64,000 nucleotides of DNA from Verrucomicrobiia bacterium DG1235 (GTDB lineage: Bacteria; Verrucomicrobiota; Verrucomicrobiia; Opitutales; Opitutaceae), in assembly GCA_000155695.1 (NCBI GenBank), contig DS990592.1:2410473-2474472 (forward strand). The letters are read 5' to 3'. This document shows, in pieces, positions 1-64,000 of this stretch. A program made the translations under genes and the position numbers. The notes under the pieces are model-generated. The model was not told the DNA's origin and ran no database searches. It saw only the letters and a program-made list of their open reading frames with translations. How positions within the stretch are numbered: the stretch's first letter is position 1; every line of letters starts with the position of its first letter.

Positions 1-1150
1 CCGGCTGCTCCTCAAGAAGCTTCTCTACACCGAGAATCTCGACATGGGCGCCTGGCATAAACCAACCGTGCTTGTGCGTATTCCGGTCCACAACGTAATC
101 TATCATCGAGGAATCGAGTCCGGCGGAATTTAGCATAATCGTACCCTTCGCAGCGGCTCCGTACGCAGCGACAGTCTTGCCCTCTCCTCTCAGTTTTGTG
201 ACGAGATTAAAGAGATCCTCGCGCACAACTTGAACGCTCTTGGCGAAATCCTCGTAGTACTCGAATTTATCGATCCCGATTTCCTTCTCTTCCGCCAGCA
301 GCTTCTTCAGTTCAGCAGTCGGATTCTCGACCTTCTCAATATAATAGCGAATAGAGCCGCCATGGGTCGGAAGCCTTTTCGCGTCGTTGAGATACAAGCC
401 ATGGCGACGCATTAGCTTATCAACCGAGGTTAGCGAGAAATAGCACAAGTGCTCGTGATATATGGTATCGAACTCACAATGATCCACAAGATCCCGAACG
501 TAGGGAGCCTCGATCGCCACCACGCCATCAGGCTTCAATAGCGTCTGGATCCCTTCAACGAAACCATGCGTGTCCGCCACGTGGGCAAGCACGTTGTTTC
601 CGATGATCACGTCGGCCTGCTTTCCGTCTTCCTTCAGTTTCGTCGCGACCTCGTCAGAAAAGAAGGCATTCAAAGTCGGTACTCCGATCTTTTCCGCCGC
701 TGCCGCTTGGCGAGGCGCCGGGTCTACTCCCAAAACAGGAATCCCCTTCTCAACGAAATTCTTCAGAAGATAACCGTCGTTACTCGCCAGCTCGACAACG
801 AGACTCGACTCATTCAATGAGCGGCGTTCGATCAAATCTAAGGCGTTGCCCCTGCAGTGTTCCAGCCAGGCTGGCGAGAAGGAAGAAAAATACATGTAAT
901 CCGGTCCGAATAGAAATTCGGGCGATACCGTTTCGATGACCTGCAAAAGCGAACACTCCGGGCAAAAGCCGACATCGAGAGGAAACTTATGCTCCTCCTC
1001 CGTTAGTTGATCCTTGGTGAGAATTCGGTCAGATGGCGGCATCATGCCTAGATCGAGAACTGGCTCGAGGCCGACATTATCACACCCGCGACATTTCGCT
1101 TCCTTGCAGCGACTTGTGAAGATTTCAGAAGATTCCATGATTGTATTCAT
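1..1150 (-). CDS. Sugar C-methyltransferase (NovU/TylC3 type), 3' end cut by window edge
   Basis: Predicted SAM-dependent enzyme that adds a methyl group to a ring carbon of a nucleotide-activated keto-sugar. The 383 visible residues show the family order: an N-terminal zinc-binding segment with cysteines in CKEAKCRGC (residues 15-23) and CPEC (about 63-66), a Rossmann methyltransferase core with the SAM-binding turn VVELASNDGYLL (about 118-129), and the start of the C-terminal domain typical of this family (AAYGAAAKG near 330). Family members have about 410 residues, so only a short tail lies outside the window. I chose the ATG at 1150; an in-frame ATG at 1138 is also possible and neither has a clear ribosome binding site. 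It lies 86 bases downstream of a sugar-nucleotide SDR gene on the same strand, and both follow rfbF, so the substrate is probably a CDP-hexose. The substrate is inference. Confidence 0.85.
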   Translation of the reverse strand, partial: MNTIMESSEIFTSRCKEAKCRGCDNVGLEPVLDLGMMPPSDRILTKDQLTEEEHKFPLDVGFCPECSLLQVIETVSPEFLFGPDYMYFSSFSPAWLEHCRGNALDLIERRSLNESSLVVELASNDGYLLKNFVEKGIPVLGVDPAPRQAAAAEKIGVPTLNAFFSDEVATKLKEDGKQADVIIGNNVLAHVADTHGFVEGIQTLLKPDGVVAIEAPYVRDLVDHCEFDTIYHEHLCYFSLTSVDKLMRRHGLYLNDAKRLPTHGGSIRYYIEKVENPTAELKKLLAEEKEIGIDKFEYYEDFAKSVQVVREDLFNLVTKLRGEGKTVAAYGAAAKGTIMLNSAGLDSSMIDYVVDRNTHKHGWFMPGAHVEILGVEKLLEEQP

Positions 1151-1236
1151 AACAGTTGTTGAGAGATGTTTTCGCCTTGCGGACCAGCTAGCTTAACTGA
1201 ATCAGCGCATGCAGATATGGGAAGAAAGCGGAGCTG

Positions 1237-2292
1237 TTAGGCGCCGACACCCTCAGGAACTTCCTCCGTCTTTTTAAACTGAAGACTGTTATCGATAACA
1301 CCATTTGCTATCAGCATTTTAATATGAGCCAAACGCTGGTACTTCGGTCCTTCAAACTCCTCGAGAGTGACGGCATGCTTCTGATAGGTCTCATAACACT
1401 GCTCGACTCCCTTACGGACAGTCCACTTAGGCTTGTAATGCTTCAATGTATTCATCGCCTTCTCAAAGCTCACGCGATAGCAACGATTATCAGCCGAAGC
1501 CCCACTAGCGAATCGCAACTCAGAGCCAGTCACCACATCGCGCACCATTTCCGCAATCTCTCTGACTCGATAATTCTCGTCCGGCACGCCGATATTGAAG
1601 GCTTCATTGAACACGTCAGCCCGGTCCGCTTTCAATACCGCAATAAAGGCGAGGGAAATATCCTCGATATGCACCAAGGGGCGCCATGCGCTTCCATCAC
1701 TCTTCAAGTGGACCTTTCCAGTCGTGTGCGCCCATGCAGTAAGATTGTTTACTACCAGATCAAATCGGAGTCTTGGCGAAACTCCATAAGCTGTCGCGTT
1801 TCTCAGGTAAGTCGGGCAAAATGTTTCATCCGCCAGAGGAGAAATGTCCCGCTCTGAGTATACCTTCGACTCTCCGTAAGGCGTTACTGGATTAAAATCC
1901 GAAGTCTCAGTGATCAGACCTTCCCCACCAGCTCCGTAGGTACTGCAAGAGGAGGAGAATACAAATCTCGAAACGCCTGCCTCCTTGGCCAGTTTGGCGA
2001 GATTCACCGTCCCCTTGTGGTTAATGTCATAGGTGAGATCGGGATTAATGTCGCCGAGCGGATCATTCGACAGACCTGCCAAGTGTAGCACCGCGTCAAA
2101 ACCAGCTAAATCTTCGACCGTAGCATCGCGAATGTCTTTCTCGATATTCGGAATATCAGGTATGCCACCTCCGAACGTGCTCGCCCGGAAGAGATCACTA
2201 TCCATTCCAACGACATCGTATCCTTCCGCTAAAAGCATAGGGGTAAGAACTGTTCCAATATAACCAAGATGACCTGTTACGAGTATTTTCAT
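1237..2292 (-). CDS. NAD-dependent sugar-nucleotide epimerase/dehydratase (extended SDR)
   Basis: An extended short-chain dehydrogenase/reductase acting on a nucleotide sugar. The Rossmann motif is GHLGYIG at residues 7-13, directly after the start, and the catalytic serine/tyrosine/lysine set appears as SSSCSTYG followed by YGESK. The length (351 residues) fits the family. The reading frame can be extended to a TTG at 2325, but the ATG at 2292 places the Rossmann fold at the usual distance from the N-terminus, so I prefer it. It sits between the glucose-1-phosphate cytidylyltransferase gene and a C-methyltransferase gene, a grouping seen in pathways for branched or deoxy CDP-sugars. Whether it epimerises, dehydrates or reduces cannot be read from the sequence. 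No separate CDP-glucose 4,6-dehydratase is visible in the window. Confidence 0.85.
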
Positions 2293-2353
2293 TTTATGTG
2301 TTTTTATGTGTTTGGGTATTTTCAAATATTATCATGTTAGCGACCAAGCGCTA

Positions 2354-3127
2354 TCAATCTTTCCAAGTCTTCCAAGGTGCGCCTCCGTGCTTCCATAGAG
2401 ACTCTAGCAATTGCTTGTCACGCAGCGTATCCATGCACTGCCAGAAGCCTTCGTGGCGATACGCCATTAGCTGGCCCTCCTGAGCCAGTCGCTCCATCGG
2501 CTCTTTTTCCCACTGCGTCTCATCCCCGGCTATGTAGTCGAATATTTCAGGCTCGAGCACAAAGAACGCGCCATTGATCCAACCTTCGGCAGCTTGAGGC
2601 TTTTCCGAAAACTCCAAGACACTGTCACCATCGAATTTCATATGGCCAAATCTTGCAGTCGGCCGAACAGCAGTCACAGTGGCTAGCTTTCCATGGGACT
2701 TGTGAAACTCTAGAAGCTTGTCCAAATCCACGTTAGCAACGCCGTCGCCCCAAGTCAGCATGAAGCGTTCCTTTCCAATGTAGGGCTGCAACCTTTTTAT
2801 TCTGCCCCCGGTTAGCGTAGCGTTCCCCGTGTCAATCAATTCGACATTCCAGTTAAGCTTCTCCTCATCGTGGCGCGTCACGGTGCCTTCGCTAAGACTT
2901 ACCGTTATATTATTTTCAAGAGAACAGTAATCAAAGAAATACTTTTTTATATACTCGCCCTTGTAACCGAGAGCGATGACGAAATCGTCAAATCCCCATT
3001 GAGAGTAGTGCTTCATCACATGCCAAAGAATGGGACGACCCCCAATTTCGACCATCGGCTTAGGTTTCAAATGAGTTTCCTCGGACAAACGGCTTCCAAC
3101 TCCACCGGCAAGTATAGCGACTTTCAT
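2354..3127 (-). CDS. rfbF: Glucose-1-phosphate cytidylyltransferase
   Basis: Makes CDP-glucose from glucose 1-phosphate and CTP, the entry step to CDP-linked deoxy and branched sugars. The 257-residue protein begins with the nucleotidyltransferase signature AILAGGVGSRL, followed by the RfbF-typical KPKPMVEIGGRPILWH and YSQWGFDDFVIALGYKG. The metal-binding acidic position lies in LTWGDGVANVD, and WINGAFFVLEPEIFDYI is close to classic RfbF proteins. Length is normal for the family. It follows the giant secreted-protein gene by 54 bases with no visible terminator, and precedes the SDR and C-methyltransferase genes, so it likely starts a CDP-sugar branch of the exopolysaccharide pathway. Confidence 0.93.
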   Translation of the reverse strand: MKVAILAGGVGSRLSEETHLKPKPMVEIGGRPILWHVMKHYSQWGFDDFVIALGYKGEYIKKYFFDYCSLENNITVSLSEGTVTRHDEEKLNWNVELIDTGNATLTGGRIKRLQPYIGKERFMLTWGDGVANVDLDKLLEFHKSHGKLATVTAVRPTARFGHMKFDGDSVLEFSEKPQAAEGWINGAFFVLEPEIFDYIAGDETQWEKEPMERLAQEGQLMAYRHEGFWQCMDTLRDKQLLESLWKHGGAPWKTWKD

Positions 3128-3181
3128 ATATTTTTTATTTAGCAGTTATCTAGGTTCAGAATTTCAACATTCGCGCTATCC

Positions 3182-6100
3182 CTAATTGTCGGAAATTTTT
3201 GGCGAATCCATGTTTATAATATAGTCGATAGTACCGTCGAAGGCTGGCGATTCCTCACCCGACGCATTCCCCACGTGAGCTCCGAGCTGGTTAACATCCA
3301 TATCTCGCGTGAAGCTTCCTCCGAAGAGCCAATTCATACCGTCAAAGGAATAGAATAAGGTAAAGGTATTCCGCTCACGCACCGCTCTTAGGAAATAGTT
3401 CTCGTACACGCCGATAGGTTTGTTGAACAAGGCGAACGGAACATCGTTCACAAAGCTGGCCGCGAAGACGAAAACCGAATGACCGCTGGAGTAGTAGTCG
3501 AAGCGTATGAAGTTATCCTCATCTTCCTGTATCAGGATTCCTTGTACCTGGAATTGCTGGACCGTGGTAGACTTCAACTTGATCTCCATCGCGAAATCGC
3601 CGTTGTCGAACTGCTGCAAGATACGAGCCGTCTGATTGCCCTCTCCCCAAATGTCATGATCGCTTCCTTGAGGAAGGGATATGGTTAGCGCATCGCTATC
3701 ACTCGATGTGCTACTGTCCCCTCTCGGATCCACAAAGGTCCACAGGCGATCGTTGAACACTCCTGAATTGAAGCCGTCAGAAACGAGTGGCCCCTTCTCC
3801 GCAACCTCAATGGTAATCGAATCCGCGCCCACGGCCGATTCCGTATCGAGCACAGTCGCAGTTATTACATGGGTACCCACCGAAAGCAGACTCGTGCTGA
3901 AGGTTTTGCCCTTTGCGAGCAACAGTCCGTCAAGGTTCGAAGTCCAACGCACATTGGACGAAATGTTTCCATTCTCGTTGTCGTAAGCATTGGCTGTGAA
4001 CGTCACGAATTCTCCCTTCTTGAAGACCGTCGTATCCGCAGGTGACAAAATCTCTACTTCAGGAGTGAAATTGATGCCTCCTTCATCTTCAGGAAAGATC
4101 GGAGACTCCGTATTGAATGCATAGTCAATATAGGCGGTGTATCCGGGTGAATCAGAACCGGACGCATTTCCTGCGTGTACATCAACTTTGGATACAGCCA
4201 TCGATCGTTCGAGAACGCCCGCCGTGTCCCAATTCTCCCCATCGTAGGAGAAGTTCAAAGTAAACACGTCGCCTTCACGAAGAATCTGCAAGTAGTAAGC
4301 TGATGAACTTCCAAGCTTATAGTTAAAGAGGGCTTTCGGCGCGCCATTTACAAACTCGGCGGCAAACAGCCTGAGGCCATTCGAAGCATACATGACATCA
4401 TAGCGGATCATGTTGAAGCCGTCCTCTTCAACCAATAGCCCATTGTATTGGAACAGTGCGGAGGGCGTGGTCAAAAACTTCGCTTGGAAACCGAAATCCG
4501 TATCGTCGACGCGCTGGAACATGCGAGCCGACTTGTTACCATCCGCCCATAGGTCGTGATCGCTTCCTTCAGGTACGATAATTTCGAGAACCCCTTCCCT
4601 GACAGAATAACTGGAGTTCGCTACTGGATCTTCCCAGGTCCAAAGGTTCTTGTTGATACCTGATCCCTGGAAGTCGTCAGAAACGATAGGTCCGGTCGGC
4701 GTATGAACATCGACAGAAACAGAGTCGAAAGAAACCGCTCCGACTGAGTCGATCACCGTAGCGTAAACCTCGTGCTCGCCCACCGATAGATCAGATGTGG
4801 TCATCGTTCCTCCAGAGCCGGGCAGCGCCCCATCGATACTGGAGCTCCAGCTGATACTATCGGTCAGGTCTCCATTTTCCGTGTCGATAGCGAAGGCACT
4901 GAAGTCGACCGTATCTCCTAGCGTGTAAACCGACTCGTCAAACGGAGCGGTTACCGTGACCACCGGTACGATATTTGGATCGATCTCGAGTGCAATGGAA
5001 TCCATTCCAGTGAAGTAACCCGAGTCGGTAGCGGATGCGGTTATTAAATGGTTTCCTACCGATAGATTCGAAGTGCTAATCGTGCTGCCTGTTCCCGGAA
5101 CCAGACCATCGATACTGGAGCTCCAAACAATTACTTCGTTGAGTTCACCATCTTCCGGGTCACTCGCCAAGGCGTTGAAACTGATTAAATCTCCCTCCTT
5201 TATAATACTGCCGCTACTCGGCGAAACCAATTGCACTACCGGATCCTGGTTGGAGTTAGGCACAACTGTCATCGTTAGGGAATCGCTACCGGTCAAGCCG
5301 CCCACATCCGTCGCAGTCGCCGTGATAACATGCGTGCCCACAGAGAAGACTGGAGCAAAAATCAGGCCTCCCTTTCCTCCGATCACGCCATCCAAGCTCG
5401 AAGTCCAAACAATGGTATCCGTGATGTCCCCCTCGTCCACGTCTGTAGCAGTGGCCGAAAAGGTCGAAGGGAATCCTGACAATTGCGAGAAGCCATCGCT
5501 TGGAGTCGTGATTGAGACTGTCGGAGCTGTGTTCTTGCCGATAATGATCTTCACTCTGTCGATATTTGGAGACGAGTCCGAGTCGACCACCGCCGCAGTG
5601 ATGATGTGTTCCCCTAGAGACAGATTACGCGAGGTGATAGAACCACCTCTACCGGGCAAGGGACCATCAATATTCGAGGTCCAGATAATTTCGCTCGTGA
5701 TGTCACCGTCATCCTCATCTGTCGCGATCGCCGAAAACTTCACGGGAGCTCCTTCTACAAACGGGAAATTATCTGCCGGCGCGGTGATCTCAATAGCTGG
5801 CGGAGCGTTATCCTCCAGCGAGGTGACCACGATGTTGCCGAATGTCGCTTCGACATAGTGAGCCACCAGCATCAGCGAACCTTCCCTCAATCCGCCTTCG
5901 GCCTGACGAATAACACCCCAGGAAACTGGCTCGATTTGACCAGCAGGCCAAATCTTGTAGCTGTACAAGCCCCCGGCTTCCCCTGTCTTGGTCTCAACTC
6001 TGAATTTGAAGTAATAGGTCGTCTCCAGTTCGAGCTCTTCTCCCTTGTAGCCGCCGAACTTCTTGGTTCCGGTTTCGAAGATCTGGAAGTGGTTCCCACC

Positions 6101-9100
6101 ACGGGCTCCTTCCGTGTACCAGCCATGAACTCCCATCGCTCCGATGGGACGCCATTCCGATCCAGGTTGCTCGCCGTCAAAGTTCTGCTCGTGCCCATCC
6201 CATCTCAACATCAGGCCAACCAAGGGCTCATTTGGCGGCGGTTGATAGTCCACTTTGTGAACCGTTATCGGCACGGTTACTTCGTAATCTGTCCACTCGA
6301 TATCACCCAAGGCGATGACGCGGTCGTAGTGAGAAATGAGCGCCTTGACGCCCCCTGCGACCAACTCCCACTTTCCGTCAACCACCTGAGCAACGTCGTC
6401 AATTCGCGACACCTGCGACCAATCAATCGCATAAGGCCTTGGCCACACATTGTATATCGAAGAACTCACCGTTACCTCGTGCTCGTACTTCGTGCCGTCG
6501 AAGCCGGTTGCGGTTATCTTGACGATGTCGCCGCCGCCTTCCTTGAGATCCGTGTAAAGCACCTCGATGTTAAAGTCACCGGGACGAGCGAGACGTATAT
6601 TGTCTTCGGGGCCCATGGACAGCTCGCCCATTTCCTCTCCGTTGAATGACCACGAGAGCGTCTCTATCTGCTCGGATATGATTACATTTCCGAGGATGTT
6701 GATCTGTCCTTGAGGATTGCCCCAAACTCCAAACTTCTGCTCGTCGCCGTACCATACATCAATGATCGGACGACCATCTGTTGGGAAGAAGAGAGCAAAG
6801 ATTTCCATGTCTTCAGTGACTGCGAGCGATAGTGGGTTTTCGGTTTCAACAATATCGCCACTCCAACCGTCAAATGCCCAACCTTCGGGAGCAGTTGCCG
6901 TAAGCTCGATCACCTCACCGTTGTTGTAGTACTCCTTCTCATTGTCGATCGCGACACTTCCTTCGCCAGAGATAACGAGGCTGATCTCCGAATCTTCGAA
7001 GTAGTCAGGTACTGCTGTGTTGAATACATAGTCCGCGACCAGAGTGAATCCTGGCGAGCTGGAGCCGGATGCGTTCCCCGCGTAAATGCCTGCTTTCGTG
7101 ACTTCGATATCGTAGTTGTACTTGCCCGCTAGCACCCAATTATCCCCATCGAGCGAGTAGTGCATCGTCCAAAGGTTCCCAGTACGATTTACCCGAATAG
7201 AATAGCTGTCGCTGAACGATATTTTCTCGTCAATACGTGAAGTTGGAGTCGTTCCCACAAAGCTCGCCGAGTAGGCCTTTATGAATGACGGGAATCTTAC
7301 AAAGTCGAAGCGCAGATAATTGTCCTCGTCCTGCTCGATGATGAAGCCTTGCATGATATAGTGACTTGGCATCTGCGAAGTAAACTTCACCTCTAACTCG
7401 AAATCCGTATCGAACACATCCTGCATCACGCGGGCCGAACGATTGCCGCCTGTCCATACGTCGTGGTCTGAACCTTCCGGAAGCGTGATCGTAAGGGCAC
7501 CACCGTTCGTCGAAATCTCACTATCTCCCACCGGATCGAAAATTGTCCACAATTCCGTATCCAATGTATGGGTACTAAAGTCATCAGATACGAGCTGACC
7601 AATCAGCGGGATCACAGTTATGGTAATGGTCCCGTATCCTGGTTGTAGTCCAGAGTCCGTTGCCTTAGCAGTAATCTCATGGGTGCCCACGCTTAGTATC
7701 GGCGTGTAAAGTATTGCCCCCGAGCCGAGAGGACCGTCGATATTCGAACTCCATTCAATCGTCGCAGATATGTTGCCGTCTTCCGCGTCTATCGCAGAAG
7801 CGCTGAACTGAGCCATTTCGCCATGACTGAATGTAGAGCCTTCTGAAGGACCCGTTATAATAACCTCTGGTACATCGCTAACTCCGCGAACTGTGAACTC
7901 GATGGTGTCTTGCCCTGGAAGGAAACCAGAATCGATCGCGGTAGCAGTGATGCTGTGCTTGCCCTCGCTCAAAGCAGACGTGCTTACCACGCCTCCCGAG
8001 CCGGAGATGTCACCATCGATGTTTGATTTCCAGGTCAATGAAGTCGTGATGTCGCCGTCGTCCGCATCGGCAGCGGTGCCTGTGAAGGTAACGAGATCGC
8101 CGCTGCTCGCGAAACCGCCATCAACCGGTCCCGTAATAACAACAACCGGCGTGTCACTCGCGGAGCTCACAGCGATCGTGATGGTGGAGCTTCCTTGAAC
8201 AAATCCCGAGTCAACCGCCGTGGCAGTGATGCGGTGTATGCCTACCGACAGAGCAGTAGTAAGAACGGTGCCACCGTTTCCAAAAATTACGCCGTCAATG
8301 TTGGAGCTCCAAGTCAGCGTGCTAGTTACGTTTCCATCCTCCGCGTCGCTTGCGGTACCCTTGAAGGTTACAAGATCTCCGATTGCGAAGAACGAGTCGT
8401 CCGCAGGGCCGGTGATCGTAACCACCGGAGGAGAGCTGAGCGCTCGAACCGTCAGCTTAACCGTATCCGTGCCGGGCAGGAATCCATCATCAACCGCGGT
8501 CGCCGTAATATCGTGAACGCCCACCGAAAGCGACGAACTCGAGAAGGAACTGCCAGCGCCAATTACACCATCGATATTCGAGGTCCAAACGAGCTCACTC
8601 GTGAGATCGCCGTCTTCAATATCACTCGCCGAAGCGTTGAAGCTAACCGAATCGCCACTGTTTACGAGGGTGGTCTCACCCGGCGAAGAAATGATAACCG
8701 ATGGCGGGAAGCTCACCGCCCGAACGGTAACCGTAGCCGAGTCGAATCCAGGCATGAATCCGCTATCGACCGCCGTAGCGGTAATCGTGTGAATGCCAAC
8801 CGACAGAGTCGAAACAGAGAGCGTCCCCCCTTGGTCTCCGATCTGACCATCGATGCTGGAACTCCAAACGATTCTAGAACTGATGTCTCCATTTTCTAGG
8901 TCAGTAGCCGTCGCTACCAAATCAATCTTATCACCCCTATTGTAGGAGGAACCATCGACCGGCTCGAAGAGCGAGACGATTGGCGGATTGCTGGTAACTC
9001 CCAAGAATACGTCAATCGAAGTGGAGCTCGGCAGGAGCCCTGAGTCAACCGCGGTGGCAGTAATAGTGTGAATGCCAGAAGTGAGTCCAGAGGCGGTGAT

Positions 9101-12100
9101 TGATCCGCCGGTGCCCGCAAGCGGGCCATCCTTGCTGGACTCCCAGGTGATGCTTGAAGTGATCGTTCCGTCCTCCGCATCTATCGCAGTAGCCGTCAAG
9201 TCAACAGACTCGCCGACAATATAGAAAGAGCCCATCGGCGGAGAAGTAATCTCGACAAGAGCAGGCGTGCTCGGCTCGGCCACCGTTACTTCGATAGAAG
9301 AATGGCCGGGATAGTAGCCGGAATCGACTGCAGTCGCGGTGATTGTGTGACGCCCTACCGAGAGATTCGATGTAAACGCGACACCCGCTAGACTCGGAAT
9401 CGAGCCATCTATATTCGAGCGCCAAGTCAGAACGCCGGTCAAAGTTCCATCCTCCGCGTCACTCGCAATCGCTCGGAAACTGATGTTTTCGCCACGCTTG
9501 AAGAAGGCGTCGTTACCTGGACTCGTGATCGTCACGACCGGGGCCGTGCTTACCAAGCCGATCGTCACTGTTATGCTAGCGGAGCCGGGGAGGAAGCCGG
9601 AGTCGAGAGCAGTCGCCGTGATTTCATGCACGCCAACAGTCATATCGGACAAGGTAATCGAGCCGCCCGAATTGATGAACTCTCCGTCGATGCTAGACCT
9701 CCATTTGATAGCAGAAGTCAAGTTGCCGTCCTCCGTGTCCGTCGCCGTAGCGGTAAAGGTGACGGTGTCTCCTTGATTGTAGAAAACGTCGTCACTCGGC
9801 GAAGTGATGGTCACCTGCGGAACAGAGCTTGGAGCGCTCACCGTCACAGTTCTCGACGCAGAGCTCGTCAGATCTCCTGAATCGCTTACCGATGCCGTAA
9901 GAGTGTGTGCTCCGATCGAGAGATTCGAAACGGATTGCGATCCCCCTGCTCCACCGATCGCGCCATCCAAATTCGAACGCCAACGGATCTGAGAGCTGAG
10001 ATCGTCATCTTCCGGATCATAAGCCGTCGCCGAGAGGACAATCGGAGCGCCCTGCATGAAATTTGTGTCGTTGTTCGGCGACCAAAGGGAAACTACCGGA
10101 GCTGCGTTTGGCTCGACCATGATGCTGATGCTCTTGGTCCCGTCGAGAGCGCCTGAATCCCGGGCAGTGGCCGTGATCTCGTGGGTACCGATGGAGAGCG
10201 TCGAAGTCGATACGGTGCTACCTGATCCAGAGATCGGACCGTCGAGATCAGATTTCCAAGTCAAGCCAGTCGTCAAATTACCATCTTCTATATCGTTCGC
10301 CGATGCGACAAAGGTTACGAGATGCCCCGCTGTATACGAGGTTCCATCAGCGGGAGCGCTTATCGAAACATTCGGAGCGTTGTTCGACTGGCTCTGATGC
10401 TGCGTATTCGCAATTTGAATGGTCAGAGCTTTGAAGGCAGACTCGATCGCCTTGGTCATAGGCGAGAATGCTTGTTGGTCTACCATACCCATAGTGAAAC
10501 TCTGAGGCGTGCCTCTCAGGTATGTAGTGGGGTTCAGCAAAGAGCGACCGAATCCAAAGACCGTCATTTTGTTGTCCAACGGGGAAAAGGTATCGATGCG
10601 TGTGTCATCCTGGTGTGAAGCGAAAAACACCGAGCGGCCAACGTCCGGATCCGCAATAAATACCCACTCGTCGCCGGGGATATCCTCAGCCCATTTTTCG
10701 GAAAGAAGATTCGTGAAACCGTCGGATCTCATCAAAAAGTCCGTGTTCTTGTCGAAGGTGCCACCCGGCGTGCCTTCATAGAGGAACCAGTAATTTTCTC
10801 CCGCGGTGAGCATCGTAAGACGCGCATAGCTTCCGTAAATTTCCCATATGCAGGAAGCGAGACCGTTGTTGGTAGCCGAATAAATCGTTGCTTTAACTGG
10901 GCCTACCGAACGCAAAACGCTGGTTGAAGTCAGAAAGTCGGGGTGGAATTTTTCTCCGGCGAATGCCATCTGCGGGATGCCGCGATAGCTGCCTTCCGAC
11001 CCACCTGTCGGTCGGTAATTGATCCAGTCGTTTCCTTCCTTGTCTACCCAGCTTGAGAAGCCAGCTCCTAGCTTACTGTAATACAAGGTGCCGTGAGGCG
11101 TCTCGATACGGTAGGCGTCCTTGCCCTGATCAACCGCGTTCTCGTCTAGTATAATCTCATTCGGAATATTCGCTGGGACCGCTCCAGACCCTACAGGAGC
11201 GAAGTAAACTTGGTAGTAACGCACGGCATCCGCAGGAGTCGAACCCGTTAGCTTCACGACTAGGGTTCCCCTTGCATTGGACGCCCCATCGTAATCAATA
11301 TCCGGATCGAACTGGAAGAGAACATTCTCGTCTAGGAAGTATCCCGCTTCGCTCACTTCGACTACCCGAACTGTATTCGGGTCGATATTTGCGGTCGCAC
11401 CCGTTGAAGCGAGCAGTTCGGTGAAATCTATACTAACGTCAGCATAGGAATCGGTGCGTCCGACGCCATTGGCTCCAATCTCAATCGAGGTTCGGTAATC
11501 CCAGTCAGGATTCCACCAACCGGAGCCACCCAATGCTTTCTTAACCCGGACTTTGAAAGAGCGTGCGGTTGAATCAGTTCCGTCATTCACCGCGAGAGTG
11601 ATCGTAGCCGTTCCGGACTTACCAGGGTTTGGCGTGATCGTAACTTCGCGACTGTCCCCGGCTCCGGCGAATACTATACCACTTACCGGCACCAAACTCG
11701 GATTGCTGGAAGTCGCTGTAACCACCAGTTCGGCTGGGGCCGTTTCCGTATCGCCCACGGTGAATGGAATGACTGCGGTACTGTGGCTTTCGAACAAGTT
11801 CTGGTCAGCGACCTGCGATATGCTTGGCGGAATATTGATCGGCCCAACATCGACCAAGGCCTGATTCATGATCGACTGAATATTGGCCTGATCCAGAGCC
11901 TGACTGTAAATTTGGAAATCGTCGATCAAGCCATCAAAGTTTCGTCCTCCCTGAGGCTGATCTCCAATCACGACAGGTACACCTGCGTTTTGGACGATTT
12001 CACCATAAAGCGCCTGCGCGATATCCAATTCGCCATTAACGTAAAGCCGTAAGACTGAGCCGTTGTACGTTACCGCCACGTGAGTCCACTCGCTCGCTTG

Positions 12101-15100
12101 CAAAGAATGCAATCCGACCAAAGAAGTCGTCTGACTTCCAACGGTCTTCAGTCTGAACCGGAGCTTATACTCATTCTTTACCTTGATGGTACTAAGCATC
12201 CAATAGTGATCATTCAGAGATGAACTATTCGCCTTAGATATAATGCGAGCATCTGCTATTCCGAAATCGTCAGGATTGATCCATGTGGCAATGGTCAGTT
12301 CCGATCCGGGAATATCCAAATTAAACAAATCAACATGTCCCCCGTTGCCCGAGAATTCTAGCGCTCGTCCGTATTTTCCGAAGTAGGATCGTGCGACTTC
12401 ACCCTTGAGGCTGCCATTGTTTCCATTGGGAGAAAGATCGTAAGCGAAAGGATCGCCACTCTCCTCAAAGGGCATTCCGAGCAGCAAGCTCGTGCCAAAA
12501 GGCGGATTCACCGTTAGCTTAAACGTAGAGTTGGTGAAGAGCTCTCCATCGCCCACCGTTATCGTAACGTCCGTAGTTCCACTCTGGATACTTGAAGGTG
12601 TTAGCTGTATCGTGCGGTTCGCCCCGCTTCCCCCAATTTCGATGCTACCCTCGGGAAGCATCACCTCATTGCTGGAGCTTGCCACGACACTCAACGCATC
12701 CGCGCTTGTATCCGAATCTCCAATAACGAAGGAGATGACATCCGACGCCCCGCCGAAGTTGATAATCTGATTATTGATAAAGCTAACGGTTGGAGGCGTA
12801 TTGCCGGGCGTTACAACACGAAGCAGGAAGCTCTCTTGGGCGGAAAGTTCGCCATCGCTAACCGTAACGGTAATGGTCGTTACCCCAGAGGCTCCAGCAA
12901 TCGGTGTAACAGTAATATTGCGGCGAGGTCCACTACCAGTTAGCTCAATGCCACTATTGAGTACAAGCGATGGATTGTCCGAGACCGCCGTCACATCCAA
13001 AAGATAACCTGTCGTCTCCACGTCACTGATAGAAAAGGTTATCGGGCCGGCCGTGCGATTCATAAAGACGTAGCTGTCTTTGATTTCACCAATAGACGGG
13101 CTTGTATTCGGAACCTCGAGACGCTGGCTCATGATCGCTTGAATCTCGGACAAATCAAAGGCCTTCGAGTAAACCTTCAGCTCGTCTACGCGACCGTCGA
13201 AATTGTTCCCACCCTGAGGCTGGTTTCCAATCGCAACGGGCACCGAGGGATCCTGCACAATACTGCCACTCCAAGGCAGGGAACGGTCAAGGGCTCCATT
13301 CAGGTAGATCCGAATCGCAGATCCATCGTAAGTCGCCGCGATATGCATCCAAACACCGGCCTGCAAATTAGCGTTGCTGATAAGCGCCTGCGTATCGCCA
13401 CCTGTAGTCTTCAGTCGGATACGCAATTTCGTTTCACCCTCGACCTCGACGGTACTGAGCATCCAGAAGTGGTCATCATCCCTTGGACCAGACGCCTTAG
13501 AAATAATACGAGCGTCGGACACCCCGAAATCGTCCGCCTTAATCCAAGTTGAAATCGTGAGTTCCGATCCGGGTATATCAACATTGCCCACGTCTATCTG
13601 TCCACCGACTCCGGAGAAAACGACCGCCCTACCCAAGTGTCCCTCGTCCGTGCGAGTCACTCCCGCGGACAAGCTGCCATGGTTGCCGTTTGATGAACTG
13701 TCGAGTACCGTCGATCCACTTTCCTCGTTGAACTCTAGGCCGAGCACGAGATCCGGGTGGATCGCAGGCACCACCGATAACTTGAAGGTTTCAAAATAGT
13801 CGAGCTCTCCATCGTTCGCTACGACCGTAATCACCGCCGTGCCGTAGCTTTCCGCGACTGGAGTTATTCGGATAGTACGGTTGGAGCCGCTTCCACCCAG
13901 AACGATCGAGCTTGGAGGCACCAGATCGGGGTTGCTCGAAGTGGCCGAGACCACGATCAAATTCGCGCTCGTTTCCGTATCGATAACGGTAAATGGAATG
14001 TCGCCAGTTGTTACATCCGGTATGATCCGCAGATCATCGATGGCGCTCATAGCCGGCGGCGTGTTGCCCGGAGTTACCACGTTGACCACGAAGCTTTCTT
14101 CCACCGTGAACTCGCCATCGCCTAGCGTCAGCGTAATCGTCGCGCTTCCGGTTTTGTCGCGAGCGGGAACAAGCGTGATCGTGCGGTCGTTGCCAAAGCC
14201 GCCTACGATGATTCCGCTTGGCGGTATCAAGTCGGGATTATCGGACGTCGCCGAGAAGTTGAGCAGGAAGGGCGATGTCTTTACATCACGGATACTGAAT
14301 GGAATCGGCACCGTGCTGGTGTTAACCGTGGCATTGACATCCTCGATCGATGTAATCGTCGGAGGCGCGTTTGGCACCTCGAGCGTACCGCTCATCACCG
14401 CTTGAATGTCCTCTTCGCCAAAGCCTTTCGTGTAGATATAGACCTCATCTATCAGACCGTCGAAATTCTTTCCGCCCTGAGGCTGGTCACCAATAGCAAC
14501 CGAAACTCCTGGGTCCTGAGCAATGCCGCCGTTCCATGGCATCGTACTGTCCAAAGCTCCGTTGATGTACAAGCGAACTTCGGACCCATCGTAAGTCGCC
14601 GCCACATGAGTCCACACGCCCGCTGTCAACTGAGTCTCCCCATTTAAGCTACCAACCTCTCCACTGGTTGCCTTTAGGCGAATTCTTAGATAAGTCAGGT
14701 CATCTTCGCCCTCAACAGTGCTCAACATCCAGAAGTGCTGGTTGTCGCTCAAACCCGTCGCCTTCGAAATGATACGACCGTCCGGCACGCCAAAATCATC
14801 CGGACGTATCCAAGCGGCGATGGTGAACTCAAACCCAGGAATATCCAAGGTTCCGAGGCTTGCGTGCCCTCCCTTTCCGGAGAATACCGCCGCGCCACCA
14901 CGCTCAACTGTGACTGCTCGAGTGGCGCCGAAGGTTAAGGTACCGTCGTGGCTGAACGTAGACAGGTCAATTAGATCGCTACCCGACTCTTCGTTGAAAG
15001 GCAATCCGAGCCAGAGTTCAGGATGCACCGGCGTCACGACCATAAGCGTGAAAGACTCCTCTACCGAGAATTCGCCATCATCCACCGTTATCGTGATCAG

Positions 15101-18100
15101 CGTCTCGCCCGTCTGACCAGGCTCTGGATTCACGGTCAAGGTACGGTCAGTACCACTTCCGCCTAAAGTCATTGCTTCTGGCGAAACAAGGATCGGATCA
15201 CTCGATTCGATCGTGATCTCCAAAAGGTCTGGATTCGTTAGCGCATCCGCGACCGAGAAGGGAATCAATCCGGTCGAGCTATCCGGCACGATCTGAAGAT
15301 TGCCAATCGAGCTTATCGTTGGCGCGTCGTTTCCTGGCGTAACAACCGTTAGCTTGAAGCTTTCCACGACTGTAGTCTCCCCGTCAGAAACCGACAAGGT
15401 AACTTCTGTATTTCCCGTCCTACCGGGATTCGGAGTCGCCGTAAGTGTCCGGTTATTGCCGACACCGCCAAAGGTGATCGCGCCAGAGGGCAGCAAATCC
15501 TCGTTGCTGGAAACGACATCAAGCTCTAGTAGGAACGGAGCCGTTTCGGCATCCCCAACCATGAAGTTTAGAGCCGGCGTGCTCTCGTTTACAAAAATCT
15601 TCTGGTCGTCGATTTCGCTGAGGAACGGGGCCGCGTTCGGCGGATCCAATGGCTCGAGCATGATGGACTGAATCTCGAGATCATTCAGGGCCTGAGTGTA
15701 GATGTGAACCTCGTCGATCAACCCGCTGAAATTTCTGCCGCCCTGCGGCTGATTGCCAATAGCCACCGACGCCGAAGCGTTCTGAGCGATCGCACCGTTG
15801 GCGAAGCGCGTGGCATCAAGCTCTCCGTTCAGGTAGAGCTTCATTTCAGAGCCGTTGTAGGTCGCGGCTACGTGTAACCACTCTCCTTGCTCGATTTTCG
15901 ACTCACTGAGTAGCTGACGCGTATCGCCATTGGTCGTCTTGAGACGCATGCGAATCTTCATCGACCCGCGATCTTCGATCGTGCTCAACATCCAGAAGTG
16001 TTGGTTCTCCTCGGCTCCTAGGGCTTTGGAGATGATACGAGCATCGGATACGCCGAAGTCGTTGGGATTGATCCAGGCGGTAATCGTCATCGCCGAACCG
16101 GGTATGTCGATATTGCCCAAGTCCACGAATCCGCTCGTGCCTGTGAACCGCAGAGCGCGACCCATTCGTCCGTCCTCGGAACGAGAAACGCCAGAACTCA
16201 AGTTTCCGTCATGAAGGTTTTCCGACACGTCAAAGGCAGTCGTTCCAAAGCCTTCCTCAAAAGGCATGCCCAGCCAGAGGCTTTCGGTAATCGGAGGATT
16301 GACGGTCACATCGAAAGTCTTGGAGACGTTAAACTCCCCATCGCTCACAAACACGGAAATCGTGGCGACCCCGGTTTCCCCTTCCTTCGGCGTCACCTCG
16401 ATAGTCCGATCCGCCAGACTGCCGCCAAGCTTGATACCGTTAGCCGATACCAAATCGGTGTTGTTCGAAAATGCCGAAAGCACCAGGTCGCCCACCGCGG
16501 TTTCGCCGTCGCCGATGGTCACGGGAATGACTTCAGTCGATCCGTTGACAACGACGTTGTGATTGGCGAGGTCGCTGATCGTCGGAGCCGTATTGCCAGG
16601 CGTGACCACCGCGATCGTAAACGATTCGCTTTGCTCAGCTTGGCCGTCGCTGACCGTTACCGTGATCTGAGCCGCTCCCGTCTGCCCTAGAGCTGGCGTG
16701 ACGGTAATAGTCCTGTTCGAGCCGCTGCCGCCGACCGAAAGTCCACTCAATGGGACTAGGCTAACATTGTCCGAAGACACTCCTACAAGCAGCTCTTCTG
16801 GAGAGGTCGACTCGTCACCCAATGTCAGTGGGATCGGGCCTGTGCTCGTATCCCCGAAAATAACGATGTCCTCTATCGCCGAAACGCTTGGAGGAATATT
16901 GGCGCCACCGGGACCGGGCAGGCGCTCGTTCATGATTCGGGCAATATCCGTCTCGTCGAAGACTACGGTCTGGATGCGAACCTCGTCGATATAGCCATCG
17001 AAATTGCGTCCGCCCTCCGGCAAGTCACCCACTGCGACTGGCACTCGAGAGTTTCGAGCGATCTCGCCCTCGTGCTCAAGCTCTCCGTCGAGCTCGCCAT
17101 TCACGTAGATCCGCATCATCGCACCGTCGTAGGTAAAAGTCAGATGCGTCCAAACGTTCTCTACCAAATTTCTTTCTCCGATCAACGTTCTCGTTCTGCC
17201 AGTATCGGTCTTCAAACGCGTGCGGAACCTGATGCCTTCCGGAGTGCCAACCGTACTCAGCATCCAATAGTGTTGGTTTTCCTCGGAACCGGCGGACTTC
17301 GAAATGATACGCGCGTCCTTCACGCCGAAATCGTCCGCCCTCACCCAAGCGGAAATCGAAATCTCAGAACCGGTTAGATCAAGATTGCCGAGATCGACCT
17401 GGCCCCCATTTCCCGAAAAATAAAGAGCCTGACCCAACTTACCTTCAATTGCCCGTCGAACGCCACTCGAAATCACTCCATCGTAGCGATAGCCAGAACT
17501 ATCGAGCGCCAATGAACCAACGCTCTCCTCGAAGGGAAGCCCAAGCAGCAAAGTCGGGTTCGGCGGTTCGGACAAGGTAGTCGCGATCACCCGATTCGAG
17601 AGACCCGAGAAATTGCCGATATAGTCGACCGCCATTATCTGGTAGACATAGGTGCTCTCTACATCCAAGCCGGAATCACTGAAGTTCGTCGCAGCAGAGG
17701 TCGAAACCTCCACGCCGTTCCTGTATATCCGGTAAAACGCGATACCCGTGTCGTCGCGCGAGGCTGACCAGCTCAAACTAACGGAAAACGCAGAGGGCTC
17801 GGCCTCTAGATTTTGAGGCGTGGTGGGCGACTGCAGATCGGGAGGCGTGCTTATGCTCGAGATGTTGGACTGAGCAGACTCGTTACCCTGAGAATCCAAG
17901 GCCGTAACCGTGTAGTCTAGGGTTCTGTTCGGGAAGAGCTCGTACTCGGAGAAGGTGTTTCCGCTGCTGAACCCGACTTGCACGCCATCTCGGTAAATAC
18001 GATAACCATTGACGACCTCATCCACGTTGTCGGTGGATGGCTCCCAAGAGAGCGTCGAGGAAGTCTTCGAATCGAGTATCGCTACCAAATTGCTTGGAAT

Positions 18101-20053
18101 CGACGGAGCCACGAGATCGGAGTCGATGACGGCCGTCTCCATGTCAGCCCGTATCCGAGCCCGGTCTTGAGCAATATTGTAAATGCGAAGCTCGTCGATT
18201 CTGCCCTTGAAAGGTCGACGCTCACCTCCGGGATTATCTCCGAGCCAGATAGGAACATTCGAGCCATTGTCGATCTTACCGGTCCACGCTTCAGCCTTTC
18301 GCTGATTTCCGTTCACGTAAGCCCGCATCGAGGAGCCATCGTAGGTAACTGCGATGTGATTCCAGGCGTCCAAGGTCAACGACCCGTAGGTCACGAGATC
18401 CTTGTAGCCGCTCGAGGTAGTCAATCGGTAGCGAATACCGGTCGTGTTGTTGAGGGAGATTATCAGTTGCCCCTCGGTAGCTCGCGTGCCAATGGCCTTG
18501 GCAAACAAGCGGGCATTGGGATCCTCAATTGAGGAATCAATGTAGGTCCACATCGATACCGTGAGCTCTTCCCCTGGGAAATCGATCACACCAAGATCCA
18601 CGTGACCCGAAACCCCGTCGAAAGCCATGCTGGATCCGAACTTGCCGTTCGAGTTCCGGGTCGCGTTGTCGTAGATGACCCCGTCGTTTCCGTTATTGGT
18701 GAGGTCCAAGACCTTCTCGCTAGTGTCTTCCTCGTCGAAACTGTAGAGAGCCGGGAAAACCGTTGGTTCGCGGGGGCCTGATTCGTATTGAACGACCAAG
18801 GCTGGACCTGGCCACAAGATCTCGATCCCGTGCTCGTGCTCCTCAGTGTTGTGGACGCTGAAAACATTCAGGCCATTAACCAGAGAGCTGCCGTCTCCCA
18901 TTCCGATCTTGTCGTAGTCGGCACGGTGATCCTTGCCGTAAAGCGGCGACACCCAGGAATTGATCCGAGTGGTCGTCTTCGGGTCCAAGCCATTCCAGGT
19001 CCGAACGAGCAAAGTCGAGCCGATTACGGTGCTGAGGTCATCGTTCTGGGGAATCGTGAAGTAAAGATTTTTGGTGGCGTGGTCGCGAATGAGCAGGTTT
19101 TCCGATATGCCACTACTGCGATAAAGACGGACCGAACGGTCCTCCCGCTTGAGAGTCAAATCCGTCACGTCCTCGCTCACATAGGTGTAGCCGTCGTTGT
19201 CGGTAATGTAGGCGCGAAGCTTCACGCCACCAATCGGCTGGTCCGGAACAAGATTCGTGTTCCACCTCTTGCTGTACGGCGGCCGCGAATCCGTGCCCAC
19301 GTGATTCTTCAAAGCGGCGCCCAAGCTGTAGCTCATCTGCCAATCGGTAAAACGGCCATCCCCGTCCGGGTCATAGCCGTTGAAGTAGGCGAGAAAATCG
19401 ACCTTTGCGATTCCTACACTACTGGAGGCATTCACCACAATGAGCGGGTCGTCGCTTATCTCGTCCCCTGCGGATGGCCTCGTGATACCCCCGACTGGAT
19501 GCGGTTTCGTCTCGGGGTCGTAGTAGACTCTAAGAACCACGCCATACATGCCCCACATGCCCCAGCCGAAGTCATAGCAGATTTGCGGACCAGCCATGCC
19601 TTCCATCGTATTGATACCCTCCACGATGTGTGACAGCGGCACGTCGATGACGAGGTTCGCCATTTGCAGATAGCAATTGGACTTCGGCGTACCCGTCTCA
19701 ATGTCGGGCAGCTCGAGCCAGTCATTCGAGTTGAAGCGGATTTGGCGCAAGTCCGTGCCCGGATGCCCGCCCCAGTAATCTATGATGAGCTCGGCGCGAA
19801 CCGCTCCCTCGAGATCGGCTACCTGAAGGCCATAGACCTCGTTGGGCAAAGTCGCGATCGCACGCGGCTGCCGAGCGCCGAGATCAGTCACACGCCAGGT
19901 GTTTCCCGGATTCGCCAACCTGTGATCGCGAAACACGTCACCCGGCAAAGGGTGCCTAAGATACTGGCCGTTCAACTGGGCGACTAGGCACCAGAGCAAG
20001 GCGCACAGCACTAGAGCGCAGCGACTTTTAGAAGCCTGCCATCGATAGTTCAT
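3182..20053 (-). CDS. Giant secreted multidomain repeat protein (LamG, FN3, Ig-like, DUF1349-like), 5623 aa
   Basis: An uninterrupted 16.9-kb reading frame. A signal peptide (about residues 1-29, hydrophobic core ALVLCALLWCLVAQL) indicates export. Then, in order: an unrecognised N-terminal region (30-430); a divergent LamG/concanavalin-like domain (430-645); two fibronectin type III domains (649-830); five further LamG domains separated by pairs of about 100-residue Ig/cadherin-like domains (835-2838); a unique central region starting WWNPDWDYRT (2843-3218); ten Ig-like repeats of about 92 residues (3227-4148); a DUF1349-like beta-sandwich (4152-4357); an InlB-type repeat with GWAFDGWSGD (4357-4422); a unique beta-rich region (4425-4747); four more Ig-like repeats; a second DUF1349-like domain; a fifteenth Ig-like repeat; and a third DUF1349-like domain at the C-terminus. 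There is no LPXTG, PEP-CTERM or visible type IX sorting tail, so surface attachment is unexplained. Its place inside the exopolysaccharide locus suggests a matrix or adhesin protein that binds glycans; that role is inference. Domain limits were placed by eye. Confidence 0.9.
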   Translation of the reverse strand: MNYRWQASKSRCALVLCALLWCLVAQLNGQYLRHPLPGDVFRDHRLANPGNTWRVTDLGARQPRAIATLPNEVYGLQVADLEGAVRAELIIDYWGGHPGTDLRQIRFNSNDWLELPDIETGTPKSNCYLQMANLVIDVPLSHIVEGINTMEGMAGPQICYDFGWGMWGMYGVVLRVYYDPETKPHPVGGITRPSAGDEISDDPLIVVNASSSVGIAKVDFLAYFNGYDPDGDGRFTDWQMSYSLGAALKNHVGTDSRPPYSKRWNTNLVPDQPIGGVKLRAYITDNDGYTYVSEDVTDLTLKREDRSVRLYRSSGISENLLIRDHATKNLYFTIPQNDDLSTVIGSTLLVRTWNGLDPKTTTRINSWVSPLYGKDHRADYDKIGMGDGSSLVNGLNVFSVHNTEEHEHGIEILWPGPALVVQYESGPREPTVFPALYSFDEEDTSEKVLDLTNNGNDGVIYDNATRNSNGKFGSSMAFDGVSGHVDLGVIDFPGEELTVSMWTYIDSSIEDPNARLFAKAIGTRATEGQLIISLNNTTGIRYRLTTSSGYKDLVTYGSLTLDAWNHIAVTYDGSSMRAYVNGNQRKAEAWTGKIDNGSNVPIWLGDNPGGERRPFKGRIDELRIYNIAQDRARIRADMETAVIDSDLVAPSIPSNLVAILDSKTSSTLSWEPSTDNVDEVVNGYRIYRDGVQVGFSSGNTFSEYELFPNRTLDYTVTALDSQGNESAQSNISSISTPPDLQSPTTPQNLEAEPSAFSVSLSWSASRDDTGIAFYRIYRNGVEVSTSAATNFSDSGLDVESTYVYQIMAVDYIGNFSGLSNRVIATTLSEPPNPTLLLGLPFEESVGSLALDSSGYRYDGVISSGVRRAIEGKLGQALYFSGNGGQVDLGNLDLTGSEISISAWVRADDFGVKDARIISKSAGSEENQHYWMLSTVGTPEGIRFRTRLKTDTGRTRTLIGERNLVENVWTHLTFTYDGAMMRIYVNGELDGELEHEGEIARNSRVPVAVGDLPEGGRNFDGYIDEVRIQTVVFDETDIARIMNERLPGPGGANIPPSVSAIEDIVIFGDTSTGPIPLTLGDESTSPEELLVGVSSDNVSLVPLSGLSVGGSGSNRTITVTPALGQTGAAQITVTVSDGQAEQSESFTIAVVTPGNTAPTISDLANHNVVVNGSTEVIPVTIGDGETAVGDLVLSAFSNNTDLVSANGIKLGGSLADRTIEVTPKEGETGVATISVFVSDGEFNVSKTFDVTVNPPITESLWLGMPFEEGFGTTAFDVSENLHDGNLSSGVSRSEDGRMGRALRFTGTSGFVDLGNIDIPGSAMTITAWINPNDFGVSDARIISKALGAEENQHFWMLSTIEDRGSMKIRMRLKTTNGDTRQLLSESKIEQGEWLHVAATYNGSEMKLYLNGELDATRFANGAIAQNASASVAIGNQPQGGRNFSGLIDEVHIYTQALNDLEIQSIMLEPLDPPNAAPFLSEIDDQKIFVNESTPALNFMVGDAETAPFLLELDVVSSNEDLLPSGAITFGGVGNNRTLTATPNPGRTGNTEVTLSVSDGETTVVESFKLTVVTPGNDAPTISSIGNLQIVPDSSTGLIPFSVADALTNPDLLEITIESSDPILVSPEAMTLGGSGTDRTLTVNPEPGQTGETLITITVDDGEFSVEESFTLMVVTPVHPELWLGLPFNEESGSDLIDLSTFSHDGTLTFGATRAVTVERGGAAVFSGKGGHASLGTLDIPGFEFTIAAWIRPDDFGVPDGRIISKATGLSDNQHFWMLSTVEGEDDLTYLRIRLKATSGEVGSLNGETQLTAGVWTHVAATYDGSEVRLYINGALDSTMPWNGGIAQDPGVSVAIGDQPQGGKNFDGLIDEVYIYTKGFGEEDIQAVMSGTLEVPNAPPTITSIEDVNATVNTSTVPIPFSIRDVKTSPFLLNFSATSDNPDLIPPSGIIVGGFGNDRTITLVPARDKTGSATITLTLGDGEFTVEESFVVNVVTPGNTPPAMSAIDDLRIIPDVTTGDIPFTVIDTETSANLIVVSATSSNPDLVPPSSIVLGGSGSNRTIRITPVAESYGTAVITVVANDGELDYFETFKLSVVPAIHPDLVLGLEFNEESGSTVLDSSSNGNHGSLSAGVTRTDEGHLGRAVVFSGVGGQIDVGNVDIPGSELTISTWIKADDFGVSDARIISKASGPRDDDHFWMLSTVEVEGETKLRIRLKTTGGDTQALISNANLQAGVWMHIAATYDGSAIRIYLNGALDRSLPWSGSIVQDPSVPVAIGNQPQGGNNFDGRVDELKVYSKAFDLSEIQAIMSQRLEVPNTSPSIGEIKDSYVFMNRTAGPITFSISDVETTGYLLDVTAVSDNPSLVLNSGIELTGSGPRRNITVTPIAGASGVTTITVTVSDGELSAQESFLLRVVTPGNTPPTVSFINNQIINFGGASDVISFVIGDSDTSADALSVVASSSNEVMLPEGSIEIGGSGANRTIQLTPSSIQSGTTDVTITVGDGELFTNSTFKLTVNPPFGTSLLLGMPFEESGDPFAYDLSPNGNNGSLKGEVARSYFGKYGRALEFSGNGGHVDLFNLDIPGSELTIATWINPDDFGIADARIISKANSSSLNDHYWMLSTIKVKNEYKLRFRLKTVGSQTTSLVGLHSLQASEWTHVAVTYNGSVLRLYVNGELDIAQALYGEIVQNAGVPVVIGDQPQGGRNFDGLIDDFQIYSQALDQANIQSIMNQALVDVGPINIPPSISQVADQNLFESHSTAVIPFTVGDTETAPAELVVTATSSNPSLVPVSGIVFAGAGDSREVTITPNPGKSGTATITLAVNDGTDSTARSFKVRVKKALGGSGWWNPDWDYRTSIEIGANGVGRTDSYADVSIDFTELLASTGATANIDPNTVRVVEVSEAGYFLDENVLFQFDPDIDYDGASNARGTLVVKLTGSTPADAVRYYQVYFAPVGSGAVPANIPNEIILDENAVDQGKDAYRIETPHGTLYYSKLGAGFSSWVDKEGNDWINYRPTGGSEGSYRGIPQMAFAGEKFHPDFLTSTSVLRSVGPVKATIYSATNNGLASCIWEIYGSYARLTMLTAGENYWFLYEGTPGGTFDKNTDFLMRSDGFTNLLSEKWAEDIPGDEWVFIADPDVGRSVFFASHQDDTRIDTFSPLDNKMTVFGFGRSLLNPTTYLRGTPQSFTMGMVDQQAFSPMTKAIESAFKALTIQIANTQHQSQSNNAPNVSISAPADGTSYTAGHLVTFVASANDIEDGNLTTGLTWKSDLDGPISGSGSTVSTSTLSIGTHEITATARDSGALDGTKSISIMVEPNAAPVVSLWSPNNDTNFMQGAPIVLSATAYDPEDDDLSSQIRWRSNLDGAIGGAGGSQSVSNLSIGAHTLTASVSDSGDLTSSASRTVTVSAPSSVPQVTITSPSDDVFYNQGDTVTFTATATDTEDGNLTSAIKWRSSIDGEFINSGGSITLSDMTVGVHEITATALDSGFLPGSASITVTIGLVSTAPVVTITSPGNDAFFKRGENISFRAIASDAEDGTLTGVLTWRSNIDGSIPSLAGVAFTSNLSVGRHTITATAVDSGYYPGHSSIEVTVAEPSTPALVEITSPPMGSFYIVGESVDLTATAIDAEDGTITSSITWESSKDGPLAGTGGSITASGLTSGIHTITATAVDSGLLPSSTSIDVFLGVTSNPPIVSLFEPVDGSSYNRGDKIDLVATATDLENGDISSRIVWSSSIDGQIGDQGGTLSVSTLSVGIHTITATAVDSGFMPGFDSATVTVRAVSFPPSVIISSPGETTLVNSGDSVSFNASASDIEDGDLTSELVWTSNIDGVIGAGSSFSSSSLSVGVHDITATAVDDGFLPGTDTVKLTVRALSSPPVVTITGPADDSFFAIGDLVTFKGTASDAEDGNVTSTLTWSSNIDGVIFGNGGTVLTTALSVGIHRITATAVDSGFVQGSSTITIAVSSASDTPVVVITGPVDGGFASSGDLVTFTGTAADADDGDITTSLTWKSNIDGDISGSGGVVSTSALSEGKHSITATAIDSGFLPGQDTIEFTVRGVSDVPEVIITGPSEGSTFSHGEMAQFSASAIDAEDGNISATIEWSSNIDGPLGSGAILYTPILSVGTHEITAKATDSGLQPGYGTITITVIPLIGQLVSDDFSTHTLDTELWTIFDPVGDSEISTNGGALTITLPEGSDHDVWTGGNRSARVMQDVFDTDFELEVKFTSQMPSHYIMQGFIIEQDEDNYLRFDFVRFPSFIKAYSASFVGTTPTSRIDEKISFSDSYSIRVNRTGNLWTMHYSLDGDNWVLAGKYNYDIEVTKAGIYAGNASGSSSPGFTLVADYVFNTAVPDYFEDSEISLVISGEGSVAIDNEKEYYNNGEVIELTATAPEGWAFDGWSGDIVETENPLSLAVTEDMEIFALFFPTDGRPIIDVWYGDEQKFGVWGNPQGQINILGNVIISEQIETLSWSFNGEEMGELSMGPEDNIRLARPGDFNIEVLYTDLKEGGGDIVKITATGFDGTKYEHEVTVSSSIYNVWPRPYAIDWSQVSRIDDVAQVVDGKWELVAGGVKALISHYDRVIALGDIEWTDYEVTVPITVHKVDYQPPPNEPLVGLMLRWDGHEQNFDGEQPGSEWRPIGAMGVHGWYTEGARGGNHFQIFETGTKKFGGYKGEELELETTYYFKFRVETKTGEAGGLYSYKIWPAGQIEPVSWGVIRQAEGGLREGSLMLVAHYVEATFGNIVVTSLEDNAPPAIEITAPADNFPFVEGAPVKFSAIATDEDDGDITSEIIWTSNIDGPLPGRGGSITSRNLSLGEHIITAAVVDSDSSPNIDRVKIIIGKNTAPTVSITTPSDGFSQLSGFPSTFSATATDVDEGDITDTIVWTSSLDGVIGGKGGLIFAPVFSVGTHVITATATDVGGLTGSDSLTMTVVPNSNQDPVVQLVSPSSGSIIKEGDLISFNALASDPEDGELNEVIVWSSSIDGLVPGTGSTISTSNLSVGNHLITASATDSGYFTGMDSIALEIDPNIVPVVTVTAPFDESVYTLGDTVDFSAFAIDTENGDLTDSISWSSSIDGALPGSGGTMTTSDLSVGEHEVYATVIDSVGAVSFDSVSVDVHTPTGPIVSDDFQGSGINKNLWTWEDPVANSSYSVREGVLEIIVPEGSDHDLWADGNKSARMFQRVDDTDFGFQAKFLTTPSALFQYNGLLVEEDGFNMIRYDVMYASNGLRLFAAEFVNGAPKALFNYKLGSSSAYYLQILREGDVFTLNFSYDGENWDTAGVLERSMAVSKVDVHAGNASGSDSPGYTAYIDYAFNTESPIFPEDEGGINFTPEVEILSPADTTVFKKGEFVTFTANAYDNENGNISSNVRWTSNLDGLLLAKGKTFSTSLLSVGTHVITATVLDTESAVGADSITIEVAEKGPLVSDGFNSGVFNDRLWTFVDPRGDSSTSSDSDALTISLPQGSDHDIWGEGNQTARILQQFDNGDFAMEIKLKSTTVQQFQVQGILIQEDEDNFIRFDYYSSGHSVFVFAASFVNDVPFALFNKPIGVYENYFLRAVRERNTFTLFYSFDGMNWLFGGSFTRDMDVNQLGAHVGNASGEESPAFDGTIDYIINMDSPKISDN
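3185..7600 (-). repeat. Three DUF1349-like domains with five Ig-like repeats, C-terminal part of giant gene
   Basis: Within the giant gene, three copies of a roughly 200-residue sandwich domain lie at about 6985-7600, 4090-4695 and 3185-3785. Each starts with a VSDDF or VSDGF motif, has EGSDHD or QGSDHD followed by a W and ARxxQ, then a conserved HAGNASG or YAGNASG with SPGF/SPAF, and closes with a D-Y-(A/V/I)-x-N motif. The DUF1349/beta-xylosidase C-terminal-like assignment is from these patterns. Between them lie Ig-like repeats 11-14 (about 4705-5810) and repeat 15 (about 3790-4065). The copies differ at many codons, so they are old duplications. Confidence 0.75.
7610..10375 (-). repeat. 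Array of ten tandem Ig-like repeats (about 92 aa each) in giant gene
   Basis: Ten consecutive copies with a period of about 277 bases. Each has the pattern of a V-x-I-(T/S)-x-P start, an ATAxDxEDG motif, a tryptophan before S(N/S)(I/L)DG, then SVGxHxITATAxDSG. Five more copies lie nearer the C-terminus. The repeats match bacterial Ig-like or PKD-like beta-sandwich domains that act as stalks in surface proteins. The acidic DAEDG turn could bind calcium; that is inference. Confidence 0.85.
11540..17550 (-). repeat. Tandem LamG + 2 Ig-like modules, period about 1.27 kb
   Basis: Four complete modules, each one LamG domain plus two about 100-residue Ig/cadherin-like domains, followed by a fifth LamG with only one Ig-like domain. 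The same LamG start motif (LGLPFEE, LGMPFEE, LGLPFNE or LGLEFNE) recurs at about 17533, 16263, 15001, 13735 and 12472, giving spacings of 1262-1270 bases. Inside each LamG, DARIISKA or a close variant, HxWMLST, YDGSxxRxYxNG and the ending GGRNFDGxIDE repeat. The two Ig-like domains are linked by VVTPGN. This shows growth by duplication of a three-domain unit. Confidence 0.9.
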
Positions 20054-20106
20054 CAGAATATTTATGGCTTTTATAAAGAGTTGGAAAACACGTAGGACAC
20101 GACGTT

Positions 20107-20123
20107 GGCTGAACAGCTCAGCC
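20107..20123. repeat. Inverted repeat upstream of the giant gene
   Basis: A perfect 6-base inverted repeat (GGCTGA / TCAGCC) with a 5-base loop lies 54 bases upstream of the giant gene start, in the 231-base gap before the sulfotransferase gene. There is no T-run on either side, so it is not a normal intrinsic terminator. It could be an operator or an RNA hairpin in the transcript. No convincing sigma-70 promoter was found in this gap. Confidence 0.35.
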
Positions 20124-20284
20124 GATTCCCAAAGGACGAAAACGAGAGGTCTTTTTCAACGTTTTTTAACAACTCGGAATTGAGATCAGAGGAACCACTT
20201 GGGGTACTTAGGGCGAAAGACTAGATGCAGAAGAGCCTGCTACAGCTAGTTTTGAAAATGCCTATCGCTCAGGTCGATTTTCGC

Positions 20285-21106
20285 CTACCAGGGCAGAGGC
20301 ATCTGGATCAGTTCACTCAGCCCCTTGTTCTCGGATTCGTAGTGAGACTTGAGCCTACTCTTCTCCTCAGCAGTCAGCTTGATCAATGGGTAGTCTACAT
20401 CCTTCAACGGCTGAAAAACCTTGAAAAACGCCCGGGCGAGCAATGGCGAAAAGTAGTTCATGTACAAAAAGAGATGCCCTCTTCTCGCATTGACACGCGC
20501 GTCCATGTTCTCAGGAACGAAACTGTCATCCACCTCCAAAAACCGGAATACGCCCTGGAGCGTCTCCAGCTTGTTTTTCCTGATGCCTTCCTCGTAGACG
20601 ACGAAGTGAAACTGTTCGAGCGGGTAGTACTTCAGCCATTCGGAAATATTACTTCGATAGTGGCCCATCGTTATGATCCCGTTGGTGTGCCCGACCTCGT
20701 GAATCCGCTTGAACGGGGCATAGCTGCGGGCCCGGATAAAATGCATGAAAGCGGAAATCGCCCGATCGACCGGATTGCGAAGACTGACGATCAGCTTCAA
20801 ATCCGGAAACTGGTCATGGATCAGCTTTGGGATGTTCGGAATGACGCCCAAGCGAGAGATCTCGTCCTGATTCGGACAACTCCAGAGATAGTTCGGAGTG
20901 AACTCGCCAATCGCCTTTTCACCATTGTGGCCATCGAACAAGCTCCGATACGCATCTATCCCCCTCCGATAGTTCTCCTCCAAATTGAAGAAATGAAGCT
21001 CTTTCTTGGGAGGTCCGTAAATGTCAGGATGTTGCCGCATCATATCGGCCATCCAGCTGGTGCCCCCTTTTTGGGCGCCAATAACCATGAAGTTGGGATC
21101 AGGCAT
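20285..21106 (-). CDS. Sulfotransferase (PAPS-dependent), carbohydrate type
   Basis: Transfers sulfate from PAPS to an acceptor, here probably a sugar of the exopolysaccharide. The 273-residue protein has the 5'-phosphosulfate loop GAQKGGTSW at residues 10-18 and the 3'-phosphate site SLRNPVDRAISAF at about 108-120. ELHFFN and GEFTPNYLW match heparan-sulfate-type and bacterial polysaccharide sulfotransferases. It is a soluble protein with no signal peptide, as expected for an enzyme acting on lipid-linked or nucleotide-linked sugars in the cytoplasm. It follows the flippase gene by 20 bases, and a second, distantly related sulfotransferase gene lies 3.9 kb upstream in the same direction. The acceptor sugar is unknown. 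Confidence 0.9.
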   Translation of the reverse strand: MPDPNFMVIGAQKGGTSWMADMMRQHPDIYGPPKKELHFFNLEENYRRGIDAYRSLFDGHNGEKAIGEFTPNYLWSCPNQDEISRLGVIPNIPKLIHDQFPDLKLIVSLRNPVDRAISAFMHFIRARSYAPFKRIHEVGHTNGIITMGHYRSNISEWLKYYPLEQFHFVVYEEGIRKNKLETLQGVFRFLEVDDSFVPENMDARVNARRGHLFLYMNYFSPLLARAFFKVFQPLKDVDYPLIKLTAEEKSRLKSHYESENKGLSELIQMPLPW

Positions 21107-21126
21107 AATACAAAGTAACAGAGATT

Positions 21127-22656
21127 CTAGCTTGCGGGCTCAGAAACCGAGGCGCCGACACCGGGGCGACGCTTCTTCAGAAACCAATCGGCAGCCCGCT
21201 GACGCCAATTGAAAGCGACAGCCATGACCAAGGCGTAAACAACTGAGAATACCGAAATCGACACGATTGCGGTCATGATCTTCGGCTGCTGCGCCAAAAT
21301 AACAAACTTGAAGAGCAAACCAACCGCCGCCCCGGCAAAGGCCGCCAGCAAAGGCTGGTTCCATGTTCGCAGTACATCCATCACCGCGATACCGGTTCCT
21401 TTCAAAGCGTAAATCAAAACAGGGAAATACAAGAGACACGAGCTAACCATATACGCCTTCGCCACTCCAAGCGGGCCAAACGGCAAGCCTATGCAAAAGG
21501 CCGCCACGTTCACCGGAGCGCTTATCATGCCGACGTTGCGCAGAAGATGCGTTCGATCCAATACGACATAAAGCCAAGAAATAGGTTGAGACGCCCCGAA
21601 CAGCAGGGCCGGCACCGAGAGAAAACGAAACAGGCTAGCCGTCTCCATCCACTTCTCGCCAAGAAAAATGAGAACGATGTCATCCGCGAAAACCGCGGTG
21701 CAAGCAACGATCGGAATGACCACCGCGGCGACAAGCGAAGCCGCCTCAACGAAATAGCGCTTCAGTTTCGACAGTTCGCTCTTAGCCCGAGAAAGCACTG
21801 GAATCGCGACCGAAGAAAACGGAGCGTTCACATTTCGAATCGGGAGCAACAGCAGACTGTAGGCACGCGTGTACAAACCCAAGGAAGCCGCCCCCCAATA
21901 CCAGCCAATCAATAGATTGTCCGCGTTTCTGGAAATGTAGTTTACCACATTGTAGACGATGATGTTGCCGCCAAACTTCAGCGTCGAAAGAATCCCTCGA
22001 TCCCACGAGAAGGCCGCCGGAACCCAACCGAGAAAAACCCACGATAAAACAAGCGTTACAAAAGACTTTACGATCTCCAGCCAGACTAAGGCCCAATAAC
22101 CGAAACCGTAGCTCGCCAGTACGATCGCCGCCACGATTCCCGAGAAAATAGACGCTATGTCGACGACCGCGATACGGCCAAACTTCATGTTCCGCCTCAG
22201 CAGCGCCTTATGCTGAACGGAACACCCGTTTATGACGAAAGTTGAAGAAAGCGCGATTAACAAAGGCCCCAGCCTGTCGTCGTGAAACAACAAGGCGAAA
22301 AGCGGCGAAATGAGTACGAGAGCCGCTGCAATCGCTATGCTGAACGCCAGATTAATCCAAAAGAGGAGCGAGGTCTCCTTGTGGCTAATCGTCTCCTTCT
22401 GTACCGTCGCATGTATCAGCCCTCCGTCCGCGATGACGCCAGCAAAACCGGAAACCACCAATGTCATCCCCATCAAGCCATAGTCCTCTGGAGAGAGCAG
22501 TCGGGCCAAGACCGCAGTGGACGAAAGCCTGAGAAGAAACCGGGCCGCTTGTCCGCCAACCGTGAACGATCCGCCACGAACTGCCCGCGCCTTTAAGTTC
22601 TTTTCTAAATGGCCTGTCTCGAAATATTTATCAGTTTTATTCTTTGCTTGAGTCAC
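21127..22656 (-). CDS. Oligosaccharide flippase (Wzx-type, MOP superfamily)
   Basis: Integral membrane protein expected to flip undecaprenyl-linked repeat units to the periplasmic face. The 509 residues contain about 12-14 hydrophobic segments. The N-terminal pattern RGGSFTVGGQAARFLLRL followed by LARLLSPEDYGLMGM is characteristic of the WzxC/Polysacc_synt_3 group. The start is a GTG at 22656; an AGGAG lies 13 bases upstream, which is rather far. The last residues (KKRRPGVGASV) form a basic tail. It sits between a family 2 glycosyltransferase gene and a sulfotransferase gene. No Wzy-type polymerase is seen nearby, so the polymerisation step is not accounted for within the window. Confidence 0.9.
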   Translation of the reverse strand: MTQAKNKTDKYFETGHLEKNLKARAVRGGSFTVGGQAARFLLRLSSTAVLARLLSPEDYGLMGMTLVVSGFAGVIADGGLIHATVQKETISHKETSLLFWINLAFSIAIAAALVLISPLFALLFHDDRLGPLLIALSSTFVINGCSVQHKALLRRNMKFGRIAVVDIASIFSGIVAAIVLASYGFGYWALVWLEIVKSFVTLVLSWVFLGWVPAAFSWDRGILSTLKFGGNIIVYNVVNYISRNADNLLIGWYWGAASLGLYTRAYSLLLLPIRNVNAPFSSVAIPVLSRAKSELSKLKRYFVEAASLVAAVVIPIVACTAVFADDIVLIFLGEKWMETASLFRFLSVPALLFGASQPISWLYVVLDRTHLLRNVGMISAPVNVAAFCIGLPFGPLGVAKAYMVSSCLLYFPVLIYALKGTGIAVMDVLRTWNQPLLAAFAGAAVGLLFKFVILAQQPKIMTAIVSISVFSVVYALVMAVAFNWRQRAADWFLKKRRPGVGASVSEPAS

Positions 22657-22743
22657 AACGAAAGCGTTCTCCTCGCTCGAAAATCATGCCCCAAAACTGA
22701 GACTGTAAACAGAAAACGCTTATCCCGCTCCGCTAATCAAACT

Positions 22744-23739
22744 CTATGAGGAAATTCGACGAAACTGACGAAAGACATCACTCGCCAAGGCACGCCGACG
22801 CGCGAAGATCCACTTTACAACATGCCAATAGCAGCGGAACCGCTCTCCCAAAGTAATTGGAGTCAAGCTAACACATTTGAACAATTCCCACGATCCACGC
22901 CACCACGGGAAAACCATCCGCTTTGCGAGCCTTGGATCGAACCACTCGCTGTAGGCCACGTAGTCCACCTTTTTGTTAAGCTTCTTGTTCGCCAGCATCG
23001 ACATCGACTGAGTTTCGTGGCTGCGCGGAAAAAACAGAACCTCGTCGATTTTAATAAACCGTCCGCGAAGCGCCAGCCAGCACAGCAACAAGGCGTCGCC
23101 TCTCGCGAAAAGCCCAATCATCGGTGTTGCCTTCAAGTCAGACAAGCGAATCAAACCGAAAACCTGAAAGCAGCGATGGCCTCGCGTCAGCTCCGTAAAC
23201 CTCACCACCGGATCCAAATGACCTACCTTCGGGTCTTCCTCGTTTATCATTACCGGGGCAGAGTCCTCGTCGATGATCTGAGCGACAGGATGGGCCAAAA
23301 CCGCATCGGGATCTTTATCCAAATTCTCTACGCACAAGCGAAGAAAATCAGGAGCGCAAAGGTCGTCGTGCGCGGCCCACTTGAAATACGTCCCTCGGGC
23401 ATATTCTACCGCTTTATTGAAATTCGGTCCGGCCCCAATATTCTTATTGTTTCGGAAATAACGAATGCGCTCATCTCGCTTCGCGTAATCGTCGCAAATT
23501 TCTCTCGTGCTATCTGTCGAAGCATTGTCGCATATGATAAGCTCGAAGTCTTCAAAGGTCTGACTTAGAATTGACTCGATCGCCCGAGTTATATACTTCT
23601 CTCCGTTGTAGACAGGCATTCCGATGCTAACTCTCGGCAATTCGCTACTCTTTCGGCTTTCACCATCAAGCAGATTTTCCGACCCCGTCTCAGAAGTCCC
23701 ACCTCCAAAATTCATACTACTAACATTGTCAGCTTTCAT
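22744..23739 (-). CDS. Family 2 glycosyltransferase
   Basis: Inverting GT-A glycosyltransferase that adds one sugar of the repeat unit. After an unusual about 35-residue polar N-terminal extension comes the classic start VSIGMPVYNGEKYI, then ESILSQTFEDFELIICDNAS, the NIGAGPNFNKA region, and an acidic metal-binding site in KWAAHDDLCAPDF. Length is 331 residues. The ATG at 23739 has an AAGGA ten bases upstream. The gap to the upstream glycosyltransferase is 18 bases, consistent with co-transcription. Donor and acceptor cannot be told from the sequence. Confidence 0.9.
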   Translation of the reverse strand: MKADNVSSMNFGGGTSETGSENLLDGESRKSSELPRVSIGMPVYNGEKYITRAIESILSQTFEDFELIICDNASTDSTREICDDYAKRDERIRYFRNNKNIGAGPNFNKAVEYARGTYFKWAAHDDLCAPDFLRLCVENLDKDPDAVLAHPVAQIIDEDSAPVMINEEDPKVGHLDPVVRFTELTRGHRCFQVFGLIRLSDLKATPMIGLFARGDALLLCWLALRGRFIKIDEVLFFPRSHETQSMSMLANKKLNKKVDYVAYSEWFDPRLAKRMVFPWWRGSWELFKCVSLTPITLGERFRCYWHVVKWIFARRRALASDVFRQFRRISS

Positions 23740-23757
23740 TGAATAAAATCCTTCCTA

Positions 23758-24990
23758 TCAAGCGCACCGCGTCGCGTCGCTCGAGGCAACTTGCACGTGT
23801 TCACTAAACACGGCCTCGAACCGATCCGCGACCGTGCCTATCGAAAAGTTCTCCTCCGCGTACGCTCGCGCCGAAGCACCCATCCCTACGCTTTCTTCCC
23901 TGTCTAAAAGCAAGCTGTCGACGCCTTCCAGAAATCCGAGCTCGTCGCCTGGATCAACCACGATACCTGCGCCGAGCCTCGTCAGCAGCCGCGCCGCCAA
24001 ATTCTCCTTAGGCATGGCTGCAACCGTTGGCTTGCCCGCGCACAAATAGGAGAGAACCTTGGATGGCACCGAAAACACGCCCGCTTCGGGCTCTAGCAAA
24101 GCAAGAAACATTTCCGCAGAGCCTAATACATCCGCAAGAGATTCGAAAGGCTGGAAGGGCAGCAAAACTAGGTTATGCAAATCTTCCTCCTGCTTACGTC
24201 TCGCTAAATAGTCTGCTCCAGGACCTTCCGAAATAACCACAACCCGAACATCGGAATGTTTCTTCATCCGCTCGGCCAGCGTAGCGAGAGGGGCAGGATT
24301 ATGCTTCATCGCGAGTGTTCCGCTATACATGAGAACTCGCTTATCGTCTAAACCGTGCTCGACAGACCAGCTGTTTACACTGCTACGCAGAGGAATATCC
24401 GAAATGACCCCCCAATTTTCAATTGTCGTAGAATCCCCATCCGACACGCCAAAATCAGATAGCATAGGCATAAAATCCTCACTGATAGGAATCACGTGAG
24501 CACTGTCACGGAAGCACTTTCTATCGATACCACGATAATAAGCGCCGGCCAATTTTCCGAGTATATAAGACTTTTTTCCGGCTAGATTCGATACTGCTAT
24601 GGAGTAGAAATCTTGTACCCAAGAAACGAAAGGAATCCCCATAATTGTACACTGCTGCACTCCCAGCCATTGAGGCTCGGATGGCGTATTTCCGCTCAAT
24701 ACAATATCGGGCTTCTCTTCTACAATCGCTCTCTGAAAGGCGCGACCATACTCGATTTCATACTTACGCCTCTTAACGAACTTATACTTATCTCTACGGT
24801 AATTCGCATTCATCTCGATTTCCCGAAAAGACAAGGTGTCCGGATCTCCATCCTGGCTCTTGAGTATTCCACGAGGAGTCAACAAGCCACGCGCAAACGA
24901 ATGGACAACCTCCATTCCGCGTCGCGCTAGTTCGCGGCTCAACCCAATAACAAAAGGATGACCGGCATAGTCATGAATAAGTACCTTCAT
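23758..24990 (-). CDS. Family 4 glycosyltransferase (WcaI-like)
   Basis: Retaining GT-B glycosyltransferase of the GT4 type, 410 residues. The N-terminal half has KVLIHDYAGHPFVIGLSREL, placing it with WcaI-like colanic-acid enzymes. The C-terminal donor-binding half has a VLMYSGTLAMKHNP motif and EPEAGVFSVPSKVLSYLCAGKP, in which the glutamates correspond to the EX7E-type site. No signal peptide is seen; such enzymes are membrane-associated on the cytoplasmic side. It begins five bases after the stop of the upstream sulfotransferase gene and lies 18 bases before a GT2 gene, a tight operon arrangement. Confidence 0.9.
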   Translation of the reverse strand: MKVLIHDYAGHPFVIGLSRELARRGMEVVHSFARGLLTPRGILKSQDGDPDTLSFREIEMNANYRRDKYKFVKRRKYEIEYGRAFQRAIVEEKPDIVLSGNTPSEPQWLGVQQCTIMGIPFVSWVQDFYSIAVSNLAGKKSYILGKLAGAYYRGIDRKCFRDSAHVIPISEDFMPMLSDFGVSDGDSTTIENWGVISDIPLRSSVNSWSVEHGLDDKRVLMYSGTLAMKHNPAPLATLAERMKKHSDVRVVVISEGPGADYLARRKQEEDLHNLVLLPFQPFESLADVLGSAEMFLALLEPEAGVFSVPSKVLSYLCAGKPTVAAMPKENLAARLLTRLGAGIVVDPGDELGFLEGVDSLLLDREESVGMGASARAYAEENFSIGTVADRFEAVFSEHVQVASSDATRCA

Positions 24991-24995
24991 AATGA

Positions 24996-25892
24996 TTACC
25001 AGTTTCCGGATTCTTCGTACCCTAGCTTGACGAGCAGATCTCCAGTCGCAGCTTTAAAAGCGCTCGTTAGGTCCTCGTTAAAATCAGCCTTCCAACCTCC
25101 GCTTCCTCCCCTTCTAAAGGTATGCGAACGATGTGGATCTATCGCTTCTTGAGAGGCAGCCACCATTTCCTCAACATCGATGCCCGCTCCCACCTGATCC
25201 TCATAATGGCAAAATATTTTCCTCAAGACCTCTTCCTGCCTTTCGGAAACCAAATCCTCGTAGGTGATTGAGCACACGCTAGGATTGTTAATCCAACCCT
25301 CGAACATTTTGAAGCGCTCCCCGATATTTGGATACCTCACACCTCCTTCGGGCAGCCCGCGAATAGAGAGCAGAACACGCTCCGTTTGTGAGCCTAGCCG
25401 CTTAAATCGATTATGCATACGATGCCACCGATTCATATGGGCCAAATAGTAAGCCTCTGAGACAACGACATCTCTTGGGTCACGATAAATAAAGTAGTGT
25501 ACTATATTCTTATCGCGCAAGGCCTCGGCAACAGGTTCGCTATAGTTCAGATGAGCGCAAACTAGCTCTCCTGAGGCGACTCCACGAATCGACTTCGCCA
25601 TCTTGACGGGAGCGCGCTCCTTCAAAGTCAAACTAGGATTAGAAGCCCAGAAGTTCCCCCAGTCCCTCAATCCGGGCAGCACTCCGAGGATTTGGGACAG
25701 AAGATGGGTTCCGCTCTTGGGAAAGGAATTTACCAAAACCGCGGGATTCCGCTTCCAGTCGGTTCCATCGCTCGAAAGCCGAGAACAAAAACGCGGGATC
25801 GAAGCTCCGTACCTCCACGCTTTCTTAGTGATTATATTCTTTCTAAAATTCACAATTATAAAAACATCGAACGGGCTTGAGCTGCGACTCAA
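24996..25892 (-). CDS. Sulfotransferase domain protein (Sulfotransfer_1 type)
   Basis: Second PAPS-dependent sulfotransferase of the locus, about 298 residues. It is closer to the cytosolic Sulfotransfer_1 family: 5'-phosphosulfate loop SFPKSGTHLLSQIL, 3'-phosphate site YRDPRDVVVSEAYY, and the C-terminal FRRGGSGGWKADF, equivalent to the family's RKGxxGDWK motif. It has no ATG near the N-terminus. I chose the TTG at 25892, which overlaps the stop of the upstream glycosyltransferase (ATTGA) and has GGAAGTAGGG just before it, a sign of translational coupling; a TTG at 25910 is an alternative. Being so different from the other sulfotransferase, it probably modifies a different position or sugar (inference). 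Confidence 0.85.
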   Translation of the reverse strand: MSRSSSPFDVFIIVNFRKNIITKKAWRYGASIPRFCSRLSSDGTDWKRNPAVLVNSFPKSGTHLLSQILGVLPGLRDWGNFWASNPSLTLKERAPVKMAKSIRGVASGELVCAHLNYSEPVAEALRDKNIVHYFIYRDPRDVVVSEAYYLAHMNRWHRMHNRFKRLGSQTERVLLSIRGLPEGGVRYPNIGERFKMFEGWINNPSVCSITYEDLVSERQEEVLRKIFCHYEDQVGAGIDVEEMVAASQEAIDPHRSHTFRRGGSGGWKADFNEDLTSAFKAATGDLLVKLGYEESGNW

Positions 25893-27133
25893 TGCCCTAC
25901 TTCCACGCAATCCTTGGCAGGCAACAATTCCTCTTCGACTACGTGATCTGTGAAACCGACGATCTTTAAATAACTGTTCGTCGTCTCGTCTAAGGAGAAT
26001 TTTGCAGAAGCAATCCTGCGAGCGCTACAGCCCATTTTGGACCAGTATCGTTTGTACTCCAACGCGCGGGACAAGCCTTTGCGATAACCCTCAACCGAGG
26101 GGTCCGAGATCAGCCAACCGGTTAGCCCATCTACAACCGTTTCAGATGGCCCACCCAGCTTGTAAGCGAGCACCGGCCTTCCCATCAACATAGCCTCTAC
26201 AACTGAAAGGCCAAACGGTTCCGCATCTATACGACTGTTTACAACAACATCCGCCACTAGAAAATACGGTCTCGGATCGTCAACTTGGCCTACAAACTTT
26301 ATATACTCTGAAAAACCCTCCTTTTCCACACGTTCGACAATCGACTTGCCAAAACCAGAGTCCAAAGGTCCACCCACTAACAAAAGCGTAAACCTTTCTC
26401 CCTTCTTATAGAGCTGAATGGCTGCGTCTACGACCCTATCCTGCGCTTTCTCCGGATCGAAGCGCGCCGCAATCATAAACACGGGCAGTTGCTCGCTCAC
26501 GCCTAGCTCCGTTTTAGATATTGTCCTAAATTTTGCAGCAATCGAAAAATAGGAAACATTGACGCCGGGATAAGAAACCTTCGCCTTAGCCAAAGAGTCA
26601 CCGAGGGAACTTGCTGTGTGACGACTGTTCGCGATGGCTTGGACCCCAAAGAGCTTACACAGAAACTGAAGACTCAAAGGCTGCAGCTCCATTGGAAGCT
26701 TCGATTGAATTGTGTTGTGAATATGCCAGTAGGCGGGAATGCCAGAGAGCCTCGACGCCAAGCCACCTGCGATTAGCAGAGAGTTGTTCGAGACATGAAT
26801 CCAATTTGGCTTGAAAGACTTTATGGCGTTGGCGACAGCCCTTTGATTTGCGACGGCGGAGTACATTAGTCGCATGCCGCCGGCCAAAAAAGTCCAGCCC
26901 TTACCCTTGGTCTTATTGAGCGTTCTTTTGGCGCCCACATGCCATATCGGATAACCGGCTTCCTCAACTTCCTTCGAAAACGGTCCTGAATACATGGATA
27001 CAAATCCAATATCAATCGACCGATCCTTGAGCGTATTCATTAAGTCAAGAAATGCCCGGCGGAAACCATAGCTTTCGACATCCCCTAAGATCAACCACAA
27101 CAAGCGAGGATGTTTCTGTTCTGTTTTACTCAT
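25889..27133 (-). CDS. Family 4 glycosyltransferase
   Basis: GT-B glycosyltransferase, about 414 residues. The N-terminal half has RLLWLILGDVESYGFRRAFL and an acceptor-side WHIHNTIQSK. The donor half has VFMIAARFDPEKAQDRVVDA and the GT4 signature DAEPFGLSVVEAMLMGRPV, with the two glutamates of the EX7E motif. I chose the ATG at 27133 because GAAGAGGAG lies directly upstream; a longer form starting at 27154 is possible. Its stop overlaps the start region of the following sulfotransferase gene by four bases, so the two are translationally linked. The sugar transferred is unknown. Confidence 0.9.
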   Translation of the reverse strand: MSKTEQKHPRLLWLILGDVESYGFRRAFLDLMNTLKDRSIDIGFVSMYSGPFSKEVEEAGYPIWHVGAKRTLNKTKGKGWTFLAGGMRLMYSAVANQRAVANAIKSFKPNWIHVSNNSLLIAGGLASRLSGIPAYWHIHNTIQSKLPMELQPLSLQFLCKLFGVQAIANSRHTASSLGDSLAKAKVSYPGVNVSYFSIAAKFRTISKTELGVSEQLPVFMIAARFDPEKAQDRVVDAAIQLYKKGERFTLLLVGGPLDSGFGKSIVERVEKEGFSEYIKFVGQVDDPRPYFLVADVVVNSRIDAEPFGLSVVEAMLMGRPVLAYKLGGPSETVVDGLTGWLISDPSVEGYRKGLSRALEYKRYWSKMGCSARRIASAKFSLDETTNSYLKIVGFTDHVVEEELLPAKDCVEVGH

Positions 27134-27269
27134 TATCTCCTCTTCTTTATTCATGGCAGCTTAACCTCGGTAAGGGTTCTAGCATTTTTTATTTCCAAGC
27201 AAAAAGTGGACTTAACACTTTATGATACGAGCTTAGATAAACTCGCTCAATCGCACACTCTGGAAGAGG

Positions 27270-29714
27270 TCATTCCTTCTTCTCCTGCTCTGACATCAGT
27301 TTTCCGATCAGGCTTTTCGAACCGCTGTTCTTGTTGTTAAGCTTCAAAGGAGTAGATTTTAGCTTGGATTTTGCTGTTTCCGCAACTTTACCATTCGCCT
27401 CTACCGCCTCGAGATTGTCATCATCCTCCACGTCCTCAGCCATCAACTTACCTACCATGCTCTTGGACTTAACTCGTCCAGCCCCCTTGGCATGCTTCTT
27501 GATGTTATTATGATACTTGTACTTGCCCTTTCCTCCATAGGCTAAACGAGGATTCAAACTCCCGAAGGAGTAGTCATTAAGCACCAGTCCCAAAACAGGA
27601 GCACCCGTCGAATCGATATCGCCTATCACTTGCCTAATCTGCGAAATCGGGGCCTTGGACTCCCGAGCGACAAGCAAGGTTTCTCCCACCGATTTTGCGA
27701 ATATCAATGCATCGGGGTACAGGCCAACCGGCGGAGTATCTACTATAATCACCTCAAAGGTCTCCTCCAACTTCCTCAGTAATGCATCAATCTTGGTCGA
27801 AACAAGCAACTTGGAAGGCAGCGGAAAAACACCACCAGCAGGCAACAGGTATGCTCCTCCTTTAAGCTTCTGAATCCCTAAGGGTGAATCCTCTCCGTAG
27901 ATGTCATCCATGGGATATCCTTCCTCCGCCCAGCGTATCAATCCACCCGATTTTTTAATGCGATTAAACTGATGCAAACAAGGCCGGCGCAGGTCGCCAT
28001 CAATGATTATCGTCTTACGCTTTATCTGCACGAAGCCAGAGGCTACATTTGCCGCGATCGTCGACTTCCCCTCCGAGGTCGTGGTGCTCGTCACCACAAA
28101 CGACTTTGGACCTTCCTGCTTCGAGGTCAATTCGAGCTGAGCCACTACCGCCATAAACGACTCGACCTTTGCGAGGTCGAGATTGTCTCTAACGACATGC
28201 GGCCTATCAGCCACCTTCACCCTGCTTAGCTTGGGTATTCCACCGAGCAGTCCCTTTCCGAATTCTTTCTCTATATCAGTCGCGCACTTCAGACGCTGAT
28301 CAAACAACTGCATCCCCAAGGGCACTCCGAAAAACGCCCCGCCAGCCAGCAACACAGTAAACGCAGCCACCAGCTTGCGCTTGGCTAATTTCGGTTTTGC
28401 GATAAAAGCCGGGTCCACCACGCGCATCACGTCAACCGGCAAGTTACTAACCACGTTCGCGTTGCTAACTCTTCGCAAGAGACTCGTCAGCGCTTCTCTC
28501 TTCGCGTCTACTTCGCTTCCTATTACAAGAAACTGGTCGGCTAAACGCCCGACCTCGATACTCTCGGTAAATTTTTTGCGGAAATCGTCGTCGAGACGCT
28601 TTTCGAGGGAGACCACGTTCGTGTACTGCCCTTCCAAGTCCTTGAGGGCCATTTCCATGTTTCGGTTCAGATTCCCTTCCACCGCCTCAATACGACTATC
28701 GAGATCCCGCATCTTAGGGTGATTTCTGCCATACCGAAGCGCCATAACCTCTCTTTGACCATTGAGCTTGTCTAGCTCCTGGCGCAGACGCTCGTTGTTC
28801 GCGAAATTCGCTAGGAAAGGGTTGTCAAAAGGTCTCCCATCTTCGCCAAGCGCTGCCTTTACATTCCCTAACTTTGTCTCGAGGCGAAAGCGATCCAAGC
28901 GCGCCTCTATGCGATTAGCATCTATCCCCTTAAGCCTTTCGGCCAGCAGGTCCTGATTCTCTTCCAAAGAAATAACATTGTTCCTTTCCCGGAAGTCGCG
29001 CTGCTTCCCTTCTAGCTCTGAAATCTCTGCCTGCAGCTGCTCGGCTTGAAGTCGCAACATCTCCGCTGCCGCTTGGTTCGTTTCCTTGATCTCCCTCTGG
29101 ACGAGCTTCAAGTAAGCCGCCGTCATTCGGTCTGCAACCATTAGCGCGATCTCCGCCTCAGGGTGCCGGAAACTCAATGTGAAAAACTCGCGGTCTCTCT
29201 GCCTGGTCGCATCCATGCGACCCGCTAGAATCTTTTCGAACGCGGACATCGAGGGCACACCGTCCCCCTTCACAAACGCTCTTACGATGGAAGCCTTCTC
29301 GTCTTCCGTGAACTCGCTCGCCAGCTCTACACTAAAGCGACGGCTTTTCATCACTGATAGGTGATTCTGGAGAAAATTTTCTTGAGCGTCCTTTTTGCGC
29401 TCGCGCGCCTGCTGATCGGAATGAAGCAACTCATCTAGAGGACTCTGCGCGAGCATGGTCGACACAGCCGTGTGCTCAGGCTTGTCGTTGAGAAATAGAT
29501 AAGCAAATGCGGACCCAACAACTAAAGCCGACACAACTCCGGAAAGCCAACGACTTCGAATAATCGCAAAAAACGACCTGATTTGGGTTACGACCCCCGC
29601 CAGCGTGTCTTCCGTATTCGAATTTCGACTACCAGACGCACCATACCCTGCCGAAGCATGAGGTCTCAAAGACTTTTTTGTTTCAGAATGTGCCATACGA
29701 GAACCTTTCTTCAT
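27270..29714 (-). CDS. Wzz-type chain-length regulator fused to BY-kinase (Wzc-like)
   Basis: Polysaccharide co-polymerase and tyrosine autokinase that controls polymer length and export in Wzx/Wzy systems. Two membrane segments (SGVVSALVVGSAFAYLF, and LVAAFTVLLAGGAFFGVPL near residue 445) flank a long periplasmic coiled-coil region. The cytoplasmic kinase has Walker A TTTSEGKST (near 550), Walker A' IIIDGDLRRP (near 578) and Walker B VIIVDTPPVG (near 666). The tail has only a few tyrosines (around LAYGGKGKYKY) and is mostly lysine-rich with acidic patches. It carries a motif twice: SKSMVGKLMAE and SKSLIGKLMSE. I chose the ATG at 29714, preceded by GGAGGAGGGGT; ATGs at 29732 and 29696 also exist. 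Residue numbers count from 29732. Confidence 0.92.
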   Translation of the reverse strand: MKKGSRMAHSETKKSLRPHASAGYGASGSRNSNTEDTLAGVVTQIRSFFAIIRSRWLSGVVSALVVGSAFAYLFLNDKPEHTAVSTMLAQSPLDELLHSDQQARERKKDAQENFLQNHLSVMKSRRFSVELASEFTEDEKASIVRAFVKGDGVPSMSAFEKILAGRMDATRQRDREFFTLSFRHPEAEIALMVADRMTAAYLKLVQREIKETNQAAAEMLRLQAEQLQAEISELEGKQRDFRERNNVISLEENQDLLAERLKGIDANRIEARLDRFRLETKLGNVKAALGEDGRPFDNPFLANFANNERLRQELDKLNGQREVMALRYGRNHPKMRDLDSRIEAVEGNLNRNMEMALKDLEGQYTNVVSLEKRLDDDFRKKFTESIEVGRLADQFLVIGSEVDAKREALTSLLRRVSNANVVSNLPVDVMRVVDPAFIAKPKLAKRKLVAAFTVLLAGGAFFGVPLGMQLFDQRLKCATDIEKEFGKGLLGGIPKLSRVKVADRPHVVRDNLDLAKVESFMAVVAQLELTSKQEGPKSFVVTSTTTSEGKSTIAANVASGFVQIKRKTIIIDGDLRRPCLHQFNRIKKSGGLIRWAEEGYPMDDIYGEDSPLGIQKLKGGAYLLPAGGVFPLPSKLLVSTKIDALLRKLEETFEVIIVDTPPVGLYPDALIFAKSVGETLLVARESKAPISQIRQVIGDIDSTGAPVLGLVLNDYSFGSLNPRLAYGGKGKYKYHNNIKKHAKGAGRVKSKSMVGKLMAEDVEDDDNLEAVEANGKVAETAKSKLKSTPLKLNNKNSGSKSLIGKLMSEQEKKE

Positions 29715-29849
29715 ACCCCTCCTCCGACTCATTCGGCCCAGAGAGAATATGACTGTTTGGTTTGAATTTTGACATTAAGCGGCCGTCTTGTGATTGGCCT
29801 TTCACCAACACAAAACACATCGAAAAATAGATCACATACAGAGCGCGAG

Positions 29850-29948
29850 CTACGCTCCGACAACAAGCATAGCAGATGCGCTTGAAGTAATAACTCCAAG
29901 AATAACGCCTAGCGCTATTATGAATAAAAATATTAGTTTTATCTTCAT
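29850..29948 (-). CDS. Possible 32-residue hydrophobic membrane peptide
   Basis: A short ATG-to-TAG frame in the 267-base gap between the initiating transferase gene and the Wzz-kinase gene, on the operon strand. It encodes a basic start (MKIK), a hydrophobic stretch of about 17 residues (LIFLFIIALGVILGVI) and TSSASAM, which resembles a signal peptide or a single membrane span. No good ribosome binding site is visible. It could be a real small protein, a regulatory leader peptide, or chance. I know of no named family. Confidence 0.25.
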   Translation of the reverse strand: MKIKLIFLFIIALGVILGVITSSASAMLVVGA

Positions 29949-29999
29949 GTTTATAGCATTTAGAAAGATTAACAAACGATAGCACCAAGAACTCTACTC

Positions 30000-31436
30000 T
30001 CAGTAAGCGTTGTTAAAATGGATGAACGTTCTAAACTTGATTACCAGGTCTAGCCACAGGGACCAATTCTCTATGTAATCAAGGTCATATCGAATACGAT
30101 CTTCCAAACTGGTGTTTCCGCGAAGTCCGTTAACTTGAGCCCAGCCTGACATCCCCGGTCTAACCGAATGACGGCTTTGATAATGAGGAATCTCATCCAA
30201 AAAATCTACAATCAGTTCCGGACGCTCAGGTCGCGGACCAACCAGACTCATATCACCTTTTAGAACATTCCAAAATTGCGGAATCTCATCGATATTCCAC
30301 TTCCGCATAAAGGCCCCTATCTTTAGTCGTCTATCATCATCAGGTCTGCACCAGCGAGCTTTGCCATCTGCCTCCGAGGCTAGCTTCATCGAGCGAAACT
30401 TGTAGATAGTAAACGAAGCCCCTCCTTTTCCAGTGCGGACCTGCCGATACAAAATAGGGCCAGGGCTTTCTTTCCAAATAAGGAAAGCAACGACTGGAAA
30501 GATCGGCAAGGAGATCAACAAACCGAAAAGAGCACCGATGATGTCTACGATCCGCTTCACCATTCTGCTGAATATCTGATTCTGCGGCAGTTCCGCCACA
30601 CCCATCACATGCTGATTCCCAATAAGCTTCAATCCAAGGCAACGCGTAAAAACCTCAAAATGATCAGGGATTAAATTAAACTCCACGAAGTGCCTCTCAC
30701 TGAGAGTGGCAATTTTCAATATCTCTCCGCGAGAAATGTCTGAATCCGCAACCGCCACTACGTCGATATCGTAATTCAAAAAGACCTCCTCCAAGTCATC
30801 CAACGAACCAAGCAGAGGAAGCCCCCCTCTCTCAGACTTCGAAGCGTACCGAGACGCCACAACCCCCACTATCTCATACGGATCTTCAGGATTCGCGGAC
30901 ATTTTCTCCGCCAGCTTCCGGTTGTTTACTGACCCGCCAACAATCAATACCCTTCTCGTCAATCCCTTGCCGAAGCCTACCTTGCTCCAGAAGCGCAAAT
31001 AGGACAAACGCCAAAAAGGAAGAATCAAACACATCAGAGCGCACGAGTAGCCAACAAACAATCTAGATATTGGTGGATTAAGTTTTAGGATCAGCGATGA
31101 CCCAAGAAACATAACCGCCCAATATAACGCTATCTTCAACAGTCTCGCAGTCGATTTCTCGACTGATAACGCGACTTTCGAATCATATAGGGAAAGGTTT
31201 TCCGCAAGCAGGATAAACAAGGCAAAACCAGCCGAATAGTGCAGCAGATAAGCCGTCAGCTCTGGTCGACTTCCACCATCGACCACTCCGATGTTCAAAA
31301 CATAACGAAGGAAAAAAGCAGTCGCCATACAGACGGCAACCAAAACGCAGTCGCCAATAAACAAGACAGAAGTCGTTGCCGTCTTGCTCTTGGCTTGACC
31401 GCTACGGACACTTGGCAATGCAGTAGTCGGATTCAT
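30000..31436 (-). CDS. Undecaprenyl-phosphate sugar-1-phosphate transferase (WbaP/WcaJ type)
   Basis: Polyprenyl glycosylphosphotransferase that starts repeat-unit synthesis by moving a sugar 1-phosphate onto undecaprenyl phosphate. The 478 residues comprise four N-terminal membrane segments (such as VLFIGDCVLVAVCMATAFF), a nucleotide-binding-like CoA_binding_3 region (RRVLIVGGSVNNRKLAEKM), a re-entrant hydrophobic segment near 300, and the C-terminal catalytic domain with YKFRSM, IDEIPQFWNVLKGDMSLVGP and RPERPE. The invariant aspartate/glutamate and PRP motifs are intact. This is the full-length WcaJ/WbaP layout rather than the short PglC form. The first sugar (glucose, galactose or other) cannot be told. 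It lies between the OPX export gene and the kinase gene, the usual place in such operons. Confidence 0.93.
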   Translation of the reverse strand: MNPTTALPSVRSGQAKSKTATTSVLFIGDCVLVAVCMATAFFLRYVLNIGVVDGGSRPELTAYLLHYSAGFALFILLAENLSLYDSKVALSVEKSTARLLKIALYWAVMFLGSSLILKLNPPISRLFVGYSCALMCLILPFWRLSYLRFWSKVGFGKGLTRRVLIVGGSVNNRKLAEKMSANPEDPYEIVGVVASRYASKSERGGLPLLGSLDDLEEVFLNYDIDVVAVADSDISRGEILKIATLSERHFVEFNLIPDHFEVFTRCLGLKLIGNQHVMGVAELPQNQIFSRMVKRIVDIIGALFGLLISLPIFPVVAFLIWKESPGPILYRQVRTGKGGASFTIYKFRSMKLASEADGKARWCRPDDDRRLKIGAFMRKWNIDEIPQFWNVLKGDMSLVGPRPERPELIVDFLDEIPHYQSRHSVRPGMSGWAQVNGLRGNTSLEDRIRYDLDYIENWSLWLDLVIKFRTFIHFNNAY

Positions 31437-31537
31437 ACAAACAAGATTTAGAGGTTAATAGGAGATTTTAGAAACAGAGGAAGCGTATATGAATATACGC
31501 TTTAAAATTATATACTAAAGATTGAGCTTCGGCCGAT

Positions 31538-32203
31538 TTAGAATGTGCGCTCGGGAACAAAGACGACATCCCCAGGATACAGGTCAAAACTCTCGGGCGT
31601 CTTTGATCGTCGGCGTTCCTCAAGGTAAGCTTCTACATTTACGGTAATTCTTTCTTCCTCGCCGTCTTCCCCGGGTCGGGTGACTTGCACTGTTTCCGCT
31701 CGTGCCAATCTAGTAAGGCCGCCGGCGAGCGTAATGGCCTCAACAATACTCATGCGATCCGCTTCGAGTGGAAATAGGATTTGTTTGGGCTTATTGACTT
31801 GCCCCAGAACTGACACCGTGCGTTCGGCATACTGCTCAAGAACGAGAATTACCTGAGGGTTCACGAAAAATTCGCCGTCTATATAAAGATTTCTGATTTT
31901 GTCCTCAGCCTCCCGAAGCGTTAAACCGGAAACTTCCACCAAACCGATCATCGGCAAAGGGAAACCGCCGCTAGCTGATACTCTCTGAACCAGTCGAGTG
32001 TCGGGCTCTTCGTATATCTGGAACTGTACTAAATCGCGTGGAGAAATCCGATAGTCGCTTAATCCCGTGTCGTCAGCCATCGCCTCGACAAGCCCCATCG
32101 AGAACACGCCAAGCAGAACGCCAAGAACAGGCCAAAACGCTTTCATCGCCAAAGCAACGAATCTAAATCCGATCCAATTCATGAGACCAAACCGAATAAA
32201 CAT
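31538..32203 (-). CDS. Short periplasmic OPX polysaccharide export protein (Wza-family, one SLBB)
   Basis: Export protein of the outer-membrane polysaccharide export family, 221 residues. It has an N-terminal hydrophobic signal segment (WPVLGVLLGVFSMGLVEAMA) with no lipobox cysteine, a Poly_export domain (DYRISPRDLVQFQIYEEPD), one SLBB domain (VSVLGQVNKPKQILFP through ITLAGGLTRLA), and ends at DLYPGDVVFVPERTF. The C-terminal amphipathic helix by which E. coli Wza crosses the outer membrane is absent. Its start overlaps the stop of the beta-barrel gene (TAATG), so the two are translationally coupled. The likely arrangement is a periplasmic OPX ring that docks to a separate outer-membrane barrel. 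Confidence 0.9.
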   Translation of the reverse strand: MFIRFGLMNWIGFRFVALAMKAFWPVLGVLLGVFSMGLVEAMADDTGLSDYRISPRDLVQFQIYEEPDTRLVQRVSASGGFPLPMIGLVEVSGLTLREAEDKIRNLYIDGEFFVNPQVILVLEQYAERTVSVLGQVNKPKQILFPLEADRMSIVEAITLAGGLTRLARAETVQVTRPGEDGEEERITVNVEAYLEERRRSKTPESFDLYPGDVVFVPERTF

Positions 32204-33348
32204 TAGTAACGCAGGCCGCTGGAGAACGTCACTGAATTACGATCCAGGGAGTATCCTGCCACACTCGAATCGCTCGCGAGCAAGTTGGCGGATATCCGCG
32301 CGAAGAATCGGCGAGTGAACGAATATTCTAAATTTCCAGAGAATCTCCAAAAGTCGTCCGTTCGAGTATCATCCCTCAATTCAAATTCGTAGTCTGAGTT
32401 TCCTCTCTCTAAAGTCGTAGAAAACGATAGGCCACGCCCCAGCTCTCTTTTGATTTTTAAGATAGCAGCGGTTTTTAGCTCTACACTTCCATTCGCAGTA
32501 AACTCATATTCACTTTCGAAGCCCAATCCTGCAGTCAGCTGCGCCGAAACGTTCCAAGTGAGATCGACAGACGCATTTGGTCCGGTATCCGAAAACTCTC
32601 TGATACCCGAAAACTCAGAACGTCTTACACCGAGAAAAATATCTCCTTTCACCTTTGGCGAAATGCTGCCTCTCCCCCTTAAGCCAAAATAGTGATGCGT
32701 TGAATCCGAACCTGCCCCAGAGTCCGTTTCCGACTCGCGCAATCCGTACTCCGCGCTCCAACGTCTTTCCGGCCCCCATGAGTGGCTTGTGCCTACTCTG
32801 AATTGCCTTGAACGCGTCGTGCTGTACCCGTCTCGCGAACGATCTGTCGTACTGGTCTGAATCAAGCCCACGATTCCTGTCTTAGGAGAGTAAAGCCATT
32901 CGCCTGAAAGCCTGCCGCCGTAAATCGAAGGCTGAATTCTTTGACCACTGTCAATGTTCACCTGCGAAACCTTGTTCCAAAACACTCCTGCATCCCAGAA
33001 CGTCACGTCGACCTTCGTATCGGGATAGGCGGCGTTAATCTCAATCCCTCCGTCGACGTAGCTGTCGTCGCTCTCGGAAAAGTAATGGGTCTTGGCGATA
33101 TTCGCGTCAAAATTCAATGAAGTCAGGCTGTTGTGACGAGCAATCCTCATCGATTGCGAACCCAGCGCGAACCCATCGCTAACCTCATTCGCCCGAGAGC
33201 CGAGGATATTTGAGTCGTAGCCCACCCCCGCGTTTGTCTCAAAGGTCGTCGCCCAGCGCTTCAGCAAGTTTTGGCAATGCCCAATGCTTAGGGATACGAA
33301 TAAAAAAGCAACGACTGCCAACAGAAGACGTAAGCGGCTAACACGCAT
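32203..33348 (-). CDS. Outer-membrane beta-barrel protein, probable polysaccharide export pore
   Basis: A 381-residue secreted protein with a signal peptide (LRLLLAVVAFLFVSLSIGHC, cleavage around SIGHC-QN). The mature part has regularly alternating polar/hydrophobic strands rich in aromatic residues, ending VTFSSGLRY, which is the pattern of an outer-membrane barrel of perhaps 16-18 strands. No enzymatic motif is seen. It is encoded between the RfaH-like gene and the OPX gene, overlapping the latter by one base. In Myxococcus, OPX proteins that lack a membrane helix work with barrels encoded nearby, so a role as the outer-membrane pore for the polymer is a reasonable inference. The strand count is an estimate. 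Confidence 0.75.
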   Translation of the reverse strand: MRVSRLRLLLAVVAFLFVSLSIGHCQNLLKRWATTFETNAGVGYDSNILGSRANEVSDGFALGSQSMRIARHNSLTSLNFDANIAKTHYFSESDDSYVDGGIEINAAYPDTKVDVTFWDAGVFWNKVSQVNIDSGQRIQPSIYGGRLSGEWLYSPKTGIVGLIQTSTTDRSRDGYSTTRSRQFRVGTSHSWGPERRWSAEYGLRESETDSGAGSDSTHHYFGLRGRGSISPKVKGDIFLGVRRSEFSGIREFSDTGPNASVDLTWNVSAQLTAGLGFESEYEFTANGSVELKTAAILKIKRELGRGLSFSTTLERGNSDYEFELRDDTRTDDFWRFSGNLEYSFTRRFFARISANLLASDSSVAGYSLDRNSVTFSSGLRY

Positions 33349-33397
33349 AAAATAACAATTTATCGGGGTACTAAAACGAAGACCGGAAGGGGGCCGA

Positions 33398-33901
33398 TCA
33401 GTCGGAATTCAAGGCAAGATGAGAGCGAGATATGGTAACTTTCGTCTCACTCGTCAGAAGGGTGAGCAAAATAGCGACGCGAGAACCTTCGTTGAGGTTC
33501 TGCAGCACGGTTCCCATCATTCCCTGAAACGGACCTTCGAGAACTTCCACGTTTTCGCCGCACTGGAAACTGTCATCGACCGCGGGACTGAGCATCAGGT
33601 CCTCCGAATTCTCTTTGATCAAGTCCACTACCTCATCCTCCACTACCACAGGCACTCCGCCGCGTATCACTAGGCCTAGAGAATCGGGGCTATACTGCAC
33701 GGCTCGGAAATACTGCGCTGCATCAAACCGGCAAAAGAGGTATCTCGGAAAAAGCGGAGAAATCACGTCCCTCTTCCTACGCCTCACAACCTTCCTCGTT
33801 TTGATGCGCGGGTAACATACCTGGAGACCAAGCGACTCCTCCAAGTAGCGGGCCAGCATCGGTTCTTTTTTTGGTTTAGTATGCAGACAATACCAGTTCA
33901 T
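33398..33901 (-). CDS. RfaH-like transcription antiterminator (NusG paralogue)
   Basis: Specialised NusG-family elongation factor, 167 residues (E. coli RfaH has 162). The NGN domain starts NWYCLHTKPKKEPMLARYLE and has the family hallmark ISPLFPRYLFCRFD; a KOW-type C-terminal domain has VEVLEGPFQGMMGTVLQNL. RfaH-type proteins load onto RNA polymerase at ops sites and suppress pausing and termination over long operons. The gene is first in a same-strand series running to the left edge of the window (about 33 kb), and its leader contains an exact ops sequence 132 bases upstream of the start. That fits autogenous recruitment to this operon. The start is the ATG at 33901; the ribosome binding site is weak. 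Confidence 0.9.
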   Translation of the reverse strand: MNWYCLHTKPKKEPMLARYLEESLGLQVCYPRIKTRKVVRRRKRDVISPLFPRYLFCRFDAAQYFRAVQYSPDSLGLVIRGGVPVVVEDEVVDLIKENSEDLMLSPAVDDSFQCGENVEVLEGPFQGMMGTVLQNLNEGSRVAILLTLLTSETKVTISRSHLALNSD

Positions 33902-33930
33902 TTTAAGCTAGAGGATTCGGGGCTGTTGGA

Positions 33931-33945
33931 CGGACTCACAGTCCG
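33931..33945 (-). promoter_or_regulatory. Leader hairpin before the RfaH-like gene
   Basis: A perfect 6-base stem (CGGACT / AGTCCG) with a 3-base loop lies about 30 bases before the start codon of the RfaH-like gene, in the transcript that carries the ops element. No T-run follows, so it is not an intrinsic terminator by itself. It could affect translation initiation or pausing. Confidence 0.4.
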
Positions 33946-34033
33946 GGAAAATAAAGCAGTTGGAAGATTTCGAACCGAGACTCTCGACTAACTCAGTTGG
34001 TCACGCCAGAGATCGCGCCGACTCTGACCTAAC

Positions 34034-34045
34034 CACGCTACCGCC
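34034..34045 (-). promoter_or_regulatory. ops element (RfaH recruitment and pause site)
   Basis: Read on the minus strand the sequence is GGCGGTAGCGTG, identical to the 12-base ops element of enterobacterial RfaH-dependent operons. It has the right orientation, lies 132 bases upstream of an RfaH-like gene, and precedes a very long exopolysaccharide operon. Upstream, TGTTTAATCTCAGG loosely resembles the TGTTAAGCCAGG part of the enterobacterial JUMPstart sequence. In known systems, RNA polymerase pauses at ops and the non-template strand forms a small hairpin read by the RfaH NGN domain. A chance exact match in this leader is unlikely. Function here is inferred. Confidence 0.8.
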
Positions 34046-34060
34046 ATTTTGGTGCCTGAG

Positions 34061-34090
34061 ATTAAACAAAACTCACCAATTCTTAGTAAA
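34061..34090 (-). promoter_or_regulatory. Candidate sigma-70 promoter of the exopolysaccharide operon
   Basis: On the minus strand, TTTACT (34090-34085) and TTTAAT (34066-34061) are separated by 18 bases and match the -35 and -10 consensus at 4 of 6 and 5 of 6 positions. Transcription would start near 34054, about ten bases before the ops element. The real promoter could also lie further upstream in the non-coding stretch, giving a longer leader. Confidence 0.3.
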
Positions 34091-35078
34091 ATTCTTATTT
34101 AATGATTAGCCAGAACAGCGCCAGTCTCCGACGAGGGCACAAATGCCGATCACCAAAACCTCTGCGCATAGGTCTAACTAACTACACGGGCATATGGAAA
34201 ATACCTCATGTAAAAATCTCAGTAAAGTTGGAATTCTACGATAGTGGAGGTAGGCCTAGGTTCACCCTTTTTCAAGAGATTTTTACGATTAGCAGGCGAC
34301 CTAAAGGCCTCCCCCAACACCCCCTCAGGCAAAAGATCATGCGCGACTAAGGACATTATTCCCTACTTTCGAATTAGTTAGTTACCCCAGAAGAACTTAC
34401 AACTTTCTAGGGCATTTATTTTAATACGAATACCATCTCTCCCGCTCAGGGCTACGGTACGCTGAAAAGGAAATTACAGCGACTAATTCCCTAACGAATG
34501 AATGGTAATAAATTCGCCGTTAGGTTAAAAGGAAATGACCGCATCGGGGCGAAGGCAAACCCATGAAAGGGAGCTCTACAAAGGGCTTTGAAATGGAGTT
34601 AACTGAACACCAAAAACTAAGGTAAATACCTTATCAAATCACAGATTAACTCTAGCGATTGCCGCAGTTTGTGAATTGAACCCCTTTCGCCATCAAGTAG
34701 TCGAAAGGAATCATTTAACAAACTATCATGCATATCCTTCGATAACCTAAAATGACCTGATCAATCTGAAGCACGGATCGAACGACTTGCCAGTCGACCA
34801 CCCCCCCCAACAAACCGGCGGATACTCCGTATGACTAGCATTACAACCATGATTGTTAACTGAAAGAACCCAATACACTGCTTAAACTGACTCTCGTCTC
34901 TGAATATGGCCACGCTAGGTACATTTCACCGGCACTCATGAACCAGGACAGATTTCGCGGTGACAACCATCGCACCAGCAACGTTTTACACACGATTTGC
35001 CTCTGTTCCTGAAATGCCATCAGCTCTGGCCGACGCACAAACTGGAAAGCGTCAGAAAACAATGCTCACGACTGGCAA
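34091..35078. other. Non-coding stretch of about 1 kb between the ols genes and the exopolysaccharide operon
   Basis: No convincing protein gene is present; frames are short with no recognisable motif. The stretch is richer in A and T than its flanks. Visible structure: an imperfect inverted repeat CCTAACG (34490-34496) / CGTTAGG (34518-34524); a perfect 5-base hairpin CGACT-TGCC-AGTCG at 34783-34796; and a run of eight C at 34801-34808. Some words resemble tRNA arms, but no cloverleaf can be built. It may contain upstream regulatory sites or a long operon leader. Confidence 0.5.
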
Positions 35079-35864
35079 CTATCGCTGCACGCTCGCCTCT
35101 AGGCCGAGCACCTCATCGTAGAGCTCCTTGGCCAAGCGTTTGCGATCGTTGCCAGGCTTCCGCTTTTCTCCGAACATCACAGTCGCGCGAACCTTCTTGA
35201 GCGTAAACATGCGAAACAAGTGCGAGGCGAAGCCCATGTCGCCCCACCAGCAAACATCCTGCGCCACATCCCCTCCCTCACATTCATACCGCAAATACGC
35301 TGGAGTGACGGGCCATTCATTGGCGACCACCGGCTGCAGGAGCGAGGCCCGAAAAGGCAAAACGGCCCTTCCATCAGTTGAGGTCCCTTCTAGAAAGAAG
35401 GTCATATTCAGTCCGGCTTCTATCACTTTCGCAAAACTCTCCTCCTTAGTGGCCACGTCTCCTCGTCGCTCTCGATCTATGTACAGCGTGCCCGCCATCC
35501 GCGTGTAAGCGCCGACCACTGGCCAGTCTCCGACTTCCTTTTTGGATAGAAATACCTGCGGAGCGACCGACGCGAGCACGACAATATCCATATAGCTCAA
35601 ATGATTCGGAGCGATGAAGCCCCCGTCCGGAATGTTCCCGCACACCTTTATTCGATAGCCAGTGGTCTTGAGCATGAGCGCAGAGGATCGCATCAGCCAT
35701 TGGGCCCGAGCTCGAGACCCCATCTTTTTCCCGCCACGGAAAAAGTAGTCCAGTCCCGCAAAGACGAATACCCCGACGAGACCGCACAGGCGCCTTGCTT
35801 GCCGAAGCTTTTTCACGACGAAGTCCACGAACTGTTTCAATGCCGAGTCTGGTGGCGATGACAA
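35079..35864 (-). CDS. olsA: 1-acyl-glycerol-3-phosphate acyltransferase family protein, probable OlsA
   Basis: Membrane-associated PlsC-type acyltransferase. It has the catalytic HX4D motif in PNHLSYMD, the acceptor-binding FLEGTSTDG with VLPFRASLL, and an N-terminal hydrophobic segment (LCGLVGVFVFAGLDYFF). It directly follows an OlsB-type gene. In ornithine-lipid synthesis OlsB makes the N-acylated lyso-lipid and OlsA adds the second acyl chain, and the pair is often adjacent in this order. The start is uncertain: there is no ATG near the N-terminus; TTG at 35864 is chosen, with TTG 35840, GTG 35828 and TTG 35939 as alternatives. A general PlsC role in phospholipid synthesis is the main alternative. 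Confidence 0.75.
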   Translation of the reverse strand: MSSPPDSALKQFVDFVVKKLRQARRLCGLVGVFVFAGLDYFFRGGKKMGSRARAQWLMRSSALMLKTTGYRIKVCGNIPDGGFIAPNHLSYMDIVVLASVAPQVFLSKKEVGDWPVVGAYTRMAGTLYIDRERRGDVATKEESFAKVIEAGLNMTFFLEGTSTDGRAVLPFRASLLQPVVANEWPVTPAYLRYECEGGDVAQDVCWWGDMGFASHLFRMFTLKKVRATVMFGEKRKPGNDRKRLAKELYDEVLGLEASVQR

Positions 35865-35889
35865 GCCCCGAGCAAGGCCGAGAAACCTC

Positions 35890-36684
35890 CTATCCGAGAA
35901 ACTTCGCCAGGGCGCGAGGGCCAAGCGCCCGCAGATCAAGCAAAGTCAGAAAGTCGATCGTCTTAAACTCTAGATCGAGAGCTGGCTCGCCGCATAAACG
36001 AGCCCCGAGAGTGAGGTAGGCTCGCATGAGACGAGGGATGTCAACCGTTCGGGAAACCGCGACGATCGCCTCTTCCTCCCATTCCCCCGCCGAACAATCG
36101 TACCTGGCAGTCGCTCGCGTTAGAAATCGAGAATCGGCAAGGTAACGGGACAACTTGCGATAGGCGGCTTGACCGACGAGGCGATCCGTCGAGGTGATCG
36201 AACTGCAGCCGATCAAATACCGAGCGTTACAAAGCTTCGCGTACTGAGCGATGCCTTTCCAAAGCAAGCCGAGCACCACCATGTTGCGATGAGGCTTCGC
36301 AATACAGGCCCGTCCCAACTCTACCGTCTCGGAGCGAATCGACTCGAAAACCGCAAAATCAAACTCCTGCTCGCTGTAGTAGCCAATAAACGCCGCCGCA
36401 GTGTTGCCCGTCTGCATGCGATAGGTACCAATGATTTCGCCCGTCACGACATGCTCGATAAGAAGATGGTCGCAAACGACATCGAAAGGATCCTCATCCC
36501 TACCGGTGACTTCCGATCCACTGAGGCCCTCGCCAAGCTCCACGTTGAAGACCCGGTAGCGAAGTCGTTGAGCTTGGGCGACGTCTGCCTCAGTTTCCGC
36601 CATCCGAACAAGGTATGCAGATGTTGGGGACGGAGGTATGAAACCTCGAACACGTATTCTTCTGTCGCTTGCGCTAGTGGGCAT
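35890..36684 (-). CDS. olsB: OlsB-type ornithine N-acyltransferase (GNAT-like, Acetyltransf_5)
   Basis: Protein of 264 residues of the GNAT-related family that includes ornithine N-alpha-acyltransferase, which transfers a 3-hydroxyacyl group from acyl carrier protein to ornithine. Family features: QRLRYRVFNVELGEGL near residues 40-55, DPFDVVCDHLLI, a GTYRMQTG strand, and ETVELGRACIAKPHRN, where the glutamate and arginine are highly conserved. The acyltransferase gene that follows would complete ornithine-lipid synthesis. These phosphorus-free membrane lipids are often made under phosphate limitation in marine bacteria; regulation is not visible here. Another hydroxyacyl acceptor cannot be excluded. 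Confidence 0.78.
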   Translation of the reverse strand: MPTSASDRRIRVRGFIPPSPTSAYLVRMAETEADVAQAQRLRYRVFNVELGEGLSGSEVTGRDEDPFDVVCDHLLIEHVVTGEIIGTYRMQTGNTAAAFIGYYSEQEFDFAVFESIRSETVELGRACIAKPHRNMVVLGLLWKGIAQYAKLCNARYLIGCSSITSTDRLVGQAAYRKLSRYLADSRFLTRATARYDCSAGEWEEEAIVAVSRTVDIPRLMRAYLTLGARLCGEPALDLEFKTIDFLTLLDLRALGPRALAKFLG

Positions 36685-36732
36685 CGCTAGATTCGGATCG
36701 CTTCGTGCGTATTTCTATCAATCGCTCTTGGC

Positions 36733-36761
36733 AAAATCCTAGCGTCGAATCAATGAGTCAA
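36733..36761 (-). promoter_or_regulatory. Candidate sigma-70 promoter of olsB-olsA
   Basis: On the minus strand TTGACT (36761-36756) and GATTTT (36738-36733) are 17 bases apart, matching the -35 consensus well and the -10 consensus at only 3 of 6 positions. It lies about 50 bases upstream of the olsB start. No Pho-box was recognised. Confidence 0.3.
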
Positions 36762-36847
36762 GACCCGCGACTGTGGCAAAGACTGAATTAACAAACGCGT
36801 CACGCCGCCTTAACAAGCTCGGCGCAATCGCCGGCGGCAGCTCCCAA

Positions 36848-37669
36848 CTAGTAATAGAAGGCTTTCGCCTGCTCATACTCGGCCATCGCTTCCTCAAGGT
36901 AGCTGTGCAAAGCGTTCAAACGATCCATCGAAGATGGATGCGTCGAGCCGTAGTTGTTATTGCCGCCCATGCCTCCTTCGAGCTCCACCATGCGCTCCAT
37001 GACCCGGATCGCAGCGTTCGGATCATAGCCAGCCTTTGCCATGTACATGATCCCGATGTGGTCTGCCTCCGCTTCCTTGCCTTGGTCCCAAGACTGGGCC
37101 ACCTGCCCGGCCCCGATACCATACAAACCCATTATCGTAGGCGCGGCATTAATGTAGGTGCCGTTTCCGAGAGCGGCTGTTCCGCTGACTGCGGCGGCAA
37201 TACCAATGAGCGAACTGCCAGCGTTGAGAACCATCCCTTGAGAGATTCGCTCGTGCGTGTGGCGAGCGGTCACGTGAGCGATTTCGTGCGCCACTACCGA
37301 TGCCAGCTCATCCTCCGTCTCCACGATCTGGAAAAGTCCCATGAAGACGCCTACCTTTCCCCCCGGCATCGCAAAGGCGTTAATTTCCGGCTGATCAAAT
37401 ACCACAAACTCCCACTCTGCCATCGGCATGTCCCAAAAAACCTGCTGCGAAATACGCTCGCCCACGTTTTGTAGCATTTCGTTGTACGCGGCATGCGTCG
37501 AAATGGACATCTGCGCCTTCATTTGCTCGAAACTCGCGATGGACATCTTAGCCACCTCGGATTCCGAAGTGAGGTTCATTTGCTTTCGACCAGTAACCGG
37601 CGTTGTGCTACAAGAGCTGAGCAAAAGGCTGAGAGTGACAAGGGGCAGGCAAATTATTGAAGTCTTCAT
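36848..37669 (-). CDS. M48-family metallopeptidase lipoprotein
   Basis: Zinc endopeptidase of the M48 (Ste24/LoiP/BepA-like) family, probably anchored in the outer membrane facing the periplasm. From the ATG at 37669 it begins with a lipoprotein signal ending LLLSSC, so the mature protein is lipidated at that cysteine. The zinc site HEIAHVTARH is near residue 132, and the third ligand is in EAEADHIG. FAMPGGKVGVFMGL is typical of the family. Its length (273 residues) matches single-domain LoiP-like proteins without the TPR part of BepA. The frame also extends to 37735, but the signal sequence fixes the start. It stands alone, divergent from a TPR protein gene. Confidence 0.9.
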   Translation of the reverse strand: MKTSIICLPLVTLSLLLSSCSTTPVTGRKQMNLTSESEVAKMSIASFEQMKAQMSISTHAAYNEMLQNVGERISQQVFWDMPMAEWEFVVFDQPEINAFAMPGGKVGVFMGLFQIVETEDELASVVAHEIAHVTARHTHERISQGMVLNAGSSLIGIAAAVSGTAALGNGTYINAAPTIMGLYGIGAGQVAQSWDQGKEAEADHIGIMYMAKAGYDPNAAIRVMERMVELEGGMGGNNNYGSTHPSSMDRLNALHSYLEEAMAEYEQAKAFYY

Positions 37670-38026
37670 GGTCGAGTCAGTGTAGTCTACGCTATGCAGA
37701 TGAAGAATACGTCTAGGAATGGAAAACGGTTTCAAAAGACAATCGCCTCACGAAGCCCTGTTTGCAATAGATAAGCCTGCCCCAGCGTAGTGAAACTGCA
37801 AGTTACCTCTGAGCTAAGCAATGAGCCTCCTCCTCACGAGCCTCCAGTATCAGGGATCACCCCAAGTCCCTCGCTTATCTTGAATCCGGAAGCTTAAGCT
37901 TTTCGTAATTTCCTACAACAACGCTTCACATGCCCCCCAAGATGGCATAACGTCTGCAAGCAATAAGCCCATTCAACTTAAAACCAAGACCCCGCTCGAC
38001 GCGACCTCACCAAAGGAGAGTAGACT
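37670..38026. other. Divergent intergenic region with a candidate plus-strand promoter
   Basis: This 357-base gap separates the M48 peptidase gene (minus) and the TPR protein gene (plus) and holds no gene that I can see. On the plus strand TTGAAT (37880-37885) and CGTAAT (37904-37909) are 18 bases apart and could be a weak promoter; the spacer holds the palindrome AAGCTTAAGCTT. The ribosome binding site AAAGGAGAG lies just before the TPR gene start. Confidence 0.4.
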
Positions 38027-39730
38027 ATGGCAGATCTTCAAGATCCCTCACGGCAAACGCCAAAAAAACACAAAGTAATCCACTGGAACCCTGAAGAGGA
38101 CGACCTCAACGCAAACGCGAATCCCGGCGTTAAAGCCTATTTGGGCGGCGCGGTAGCCATGCTACTCGTGCTGGTAATCGGACTGGTGAGCTACTTCCTG
38201 TTCTTCTATACTCCCCCCAGCGCCACAGCGACAGCAGAAGACGAATCCGCCCAAGTCGATCCGCGCCGCGTCTTCGAAAGCATTTCCCGAGCTCAAGGCG
38301 TTAAAGACGCCGTCGACCGAAAGCTAGATGCCGCCAGTCAAATGCCAATCACCGGCAACGAAGTCCTAAGGCAGAAACTCATCAACATACAAAAAGCCAA
38401 ATACGACGCCGACGATCTCATGCAGGACTCGCGCTTCCCGAAAGCCATCGCTCAGTACAACGCCGTCGACGCGCTCATCGAAGAGTTTACAACTGAGGTG
38501 GAAAACAAGCAGAAGGCTCGCGGACTATACGACGATTTCCTCGTGCGTTCCAGTGAACTGGAAATCGGCAAACACTTGAACCAGGAAAGCTTCGAGGCCG
38601 CGTTCGGCGCCGCCTCCGAAGGTAAGAATTTTCTAGACGCCGGAAGCTTCTCCCCCGCTCTTCAACGCATGGAAGAAGCAGCCCAAAGCCTCGACCAAGT
38701 AGAAAACGCCATCCAAGACTACATCCGCGGAAACGCCGCCCAAGGAAACCGCTTCATCGCCCAAGGCAAAAGCCCCGAAGCAGTCGAAGCCTTCACGAAA
38801 GTCCTCGAGCTCGATCCAGCGAACGAAGAGGCCCTCAAGCAACTACAGCGCGCCCGAGTCGCCGACAAGGTATTCGCAGCCCTGCAGGCAGCCAAACAAA
38901 ACGAGGGTGAAGGAGAGTTCGAAACCGCCCTCGGCTACTTCAAGCAAGCCGCCTCCATCGACTCCGGCTCCGCCAAAGCCCAGTCTGGAGTTGCCCGCGT
39001 GAATCGCAAAATCGAAGAGCGAGACTTCACCATCGCCTACTCCGCCGCCCAGGTGGCAATCGCCGAGTCCAAATACGAGGACGCCATCAGAAACTATCAG
39101 GCCGCCCTCGCCATCTTCCCCGAGCGTACCGACATCGAATCCGCCATCAGCCGAGCCCGCGCCGAGAAACGCCAAAACGATATCGTCACCCGCATCACCC
39201 AGGCTTACGATTTCGAACGTGTTTTCGACTGGGAAAGCGCCCGCAACCTCTACCAGGAACTCGTCAACATGGAACCGGAACTCCAGGAGGCGAAAGACGG
39301 CCTGCTCCGCACCGGACGCATGATACGCAGCATCCTTCGCTACGAAACCCTGCTCGAAGTCGCCAAGACCGAGGCCCAACGCACGGAATTTCAGCTCGCC
39401 ATTCGGACCTTCGACGAAGCCATGCGGTCTAAACCAGAGTATCTGCCGCTAACCGAAGATGGAGAAAGGCTCAGAAAGTTTCTTCAATTGCAAAGCCAGC
39501 CCGTACGAGTCACGCTCGTCTCGGATGGCTCGACTTGGGTCAGCGTCCAAGGCCCCTCCATGCGAAAGCCGGAGAAATTCGACTCCACCGTGGTTAGCCT
39601 GCTTCCAGGCAAATACTTTATCATCGGTCGCAAAAAAGGCTACCAAGACGTCCGCTTCGGCTTGCAGATTAGAGCCGGCATGACCCAGGAGCCAATCACC
39701 GTGTCCGCCAACATCAAAAACGATTACTAA
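38027..39730 (+). CDS. Membrane-anchored TPR protein with PEGA-like C-terminal domain
   Basis: Protein of 567 residues with a cytoplasmic N-terminus of about 37 residues, one membrane span (AVAMLLVLVIGLVSYFLFFY, about 42-61) and a long outer part made mostly of TPR-like helical repeats, for example FIAQGKSPEAVEAFTKVLEL and YEDAIRNYQAALAIFP. The last 75 residues (starting VRVTLVSDGSTWVSVQGP and containing LLPGKYFIIGRKKGYQDVR) are a beta domain resembling PEGA. AAAGGAGAG six bases before the ATG is a strong ribosome binding site. Two genes for secreted proteins follow at 31 and 17 bases. I do not recognise a specific family; a scaffold for cell-envelope assembly is a guess. Confidence 0.85.
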   Translation: MADLQDPSRQTPKKHKVIHWNPEEDDLNANANPGVKAYLGGAVAMLLVLVIGLVSYFLFFYTPPSATATAEDESAQVDPRRVFESISRAQGVKDAVDRKLDAASQMPITGNEVLRQKLINIQKAKYDADDLMQDSRFPKAIAQYNAVDALIEEFTTEVENKQKARGLYDDFLVRSSELEIGKHLNQESFEAAFGAASEGKNFLDAGSFSPALQRMEEAAQSLDQVENAIQDYIRGNAAQGNRFIAQGKSPEAVEAFTKVLELDPANEEALKQLQRARVADKVFAALQAAKQNEGEGEFETALGYFKQAASIDSGSAKAQSGVARVNRKIEERDFTIAYSAAQVAIAESKYEDAIRNYQAALAIFPERTDIESAISRARAEKRQNDIVTRITQAYDFERVFDWESARNLYQELVNMEPELQEAKDGLLRTGRMIRSILRYETLLEVAKTEAQRTEFQLAIRTFDEAMRSKPEYLPLTEDGERLRKFLQLQSQPVRVTLVSDGSTWVSVQGPSMRKPEKFDSTVVSLLPGKYFIIGRKKGYQDVRFGLQIRAGMTQEPITVSANIKNDY

Positions 39731-39761
39731 TTCTCACCGAAAACCGCCAACCCGAAATATA

Positions 39762-40658
39762 ATGGCAATCTCGCATACACCTCGCCGTCGCCTAGAAATT
39801 CTCTCTGTCGCGCTGGGCTTGAGCTTGCTTGCCTCCGCATCGGCCCAGATCGATCCTGATCCATCGATCTACGACGCCGTGCAAAACGGAGCCAGCTCGA
39901 ACGGCGGCGCTATCACTGGAAACAACACGCCTCTCGGCGGCAGCATCAACGTAGTAAACGAATCCCAGCTCCCGCCACTAGGAGGGATCCAAGTCTCCGG
40001 ACCGGGCTTCGACCAAAACGGCATCAATCTCCCCGGCCTCGCAGGCGCAGCCGCACAGGCAGCCGGCAGCAGCTCTGGCATGCCTCCGATGGGAGGCTCT
40101 TCCGGCGGAGGCATGAGCGGCGGCCAGAAAAGCCCCTTCCCCACGCCCTCCTCCCAAAGCCAGGGACAATCCCAGCAAAGCCAGGGACAACCTCCCATGA
40201 CGCCGCAATCGCAACAACAGCAAAACTCGCAGGGCCAAAGCGGACAGATGCCCCAAAGCCAGTCTCAATCCCAAAGTCAGCAAGGTGGCAGCCAAGGCGA
40301 GATGCAACAAGCTCAGCAACAGGGCAGCGAAGGTGAAGCGGGCGAAAACTCTCCCCTCTCCGGCGAAATGCCTCCAGCTCCTCCTGAACAGTCAATCGGC
40401 GACCAGTCCGCTCAGATCGACCCCAACGGCGAGATGAGCTCCGATGGCGAGTCCGGCGACGAAAGCAGCAGTAGCAGCGAATCCAGCCAAACCGCCCAAA
40501 ACAAATCAAAGCGCAAGTCCAACCAATCGCAGCAGAACGGCCAGGACGAGCAGAGCGAAGGTGACGGCCAAGCCATGCCCGAAGACATTGGCGGCTCCCA
40601 GAACAACAAGCGCGGCAAGGGCGAAATCGACGACGTGGAAGTCCCCTCGAATTTGTAG
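39762..40658 (+). CDS. Secreted low-complexity protein rich in Q, S and G
   Basis: Protein of 298 residues with a signal peptide (ILSVALGLSLLASASAQ, cleavage around SASAQ-ID). The mature protein is almost entirely low complexity. A G/N-rich first third is followed by a long Q/S/G-rich middle (repeated SQ, GQ and QQQ stretches) and an acidic serine-rich segment (GESGDESSSSSESSQT), closing with a short charged end (KGEIDDVEVPSNL). No enzymatic motif exists; such composition suggests an unstructured surface or matrix component. It lies between the TPR/PEGA-like gene and another small secreted protein gene, probably one operon. The short conserved-looking end could be the functional part. No family recognised. 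Confidence 0.75.
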   Translation: MAISHTPRRRLEILSVALGLSLLASASAQIDPDPSIYDAVQNGASSNGGAITGNNTPLGGSINVVNESQLPPLGGIQVSGPGFDQNGINLPGLAGAAAQAAGSSSGMPPMGGSSGGGMSGGQKSPFPTPSSQSQGQSQQSQGQPPMTPQSQQQQNSQGQSGQMPQSQSQSQSQQGGSQGEMQQAQQQGSEGEAGENSPLSGEMPPAPPEQSIGDQSAQIDPNGEMSSDGESGDESSSSSESSQTAQNKSKRKSNQSQQNGQDEQSEGDGQAMPEDIGGSQNNKRGKGEIDDVEVPSNL

Positions 40659-40675
40659 CAGTTTTCCAAATACAT

Positions 40676-41116
40676 ATGAAACTAGTCATTTCCCTTTGCC
40701 TAGCCCTGATCGCCGCCCACGCAATCCAAGCCCAAGAGGAACGCATCATCGTTTTCCCCGTTGAAGCCATCGCTGACGGAGCTCGCTTCTCAAAGGCGAA
40801 ATTCAACGAGACCTATCCCGGCATAGACGTCACTCAATACGGCCTGTCGGACGAAGGCTGGTACATCCGCTACAAACACGAACTGCTCACCTACCTCTAC
40901 GGCCCGCTCGAAGAGCTAAACTACGCCCGCCGGCAAAAGAAACTACTCGAAGAAATTCGACTTTCCGTAGTTCTTAAAAATCCGTCGCTGAGTAGCAGCA
41001 CGGTCGACATCATACGATTCGATTTCAATGCGACCCCCGGAAACATGGGAGTCCAAGAAGACGTCGACAACCCCTACCTCATTCCCGAACTTGTCGGCGA
41101 AAAAGAGGAAGAATAA
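40676..41116 (+). CDS. Small secreted protein of unknown function
   Basis: Protein of 146 residues with a signal peptide (LVISLCLALIAAHAIQAQ, cleavage about residue 20). The mature part looks folded and mixed alpha/beta: IIVFPVEAIADGARFSKAKF, then YGLSDEGWYIRYKHELLTYLYGP and a helix LNYARRQKKLLEEI, ending in an acidic tail (GEKEEE). It starts 17 bases after the Q/S-rich protein gene, so the two are very likely co-transcribed and may act together. I do not recognise a family and see no catalytic motif. Confidence 0.75.
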   Translation: MKLVISLCLALIAAHAIQAQEERIIVFPVEAIADGARFSKAKFNETYPGIDVTQYGLSDEGWYIRYKHELLTYLYGPLEELNYARRQKKLLEEIRLSVVLKNPSLSSSTVDIIRFDFNATPGNMGVQEDVDNPYLIPELVGEKEEE

Positions 41117-41139
41117 AAGCAAAAAACTCTGGATCGGCT

Positions 41140-42174
41140 CTACAAACTCACCCAGGCCGAGTCTTCCGCAAGCGACTTGATAGCCGCATCCGTGAATCGC
41201 ATATAAGCGAGGCCATCCTCGAAATTCGTCAGGCGAATTGCATCCCCTTTTTGGATACTGTTTACGAAATCAGCCTCCACGTTCCAGTCCCCCACGTCCG
41301 CGGCCGCAGGCTCTACGACAGACTCTTTGCCGCCAAGCAAAGCCTTCATCAATTGCCCCGCCTTCAAATCAAGCCGAAGCGTACCCTTGCTTCCAGCGAT
41401 TACATAGCAATCGCTTCCCGAACCAAGCTCGACACCCGTCATGTGGCAGCTCAAACGCATCCCGTTCTCGTACTCTGCCAATACGTCAATCGTCTCCGGA
41501 ACTTCCACATCCACTAGTTCTTTGCCACTTCCCGAACGTCTTTGCTTCGTGAATACAGCCCCATTGGCCAGCAGGCGCTCCGGCTCAACGCCTAGCCACC
41601 GCTGAACAACCTCGTAGTAGATCCCGAGCATCAAGGTATTGTTTCCGCTTAGCTTCCTATCCTGACGCCAGTTCAAAGGCGCATTCGAATCGACGTTCAT
41701 TCCAAGCGCTTTCGAAAAGCTCAGTTCCCTGAGCTCTCCAAGTTCGCCCGATTCCAGAATCCGTTTAATCGTCGCATCCCATTTTAGCGTGAAGGGAGAC
41801 GGCACGATTTGCGCCACCAGCTCCGGATGATTGAGCGACGCCTCCAGCATCGCTTCGCCTTCCCCAGCATTCATCGCCATACGAGCCTCCGTCAAAACAT
41901 GCTTGCCGGCTTCGAGAGCGGCGATCGTGATCGGCGCGTGCAGGTAAGGCCAAGTCCCGATACAGATCGCATCGATATCCGGATCAGCCACCACATCCTG
42001 CCAGACATTCGCGATACGAGGAATACTAAACGCCTCCGCAACCGACCGAGATGACGCTTCGCTCCGATTGCAAACCACCTCGACGATCACCCCTTCAATC
42101 GCCTGAAGCCCCGGGATATGACGCAAACGCGTATTCGCCCCCGCTCCAACAACACCAATCCGCAGTTTTTTCAT
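41140..42174 (-). CDS. Gfo/Idh/MocA-family oxidoreductase with variant EARM motif
   Basis: NAD(P)-dependent oxidoreductase, 344 residues, expected to act on a sugar or inositol-like substrate. The Rossmann motif GVVGAGANTR follows the start directly, and the family pattern DAICIGTWPYLHAPITIAALEAGKHV is clear. At the usual EKP position the sequence reads EARMAMN, so the lysine that normally helps catalysis is absent; I believe a subgroup of the family shares this form. The C-terminal alpha/beta domain with GSKGTLRLDL is intact. ATG at 42174 is preferred over 42186 because of the Rossmann position. It is convergent with the small secreted protein gene; substrate unknown. Confidence 0.88.
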   Translation of the reverse strand: MKKLRIGVVGAGANTRLRHIPGLQAIEGVIVEVVCNRSEASSRSVAEAFSIPRIANVWQDVVADPDIDAICIGTWPYLHAPITIAALEAGKHVLTEARMAMNAGEGEAMLEASLNHPELVAQIVPSPFTLKWDATIKRILESGELGELRELSFSKALGMNVDSNAPLNWRQDRKLSGNNTLMLGIYYEVVQRWLGVEPERLLANGAVFTKQRRSGSGKELVDVEVPETIDVLAEYENGMRLSCHMTGVELGSGSDCYVIAGSKGTLRLDLKAGQLMKALLGGKESVVEPAAADVGDWNVEADFVNSIQKGDAIRLTNFEDGLAYMRFTDAAIKSLAEDSAWVSL

Positions 42175-42271
42175 ACCACAAAACATGCCGTATCATACCC
42201 AAAACTACAAAACAATTGTAGCGGCTATGGTAGGCCGGTAAACGGCCCGCCAATCTACCTGTTCACCTCGT

Positions 42272-43339
42272 CTACTTCGCGTTCGGATAGCTGCCTAACC
42301 ACTTCACGAATGGGCAGAAGGTCTTAAGCTCTTCAACCGCTTCGATGATCGGGGCCTCGTCGTGATGCCCGAGCACATCGATAAAAAAACAATACTCCCA
42401 AGCCGTCTTTCCACTCGGACGAGACTCAATCTTGCTGAGGTTAAGCTTCCGCGAAGAGAAGACATGCAAGGTCTTTTCCAGCGCGCCCACTGTATCGTCG
42501 ATGGAGATGAGAAAACTGGACTTAAACTCGACACCAGGTGCGTAGCCGCTCGATTCCTTTCCGATCACGAGAAACCGAGTCGTATTATCTACCCTATCCT
42601 GTATCCCGTCCGCAACTACGGGCACACCATAAAGGTCAGCGGCCAAAATCGAGGCAATTGCCGCAGCCTTCGGCTCAACCTTAGCGATTTGCACTGCTTG
42701 AGTAGTGCTATCGCAGGTGTGAAGAGACGCGTTGCCAAGGTGCGTATGCAACCACTTGCGACACTGCCCGATCGCCTGGTCCTTCGAATAAACCCGCTCG
42801 ATTTCCGAAGGCTCCGATTGGGATATCAGACAATGAACAATCGGAGTAAAAATCTGCGCGCAAATCTTCAAATCCGATTCGAAAAACATGTCCATCGAAT
42901 GAGAAACAGCTCCCTCAGTCGAATTCTCAATCGGGATCACACCATGATCTGCTTCGCCCTTGGCCACCATATGAAAGACATCGGGAATCGCAGGAGCCAC
43001 GATGTACTCAATGCTCGCCCCAAACTTCTTGAGCGCCGCCTGATGTGTGTAAGTCGCCTCAGGTCCGAGATAGGCGATGCGCATCGGCTTCTCCAACGCG
43101 ATCGCAGCCGACATGATTTCACGATAGATAGCGCGAATCGCATCGTCGCTTAGCGGACCTTGATTCAAAGCGCCGAGTTTGCGAAGCACTTGCTCTTCGC
43201 GGCTCGCCACATAAATGGGCGACCCTTCGAGACGCTTGACATGGCCAATTTCCGCAGCCGTGCGCACGCGCTCGTTGAGCAAGGTCAGCACCTCTTTATC
43301 AATCTCGTCGATCTTCTTTCTTAGTGTATCCAGATCCAT
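42272..43339 (-). CDS. pheA: Bifunctional chorismate mutase / prephenate dehydratase
   Basis: Converts chorismate to prephenate and then to phenylpyruvate in phenylalanine synthesis. The 355 residues contain an AroQ-type chorismate mutase (about 1-85: LDTLRKKIDEIDKEVLTLLN), the prephenate dehydratase domain (about 92-272: IAYLGPEATYTHQAA, PIENSTEGAV and the catalytic NTTRFLVIG), and a C-terminal ACT domain (about 285-350) with the phenylalanine-binding ESRPS. The order and size match the P-protein. It starts one base after the scpB stop codon, so the two are likely co-transcribed. Confidence 0.95.
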   Translation of the reverse strand: MDLDTLRKKIDEIDKEVLTLLNERVRTAAEIGHVKRLEGSPIYVASREEQVLRKLGALNQGPLSDDAIRAIYREIMSAAIALEKPMRIAYLGPEATYTHQAALKKFGASIEYIVAPAIPDVFHMVAKGEADHGVIPIENSTEGAVSHSMDMFFESDLKICAQIFTPIVHCLISQSEPSEIERVYSKDQAIGQCRKWLHTHLGNASLHTCDSTTQAVQIAKVEPKAAAIASILAADLYGVPVVADGIQDRVDNTTRFLVIGKESSGYAPGVEFKSSFLISIDDTVGALEKTLHVFSSRKLNLSKIESRPSGKTAWEYCFFIDVLGHHDEAPIIEAVEELKTFCPFVKWLGSYPNAK

Positions 43340-43340
43340 A

Positions 43341-44243
43341 CTACTCGGCGTTCTTTACTTCCTCGTCCGCTTCCGCTTCCGCAGGCGCGTCTTCGACTAC
43401 TTCCAACTCGCTTTCTTCAACTTCGCTAGGGGATTCGTTTTCTTCCTCCCCCTCGGCAGCTTCGGATTCAGAATCTTCTGGTTCTTCTTCATCTGACTCA
43501 ATTGGAAGCTCCGGTTCCTCGCTGCGCTCGCCCTCAGGCAAGCCCATTTCCTTCTCGGTCACTTCCTGCTGATTCGAAACCTCATGCAACCACTCGTCGA
43601 GCTGTCCAGGTGACAGCACATCGGAAGCCGGAAGCTCCTCGATCGAGCGAATCCCCACAAATTCCAAAAACGCTTCCGTCGTTCCGTACTGAATTGGACG
43701 ACCCGGCAAATCCGCGCGTCCCACCACCTGCACGAACTCGCGCTCCATCAACTTGCTCAATGGCGAATCAATCGACACGCCGCGGATCTTCTCGACCTCC
43801 GCCCGAACAACCGGCTGACGATACGCGATCACCGCCAAGGTCTCGAGCGCCGACTGGTTCAGCTTTATCGGACGCGGCTCGTCACGCAACAGACTGATCC
43901 ACTCCCCGACAGTCGGAGAGGTCACCAACAGAAAACCGCTGTGCCGCTCGATCAAACGATACACCTCGTCCTTCTCCACCATCTCCGCCGCGATCCTGTC
44001 CATCGACTCCCGAATCTGCGCCGACGTCACCAGCGAAGGCACCTCCGTAGTCGGCATTCCGTCGCCAGGCAAAAACGGCTGCTCCGGCTCCTCGAAGTCC
44101 AAATTCTCTTCGCCCTCCTCGCCTTCCGGCTCCTCCAGGGCAGCGTGGTACTTTGTGAACACCGCCTGGATGTCCTTGACGTCCAAGGGTCCGGAAGCGC
44201 CAAACAATAGGGCTTTTAAAACTCGATCTAAGCTGAATGCCAT
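43341..44243 (-). CDS. scpB: Segregation and condensation protein B, with long acidic tail
   Basis: Kleisin-associated winged-helix protein that works with ScpA and SMC in chromosome organisation. The core (about residues 1-215) has two winged-helix domains, with LNQSALETLAVIAYRQPVVRAE and RGVSIDSPLSKLMEREFVQV followed by RPIQYGTTEAFLEFVGI, all typical of ScpB. After about residue 215 comes a roughly 85-residue tail rich in glutamate, serine and proline, longer than in most homologues. An acidic loop also interrupts the N-terminal part (EEPEGEEGEENLDFEEPE). scpA lies separately at the right end of the window. Confidence 0.92.
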   Translation of the reverse strand: MAFSLDRVLKALLFGASGPLDVKDIQAVFTKYHAALEEPEGEEGEENLDFEEPEQPFLPGDGMPTTEVPSLVTSAQIRESMDRIAAEMVEKDEVYRLIERHSGFLLVTSPTVGEWISLLRDEPRPIKLNQSALETLAVIAYRQPVVRAEVEKIRGVSIDSPLSKLMEREFVQVVGRADLPGRPIQYGTTEAFLEFVGIRSIEELPASDVLSPGQLDEWLHEVSNQQEVTEKEMGLPEGERSEEPELPIESDEEEPEDSESEAAEGEEENESPSEVEESELEVVEDAPAEAEADEEVKNAE

Positions 44244-44399
44244 GGGTTAGGTTGGAGGGAAAATCGTCGCTGAATTTTGGGCCAAAGTATAACTTGATCG
44301 CAATCCGGCCCTCTGATGTAAAGGTTCTCTTTTTTCTGCAGAGACCGCTACGGCCTCTCGACAAGAAGGCAAATCAAACTTTCTCAACCACCACTTCCC

Positions 44400-46094
44400 T
44401 TGAGCGACCAAGTAAAATCCACCCGCCCTCACTCCGCGGCCCTCGTCGATGGCCACGACCGCGCCCCAGCCCGCTCCATGCTCCGCGCCGTCGGCTTCAC
44501 GGACGAAGATTTCAAAAAGCCCCAAATCGGCATCGCCTCCACCGGCAGCGACCTCACCCCGTGCAACATGCACATCGACGAGCTCGCCGAACACGCCACC
44601 AAAGGCGCCAGCGAAGGCGGCGGCAAACCCGTAAACTTCTCCACCATCACCATTTCCGACGGCATCTCAATGGGCACCAAAGGCATGCGCTACAGCCTCG
44701 TTTCGAGAGAAGTCATCGCCGACTCCATCGAAACCGTCATGGCAGGCGAAAGCATCGACGGACTCGTCGCGATCGGTGGTTGCGACAAAAATATGCCGGG
44801 CTGCATGATCGCCCTCGCCCGCCTCAACCGCCCCGCCATTTTCGTCTACGGCGGATCCATTCTTCCCGGCCTCCACAAGGAAAAGCCCGTCGATATCGTC
44901 TCCGTCTTCGAAGCCGTCGGGCGACACGCCAAAGGCGAGATCGACGACGCCGAGCTCAAGGACATCGAGTCCTGCGCCATCCCGGGCGCCGGATCCTGCG
45001 GCGGCATGTATACCGCCAATTCCATGGCCACCGCCATCGAAGCCCTCGGCATGTCGCTGCCGGGCTCCTCGGCTCAGCTCGCCGTCGGACAAGAAAAACG
45101 CGAGGACTGCGTCAACGCCGGCAAACAGGTCAACAAGCTCCTAGAGCTCGACCTCAAGCCACGCGACATCATGACCAAGGCGGCCTTCGAAAACGCCATC
45201 AAGACCTGCATCGCGCTCGGCGGTTCGACCAACATCATTCTTCACCTCCTCGCCATCGCCCACGCAGCGGACGTCGATCTCTCCATCGACGACTTCGAAC
45301 GCCTCGGCGAGCAAATTCCCCTCCTCGCGGACGTGAAGCCTTTCGGCAAGTACAACATGTCCCACCTCATCCGCATCGGCGGCATCCAGCCGATGATGAA
45401 GATCCTCCTCGACCGCGGACTGCTCGACGGCTCCTGCATCACCGTTACCGGCAAAACCGTCGCCGAAAACCTGAAAGACGTACAGCCGTATTCGAAAGAC
45501 CAGGACATCATCCGCGATTGGGATAATCCCATCAAATCCACTTCCCACCTCCGCGTCCTCCGCGGAAACCTCGCTCCCACCGGTGCCGTCGGCAAAATCA
45601 CCGGCAAGGAAGGACTCCACTTTAAGGGCACCGCCAAAGTCTACGAAAACGAAGAAGACTCTCTCGAAGGTATCCTGCGCGGCGACGTTGTTGCAGGCGA
45701 CGTAGTCGTCATCCGCAACGAAGGTCCCGTCGGCGGTCCTGGCATGCGCGAAATGCTTTCCCCGACTTCCGCAGTCGCGGGCAAAGGACTTATCATGGAC
45801 GTCGCCCTCATCACCGACGGACGCTTCTCCGGAGGCTCGCACGGCTTCGACGTCGGGCACATCACTCCGGAAGCCGCGTGCGGCGGACCGATCGGCATCG
45901 TCAAAACCGGCGACGAAATCGAAATCGACGCCGTCAAAAACACCATCTCGCTCAACATTCCGCAAGACGAGTACGACGCCCGCATGGCCGCATTCGTCCC
46001 CTCCGGCCCGGGCGAGAAACGCGGCGTCCTCGGAAAGTTCGCCAAGCTCACCGCCTCCGCCTCAGAAGGAGCCGTCAGCGACAAGTACCTCTGA
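44400..46094 (+). CDS. ilvD: Dihydroxy-acid dehydratase
   Basis: Iron-sulfur enzyme of valine, leucine and isoleucine synthesis that dehydrates 2,3-dihydroxy acids to 2-oxo acids. The 564 residues show the cluster and substrate motifs GGCDKNMPGCM and GAGSCGGMYTANSM, plus DGRFSGGSHGFDVGHITPEA near the C-terminus. The length is that of the shorter IlvD subgroup. The start is a TTG at 44400, needed to include the conserved STRPHSAALVDGHDRAPARS; no Shine-Dalgarno sequence is visible. Next downstream, 80 bases away, is pgi. Confidence 0.95.
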   Translation: MSDQVKSTRPHSAALVDGHDRAPARSMLRAVGFTDEDFKKPQIGIASTGSDLTPCNMHIDELAEHATKGASEGGGKPVNFSTITISDGISMGTKGMRYSLVSREVIADSIETVMAGESIDGLVAIGGCDKNMPGCMIALARLNRPAIFVYGGSILPGLHKEKPVDIVSVFEAVGRHAKGEIDDAELKDIESCAIPGAGSCGGMYTANSMATAIEALGMSLPGSSAQLAVGQEKREDCVNAGKQVNKLLELDLKPRDIMTKAAFENAIKTCIALGGSTNIILHLLAIAHAADVDLSIDDFERLGEQIPLLADVKPFGKYNMSHLIRIGGIQPMMKILLDRGLLDGSCITVTGKTVAENLKDVQPYSKDQDIIRDWDNPIKSTSHLRVLRGNLAPTGAVGKITGKEGLHFKGTAKVYENEEDSLEGILRGDVVAGDVVVIRNEGPVGGPGMREMLSPTSAVAGKGLIMDVALITDGRFSGGSHGFDVGHITPEAACGGPIGIVKTGDEIEIDAVKNTISLNIPQDEYDARMAAFVPSGPGEKRGVLGKFAKLTASASEGAVSDKYL

Positions 46095-46136
46095 AAAGAG
46101 AGCCCGAATCCTCTAAACCGGATCTAGCTTCCGACC

Positions 46137-46167
46137 ATTCTTAATTCTTCATTCATAATTCTTAATT
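46137..46167. repeat. AT-rich direct repeat between ilvD and pgi
   Basis: ATTCTTAATT occurs at 46137-46146 and again at 46158-46167, with the related word ATTCATAATT between them, directly upstream of the pgi start. It stands out in a G/C-rich region. It might be a promoter element or a small spacer repeat; no other copy was noticed in the window. Confidence 0.4.
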
Positions 46168-46174
46168 TAGAACC

Positions 46175-47755
46175 ATGTCCTGGGACACATACAAAGCACT
46201 CACCTTCAACTTCCCTGAAGTCGATCTCACTCTCGATCTCAGCCGCCTGGGTCTACCCGACGGCTATATCGACTCCCAACGCGAAGCCTTCGCCAAGGCC
46301 TTCTCCGCCATGGACGAGCTCGAGAAAGGCGCGATCGCTAATCCAGACGAAGGCCGCATGGTTGGCCACTACTGGCTGCGCGACGCTTCCCTCGCCCCAA
46401 CCGAGGAACTGAAAAACACCATCACTTCCAGTGTCGCCCAGATTAAGGAATTCGCCGCCAAAGTCCATTCCGGCGAAGTCAAAGGCGCCAACGGCGTCTT
46501 CACCGACATTCTCGTCATCGGAATCGGCGGCTCCGCCCTCGGTCCCCAGTTCATCGCCCACGCCCTCGGCGTGCCGAGCGAAGACAAGACTCAAGTCAAC
46601 TTCTTCGACAACACAGATCCGGACGGCATGGACCTCGCCCTCAACGCTATCGGCGACCGACTCGGCAACACCCTTTCCCTCGTAATCTCAAAGTCAGGCG
46701 GCACCGCCGAAACTCGCAACGGCATGCTCGAAGCCCAGAAGGCCTACGCCGACATGGGCCTCGACTTCGCCAAGCACGCCGTCGCCATCACCGGCGTCGA
46801 CTCCAAGCTCGACAAGGTCGCAGTATCCGAAGGCTGGCTACAACGCTTCGAAATGTGGGACTGGGTCGGAGGCCGCACCTCCGTACTCTGCGCCGTCGGC
46901 CTCGTTGCCGCCGCCCTTCAAGGCCTCGACATCCAAGAGATGCTCGACGGAGCCGCCGCCATGGACAAGGTCACCCGCGCCAAGTCTATCGAAGCAAACC
47001 CAGCCGCCCTCCTCGCCCTCTCCTGGTACTACGCTACCAACGGCAAGGGCGAAAAAGACATGGTCGTCCTTCCCTACAAGGACCGCCTCCTCCTCTTCTC
47101 CCGCTACCTCCAGCAGCTCATCATGGAGTCTCTCGGCAAAGAGTTCGATATCGACGGTAACGTCGTCAACCAAGGCATAGCCGTCTACGGAAACAAAGGC
47201 TCCACCGACCAGCACGCCTACGTGCAGCAGCTCCGCGAAGGCGTGCCCAACTTCTTCGCCACCTTCATCGAAGTCCTCAAGGATCGCAACGGCTCGTCTC
47301 TCGAAGTCGAGCCAGGCATTACCGCCGGCGACTACCTGCAAGGCTTCCTGCTCGGCACCCGCGAAGCCCTCCAGGAAAAAGACCGCGCCTCCCTCACCAT
47401 CACCGTAGCCGAAGTCAACGAAGCCAGCGTCGCCAACCTCATCGCCCTCTACGAACGCGCCGTCGGATTCTACGCGACCTTGACCAACATCAACGCCTAC
47501 CACCAACCAGGCGTCGAAGCGGGCAAGAAAGCCGCCGGGGCCGCCATCGAGCTGGCCAAAGGCATCGTCACCACCCTCGAAGCAAACAAAGGCGACGCTC
47601 TCGACGCCTCAGCCATCGCCGAAAAGCTCGGCAAGCCGGAAGCGACGGAGCTCGTCTTCAAGATCGCCCTCCACATGGCAGCCAATGCCAAGGCGGGCAT
47701 CTCCAAGATCGACGGCAAGCAGTGGCACGAAGCAAAGTTCCTCGTGCTTGCATAA
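46175..47755 (+). CDS. pgi: Glucose-6-phosphate isomerase
   Basis: Interconverts glucose 6-phosphate and fructose 6-phosphate. The 526 residues carry the sugar isomerase motifs: [14 protein letters not shown], the phosphate-binding [13 protein letters not shown], the [10 protein letters not shown] region, and the conserved glutamate and histidine in [11 protein letters not shown] and [10 protein letters not shown]. Length and motifs match the bacterial enzyme without insertion. It starts with ATG after an AT-rich repeat and has a strong terminator 24 bases after its stop codon. With glk, gntK and glgB in the same window it forms a loosely grouped set of hexose metabolism genes. Confidence 0.96.
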
Positions 47756-47778
47756 TCCGCGCAAATACCGTACTTTAC

Positions 47779-47819
47779 AAACCTGCCCGTTGGACTATTC
47801 CAGCTGGCAGGTTTTTCGT
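47779..47819 (+). terminator. Rho-independent terminator after pgi
   Basis: A perfect 9-base inverted repeat AAACCTGCC (47779-47787) / GGCAGGTTT (47806-47814) with an 18-base loop runs directly into a T-rich stretch (GTTTTTCGTTT). It lies 24 bases after the pgi stop codon. Because the stem starts with AAA, it could also work weakly in the opposite direction, but no minus-strand gene ends there. Confidence 0.85.
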
Positions 47820-48053
47820 TTCCAACTCTTGCGTATCAAGTCCCCAATACCTCAAGGGCTAGCGAGCCACTGTTACTAGGACTTTCTCCTATATCCCCAT
47901 TCATCCCACTCCATTGCTCGACCTATCGGACAAGACTGACCATCCATTTTGCAACCGGTCTTCAAACTTGCGCATAAAGCGAGGGCTCTCAACGCCTTCC
48001 GAGCAAGACGAACGCCCGGTACAAGAACACATCCACAAGTTCCGATTAAAAAG

Positions 48054-50396
48054 ATGACGAGTCTGATAAATAAGCATAAGAGCCGATTTCGCTCAGCTTC
48101 GATCTCAAACAAGATCCTGCTGATCGTGCTCGCTTGCAGCATCTTATCGCTCATTCTCATTTCCGCATCTAGCGTCTACCGCGATTACAAAATGACGGCC
48201 CACCGCCAGCTGGACCAGCTGCGCTCCATGGCTGGCATCCTCTCCAGCAACTCCGTCGCATCTCTCCGCTTCAACGATCAGGAAACCGCCAACGAATACC
48301 TCGCCTCTTTACGCAGCGAACCAAACATCACCTGCGCTGTGCTCTTCGACGCTGACGGCCAAGTCTTCGCCGACTACCATCGCGACAAATCCTGCCCCAC
48401 GCCATCAATGCCCGACACAGTCGGGGAGCAAACATCCGCGCGGTCCTTTTCCTTCTCACAGAAAATAGACCTTTCGGGCAAAGAGCTCGGCACCATCATA
48501 ATTAAGTCCGACAAAAACGAACTCTGGAGCCAGCTCTACATGAGCCTGCTTATCAGCAGTTTGGTTCTCGTCGTCGCTCTCACCATATCCATTCTCCTCG
48601 CGAAGCGACTCCTCCCGCTCATAACCGACCCGCTCGAAGAACTCGCCAACCTCGCCCACCGCGTATCCGAAGATCGCAACTACAGCCTGCGAGCCCGCAA
48701 GAGAAACAGCGACGAAATCGGCATGCTCGTCGACAGCATCAACTTCATGCTGGCATCCGTGCGCCAGCGCGACCAAGCCATCAACGAAACCAACCGCAAC
48801 CTCGAGCAACTCGTCGCCGACCGCACCGCCAAGCTTGTCGAAGCGCGCGAACGAGCCGAAACCGCCCTCGAAACTAAAAGCGACTTCCTCGCCACCATGA
48901 GCCACGAGCTGCGTACGCCGATGAACGCCATCATCGGCATGAGCTCCGTCCTCCAGTTCGAGGACCTCGACGAAAGCCGCGCCCGACAAATCGAGGTCAT
49001 CAGAAAAAGCTCGGTCAACCTGCTCGACCTGATCAACGACATCCTAGACTTCTCCAAAATCGAAGCCAACCGGCTCGAACTGGAAAACAACGCCTTCGAC
49101 CTCGTAGCCTGCATCGAAGAGGCCATGGATATCACAGCCGCGGCCAAGCGAAACAACCGGCTCGTCTACTGCGTCAACTTCGACCCGACTCTCCCCTCTC
49201 ACATCAAAGGCGACGTCACCCGCGTGCGCCAGATCCTCGTCAACCTACTCAACAACGCCTTCAAATTCACCAAAAAAGGCACCGTCACCATGGACGTCTT
49301 CCACCTGCCCGCAGACCGCAGAGGCAGCGAGCGTATCCAGATTTCCGTGCGCGACACCGGAATCGGAATCCCAGAAGAAAGCCTCAAAAGCATCTTCGAA
49401 TCCTTTACCCAGGCAAACGGCAGCACCTCACGCGAATTCGGGGGCACCGGACTCGGACTCACCATCAGCTACCGCCTAGCCCTCGCCATGGGCGGAGATA
49501 TCAAGGTCGAAAGCGAATACGGCACCGGCTCCGTATTCCACTTCACCATGCCAATCAACCGAGTCGATTCCCTAAACTCCATTGTTGGCAAACCGCTCGC
49601 GGTTAAACAACCGCCAGCCATCCTCCTCAAAAACCTGCCAAACGCTCTCGACACCTCCCTCCGCAGCCAACTAACCGCATGGGGATGCAAGATCATCGGC
49701 GACAACGAGCTCCCGATCACCGACGCCGACATCAAAATAACATCCGCTCTCTGCGAGGACGAATTCAGAGCCGTCGAGATGGCAACCCGCTTCCCTAGCT
49801 CCGAACGCATCATCCTGCTAGCCCATTCCGACCACGCCCCCCTTATACGAAAGACCACCGCTGCTTCCGTATTGACATTGCCGATACGCATAAGAGACCT
49901 GCGAAACCTCATTCTCAAATTCATCGACTCAAGCGAGAGTCCCTTCACCGACGAAACAACTCCGTTTGCCGCTTATCCAACCGAAAAATGGAAAGACCTC
50001 AGAATCCTTCTGGCCGAGGACAACGAACTCAGCCGCAACGTCTTCCTCCACCACATGGAACTCATAGGCCTAGAAATCGACACCGCCTCGAACGGAGTCG
50101 ACGCCTGTGAACTCGTTCTGGAAAACAACTACGACCTCGTCTTCATGGACGTGCGGATGCCCGTTAAAGACGGGATTCAAGCCACAAGAGAAATAAGGGA
50201 AAAAGCTCTCGACAAACAAAAGCCATGGATCGTCGGCTTCACCGCCAACACCGAGCCCGAGGCGCTCCTCGACATTAAAAAGGCAGGCATGAATGACTAT
50301 TTGGCGAAGCCTGCCCTCATCGGCAACATCGCCGAAGCGATCAATCGCTACTTTTTCCAGAGGCACCGCAGCACCACCACCTGCAAAGACGCATAG
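48054..50396 (+). CDS. Hybrid sensor histidine kinase (CHASE8-like sensor, HAMP, HisKA, HATPase, pseudo-receiver, receiver)
   Basis: Inner-membrane hybrid kinase of about 780 residues, similar in plan to BarA. A membrane segment (ILLIVLACSILSLILISASS) is followed by a periplasmic CHASE8-like domain (RQLDQLRSMAGILSSNSVAS), a second membrane segment (SLLISSLVLVVALTISILLA), HAMP and a coiled coil. The H-box SHELRTPMNAI is near residue 285, then come N-box LVNLLNNAFKF, DTGIGIP and GGTGLGL. A receiver-like region without a clear phospho-aspartate comes next, then a full receiver with VFMDVRMP, aspartate near 698. There is no HPt domain. I start at the ATG at 48054; the frame extends to 47949 but that extension does not look like protein. 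The signal and the partner are unknown. Confidence 0.9.
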   Translation: MTSLINKHKSRFRSASISNKILLIVLACSILSLILISASSVYRDYKMTAHRQLDQLRSMAGILSSNSVASLRFNDQETANEYLASLRSEPNITCAVLFDADGQVFADYHRDKSCPTPSMPDTVGEQTSARSFSFSQKIDLSGKELGTIIIKSDKNELWSQLYMSLLISSLVLVVALTISILLAKRLLPLITDPLEELANLAHRVSEDRNYSLRARKRNSDEIGMLVDSINFMLASVRQRDQAINETNRNLEQLVADRTAKLVEARERAETALETKSDFLATMSHELRTPMNAIIGMSSVLQFEDLDESRARQIEVIRKSSVNLLDLINDILDFSKIEANRLELENNAFDLVACIEEAMDITAAAKRNNRLVYCVNFDPTLPSHIKGDVTRVRQILVNLLNNAFKFTKKGTVTMDVFHLPADRRGSERIQISVRDTGIGIPEESLKSIFESFTQANGSTSREFGGTGLGLTISYRLALAMGGDIKVESEYGTGSVFHFTMPINRVDSLNSIVGKPLAVKQPPAILLKNLPNALDTSLRSQLTAWGCKIIGDNELPITDADIKITSALCEDEFRAVEMATRFPSSERIILLAHSDHAPLIRKTTAASVLTLPIRIRDLRNLILKFIDSSESPFTDETTPFAAYPTEKWKDLRILLAEDNELSRNVFLHHMELIGLEIDTASNGVDACELVLENNYDLVFMDVRMPVKDGIQATREIREKALDKQKPWIVGFTANTEPEALLDIKKAGMNDYLAKPALIGNIAEAINRYFFQRHRSTTTCKDA

Positions 50397-50443
50397 GCGC
50401 TTGCCCAAGCCGCCATTCAACCCATTGTTGAGGGCCATACGCC

Positions 50444-51328
50444 ATGCGTTTGTCACATACAATTGAATACTGCGCCCTCATCGGCTTCTCAAAATTCCTC
50501 TGCGTCATTCCTCGGAAATGGGCATTCGGAATAGGCTCCGCCATAGGCGCTGTCGGCTGGACCCTCGGCATCCGAAAAGAACTCGTTCTCTCAAACATAG
50601 CCAACGCCCGACCCGATGCCGACGACGCGGAACTCAACCGCATCGGCAAACAAGCCGCCCGCAACTTCGGAAGAACCATCACGGAGTTCATACGCTACGG
50701 CATAAAAGACCGCGACGCCCTGTTCGACTTGATCAAGATCGAAAACATCGACATCGCCAAGAACGCTCTCGCCCAAGGCAAGGGAGCGATCATCCTCACC
50801 GGGCACTACGGAGCATGGGCCCTATACTTCGCAGCCATCGCCATGCGAGACCTGCCTCTTTCCCTACTTGTCGGCAAACAGCACAACGAAAAAATCGACG
50901 CATTCATCCACAAAATCCCAGGAGATCGAGTCGAGTTTATTTCCAAAGGACGAACCGCCATCAGAGTCATCCTCGACAAACTCAAACTCGGCCGAGCCGT
51001 CGTCATGGTGGCCGACCAACACGCCGGAAAAGGCGGACTCGTCGTCCCCTTCCTCGGAAAAAACGCCTCCACCCTACCGCTCCCTGGCTCCTTCGCCGTC
51101 AAATACGATGCGCCTGTATTCATAATGACGGGACAACGCGAGGCAGACGGATCGCACACCGTGACCATCAAGGAACTCGAAGTGCCTCAACAAGCTACGC
51201 CAGACCAACAAAAAATCGAAGTTGTCCGCCGCTACAACGAAGAGCTTGGCAAAATCATAGCTGCCCGCCCGGAACAGTACTTCTGGTATCACCGCCGCTG
51301 GCGCGAAGAAAGCGAACCCGTCAGCTAA
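50444..51328 (+). CDS. LpxL/HtrB-family lysophospholipid or lipid A acyltransferase
   Basis: Membrane-bound acyltransferase of the LpxL family (294 residues), which in Gram-negative bacteria adds a secondary acyl chain to lipid A. Family motifs: the catalytic histidine in LTGHYGAWALYF, the conserved FISKGRTAIRVIL, VVMVADQHAGKGGLVVPFLG, and the C-terminal QYFWYHRRWR. A short hydrophobic N-terminal segment fits the usual membrane anchor. It follows the histidine kinase gene by 47 bases and its end overlaps by four bases with the end of a convergent chemotaxis receptor gene. Acyl chain and exact acceptor cannot be told. Confidence 0.88.
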   Translation: MRLSHTIEYCALIGFSKFLCVIPRKWAFGIGSAIGAVGWTLGIRKELVLSNIANARPDADDAELNRIGKQAARNFGRTITEFIRYGIKDRDALFDLIKIENIDIAKNALAQGKGAIILTGHYGAWALYFAAIAMRDLPLSLLVGKQHNEKIDAFIHKIPGDRVEFISKGRTAIRVILDKLKLGRAVVMVADQHAGKGGLVVPFLGKNASTLPLPGSFAVKYDAPVFIMTGQREADGSHTVTIKELEVPQQATPDQQKIEVVRRYNEELGKIIAARPEQYFWYHRRWREESEPVS

Positions 51329-53217
51329 CGAAACATCGTCTCGCATGCCAAACGCGTATCCGAGACCTGGCGACGCTCCTCGCAATCATAAGCCACAGCT
51401 TCGCCTACTCCGCTCTCAGACTTGCTACCGACGCCCTTTTCACCATAGAGCAAATCGTTAAGCTCATACATCGCATTTCTAAGTCGCAAGGACTGCTTCT
51501 CCAGCGAATCCGACGCATGCGAGGTTTGCTGAGCGCTCGCAGCCGTACTGCGAGCGACGCCATCCATCTGGCGCATCGCCTCAGCAGTCTGAGAAATACC
51601 AGTCGACTGCTGAGATGTCCCCTCAGCAATTATGTCCACATAACTGTCCGCCTCCCGGATCCGTGTCACAATCTCCTCGAGGCGCTCCTTGGCGCGCGTC
51701 GAAATCACGGCTCCGCGCTCCGCGTTCTCTATCGCCAATTGAATTTTCCCTCCCGTCTCATGAGCAGCCTTGGCAACTCGCTGAGCCAAGCTGCGTACCT
51801 CGTCCGCTACCACAGCGAATCCCGCGCCCGCGGCGCCCGCCCGAGCCGCTTCGACTGCCGCATTCAGAGCCAGTAAATTGGTCTGAAACGCGATATCCTC
51901 AATTGTCCCAATTATGTCCGCCGTCTCGGCGCTGCTTTGCTGAATGCTGATCATAGCCAACTCCAACTCGGAGATCTCCTCCACTCCGCCTTCTGCCGAT
52001 TCGCGGGCCAGACGCGTAGTTTCAACCGTTCTATCCACATTCCCAGCATTCTCACTCGAACGATTCGAAATATCCTGCAAAGAGGCAAACGTCTCCTCTA
52101 AAGCCGCCGCCTGCTGATCGGATCCAGACGCGAAAACGCCACTCGCAGCCATCACTTGCTCAGAAGCCGACGACAAGGCCCAGGTCACATCAGACATTTT
52201 TTCGGCCGTCATAGAGAGACGTCGGCTAATCACCCGAGGAACCCAAAGCCCCACTAGGACAGATACCGCCACAACCCCGCCACATATCCACATAATCATC
52301 GCTCGACCAGAAACCGCTCGCGAAACAACACCCGCGAGCTGCATCTCCAAATCCACAACCATCTCCCCAGAACGCTCAATCGTCCCGTTCTGAATTTCGC
52401 GAATCGACGCGTAAAGATTGGCCGATGCCGCATCTATCGAATTCGCCTTGATCGACAACTGCTCTAGCGATTGAGAAAGCCCCTCCTCATCCACAAACCC
52501 AATTAAGATCGCTCCAAATTCGCCAAACGCGTTTTCCGCAATCGCCTCGCCCTCGCCAGTTCCCTCAAGACTCTCCTCCAACAAGGCAAACCCTTCCTGA
52601 GCGCTCATGACAGAAGCCATCACATCCTCCTCGAATTCTTCAAACACACCATCGTTGTGCGAAAAAGCCACCGCTCGTTGAGCGGAAGCTACAATCCGCG
52701 ACGTCGAATAGGCCAATACCGCCAACGCCCGGTTCGCTCGCTCCCGATCAAAGTCTCCTAGCTTATCCTTAGAGATAGCTTCCAGCTGTTTAAGGTAGGA
52801 GCCATAGAGCCGTCTGTATTGCCCCGATATCCGGTCCAGCTCCTTGGGCAAAAACTCCATCAGCTCGAGGTAGTTTTTACGCGAAACATAAAGCTGACTG
52901 ATTTCCGCCCCTATGTTCTCGGGCAATCCGACACTCGCGTCCACCGAACCGAGTATTTCAGAAAGCTCAGCATCGAGCCGGAATTCCTCAAGCTCCTCGT
53001 AAGATCCCTTCGCCTCGATCTTCCGCGATATCGCGATGATCTCATTGGCTTTGCCTAAAACGACAGACTCCAATTCCATCTTCGCCACAGCGCGATCCCT
53101 TCCCCTCTCCATCTGACTGGAGATTTCTCCGATTGTGAATACCGCAAATGCGGAAAGCACTATCACGAGAGCTACACTTCCCAGGAACCCTAGAAATATT
53201 CTAAACCTTAAACTCAT
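51325..53217 (-). CDS. Methyl-accepting chemotaxis protein
   Basis: Transmembrane chemoreceptor of 630 residues. An N-terminal membrane segment (IFLGFLGSVALVIVLSAFAV) and a second one near residue 305 (IMWICGGVVAVSVLVGLWV) enclose a helical periplasmic sensor domain of about 270 residues. The cytoplasmic part is a long coiled coil with the signalling tip QTNLLALNAAVEAARAG followed by AGFAVVADEVRSLAQR (near 445-480). No obvious HAMP domain stands between membrane and signalling region. Possible methylation-type glutamate/glutamine pairs are present. No other che gene is in the window, so its signalling partners lie elsewhere. The C-terminal tail (about 40 residues) has no CheR-binding pentapeptide. 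Confidence 0.92.
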   Translation of the reverse strand: MSLRFRIFLGFLGSVALVIVLSAFAVFTIGEISSQMERGRDRAVAKMELESVVLGKANEIIAISRKIEAKGSYEELEEFRLDAELSEILGSVDASVGLPENIGAEISQLYVSRKNYLELMEFLPKELDRISGQYRRLYGSYLKQLEAISKDKLGDFDRERANRALAVLAYSTSRIVASAQRAVAFSHNDGVFEEFEEDVMASVMSAQEGFALLEESLEGTGEGEAIAENAFGEFGAILIGFVDEEGLSQSLEQLSIKANSIDAASANLYASIREIQNGTIERSGEMVVDLEMQLAGVVSRAVSGRAMIMWICGGVVAVSVLVGLWVPRVISRRLSMTAEKMSDVTWALSSASEQVMAASGVFASGSDQQAAALEETFASLQDISNRSSENAGNVDRTVETTRLARESAEGGVEEISELELAMISIQQSSAETADIIGTIEDIAFQTNLLALNAAVEAARAGAAGAGFAVVADEVRSLAQRVAKAAHETGGKIQLAIENAERGAVISTRAKERLEEIVTRIREADSYVDIIAEGTSQQSTGISQTAEAMRQMDGVARSTAASAQQTSHASDSLEKQSLRLRNAMYELNDLLYGEKGVGSKSESGVGEAVAYDCEERRQVSDTRLACETMFR

Positions 53218-53502
53218 GGTGGACTAATCGTTGCTTGGAATGACATTGAGAGAACCACTGAAACCGACTTTCAACAGATGACTCTCGAGCCCTAAAGACG
53301 ACTCTACTACAAAAGGCTAAAGCTCTATTTCTGTTACAAATCCACGCTGCTAAAATAGAGCAAAGGATAGCCAAGTAGTCTCCCTAGTCCGCGACTGGGA
53401 CACACCCCACATTGGCCTAAGAAATCCGTATCCAATATTTGAATCTCGAACTATTCGAGATACTCGAGCCCGTGCAAACGACCCGCTTAAACAGTGACTT
53501 CG

Positions 53503-54249
53503 TTACTTGTATGAAACAAGCGAGTGACTGCAGAAATTCTGCGGAGCCCAAGGACCGTTATAGGCGAAATGAAAGTCGGGAGCGAATTTCTCGCCCGCAT
53601 CGTATATCGACTTTTCAAATACGCGTAGACGCTCGCGATTCACGAGGCAGTTAAACGTGACAACGTCCTTTTCAGTAAGAGGCAAATGACTCTCACGAAT
53701 CTCGGCGCACCAAGGACCGACGATCTCCTTGAAAAGGGTTTTGTAAATCTCCTTCTCCTTGGCGAGCGTACGGATGAATTTCTCCCCCTTTTTCGCTCGA
53801 TTCCCCAAATAGTAGAGCAGACGTCCGTTGAGAACCTTGCCTTTTTCGTCACGAAGATAGGGGTACTTTTCGATCAAGTAGTCGAGCAAGTCCGGCACGT
53901 CGAAACGCATCGTCACCTCCATCTCAACCTTGCGATAAATTCGATTCAGCTCCTTCTCCAAAATCTCCTCGTTCCTCATGAGAACCCGCTCCACTTGCTG
54001 CAAGCTCGACAAAGTCAGCCCGTATTGAAGAGGAATGATCGAAGCCTGTGACATCAAAAGCCGCTGCGAATGCTGGTGAGCGAAAATATCGTCTCCCTTC
54101 AGCGTCAAAGTCTGCTGCCCATATGCGCTCACCACCGCCGAGACCTTGCCATACGTCACCATGAACAGATTCCGTCCCTCCACGCCAGTCAGATCCTCAA
54201 GATCATGAGGAGCGTCGGCTAAAGTGTATGCGTACAAGAATATGCTCAT
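53503..54249 (-). CDS. GvpL/GvpF-family gas vesicle protein, isolated gene
   Basis: Protein of 248 residues matching the gas vesicle GvpL/GvpF family, minor structural or chaperone-like proteins required for vesicle assembly. It starts FLYAYTLAD, has the central IIPLQYGLTLSSLQQVERVL (the family's P-L-x-(Y/F)-G position) and the LNRIYRKVEMEVTM segment, and ends with FHFAYNGPWAPQNFCSH, equivalent to the family's S-G-P-W-P-P-Y-x-F motif. ATG at 54249 is chosen; an in-frame TTG at 54285 is less likely. There is no gvpA, gvpN or other gas vesicle gene in the window, so this copy is alone. The flanking genes (chemoreceptor, glucokinase) give no hint of a joint role. Confidence 0.82.
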   Translation of the reverse strand: MSIFLYAYTLADAPHDLEDLTGVEGRNLFMVTYGKVSAVVSAYGQQTLTLKGDDIFAHQHSQRLLMSQASIIPLQYGLTLSSLQQVERVLMRNEEILEKELNRIYRKVEMEVTMRFDVPDLLDYLIEKYPYLRDEKGKVLNGRLLYYLGNRAKKGEKFIRTLAKEKEIYKTLFKEIVGPWCAEIRESHLPLTEKDVVTFNCLVNRERLRVFEKSIYDAGEKFAPDFHFAYNGPWAPQNFCSHSLVSYK

Positions 54250-54497
54250 TTTACAGCTGGGCTTTTGCGGGTCGGACAAAGCCAACTCGTAAAAAAAATG
54301 TGAAGTCCCTCGTCTCCAGAGTCAATCTGAGCCTATGCTGCCGACGCGCAATCAGGGATTCCTCGAATCAATTTATCAAGCTACCCTAAGCGCAAGAGCT
54401 CATCCAAACCCGTCAGCATCAGCAAAACTGAGCCGAAAACGACTTTCGCACCCAACGAATCACCCACGGGAACGCCGAGCTCTAGCTTCTCGCCACG

Positions 54498-55589
54498 CTA
54501 CACGATCTTGTCTCGCATCAGCCAGGCGGCGTGCGCCGCTCCAATCAACGAAATCGAATAATCCTTCACGATGTAGACCGGGATCTTCCGAAGCACCTTC
54601 TTCACCTGCTCCCGAGCGTTTTGCTCGAAGAAATAGATGAACTGACTCCCGTCCAAAAAGTGACGCTCATTCTTCCCCACGATGCCACCTGCCAAAAACA
54701 AGCCGCGACGCGGCAAAACAGTCGCCGAAAAATCCGCCGCCACGCGCCCGTAGATTTTCACGAAAAGGCGGATCACATCCCGACAGACCGGGTGATTCTC
54801 CGCGTGCCTCGAAATCAGGGCCGGACGCTGCAAGGGCTCCGCGTCCAAAATCTTAGCTAGCGTCTCGTCCACCTTCATCCCCCGCATCAATATGAAGTAG
54901 TCGAGAATAGTGTTCAGCCCGCGGCCGGACAACAAATCCTCGATCTCCACGATCGTATTCGCTCCACCCTGTGCGTGAGCCCGCAGTTCCTCCGTCTCCA
55001 AATCAAAGGCCGCGAAACAAGCATGCCCACCCTCTGAAGGAAGCGCCCGATAGCGCTCCTCCTCCTTTATCAGCATTCCAACACCGAGCCCCGTGCCGGC
55101 TCCCACGATCAGGCTCACCGCTCCGATCGGCTCCGGATCATGCCCATCCGTATGCGGCAAATGCGTCACCTCCTCCGGATTGTTTAAGTCAAGCAAAGGC
55201 ACCCCGTAGCTGATCGCTTCGAAATCATTGATGATTCGAGTCGGGAAACCAAACGCGATTTCGATTTCCGTCCCATCCAGGTCCCAATCCAAATTGGAAA
55301 GATCGCAGACATTGTTGAAAATAGGTCCCGCGCCACTAATGCCTGCCACCTGAGGCTTTATTTCTGGAAACTTAGCCTGAGCCGCCTCGAGCAAAACATG
55401 AATCACCGGCAGAATCGAGTCGACCTCGTTGCTGGGAACCACCGTCTCGACCAGGATATCAAAACTCCCCTTGGACACCTTGACCAGCGCCAGATTCGAA
55501 TTCGTGCCGCCAATATCTCCGGCAAGAATTATTGGCTCACCATTCCAGGATTCACTGTGCCAGATAGTCTGATTTGAGTTGGATTGCAT
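54498..55589 (-). CDS. glk: Glucokinase (Glk family)
   Basis: ATP-dependent glucose phosphorylation. The 363-residue protein has the phosphate-binding loop LAGDIGGTNSNLALV, the sugar-binding INDFEAISYGV, the second phosphate motif IVGAGTGLGVGML, the conserved SEGGHACFA and, near the C-terminus, GLFLAGGIVGKN. These place it with the Glk (glucokinase) family rather than the ROK family, although it is somewhat longer than E. coli Glk (321). The reading ends in HAAWLMRDKIV. It stands alone between the gvpL/F gene and a divergent DUF1294 gene. Confidence 0.92.
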   Translation of the reverse strand: MQSNSNQTIWHSESWNGEPIILAGDIGGTNSNLALVKVSKGSFDILVETVVPSNEVDSILPVIHVLLEAAQAKFPEIKPQVAGISGAGPIFNNVCDLSNLDWDLDGTEIEIAFGFPTRIINDFEAISYGVPLLDLNNPEEVTHLPHTDGHDPEPIGAVSLIVGAGTGLGVGMLIKEEERYRALPSEGGHACFAAFDLETEELRAHAQGGANTIVEIEDLLSGRGLNTILDYFILMRGMKVDETLAKILDAEPLQRPALISRHAENHPVCRDVIRLFVKIYGRVAADFSATVLPRRGLFLAGGIVGKNERHFLDGSQFIYFFEQNAREQVKKVLRKIPVYIVKDYSISLIGAAHAAWLMRDKIV

Positions 55590-55697
55590 AGCGGACTTCT
55601 AATAAAGGGCGGCGAGAGAAAACAAAAGCCCCTCTCGAATCCAACAAAAAATCACACTTCCAAAATCGCTCAGCCTCGCCCAGCCTCCCCCTCGAAA

Positions 55698-55970
55698 ATG
55701 CCTGACCCTGAAAACCTCGCCCTCGCCCTCGCCGCCCTCAACCTTTTTACCTTCGCCCTTTTCGGAGCCGACAAGCTCTTAGCGAGAACAGACAAGCGAC
55801 GCGTCTCGGAAAAAGCGCTGCTCCTTTCTTCAGCCCTCCTCTCCACTCCCGGAGCCCTGCTAGGCATGGTCGTCTTCAACCACAAGACCTCCAAACCCAA
55901 ATTTCGCTACGGCGTGCCGAGCCTGCTCATCATCCATGCCGCCATCGGCTACTGGATTTCCTACACCTAA
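55698..55970 (+). CDS. DUF1294 small membrane protein
   Basis: Small integral membrane protein of 90 residues, entirely made of the DUF1294 domain. It has two or three hydrophobic helices, the family pattern NLFTFALFGADKLLA, the basic KRRVSEKALLL, LLSTPGALLGMVVF and the hallmark NHKTSKPKFRYGVP. The ATG at 55698 gives the usual family length; an extension to 55584 is rich in basic residues and looks non-coding. In other bacteria DUF1294 is sometimes fused to a cold-shock domain; here it is alone. Function unknown. Confidence 0.85.
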   Translation: MPDPENLALALAALNLFTFALFGADKLLARTDKRRVSEKALLLSSALLSTPGALLGMVVFNHKTSKPKFRYGVPSLLIIHAAIGYWISYT

Positions 55971-56017
55971 ACCGAACCGACAAAAAGCGCCAAACTCGCT
56001 GCCCGGAGACGCCTGCC

Positions 56018-56545
56018 CTACTCCTCTGCAGCCGCCTTTAGTTTGGACAGCCCGTCGTCAAACATGGGCTCAACCATGCCAGGCATCATGCGCGCCAGAT
56101 AGCCGCCAACAATCGGCGCTTCGACACTCCCCGCCATTTCCCAAGTAACCACGAGCCCCTCAGCCACGGGAGCAAAAGTGATCGACGAAGTATTCGAAAA
56201 CGCATCCTCGTTGAAGAAGAGATCAAACACTATCCCCTTGCTCGGATCCGCTTCGGTGAAAACGAGACGCCCATCCCCATCCGCTCCCACCCAGCTCTGA
56301 GACGCGCCCACTCCAGTAGTCTTGGCTCCCAAGCTTACCTCCAAAGACTCGTCCGCATCCTTCCACGGACCCCACTCGGACCAGTTGTTCAAGTCGCCAA
56401 TCAGTGAATACACGCGCTCAGGAGACGCCTTTACTACAATCTCGCGAGTCGCCACAAAATCCTTGGAAAGAAATAATCCTACCCCAATCGCTCCAATAAA
56501 CATGAAGGACAGGAATGCAAAAACACCGACGAAGAACTTTCTCAT
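56018..56545 (-). CDS. SRPBCC-family membrane-anchored protein
   Basis: Protein of 175 residues with an N-terminal hydrophobic anchor (FFVGVFAFLSFMFIGAIGVGLF) and an SRPBCC (START/polyketide cyclase-like) ligand-binding domain. The domain has the usual first strand REIVVKASPERVYSLIGDLNNW, then SEWGPWKDADES and a C-terminal helix. Such proteins bind hydrophobic ligands in a helix-grip pocket; no specific ligand or catalytic residue can be named. It lies after the glgB-gntK pair on the same strand with a 55-base gap. Confidence 0.82.
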   Translation of the reverse strand: MRKFFVGVFAFLSFMFIGAIGVGLFLSKDFVATREIVVKASPERVYSLIGDLNNWSEWGPWKDADESLEVSLGAKTTGVGASQSWVGADGDGRLVFTEADPSKGIVFDLFFNEDAFSNTSSITFAPVAEGLVVTWEMAGSVEAPIVGGYLARMMPGMVEPMFDDGLSKLKAAAEE

Positions 56546-56600
56546 ACCCCACCGTTGTGCCTAGAATCCGACCGCTGGCAAGCGAGTAAAAAGGGCGGCC

Positions 56601-57098
56601 TTAAAGCTCTGCCAACGCCTTAGAAACGATTTCCGCCACTGGTAGCCGAATATCAACTACAACCGCATCAGTCGGCTCCTCCAAGGCATCAAGCTGAGAG
56701 TCTACCAGCGTCGTTGGCATAAAGTGGTCGGACCGCTGTCCGACACGCTCAAGTATCGTCTCCCGATCCCCACGCAAATATAGCCATCTCACAGCAAGCA
56801 GCCCCATCCCAAGAGTGTCGCGATAGCGTTGCTTCAGAGCGCTGCACGCGAGCACCACCGATTTCCCGTCTTCCAAGCGCATCGCCATCTCGTCGTTCAG
56901 CCTCAGGAGCCAACCCGCCCGATCTTCATCATTGAGCGGAATACCCGCGCTCATCTTATCCACATTGCTCTGCGGATGATAATCATCCGCATCCATTAGT
57001 TCGATACGCTTCGCATCCGCGATTCCCTTCGCAATAGTCGACTTGCCGCTCCCGCAAATTCCCATCACGAAGTACGCGACTGGCACCCGAGAAGACAC
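56601..57098 (-). CDS. gntK: Gluconokinase
   Basis: Phosphorylates gluconate to 6-phosphogluconate for the pentose phosphate or Entner-Doudoroff route. P-loop GICGSGKSTIAKG, then the gluconokinase-specific MDADDYHPQSNVDKMSAG, PLNDEDRAGWLLRL, ACSALKQRYRDTL and the lid region RSDHFMPTTLVDSQLDALE. About 165 residues, normal length. Starts are GTG at 57098, with GGAAGGG six bases upstream, or GTG at 57113, which would overlap the end of glgB. Either way it directly follows glgB and is probably translated from the same message. Confidence 0.92.
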   Translation of the reverse strand: MSSRVPVAYFVMGICGSGKSTIAKGIADAKRIELMDADDYHPQSNVDKMSAGIPLNDEDRAGWLLRLNDEMAMRLEDGKSVVLACSALKQRYRDTLGMGLLAVRWLYLRGDRETILERVGQRSDHFMPTTLVDSQLDALEEPTDAVVVDIRLPVAEIVSKALAEL

Positions 57099-57100
57099 TT

Positions 57101-59311
57101 CTACCCTTCCCACTTAAAGTACAAAGTCGATACCGGCGGCAGCGTAAACTCTCCAGACTGCGCAAAACTGTCATACTCGACTGCCTCACTCATCACTCCG
57201 TTCACATTGCCGATATTCGAGCCTCCATAGAAAGAGGAGTCCGTATTCAAAATCTCACGCCAATGCCCTGCAGACGGAAGCCCGATACGGTACTTTTCCC
57301 GCTTCATCGGAGTGAAGTGTCCGATCACCAAAACTTTGCTACGCCCATCCGGCGATGTTCGCACATAGCTGATGATACTCGATTCAGCATCCCAACAGGC
57401 GATCCAACGGAACGACTCCGCTTCGAAGTCCGTATACGCCAAAGCCGGCTCTTCGCGATAAACGCGATTCAGATCCCGCACAAGACTGCTCACCCCGCTG
57501 TGATCCTTGAACTCGTTGAGGTGCCACTGCAGCGACTTGTCGTAATTCCACTCCTCGGACTGGCCAAACTCGCTGCCCATGAAGAGCAGTTTCTTGCCCG
57601 GGTAAGCCCACATGTGTCCATAAAGCGAACGCAAGGTCTGCGACTTATCGCTTATCGAGCCGGCTCCCATCTTCATCAACATCGAACCCTTTCCATGAGT
57701 CACCTCGTCATGCGAAAATACCGTCACGAAATTCTCGGCATACTGATAAAGCATTCCGAAAGTCAGGTTGTTCTGATGATGCTTACGATAAATCGGATCC
57801 TTCTCGAAGTAGGACATGTTATCGTGCATCCAGCCCATGTTCCACTTCAAGTCGAAGCCTAGCCCGCCCTCGGAAGGCGGCTTGGTCACTCCGCCAAAGG
57901 AGGTCGACTCCTCAGCTATCATCAACGTGCCCGGATAGTACTTGTGCACGAGGTCGTTGGTCTCGCGAAGGAAAGCGATCGCCTCCAAATTCTCGTTCCC
58001 GCCAAACTGATTCGGTATCCACTCCCCCTCTTCACGAGAATAGTCAAGGTAGAGCATCGAAGCCACCGCATCCACGCGCAATCCATCGATGTGATACCGA
58101 TCGAGCCAACTTAATGCATTCGCAACGAGAAAGCTCTTCACCTCATGACGACCGAAGTTGAAGATCAGAGTCCCCCAGTCCATGTGCGCCCCGAGGCGCG
58201 GGTCCTCGTGCTCGTAAAGGCAAGTCCCATCAAATCCGGGCAAGGCGAACGTATCGCGCGGAAAGTGAGCCGGCACCCAGTCGAGGAGCACGCCGATATC
58301 TCGCTGATGCATGTAGTCGACGAAGGCCTTGAAATCGTCCGGCGTACCGAAGCGATGCGTCGGAGCGTAGTATCCAGTTACCTGATACCCCCAAGATCCG
58401 TCAAACGGATGCTCCGCCACCGGCATCAGTTCGATATGAGTAAAGCCATGCTCGACCACGTAGTCAGCAAGCTCCTTGGCAAGCTCCGCATAAGTCAGCG
58501 GCCGATTGTCCTCTTCCCAGCGACGCTTCCAAGACGCGAGATGCACCTCGTAGACGCTCATCGGACGATCCAGCGCCTGATGCTCGACTCGCTTGGCCAT
58601 CCACGCTTGGTCGTTCCACTTGTAGACCTCGTGATCGAATACAATCGACGCATTGTTTGGCGGAGCTTCGAAGTAGGAGCCGTACGGATCCGTCTTGAGG
58701 AAAATGTCGCCGTTCTTTGCCCGCAGCTCAAACTTGTACACCGCCCCCTTCTCAAGTCCGGGAACGAACAACTCCCAAACCCCGCTCGCGCCCAGAGAAC
58801 GCATCGGGTGGTAGCGGCCATCCCAGTCGTTGAAATTCCCCACCAGCGAAACGCGCTGCGCATTCGGAGCCCAAACCGCGAAGGCCACGCCTGGCACACC
58901 GTTCACTGTTTTCGGATGGGCCCCTAGCTTCTCGTAAATCCGATGCTCGTTGCCTTGGTTGAACAGATACAGATCAGAATCCCCGATCGTCGGCAAAAAG
59001 GAGTAGGGATCGTAGAACTGGTGAATCTCCAGATTCCGACGCTCCGACCTCAACCGATACGGAAAAACCATGTCCCTATCCTCGATAAGCGCCTCGAAGA
59101 AGCCACCCTCATCGATCTTCTCCATCGCGTAGCGAGGACCGTCCTCCGAACTGGTGTCTACCACTTCGCACTTCTCGACACCGCTCAAAAACGCCCTTAC
59201 CAAAATCCCGCGTTTATTCCCTTTCGCGAAAGGGTGCATCCCAAGGATGTCATGTGGCGTGCCCACGGTCGAATCCGTGAATCGTTTGAGGTCTTGCTTC
59301 GAAGTGTACAT
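57101..59311 (-). CDS. glgB: 1,4-alpha-glucan (glycogen) branching enzyme
   Basis: Forms alpha-1,6 branches in glycogen. The 736 residues have an N-terminal domain, a CBM48 domain (FAVWAPNAQRVSLVGNFNDW), and the GH13 barrel with SWGYQVTGYYAPTHRFG, the nucleophile aspartate in GLRVDAVASMLYLDY (near 414), the acid/base glutamate in MIAEESTSF (near 467) and the transition-state aspartate in VFSHDEVTHGK (near 533). A C-terminal beta domain ends TLPPVSTLYFKWEG. Length and order are those of standard GlgB. It is followed directly by gntK. No other glycogen gene (glgA, glgC, glgX) is in the window. Confidence 0.95.
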   Translation of the reverse strand: MYTSKQDLKRFTDSTVGTPHDILGMHPFAKGNKRGILVRAFLSGVEKCEVVDTSSEDGPRYAMEKIDEGGFFEALIEDRDMVFPYRLRSERRNLEIHQFYDPYSFLPTIGDSDLYLFNQGNEHRIYEKLGAHPKTVNGVPGVAFAVWAPNAQRVSLVGNFNDWDGRYHPMRSLGASGVWELFVPGLEKGAVYKFELRAKNGDIFLKTDPYGSYFEAPPNNASIVFDHEVYKWNDQAWMAKRVEHQALDRPMSVYEVHLASWKRRWEEDNRPLTYAELAKELADYVVEHGFTHIELMPVAEHPFDGSWGYQVTGYYAPTHRFGTPDDFKAFVDYMHQRDIGVLLDWVPAHFPRDTFALPGFDGTCLYEHEDPRLGAHMDWGTLIFNFGRHEVKSFLVANALSWLDRYHIDGLRVDAVASMLYLDYSREEGEWIPNQFGGNENLEAIAFLRETNDLVHKYYPGTLMIAEESTSFGGVTKPPSEGGLGFDLKWNMGWMHDNMSYFEKDPIYRKHHQNNLTFGMLYQYAENFVTVFSHDEVTHGKGSMLMKMGAGSISDKSQTLRSLYGHMWAYPGKKLLFMGSEFGQSEEWNYDKSLQWHLNEFKDHSGVSSLVRDLNRVYREEPALAYTDFEAESFRWIACWDAESSIISYVRTSPDGRSKVLVIGHFTPMKREKYRIGLPSAGHWREILNTDSSFYGGSNIGNVNGVMSEAVEYDSFAQSGEFTLPPVSTLYFKWEG

Positions 59312-59554
59312 AGAACTGCCAAAAAATGAGGCTTTAGACTCTCGAACCCGATGCCAGCCTTAGCGCAGATAGACAAGGTAAAACGAGCCCAAGCCCATGA
59401 TAATGAGCGGTCTTTCTGCCAACTTTCACCACATCCCAAAGCCACCACCACAAGCGGAACTTCGTCCACCTGCAGCCGTCCCAACTCTCGCCGTCTTGAT
59501 CCTTGCCAGCCGCCACCGCGCCTCCCTTATTAATCAGCTTTCAAACCTGACCAG

Positions 59555-61852
59555 ATGACCGAGCTCCTCCGCAAACTACTACGCCTAGCCCTCGCCGCGA
59601 TCACACTCGGCGCCATCGCCGCGCCCGCCAGCTCTCAAGAAATCGAGCTCATCTCAAGCGGACCGCTCGTCTACGACCAGAACACCAACGAAGTCGTCGC
59701 CACCGAAAACGCCCAGATAAGCTACGACAACTGGCTGCTCACCGCCGACACCATCCGCTACAATCAGGAAACAGGAAACGCAACCGCCATCGGCAGGGTC
59801 GTCTTCTCGCGCGAAGACCTGCGCCTCACCGCCGAGTCGCTCGTCTACAAGCCGAAGGAGCAATTCGCACGCGCCGAGAACTTCCGAGCCGGCAACGGCC
59901 GCGTATACGTCGACGGCTCCCTGCTCGAGGGAAATCCCGACAACTTTCGCTTCCAGGACATCAACTTCTACCCGGGCGAACCAGGCACCTTCCTCTTCAA
60001 GGCGAGCGCCGGAGAACTCGGCATCACCGACCAAAACGTGTTCCGCGGCAAACGCCTCTTCTTTAAAGTCGGACCCGTCCCCTTCCTCCTCATCCCAAAT
60101 ATCACCCAGCCCCTCGACGCCGAGACCAACCTCTTCAAGCCCACTCTCGACTATAGCGGACACATCGGAGCCGCCATCGGAGCGGAAATCCTCGCCCCCG
60201 TCACGAACCACCTCCGCCTCGGCGGAAACATCGTCCTCTCCTCCAAACGCGGAGTCCTCGCCGGCCCCGCCGGGCGCTATTCCTACGAAAACGAAAACTA
60301 CACCACCGGCGGTTCCTTCATATCAGGATACATCGACGACCAAGGCGATCTCGGCCTCGACGTCAACGGCGACACCATCGACGACAAACGCTACTTCGCC
60401 GAGTGGCAGCACCAGCAAATGTGGACCGACAACCGCGCCAACATCTCCGCCTACGCCCGCTACTGGTCAGACTCCGAAGTCACCCGCGACTTCTACGAAA
60501 GCTCATTCGACCAGATGCAAGACCCCGACTCGTATCTGGAAGCCAACTACAACGGCGACAACTGGCAACTCTCCCTCTTCACCCGCGCCGCCCTCGGAGA
60601 CTTCCAAAGCTACACCGAACGCCTCCCCGAAGTCCGCTTCACCTACTTCCCCACCCACCTCGGCCACGGCTTCAGCCACAGCGGCTCCCTCTCCGCAGCC
60701 ATGCTGCAGCGCAAAGGCAACAATGGCGAAACCCCTAGCTCCACCAAACTCGACGCCCACTACGGAGTAGAATGGAACAGCGCCCTTTCCGACGGAGTAA
60801 ACATCCGCTTGCTCGCAGGAGCCCGCGGCCTGAGCTATGACGACGCCGAATTCTACAGCCTGACGCGCAACCTGAACGACTACTCCCAGCAAGCCCGCTA
60901 CTTCGGGACCTCCAACGGAGAACAGACCCTCGGCGAAATCGGCGTAGACCTAAACATGAAAGCCAATGCCACTTTCGACTTCAAAAACGAGACTTGGAAC
61001 ATAAACGGCCTACGCCACATCATCGAGCCCCGCATCTCCTACCGCTACGTTCCAGAGCTAAGCAACAATATCGTTACCCACACAAATCCCCTCGTCCTGC
61101 CCGCCGTCTTCAGTACCTACGAAAACGTAGACATGCGCTACGCAGACTCCGGAACCTTCGCAAACTACCTGCCATCTATCGACCTCGCGAACCGCAGAGA
61201 CACCGGAAATTTCAGAGAAGACCACAAAATCCGCTTCGAATTGAGAAACCGGATACAAACGCGCCACAAGGATGGAGGCTCCCGCAACCTCGCCCGCTTC
61301 GACATCGCCACCGACTACTATCTAAAAGGATCCGAATACGCGGAGAAGTACTATTCGCTCGTCAACCTGGACTTCGAAATCACTCCAGCCCCCTGGCTGG
61401 AGTTCGCTACATTCACTCGACTCGACCCCGAAGACGGCATGTCCGTCCAAGAGTTCAACACCAGCGTTGCCATCCAAGACGAAGGATACTGGAAAATAGC
61501 CTTCGGGTCCCATTTTCTGGAAGGCGGAGGAGGCCTGATTTCCCCGAACCGCGAAAACCCATTCTACTCCTGGCAAACATGGCCAAACTACGGCCAAACC
61601 TTCCCGCAGTACCGAAACCTTCGCCTCGAGCAGTACTTCTCCCACCTCGAGTACCAATTCTCCGAGAACCTCAAACTCTACGCCACCGCCCGCTACGACG
61701 CCGAAACCGGCGTCTTCTACGAGCAACGCATCGGACTCATGCAACGCGCCCTCGAAAACTACGGCCTCAAATACGAGCTCCGCATCTACGACGGCAACCG
61801 CCGCGAGTCCGACTTCGGCATCTCAATCGCAATCGACGTCTTCGACGAGTAA
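59555..61852 (+). CDS. lptD: LPS-assembly protein LptD (OstA)
   Basis: Outer-membrane barrel that inserts lipopolysaccharide into the outer leaflet. A signal peptide (LALAAITLGAIAAPASSQ, cleavage about residue 28) is followed by an OstA/LptA-like periplasmic jellyroll with repeated beta motifs (VVATENAQISYDNWLLTADT, FSREDLRLTAESLVY) up to about residue 150, then a long barrel with ITQPLDAETNLFKPTL and the family HIIEPRISYRYVP. The 765 residues match LptD. I see no cysteine anywhere, so the two disulfides that mature E. coli LptD are not possible here. It is divergent from glgB and lies 71 bases before an RsmB-type methyltransferase gene. Confidence 0.9.
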   Translation: MTELLRKLLRLALAAITLGAIAAPASSQEIELISSGPLVYDQNTNEVVATENAQISYDNWLLTADTIRYNQETGNATAIGRVVFSREDLRLTAESLVYKPKEQFARAENFRAGNGRVYVDGSLLEGNPDNFRFQDINFYPGEPGTFLFKASAGELGITDQNVFRGKRLFFKVGPVPFLLIPNITQPLDAETNLFKPTLDYSGHIGAAIGAEILAPVTNHLRLGGNIVLSSKRGVLAGPAGRYSYENENYTTGGSFISGYIDDQGDLGLDVNGDTIDDKRYFAEWQHQQMWTDNRANISAYARYWSDSEVTRDFYESSFDQMQDPDSYLEANYNGDNWQLSLFTRAALGDFQSYTERLPEVRFTYFPTHLGHGFSHSGSLSAAMLQRKGNNGETPSSTKLDAHYGVEWNSALSDGVNIRLLAGARGLSYDDAEFYSLTRNLNDYSQQARYFGTSNGEQTLGEIGVDLNMKANATFDFKNETWNINGLRHIIEPRISYRYVPELSNNIVTHTNPLVLPAVFSTYENVDMRYADSGTFANYLPSIDLANRRDTGNFREDHKIRFELRNRIQTRHKDGGSRNLARFDIATDYYLKGSEYAEKYYSLVNLDFEITPAPWLEFATFTRLDPEDGMSVQEFNTSVAIQDEGYWKIAFGSHFLEGGGGLISPNRENPFYSWQTWPNYGQTFPQYRNLRLEQYFSHLEYQFSENLKLYATARYDAETGVFYEQRIGLMQRALENYGLKYELRIYDGNRRESDFGISIAIDVFDE

Positions 61853-61923
61853 CCGCTTTCCGGTCCGAGAACACAGCACCCCAGCTCGGCCCCACCTCCC
61901 ATTTCCAACAGCCAACACCCTCC

Positions 61924-63183
61924 ATGCGCGAATCCTCTCTCAACAAGGAAGCCAAGCTCCACCGCCTGCACAACCAGCGACGCATCTCCTACTCCCTAAT
62001 TGAGCGGTCGCGCACCCTCCTCCAGCCCGGCACACCCTTCACCCGCGAGCTGCACGAGCTCTTTCGCTCCCAAGGAAAATTCGGCTCCAAAGACCGCCGC
62101 CTCTACCGCGAGCTCATCTACACCTACCTCCGCTACCTCCCCTGGCTCGACCCCATCTATAAAGAGCAGCAGAAATTTATGGATACGCTTATCTGCCTCG
62201 CCGCCCCCACAGCGGAAATCCAAAGTCTGTATCCAACTCTCCCCGACAAGCAACCACCCGAAATTCCAGCAGACCAACGCTTCAAGCTCCTCGGACGCGA
62301 AGCGCACGAGATCTCAGAGCTCCTCCCCGACTGGTTCGGCAAACACACAAATCGCCCCGTATCCAGTCGCTCACTACTCCACCTCCTCACCCGCCCCCCG
62401 CTCTGGCTCCGCGTCCAAAAAGACCCCAACAACGACCTCCTCGCTCAGCTCCGCGCCGCCGCCACCCCTGAACAAGCCGAGCAAATCACAAAGCATCCGC
62501 TCATCCCCGACTGCATCCACGCTCCCGCAGACTTTTCCCTTGGCGAACTCCCCTGCTTTCTAGAAGGCCTCGTCGAGATCCAAGACATATCCTCCCAGAT
62601 CCTCCTCCAGCTCCTCAAAGACCGCCCGACAGGAAACTGGCTCGACGCCTGCGCCGGAGCCGGAGGCAAAACTCTCCAGCTCGCCAAAGCCCTCCAGCCC
62701 AGCGGCAAAGTCGCCGCCTACGACCCCCGCCCCTCCGCCATCCGAGAGCTCCAGTCCCGACTCAAGCGCTCCGGACTCCGCAACGCCTCCGTACTCGACC
62801 GCAGACCCACCGAAGGCGCCTACGACGGCGTCCTCGTCGACGCCCCCTGCAGCGGCTCCGGCACCTGGCGACGCCACCCCTACCTCCTGCGCCAAACCCG
62901 CGAGCGAGACGTCTTAAAGTACGCCGAAACCCAGCTCGACATCCTCAAAAACTACGCCCCCCTCGTCGCCCAAGGCGGCATCCTCGTATATAGTACCTGC
63001 TCCCTCAGCCGCCACGAAAACGAAGAAGTCGCCCAAAAATTCCTCGAGTCCCGCCCCGAATTCCAGCGCCAGCCCCTCGCCAGCCGCTACGGCTACGAAG
63101 ACACCGGCCACGGCATCACCGTCTACCCCGAAGACCACAACGGCGACGGCCTCTACGTCACCACCTTCCGCCGCACAACCTAA
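61924..63183 (+). CDS. RsmB/NSUN-type rRNA (cytosine-C5) methyltransferase
   Basis: SAM-dependent RNA m5C methyltransferase of the RsmB/Sun family, 419 residues. An N-terminal NusB-like helical part covers about the first 130 residues (FTRELHELFRSQGKFGSKDR). The catalytic domain follows: motif I LDACAGAGGKTLQLA, motif IV LVDAPCSGSGTWRRHP with one cysteine of the pair, and motif VI VYSTCSLSRHENEEV with the catalytic cysteine. The conserved LVEIQDISSQI precedes motif I. The ATG at 61924 is the natural start; the open frame further upstream overlaps lptD and is not coding. The target is probably 16S rRNA C967 as for RsmB, but another site is possible. Confidence 0.9.
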   Translation: MRESSLNKEAKLHRLHNQRRISYSLIERSRTLLQPGTPFTRELHELFRSQGKFGSKDRRLYRELIYTYLRYLPWLDPIYKEQQKFMDTLICLAAPTAEIQSLYPTLPDKQPPEIPADQRFKLLGREAHEISELLPDWFGKHTNRPVSSRSLLHLLTRPPLWLRVQKDPNNDLLAQLRAAATPEQAEQITKHPLIPDCIHAPADFSLGELPCFLEGLVEIQDISSQILLQLLKDRPTGNWLDACAGAGGKTLQLAKALQPSGKVAAYDPRPSAIRELQSRLKRSGLRNASVLDRRPTEGAYDGVLVDAPCSGSGTWRRHPYLLRQTRERDVLKYAETQLDILKNYAPLVAQGGILVYSTCSLSRHENEEVAQKFLESRPEFQRQPLASRYGYEDTGHGITVYPEDHNGDGLYVTTFRRTT

Positions 63184-63269
63184 CCCCCACGCCCCCAAAC
63201 ACCCCAATCTCACGTCCCCACAATCCCCCGCATCCCCACGGCCCCTCAAACCACAGGCAACTCCCTGGC

Positions 63270-63301
63270 GCGCGAAACGCGCAACCTTACACGTTTCGCG
63301 C
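63270..63301. repeat. GC-rich inverted repeat between the rsmB-like gene and scpA
   Basis: A perfect 10-base inverted repeat GCGCGAAACG (63270-63279) / CGTTTCGCGC (63292-63301) with a 12-base loop. No T-run follows on either strand, so it is not a canonical terminator, although it lies between two plus-strand genes and could slow transcription. It may be a protein binding site upstream of scpA. Confidence 0.5.
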
Positions 63302-63375
63302 CCCAAGCCCCCTCATCTCGCATTGTGAACAATTTCGCATTGCCAGCCGCCTCCCGGCGAACGTGAATCCCTCCC

Positions 63376-64000
63376 GTGGTAGCGGAAACCGATCCCAGAA
63401 TTAAGCTCTCCGTCTTCGAAGGCCCCATGGACCTTCTGCTCTTTCTCATACGCAAACATGAGATCGACATCTACGACATTCCCATAGAGCTCGTGCTCGA
63501 CCAGTACCTCGGAGTCATCAACTCCATGAAAGAGGTCAAACTCGAGGTCGCAGGCGACTTCTTCGTCATGGCCGCCACCCTCATGGAGATCAAGAGCCGC
63601 CTCCTTCTCCCCAAACAACGCCGCAGCCAATCCGATGAAGACGGAGATGAGGACGCCGACATCGACCCCCGCTGGGAGCTCGTCCACCAACTCATCGAAT
63701 ACAAGAAATTCAAGGAAGCCGCCGACTCTATCGACAAGCTCTCCGACCGAGCCGCTCTGCTCAAAGAGCGTGACTACAATTCGGTCAACAAGGCCGAGAC
63801 CCCCAAGCGCCCCCTCAAGCCGGAAGACAAGATCTCCGTCTGGAATTCCTACAACATCGTCCTGCGCCGGCTCACCGAAAAGCTCGTCGTCGGCGAGATC
63901 CAGGACGACTCCGTCACCGTAGTCGACCAGATGGAAATGCTCATCGCCAAAATACGAACCGAGCCCGTCTTCAACTTCACCTCGCTATTCGAAGGACCCA
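63376..64000 (+). CDS. scpA: Segregation and condensation protein A, 3' end cut by window edge
   Basis: Kleisin subunit of the SMC-ScpAB condensin complex. The visible 208 residues start with the family signature KLSVFEGPMDLLLFLIRKHE followed by DIYDIPIELVLDQYL, FFVMAATLMEIKSRLLLP and an acidic linker (DEDGDEDADIDP). The start is a GTG at 63376; no ATG stands before the conserved block. The C-terminal winged-helix part is outside the window. scpB, its partner, lies about 19 kb to the left on the other strand, so the two are not in one operon here. Confidence 0.92.
   Translation, partial: MVAETDPRIKLSVFEGPMDLLLFLIRKHEIDIYDIPIELVLDQYLGVINSMKEVKLEVAGDFFVMAATLMEIKSRLLLPKQRRSQSDEDGDEDADIDPRWELVHQLIEYKKFKEAADSIDKLSDRAALLKERDYNSVNKAETPKRPLKPEDKISVWNSYNIVLRRLTEKLVVGEIQDDSVTVVDQMEMLIAKIRTEPVFNFTSLFEGP

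Follow-up and report, generated by a model that had tools for sequence, protein, structure and literature searches.

An ops/JUMPstart-type signal associated with an RfaH-like NusG paralog in Verrucomicrobiota

Our comparisons of genome sequences indicate that Verrucomicrobiota carry a real and conserved ops/JUMPstart-type signal, tied to an RfaH-like paralog of NusG and lying outside the Proteobacteria. The ops element, best known from E. coli, loads a helper protein on RNA polymerase so that long operons for sugar coats are fully read. The window analysed here, a stretch of 64,000 nucleotides from Verrucomicrobiia bacterium DG1235, contains GGCGGTAGCGTG, the exact ops 12-mer, at positions 34034-34045 of the minus strand, 132 nt before the ATG of a gene for an RfaH-like protein. 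Both the element and its spacing and orientation had been claimed in a first-pass annotation; a pattern scan of the 64 kb confirmed the former, and the latter was borne out as well. The gene product is an NGN-KOW protein by Pfam (NusG, 1.4e-14). In the literature that we searched, with subscription journals mostly outside its scope, no case of RfaH with ops is described for Verrucomicrobia/Verrucomicrobiota. RfaH-like proteins outside the Proteobacteria are already known, since RfaH has been found in 23 of 117 phyla, with about 95% in Proteobacteria (Wang 2020, PMC7593976), and a 2026 preprint describes rfaH genes beside long operons in non-metamorphic members (PMC13015549).

The neighbours named in the annotation, that is, an OPX protein, a sugar transferase, a Wzz-kinase and a 16.9-kb ORF, were all found on the strand of ops (Pfam/NCBIfam, ORF list). 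From their family assignments, the window genes make up a sulfated-exopolysaccharide locus of more than 30 kb, in which the 16.9-kb ORF (5623 aa) is the long distal load; the same-strand genes after the paralog presumably form one transcript. The features of the window are:

34049..34079, minus strand: putative JUMPstart-like RNA hairpin, stem TTGGTG/CACCAA, 3 nt upstream of ops (predicted fold)
34034..34045, minus strand: ops element GGCGGTAGCGTG (exact match)
33398..33901, minus strand: RfaH-like NusG paralog, NGN-KOW, 167 aa (Pfam NusG 1.4e-14; NCBIfam RfaH 77 bits)
32203..33348, minus strand: BBP2_2 outer-membrane beta-barrel (Pfam 4.5e-14)
31538..32203, minus strand: OPX polysaccharide export protein (NCBIfam EpsE 2.4e-28, below cut-off)
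30000..31436, minus strand: initial polyprenyl glycosylphosphotransferase (NCBIfam EPS_sugtrans 5.8e-118)
27270..29732, minus strand: Wzz/tyrosine autokinase (NCBIfam eps_fam 2.1e-33)
25889..27154, minus strand: glycosyltransferase family 4 (Pfam)
24996..25910, minus strand: sulfotransferase (Pfam Sulfotransfer_1 2.8e-12)
23758..24990, minus strand: glycosyltransferase family 4, WcaI-like (NCBIfam below cut-off; Pfam)
22744..23739, minus strand: glycosyltransferase family 2 (Pfam 4.6e-34)
21127..22656, minus strand: polysaccharide flippase, Wzx-type (Pfam Polysacc_synt_3 4.7e-81)
20285..21106, minus strand: sulfotransferase (Pfam 6.1e-20)
3182..20053, minus strand: giant 5623-aa LamG/Ig/PKD surface protein (ORF; Pfam, scanned as two halves)
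2354..3127, minus strand: nucleotidyl transferase (Pfam 2.8e-20)
1237..2325, minus strand: NAD-dependent epimerase/dehydratase, last same-strand gene in the window (Pfam 4.5e-42)

A giant Salmonella adhesin that needs RfaH is of a size comparable to the 5623-aa protein (PMC7593976). None of the window-locus proteins scanned with NCBIfam and Pfam matched a Wzy family. Upstream of the leader, at 35079-36684 of the window, stand two genes resembling ornithine-lipid acyltransferase models (OlsA and OlsB types), with scores below cut-off.

How telling is the match to ops? The other eight window matches to GGCGGTAGCGTG have two mismatches each, and near matches (up to two mismatches) number nine in the window versus 5.46 expected, which is no enrichment. 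The whole 5.78-Mb genome holds three exact copies (reversed-pattern control, one), one of them inside an ORF (L001) and two in leaders (the window and L003/L047). An exact copy is therefore rare per leader; by our own arithmetic, one strand of any single 200-nt leader would hold it with a probability of about 2e-5 to 5e-5. The looser GGCGGYAGCNTG was not enriched genome-wide, with 12 matches versus 20 for the reversed control, and 10 of the 12 lie within ORFs of at least 372 aa, the two others being in leaders (window, L003); thus the motif by itself proves nothing, and it is the context that does. Promoters and terminators found in the leader numbered two and two, versus 1.8 and 2.4 expected from shuffles, and ARAGORN found no tRNA-like sequence after ops. 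The bases that form the non-template DNA hairpin of ops (C3, G4, G5, A7 and G8) are all exact in the window; this DNA hairpin is predicted only, and for the bare 12-mer it is weak (-0.9 kcal/mol).

The context was studied in genomes confined to Verrucomicrobiota, where the paralog was matched in at least 173 of 372 genomes of the order and in 71 of 288 phylum-level genomes. The seven closest homologues of the window paralog share 42-48% identity with it. Seven of the eight closest NGN loci, window included, carry GGCGGYAGCNTK on the gene strand, 43-274 nt before the NGN gene; in the eighth (L052) an exact ops is found further along the locus, in front of a GFO/IDH/MocA gene. A 12-mer of the GGCGGTAGCGTG type, in the leader and in the direction of transcription, is thus present at the window site and conserved in relatives. 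One genome (G004) shares with the window the gene order NGN, BBP2, OPX, sugar transferase, Wzz-kinase, GT4, and the same-genus genome G006 has an exact ops in front of the Wzz-kinase gene of a related cluster. Two Verrucomicrobiota MAG loci (L036, L037) contain L176 and L179, from genomes of the window's family, letter for letter.

The same signal was found in other families (f1, f2 and so on are the family numbers of the tool, f1 being that of the window). Our main set of 82 loci (847 kb) consisted of 60 chosen loci, 19/20 earlier regions, L036, L037 and the window; the 60 were hand-picked by family, with f2 and f20 well covered and f19 thin, though f19 is the commonest among the matches listed. 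Over these 82 NGN loci the paralog strand has 42 matches to GGCGGYAGCNTN and the opposite strand two (reversed control, 7 and 11), and in 20 phylum-level loci KGCGGYAGCNTN occurs 15 times versus once on the opposite strand (reversed control, 3 and 0), both totals including some far-off or coding matches (L063, L137, L144, L213, L216, L222, L225). One of the two opposite-strand GGCGGYAGCNTN matches (L058) lies in the leader of a divergent gene, and about 10 of the 15 same-strand KGCGGYAGCNTN matches sit just behind the paralog gene. When all 8-mers with at most one Y/R position were counted from -300 to +900 of the paralog start, with the paralog match excluded, GCGGYAGC was the most frequent and the most strand-biased, being present in 50 of 102 loci on the paralog strand and in 6 of 102 on the other; the evidence for conservation is this strand contrast and not the fraction 50/102, which is not a population frequency because f19 is under-sampled. 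At the 50 sites, the positions that had not been selected for were G1 in 45, T11 in 48 and G12 in 38. The invariant columns of our site alignment A1 are not evidence, because its sites were selected on GCGGYAGC and T11.

Loci of f2, f3 and f20 have the site some 570-620 nt past the paralog start, directly after the paralog gene and ahead of the next one. GGCGGYAGCNTN is absent from the paralog strand in 41 of the 82 loci; five of these carry TGCGGTAG variants and L119 carries GGCGGAAG, and a count of other common 8-mers in the 41 gave nothing clear beyond the TGCGGTAG variants. No ops-like site was seen near the gene in loci of f4, f11, f19, f21 and f22 (e.g. L138, L146, L132); five f19 genomes carry a GCCAAG-ops site elsewhere, and among 25 loci first viewed at +-1.5 kb, mostly f19, the motif was on the paralog strand in three and on the other strand in none. 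The first-pass annotation had named absence of the 12-mer from close relatives as a refutation; this check did not refute the claim, the element being conserved in leaders of NGN-paralog/polysaccharide operons, both in the window's own family and in others. Judged by this conservation context, chance is ruled out as the source of the window ops.

The second leader-borne exact ops of the DG1235 genome (L003/L047) stands 2.0 Mb from the window, about 115 nt before an ORF matching Wzy_C, after which come a nucleotide-sugar transferase, a methyltransferase, a GT2, a weak sulfotransferase match and a GT4. A Wzy-type gene, missing from the window-locus matches, is found at the head of the second ops-led cluster. 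The distance of 2.0 Mb suggests action in trans, and the paralog probably acts on this cluster as well, while control of its own operon, as the annotation had supposed, would fit the layout of the window.

We also searched with composite patterns, which join ops to sequence found beside it. The own-family composite pattern (CACCRNNAT + GGCGGYAGC) gave 29 matches in 24 of 200 genomes (reversed control, 5), 19 of which continue with NTG as ops does. Thirteen of these 19 are outside same-strand ORFs and six in the 5' part of an ORF called from its first start codon; the 10 non-NTG matches are all inside ORFs of at least 235 aa. Sought at E <=1e-7, the paralog was present in 16 of 17 other genomes with an NTG site (17 of 18 with the DG1235 genome) and in none of the six genomes with non-NTG matches only, composite site and paralog presence not being independent because many sites adjoin the paralog. 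The base rate of the paralog in the family is at least 11 of 77, the 77 having been counted from another listing that we took as the same draw of 372 genomes. The NTG site without a paralog match is in G361; the paralog is weak in G489 and partial in G440. The pattern of the other class, GCCAAG followed by ops, gave 33 sites, spread over 32 of 372 genomes (reversed control, 1). Among the 30 of these with loci, 15 have the paralog just before them and two more are known paralog loci; one of the 13 remaining sites is inside an 831-aa ORF. At the eight sites away from the paralog where the downstream gene was scanned, it was Wzz in three, SIS_2 in four and of no clear family in one. In six genomes (G251, G062, G244, G292, G149, G160) the paralog match is on one draft contig and the GCCAAG-ops site on another. 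In five loci (L229, L233, L234, L243, L252) a gene of 176-211 aa with a weak MarR-type helix-turn-helix match, below cut-off, precedes an ops-like site away from the paralog, and Wzz or SIS genes lie downstream.

We propose that the window ops is an ops/JUMPstart-type recruitment site for the RfaH-like paralog encoded downstream, a reading that we hold to be likely. RNA polymerase in the leader would make an RNA hairpin and then pause with the 3' end at ops T11, and the ops bases of the displaced non-template strand would pair (C3:G8, G4:A7) to give a small DNA hairpin. The paralog would read this hairpin through its NGN domain, displace the housekeeping NusG and remain on the polymerase, which would then pass pauses and Rho-dependent termination up to the end of the >30-kb locus. 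The paralog would thereby support its own synthesis, and may act in trans on the ops-led cluster that would supply a Wzy-like ligase/polymerase and further transferases. We infer pausing, DNA reading, exclusion of NusG and antitermination by the paralog, and with them the function of the pair, from the likeness of layout and sequence.

Does the protein retain the means of reading ops? The best NCBIfam model for the window paralog is RfaH (TIGR01955), with 77.3 bits, below its 144.5-bit cut-off; UpxY (NF033644; 67.9, cut-off 100), NusG (52) and LoaP (NF033641; 41, cut-off 125) follow, and all of them are below cut-off. E. coli RfaH contacts ops via K10, H20, R23 and R73, and reads G5 and the flipped T6 (PMC5995543). 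At these four positions the window protein has, by alignment, K, Y, E and P, so that K10 alone is kept, and at the autoinhibition residues E48, I93 and F130 it has S, V and V. Of 12 close homologues that bear the motif, 11 retain K10 and two retain R73; position 20 is occupied by Y in 10 of them and by H in two. K10 and R73 are retained in 20 and 18, respectively, of the other 32 loci with the motif, and in 9 and 10 of the 38 without it. At base 6 of ops, the flipped T that RfaH reads, the 45 loci counted divide into 23 with T and 22 with C, a split that goes with differing residues 13, 68 and 73 but tracks family lines. From these residue and motif counts it follows that DNA and layout are conserved and that the residues used for reading in E. 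coli mostly are not. The annotation had envisaged an NGN-ops code conserved over a very large distance; this held for the DNA side and failed for the protein side, with one residue of four, and the case may best be read as a conserved ops DNA with a rewired protein. AlphaFold2, run on three sequences only, gave the paralog a pLDDT of 38.5. A tree placing E. coli RfaH beside the window clade had 96/90 support but a very long branch, and was not relied on.

With three of the four RfaH contact residues lost, it could be argued that ops acts in these bacteria as a strong consensus pause which, together with the RNA hairpin, slows the polymerase, and that the paralog is recruited in cis without reading DNA. 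The slowing would serve ribosome loading, NusA or the housekeeping NusG. The flanks G1, T11 and G12 do fit a consensus pause, and half of the sampled paralog loci have no motif. The ops element is described as a consensus pause to which RfaH determinants are added (PMC7819879). However, the central CGGYAGC, which lies outside the consensus pause, is part of the most conserved 8-mer, the paralog accompanies the site in 17/18 versus 0/6 genomes, though many sites adjoin the gene, and sites distant from the paralog lead polysaccharide genes. For these reasons we consider a mere pause unlikely.

The recruitment of the paralog by ops DNA has also to be weighed against recognition of RNA, because an RNA stem-loop is often predicted directly upstream of ops. 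At 41 sites behind the paralog, the adjoining 42 nt have a mean z of -1.85, with 29/41 below -1.5, versus a mean of -0.23 and 9/82 in 82 control windows; the corresponding values are -1.73 and 8/14 for 14 own-family sites, and -0.04 and 3/28 for their 28 controls. The last paired base is 1 nt from ops in 21/41 sites behind the paralog (0-4 in all) and 3 nt in 10/14 own-family sites. The hairpin of the window agrees in position with those of the 14 own-family sites; its stem TTGGTG/CACCAA is seen on folding the 45 nt before ops alone, with a z of -0.59, short of significance, and no longer belongs to the best fold when ops is added. With a hand-written stem, 40 sites behind the paralog gave a covariation of 0.245, versus 0.146 +- 0.016 when shuffled and at most 0.140 when slid, and 79% of cells were paired, versus at most 45% when slid. 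Two of the five pair measures were unremarkable, namely both-side changes (7; slid, up to 7) and further pair types (17; slid, up to 18).

A first covariance model (R1), for which the RNAalifold structure kept only two pairs, was replaced by R2, trained on Verrucomicrobiota only; its stem was hand-written from f2/f20 sequences, so that f2/f20 agree with R2 in part because the stem was taken from them. R2 recovers the rfbB JUMPstart of E. coli with an E of 0.0029, as the fourth of 33 matches in 766 kb, and gives 0.3 on waaQ and 0.24 on the window site, much of each score being expected to come from the 12-mer. Over the whole DG1235 genome it gave one match (E 0.83), at neither leader ops site, and since both were missed, R2 does not describe the hairpin class of the window's own family. 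The E. coli leaders read CTGG...CCAG-G-ops (rfbB) and CAGG...CCTG-G-ops (waaQ), in the same layout as the Verrucomicrobiota sites. The Rfam JUMPstart model (RF01707) gave 60 and 55 bits on these rfbB and waaQ controls; in eight Verrucomicrobiota loci it reported no site up to E 5 and none at its gathering score.

The paralog might then bind the RNA hairpin, as LoaP binds a hairpin of its leader RNA (PMC12691694), and the 12-mer would be an accompanying pause only. In favour of such a mode, both site classes on average show a hairpin beside ops, and one of them shows covariation. Nevertheless, the sequence and loop of the hairpin vary widely between classes while the 12-mer is nearly fixed, the hairpin is weak at the window site, and the window paralog has 41 bits with LoaP against 77 with RfaH; we regard RNA recognition as improbable. 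According to PMC11001881, the pause at ops in E. coli is of another kind than RNA-hairpin pauses.

A chance 12-mer or a recent import from enterobacteria, which the frequency of the loose motif in coding regions might favour, deserves hardly any credence, since it is contradicted by the conservation counts, that is, by the bias towards one strand, the fixed placement and the hairpin surroundings seen in many families of Verrucomicrobiota, and the protein is 40-48% identical even to the closest homologues found. The annotation had offered joint acquisition with the gene as an alternative; a recent import of this kind is unsupported, because site and paralog occur together across the phylum, with protein identities of about 30-48%.

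How does the proposed recruitment site compare with known systems? With RfaH-ops of Enterobacteriaceae it shares the identical 12-mer, its orientation and leader placement, long polysaccharide operons, sites away from the regulator gene, and an NGN-KOW paralog of NusG. It differs from RfaH-ops in belonging to another phylum, in a paralog that heads its own presumed target, in a base 6 that is T or C, and in a window paralog with K10 only, below the RfaH equivalog cut-off. As in JUMPstart, listed for γ-Proteobacteria in its founding paper (PMC2864571), a predicted hairpin lies directly before ops in the polysaccharide leaders of the site sets, the stem at the window being weak, and R2 recovers the rfbB example; the 1-nt spacing is the commonest in one Verrucomicrobiota class, whereas the window's family has 3 nt instead. 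UpxY of Bacteroides is likewise a paralog placed first in the polysaccharide operon that it serves (PMC7819879), and the window protein has 68 bits with its model NF033644, but this is below the 100-bit cut-off, and an ops-like signal for UpxY is absent from the available part of the account in PMC7819879. LoaP of Bacillus is similar in being a NusG paralog with a long operon and a leader hairpin; unlike in Verrucomicrobiota, where the most conserved part is the ops-type DNA element, LoaP binds RNA (PMC12691694).

We lean towards the hypothesis that hairpin-plus-ops is an old code common to Verrucomicrobiota and Proteobacteria, read by NusG paralogs with rewired DNA-contact residues. In the available parts of RfaH papers from 2019 and 2020, the mode of recruitment is given as unknown for NusG paralogs other than RfaH (PMC6391919, PMC7593976); for LoaP, later work points to an RNA hairpin (PMC12691694). 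An old code, if true, would mean that operon-encoded NusG paralogs besides RfaH have a signal for their recruitment, and would place self-loading in cis beside action in trans in the same genomes. A large natural set of ops/JUMPstart-like sites outside the Proteobacteria is now linked to a diverged, operon-encoded paralog, and this raises the questions of how different residues would read a non-template DNA hairpin that hardly varies, and whether loading at ops came before autoinhibition and trans action.

Some further observations concern the surroundings of the paralog and of the DG1235 genome. Directly before the paralog, and often overlapping it, loci of f2 and f20 such as L054:3594-4106 and L055:6393-6899 have an ORF of about 145-210 aa; the two that were scanned had no Pfam match, and its product is possibly a conserved partner of the paralog. 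The paralog matches on plasmids were four Bradyrhizobium records, with 27% identity. In the DG1235 genome, at about 2139-2793 of L040, there are ORFs on both strands with repeated peptides of the VSIRAPAKGR- and VAPSRGRGLKL-type, which we take to resemble a translated CRISPR array.
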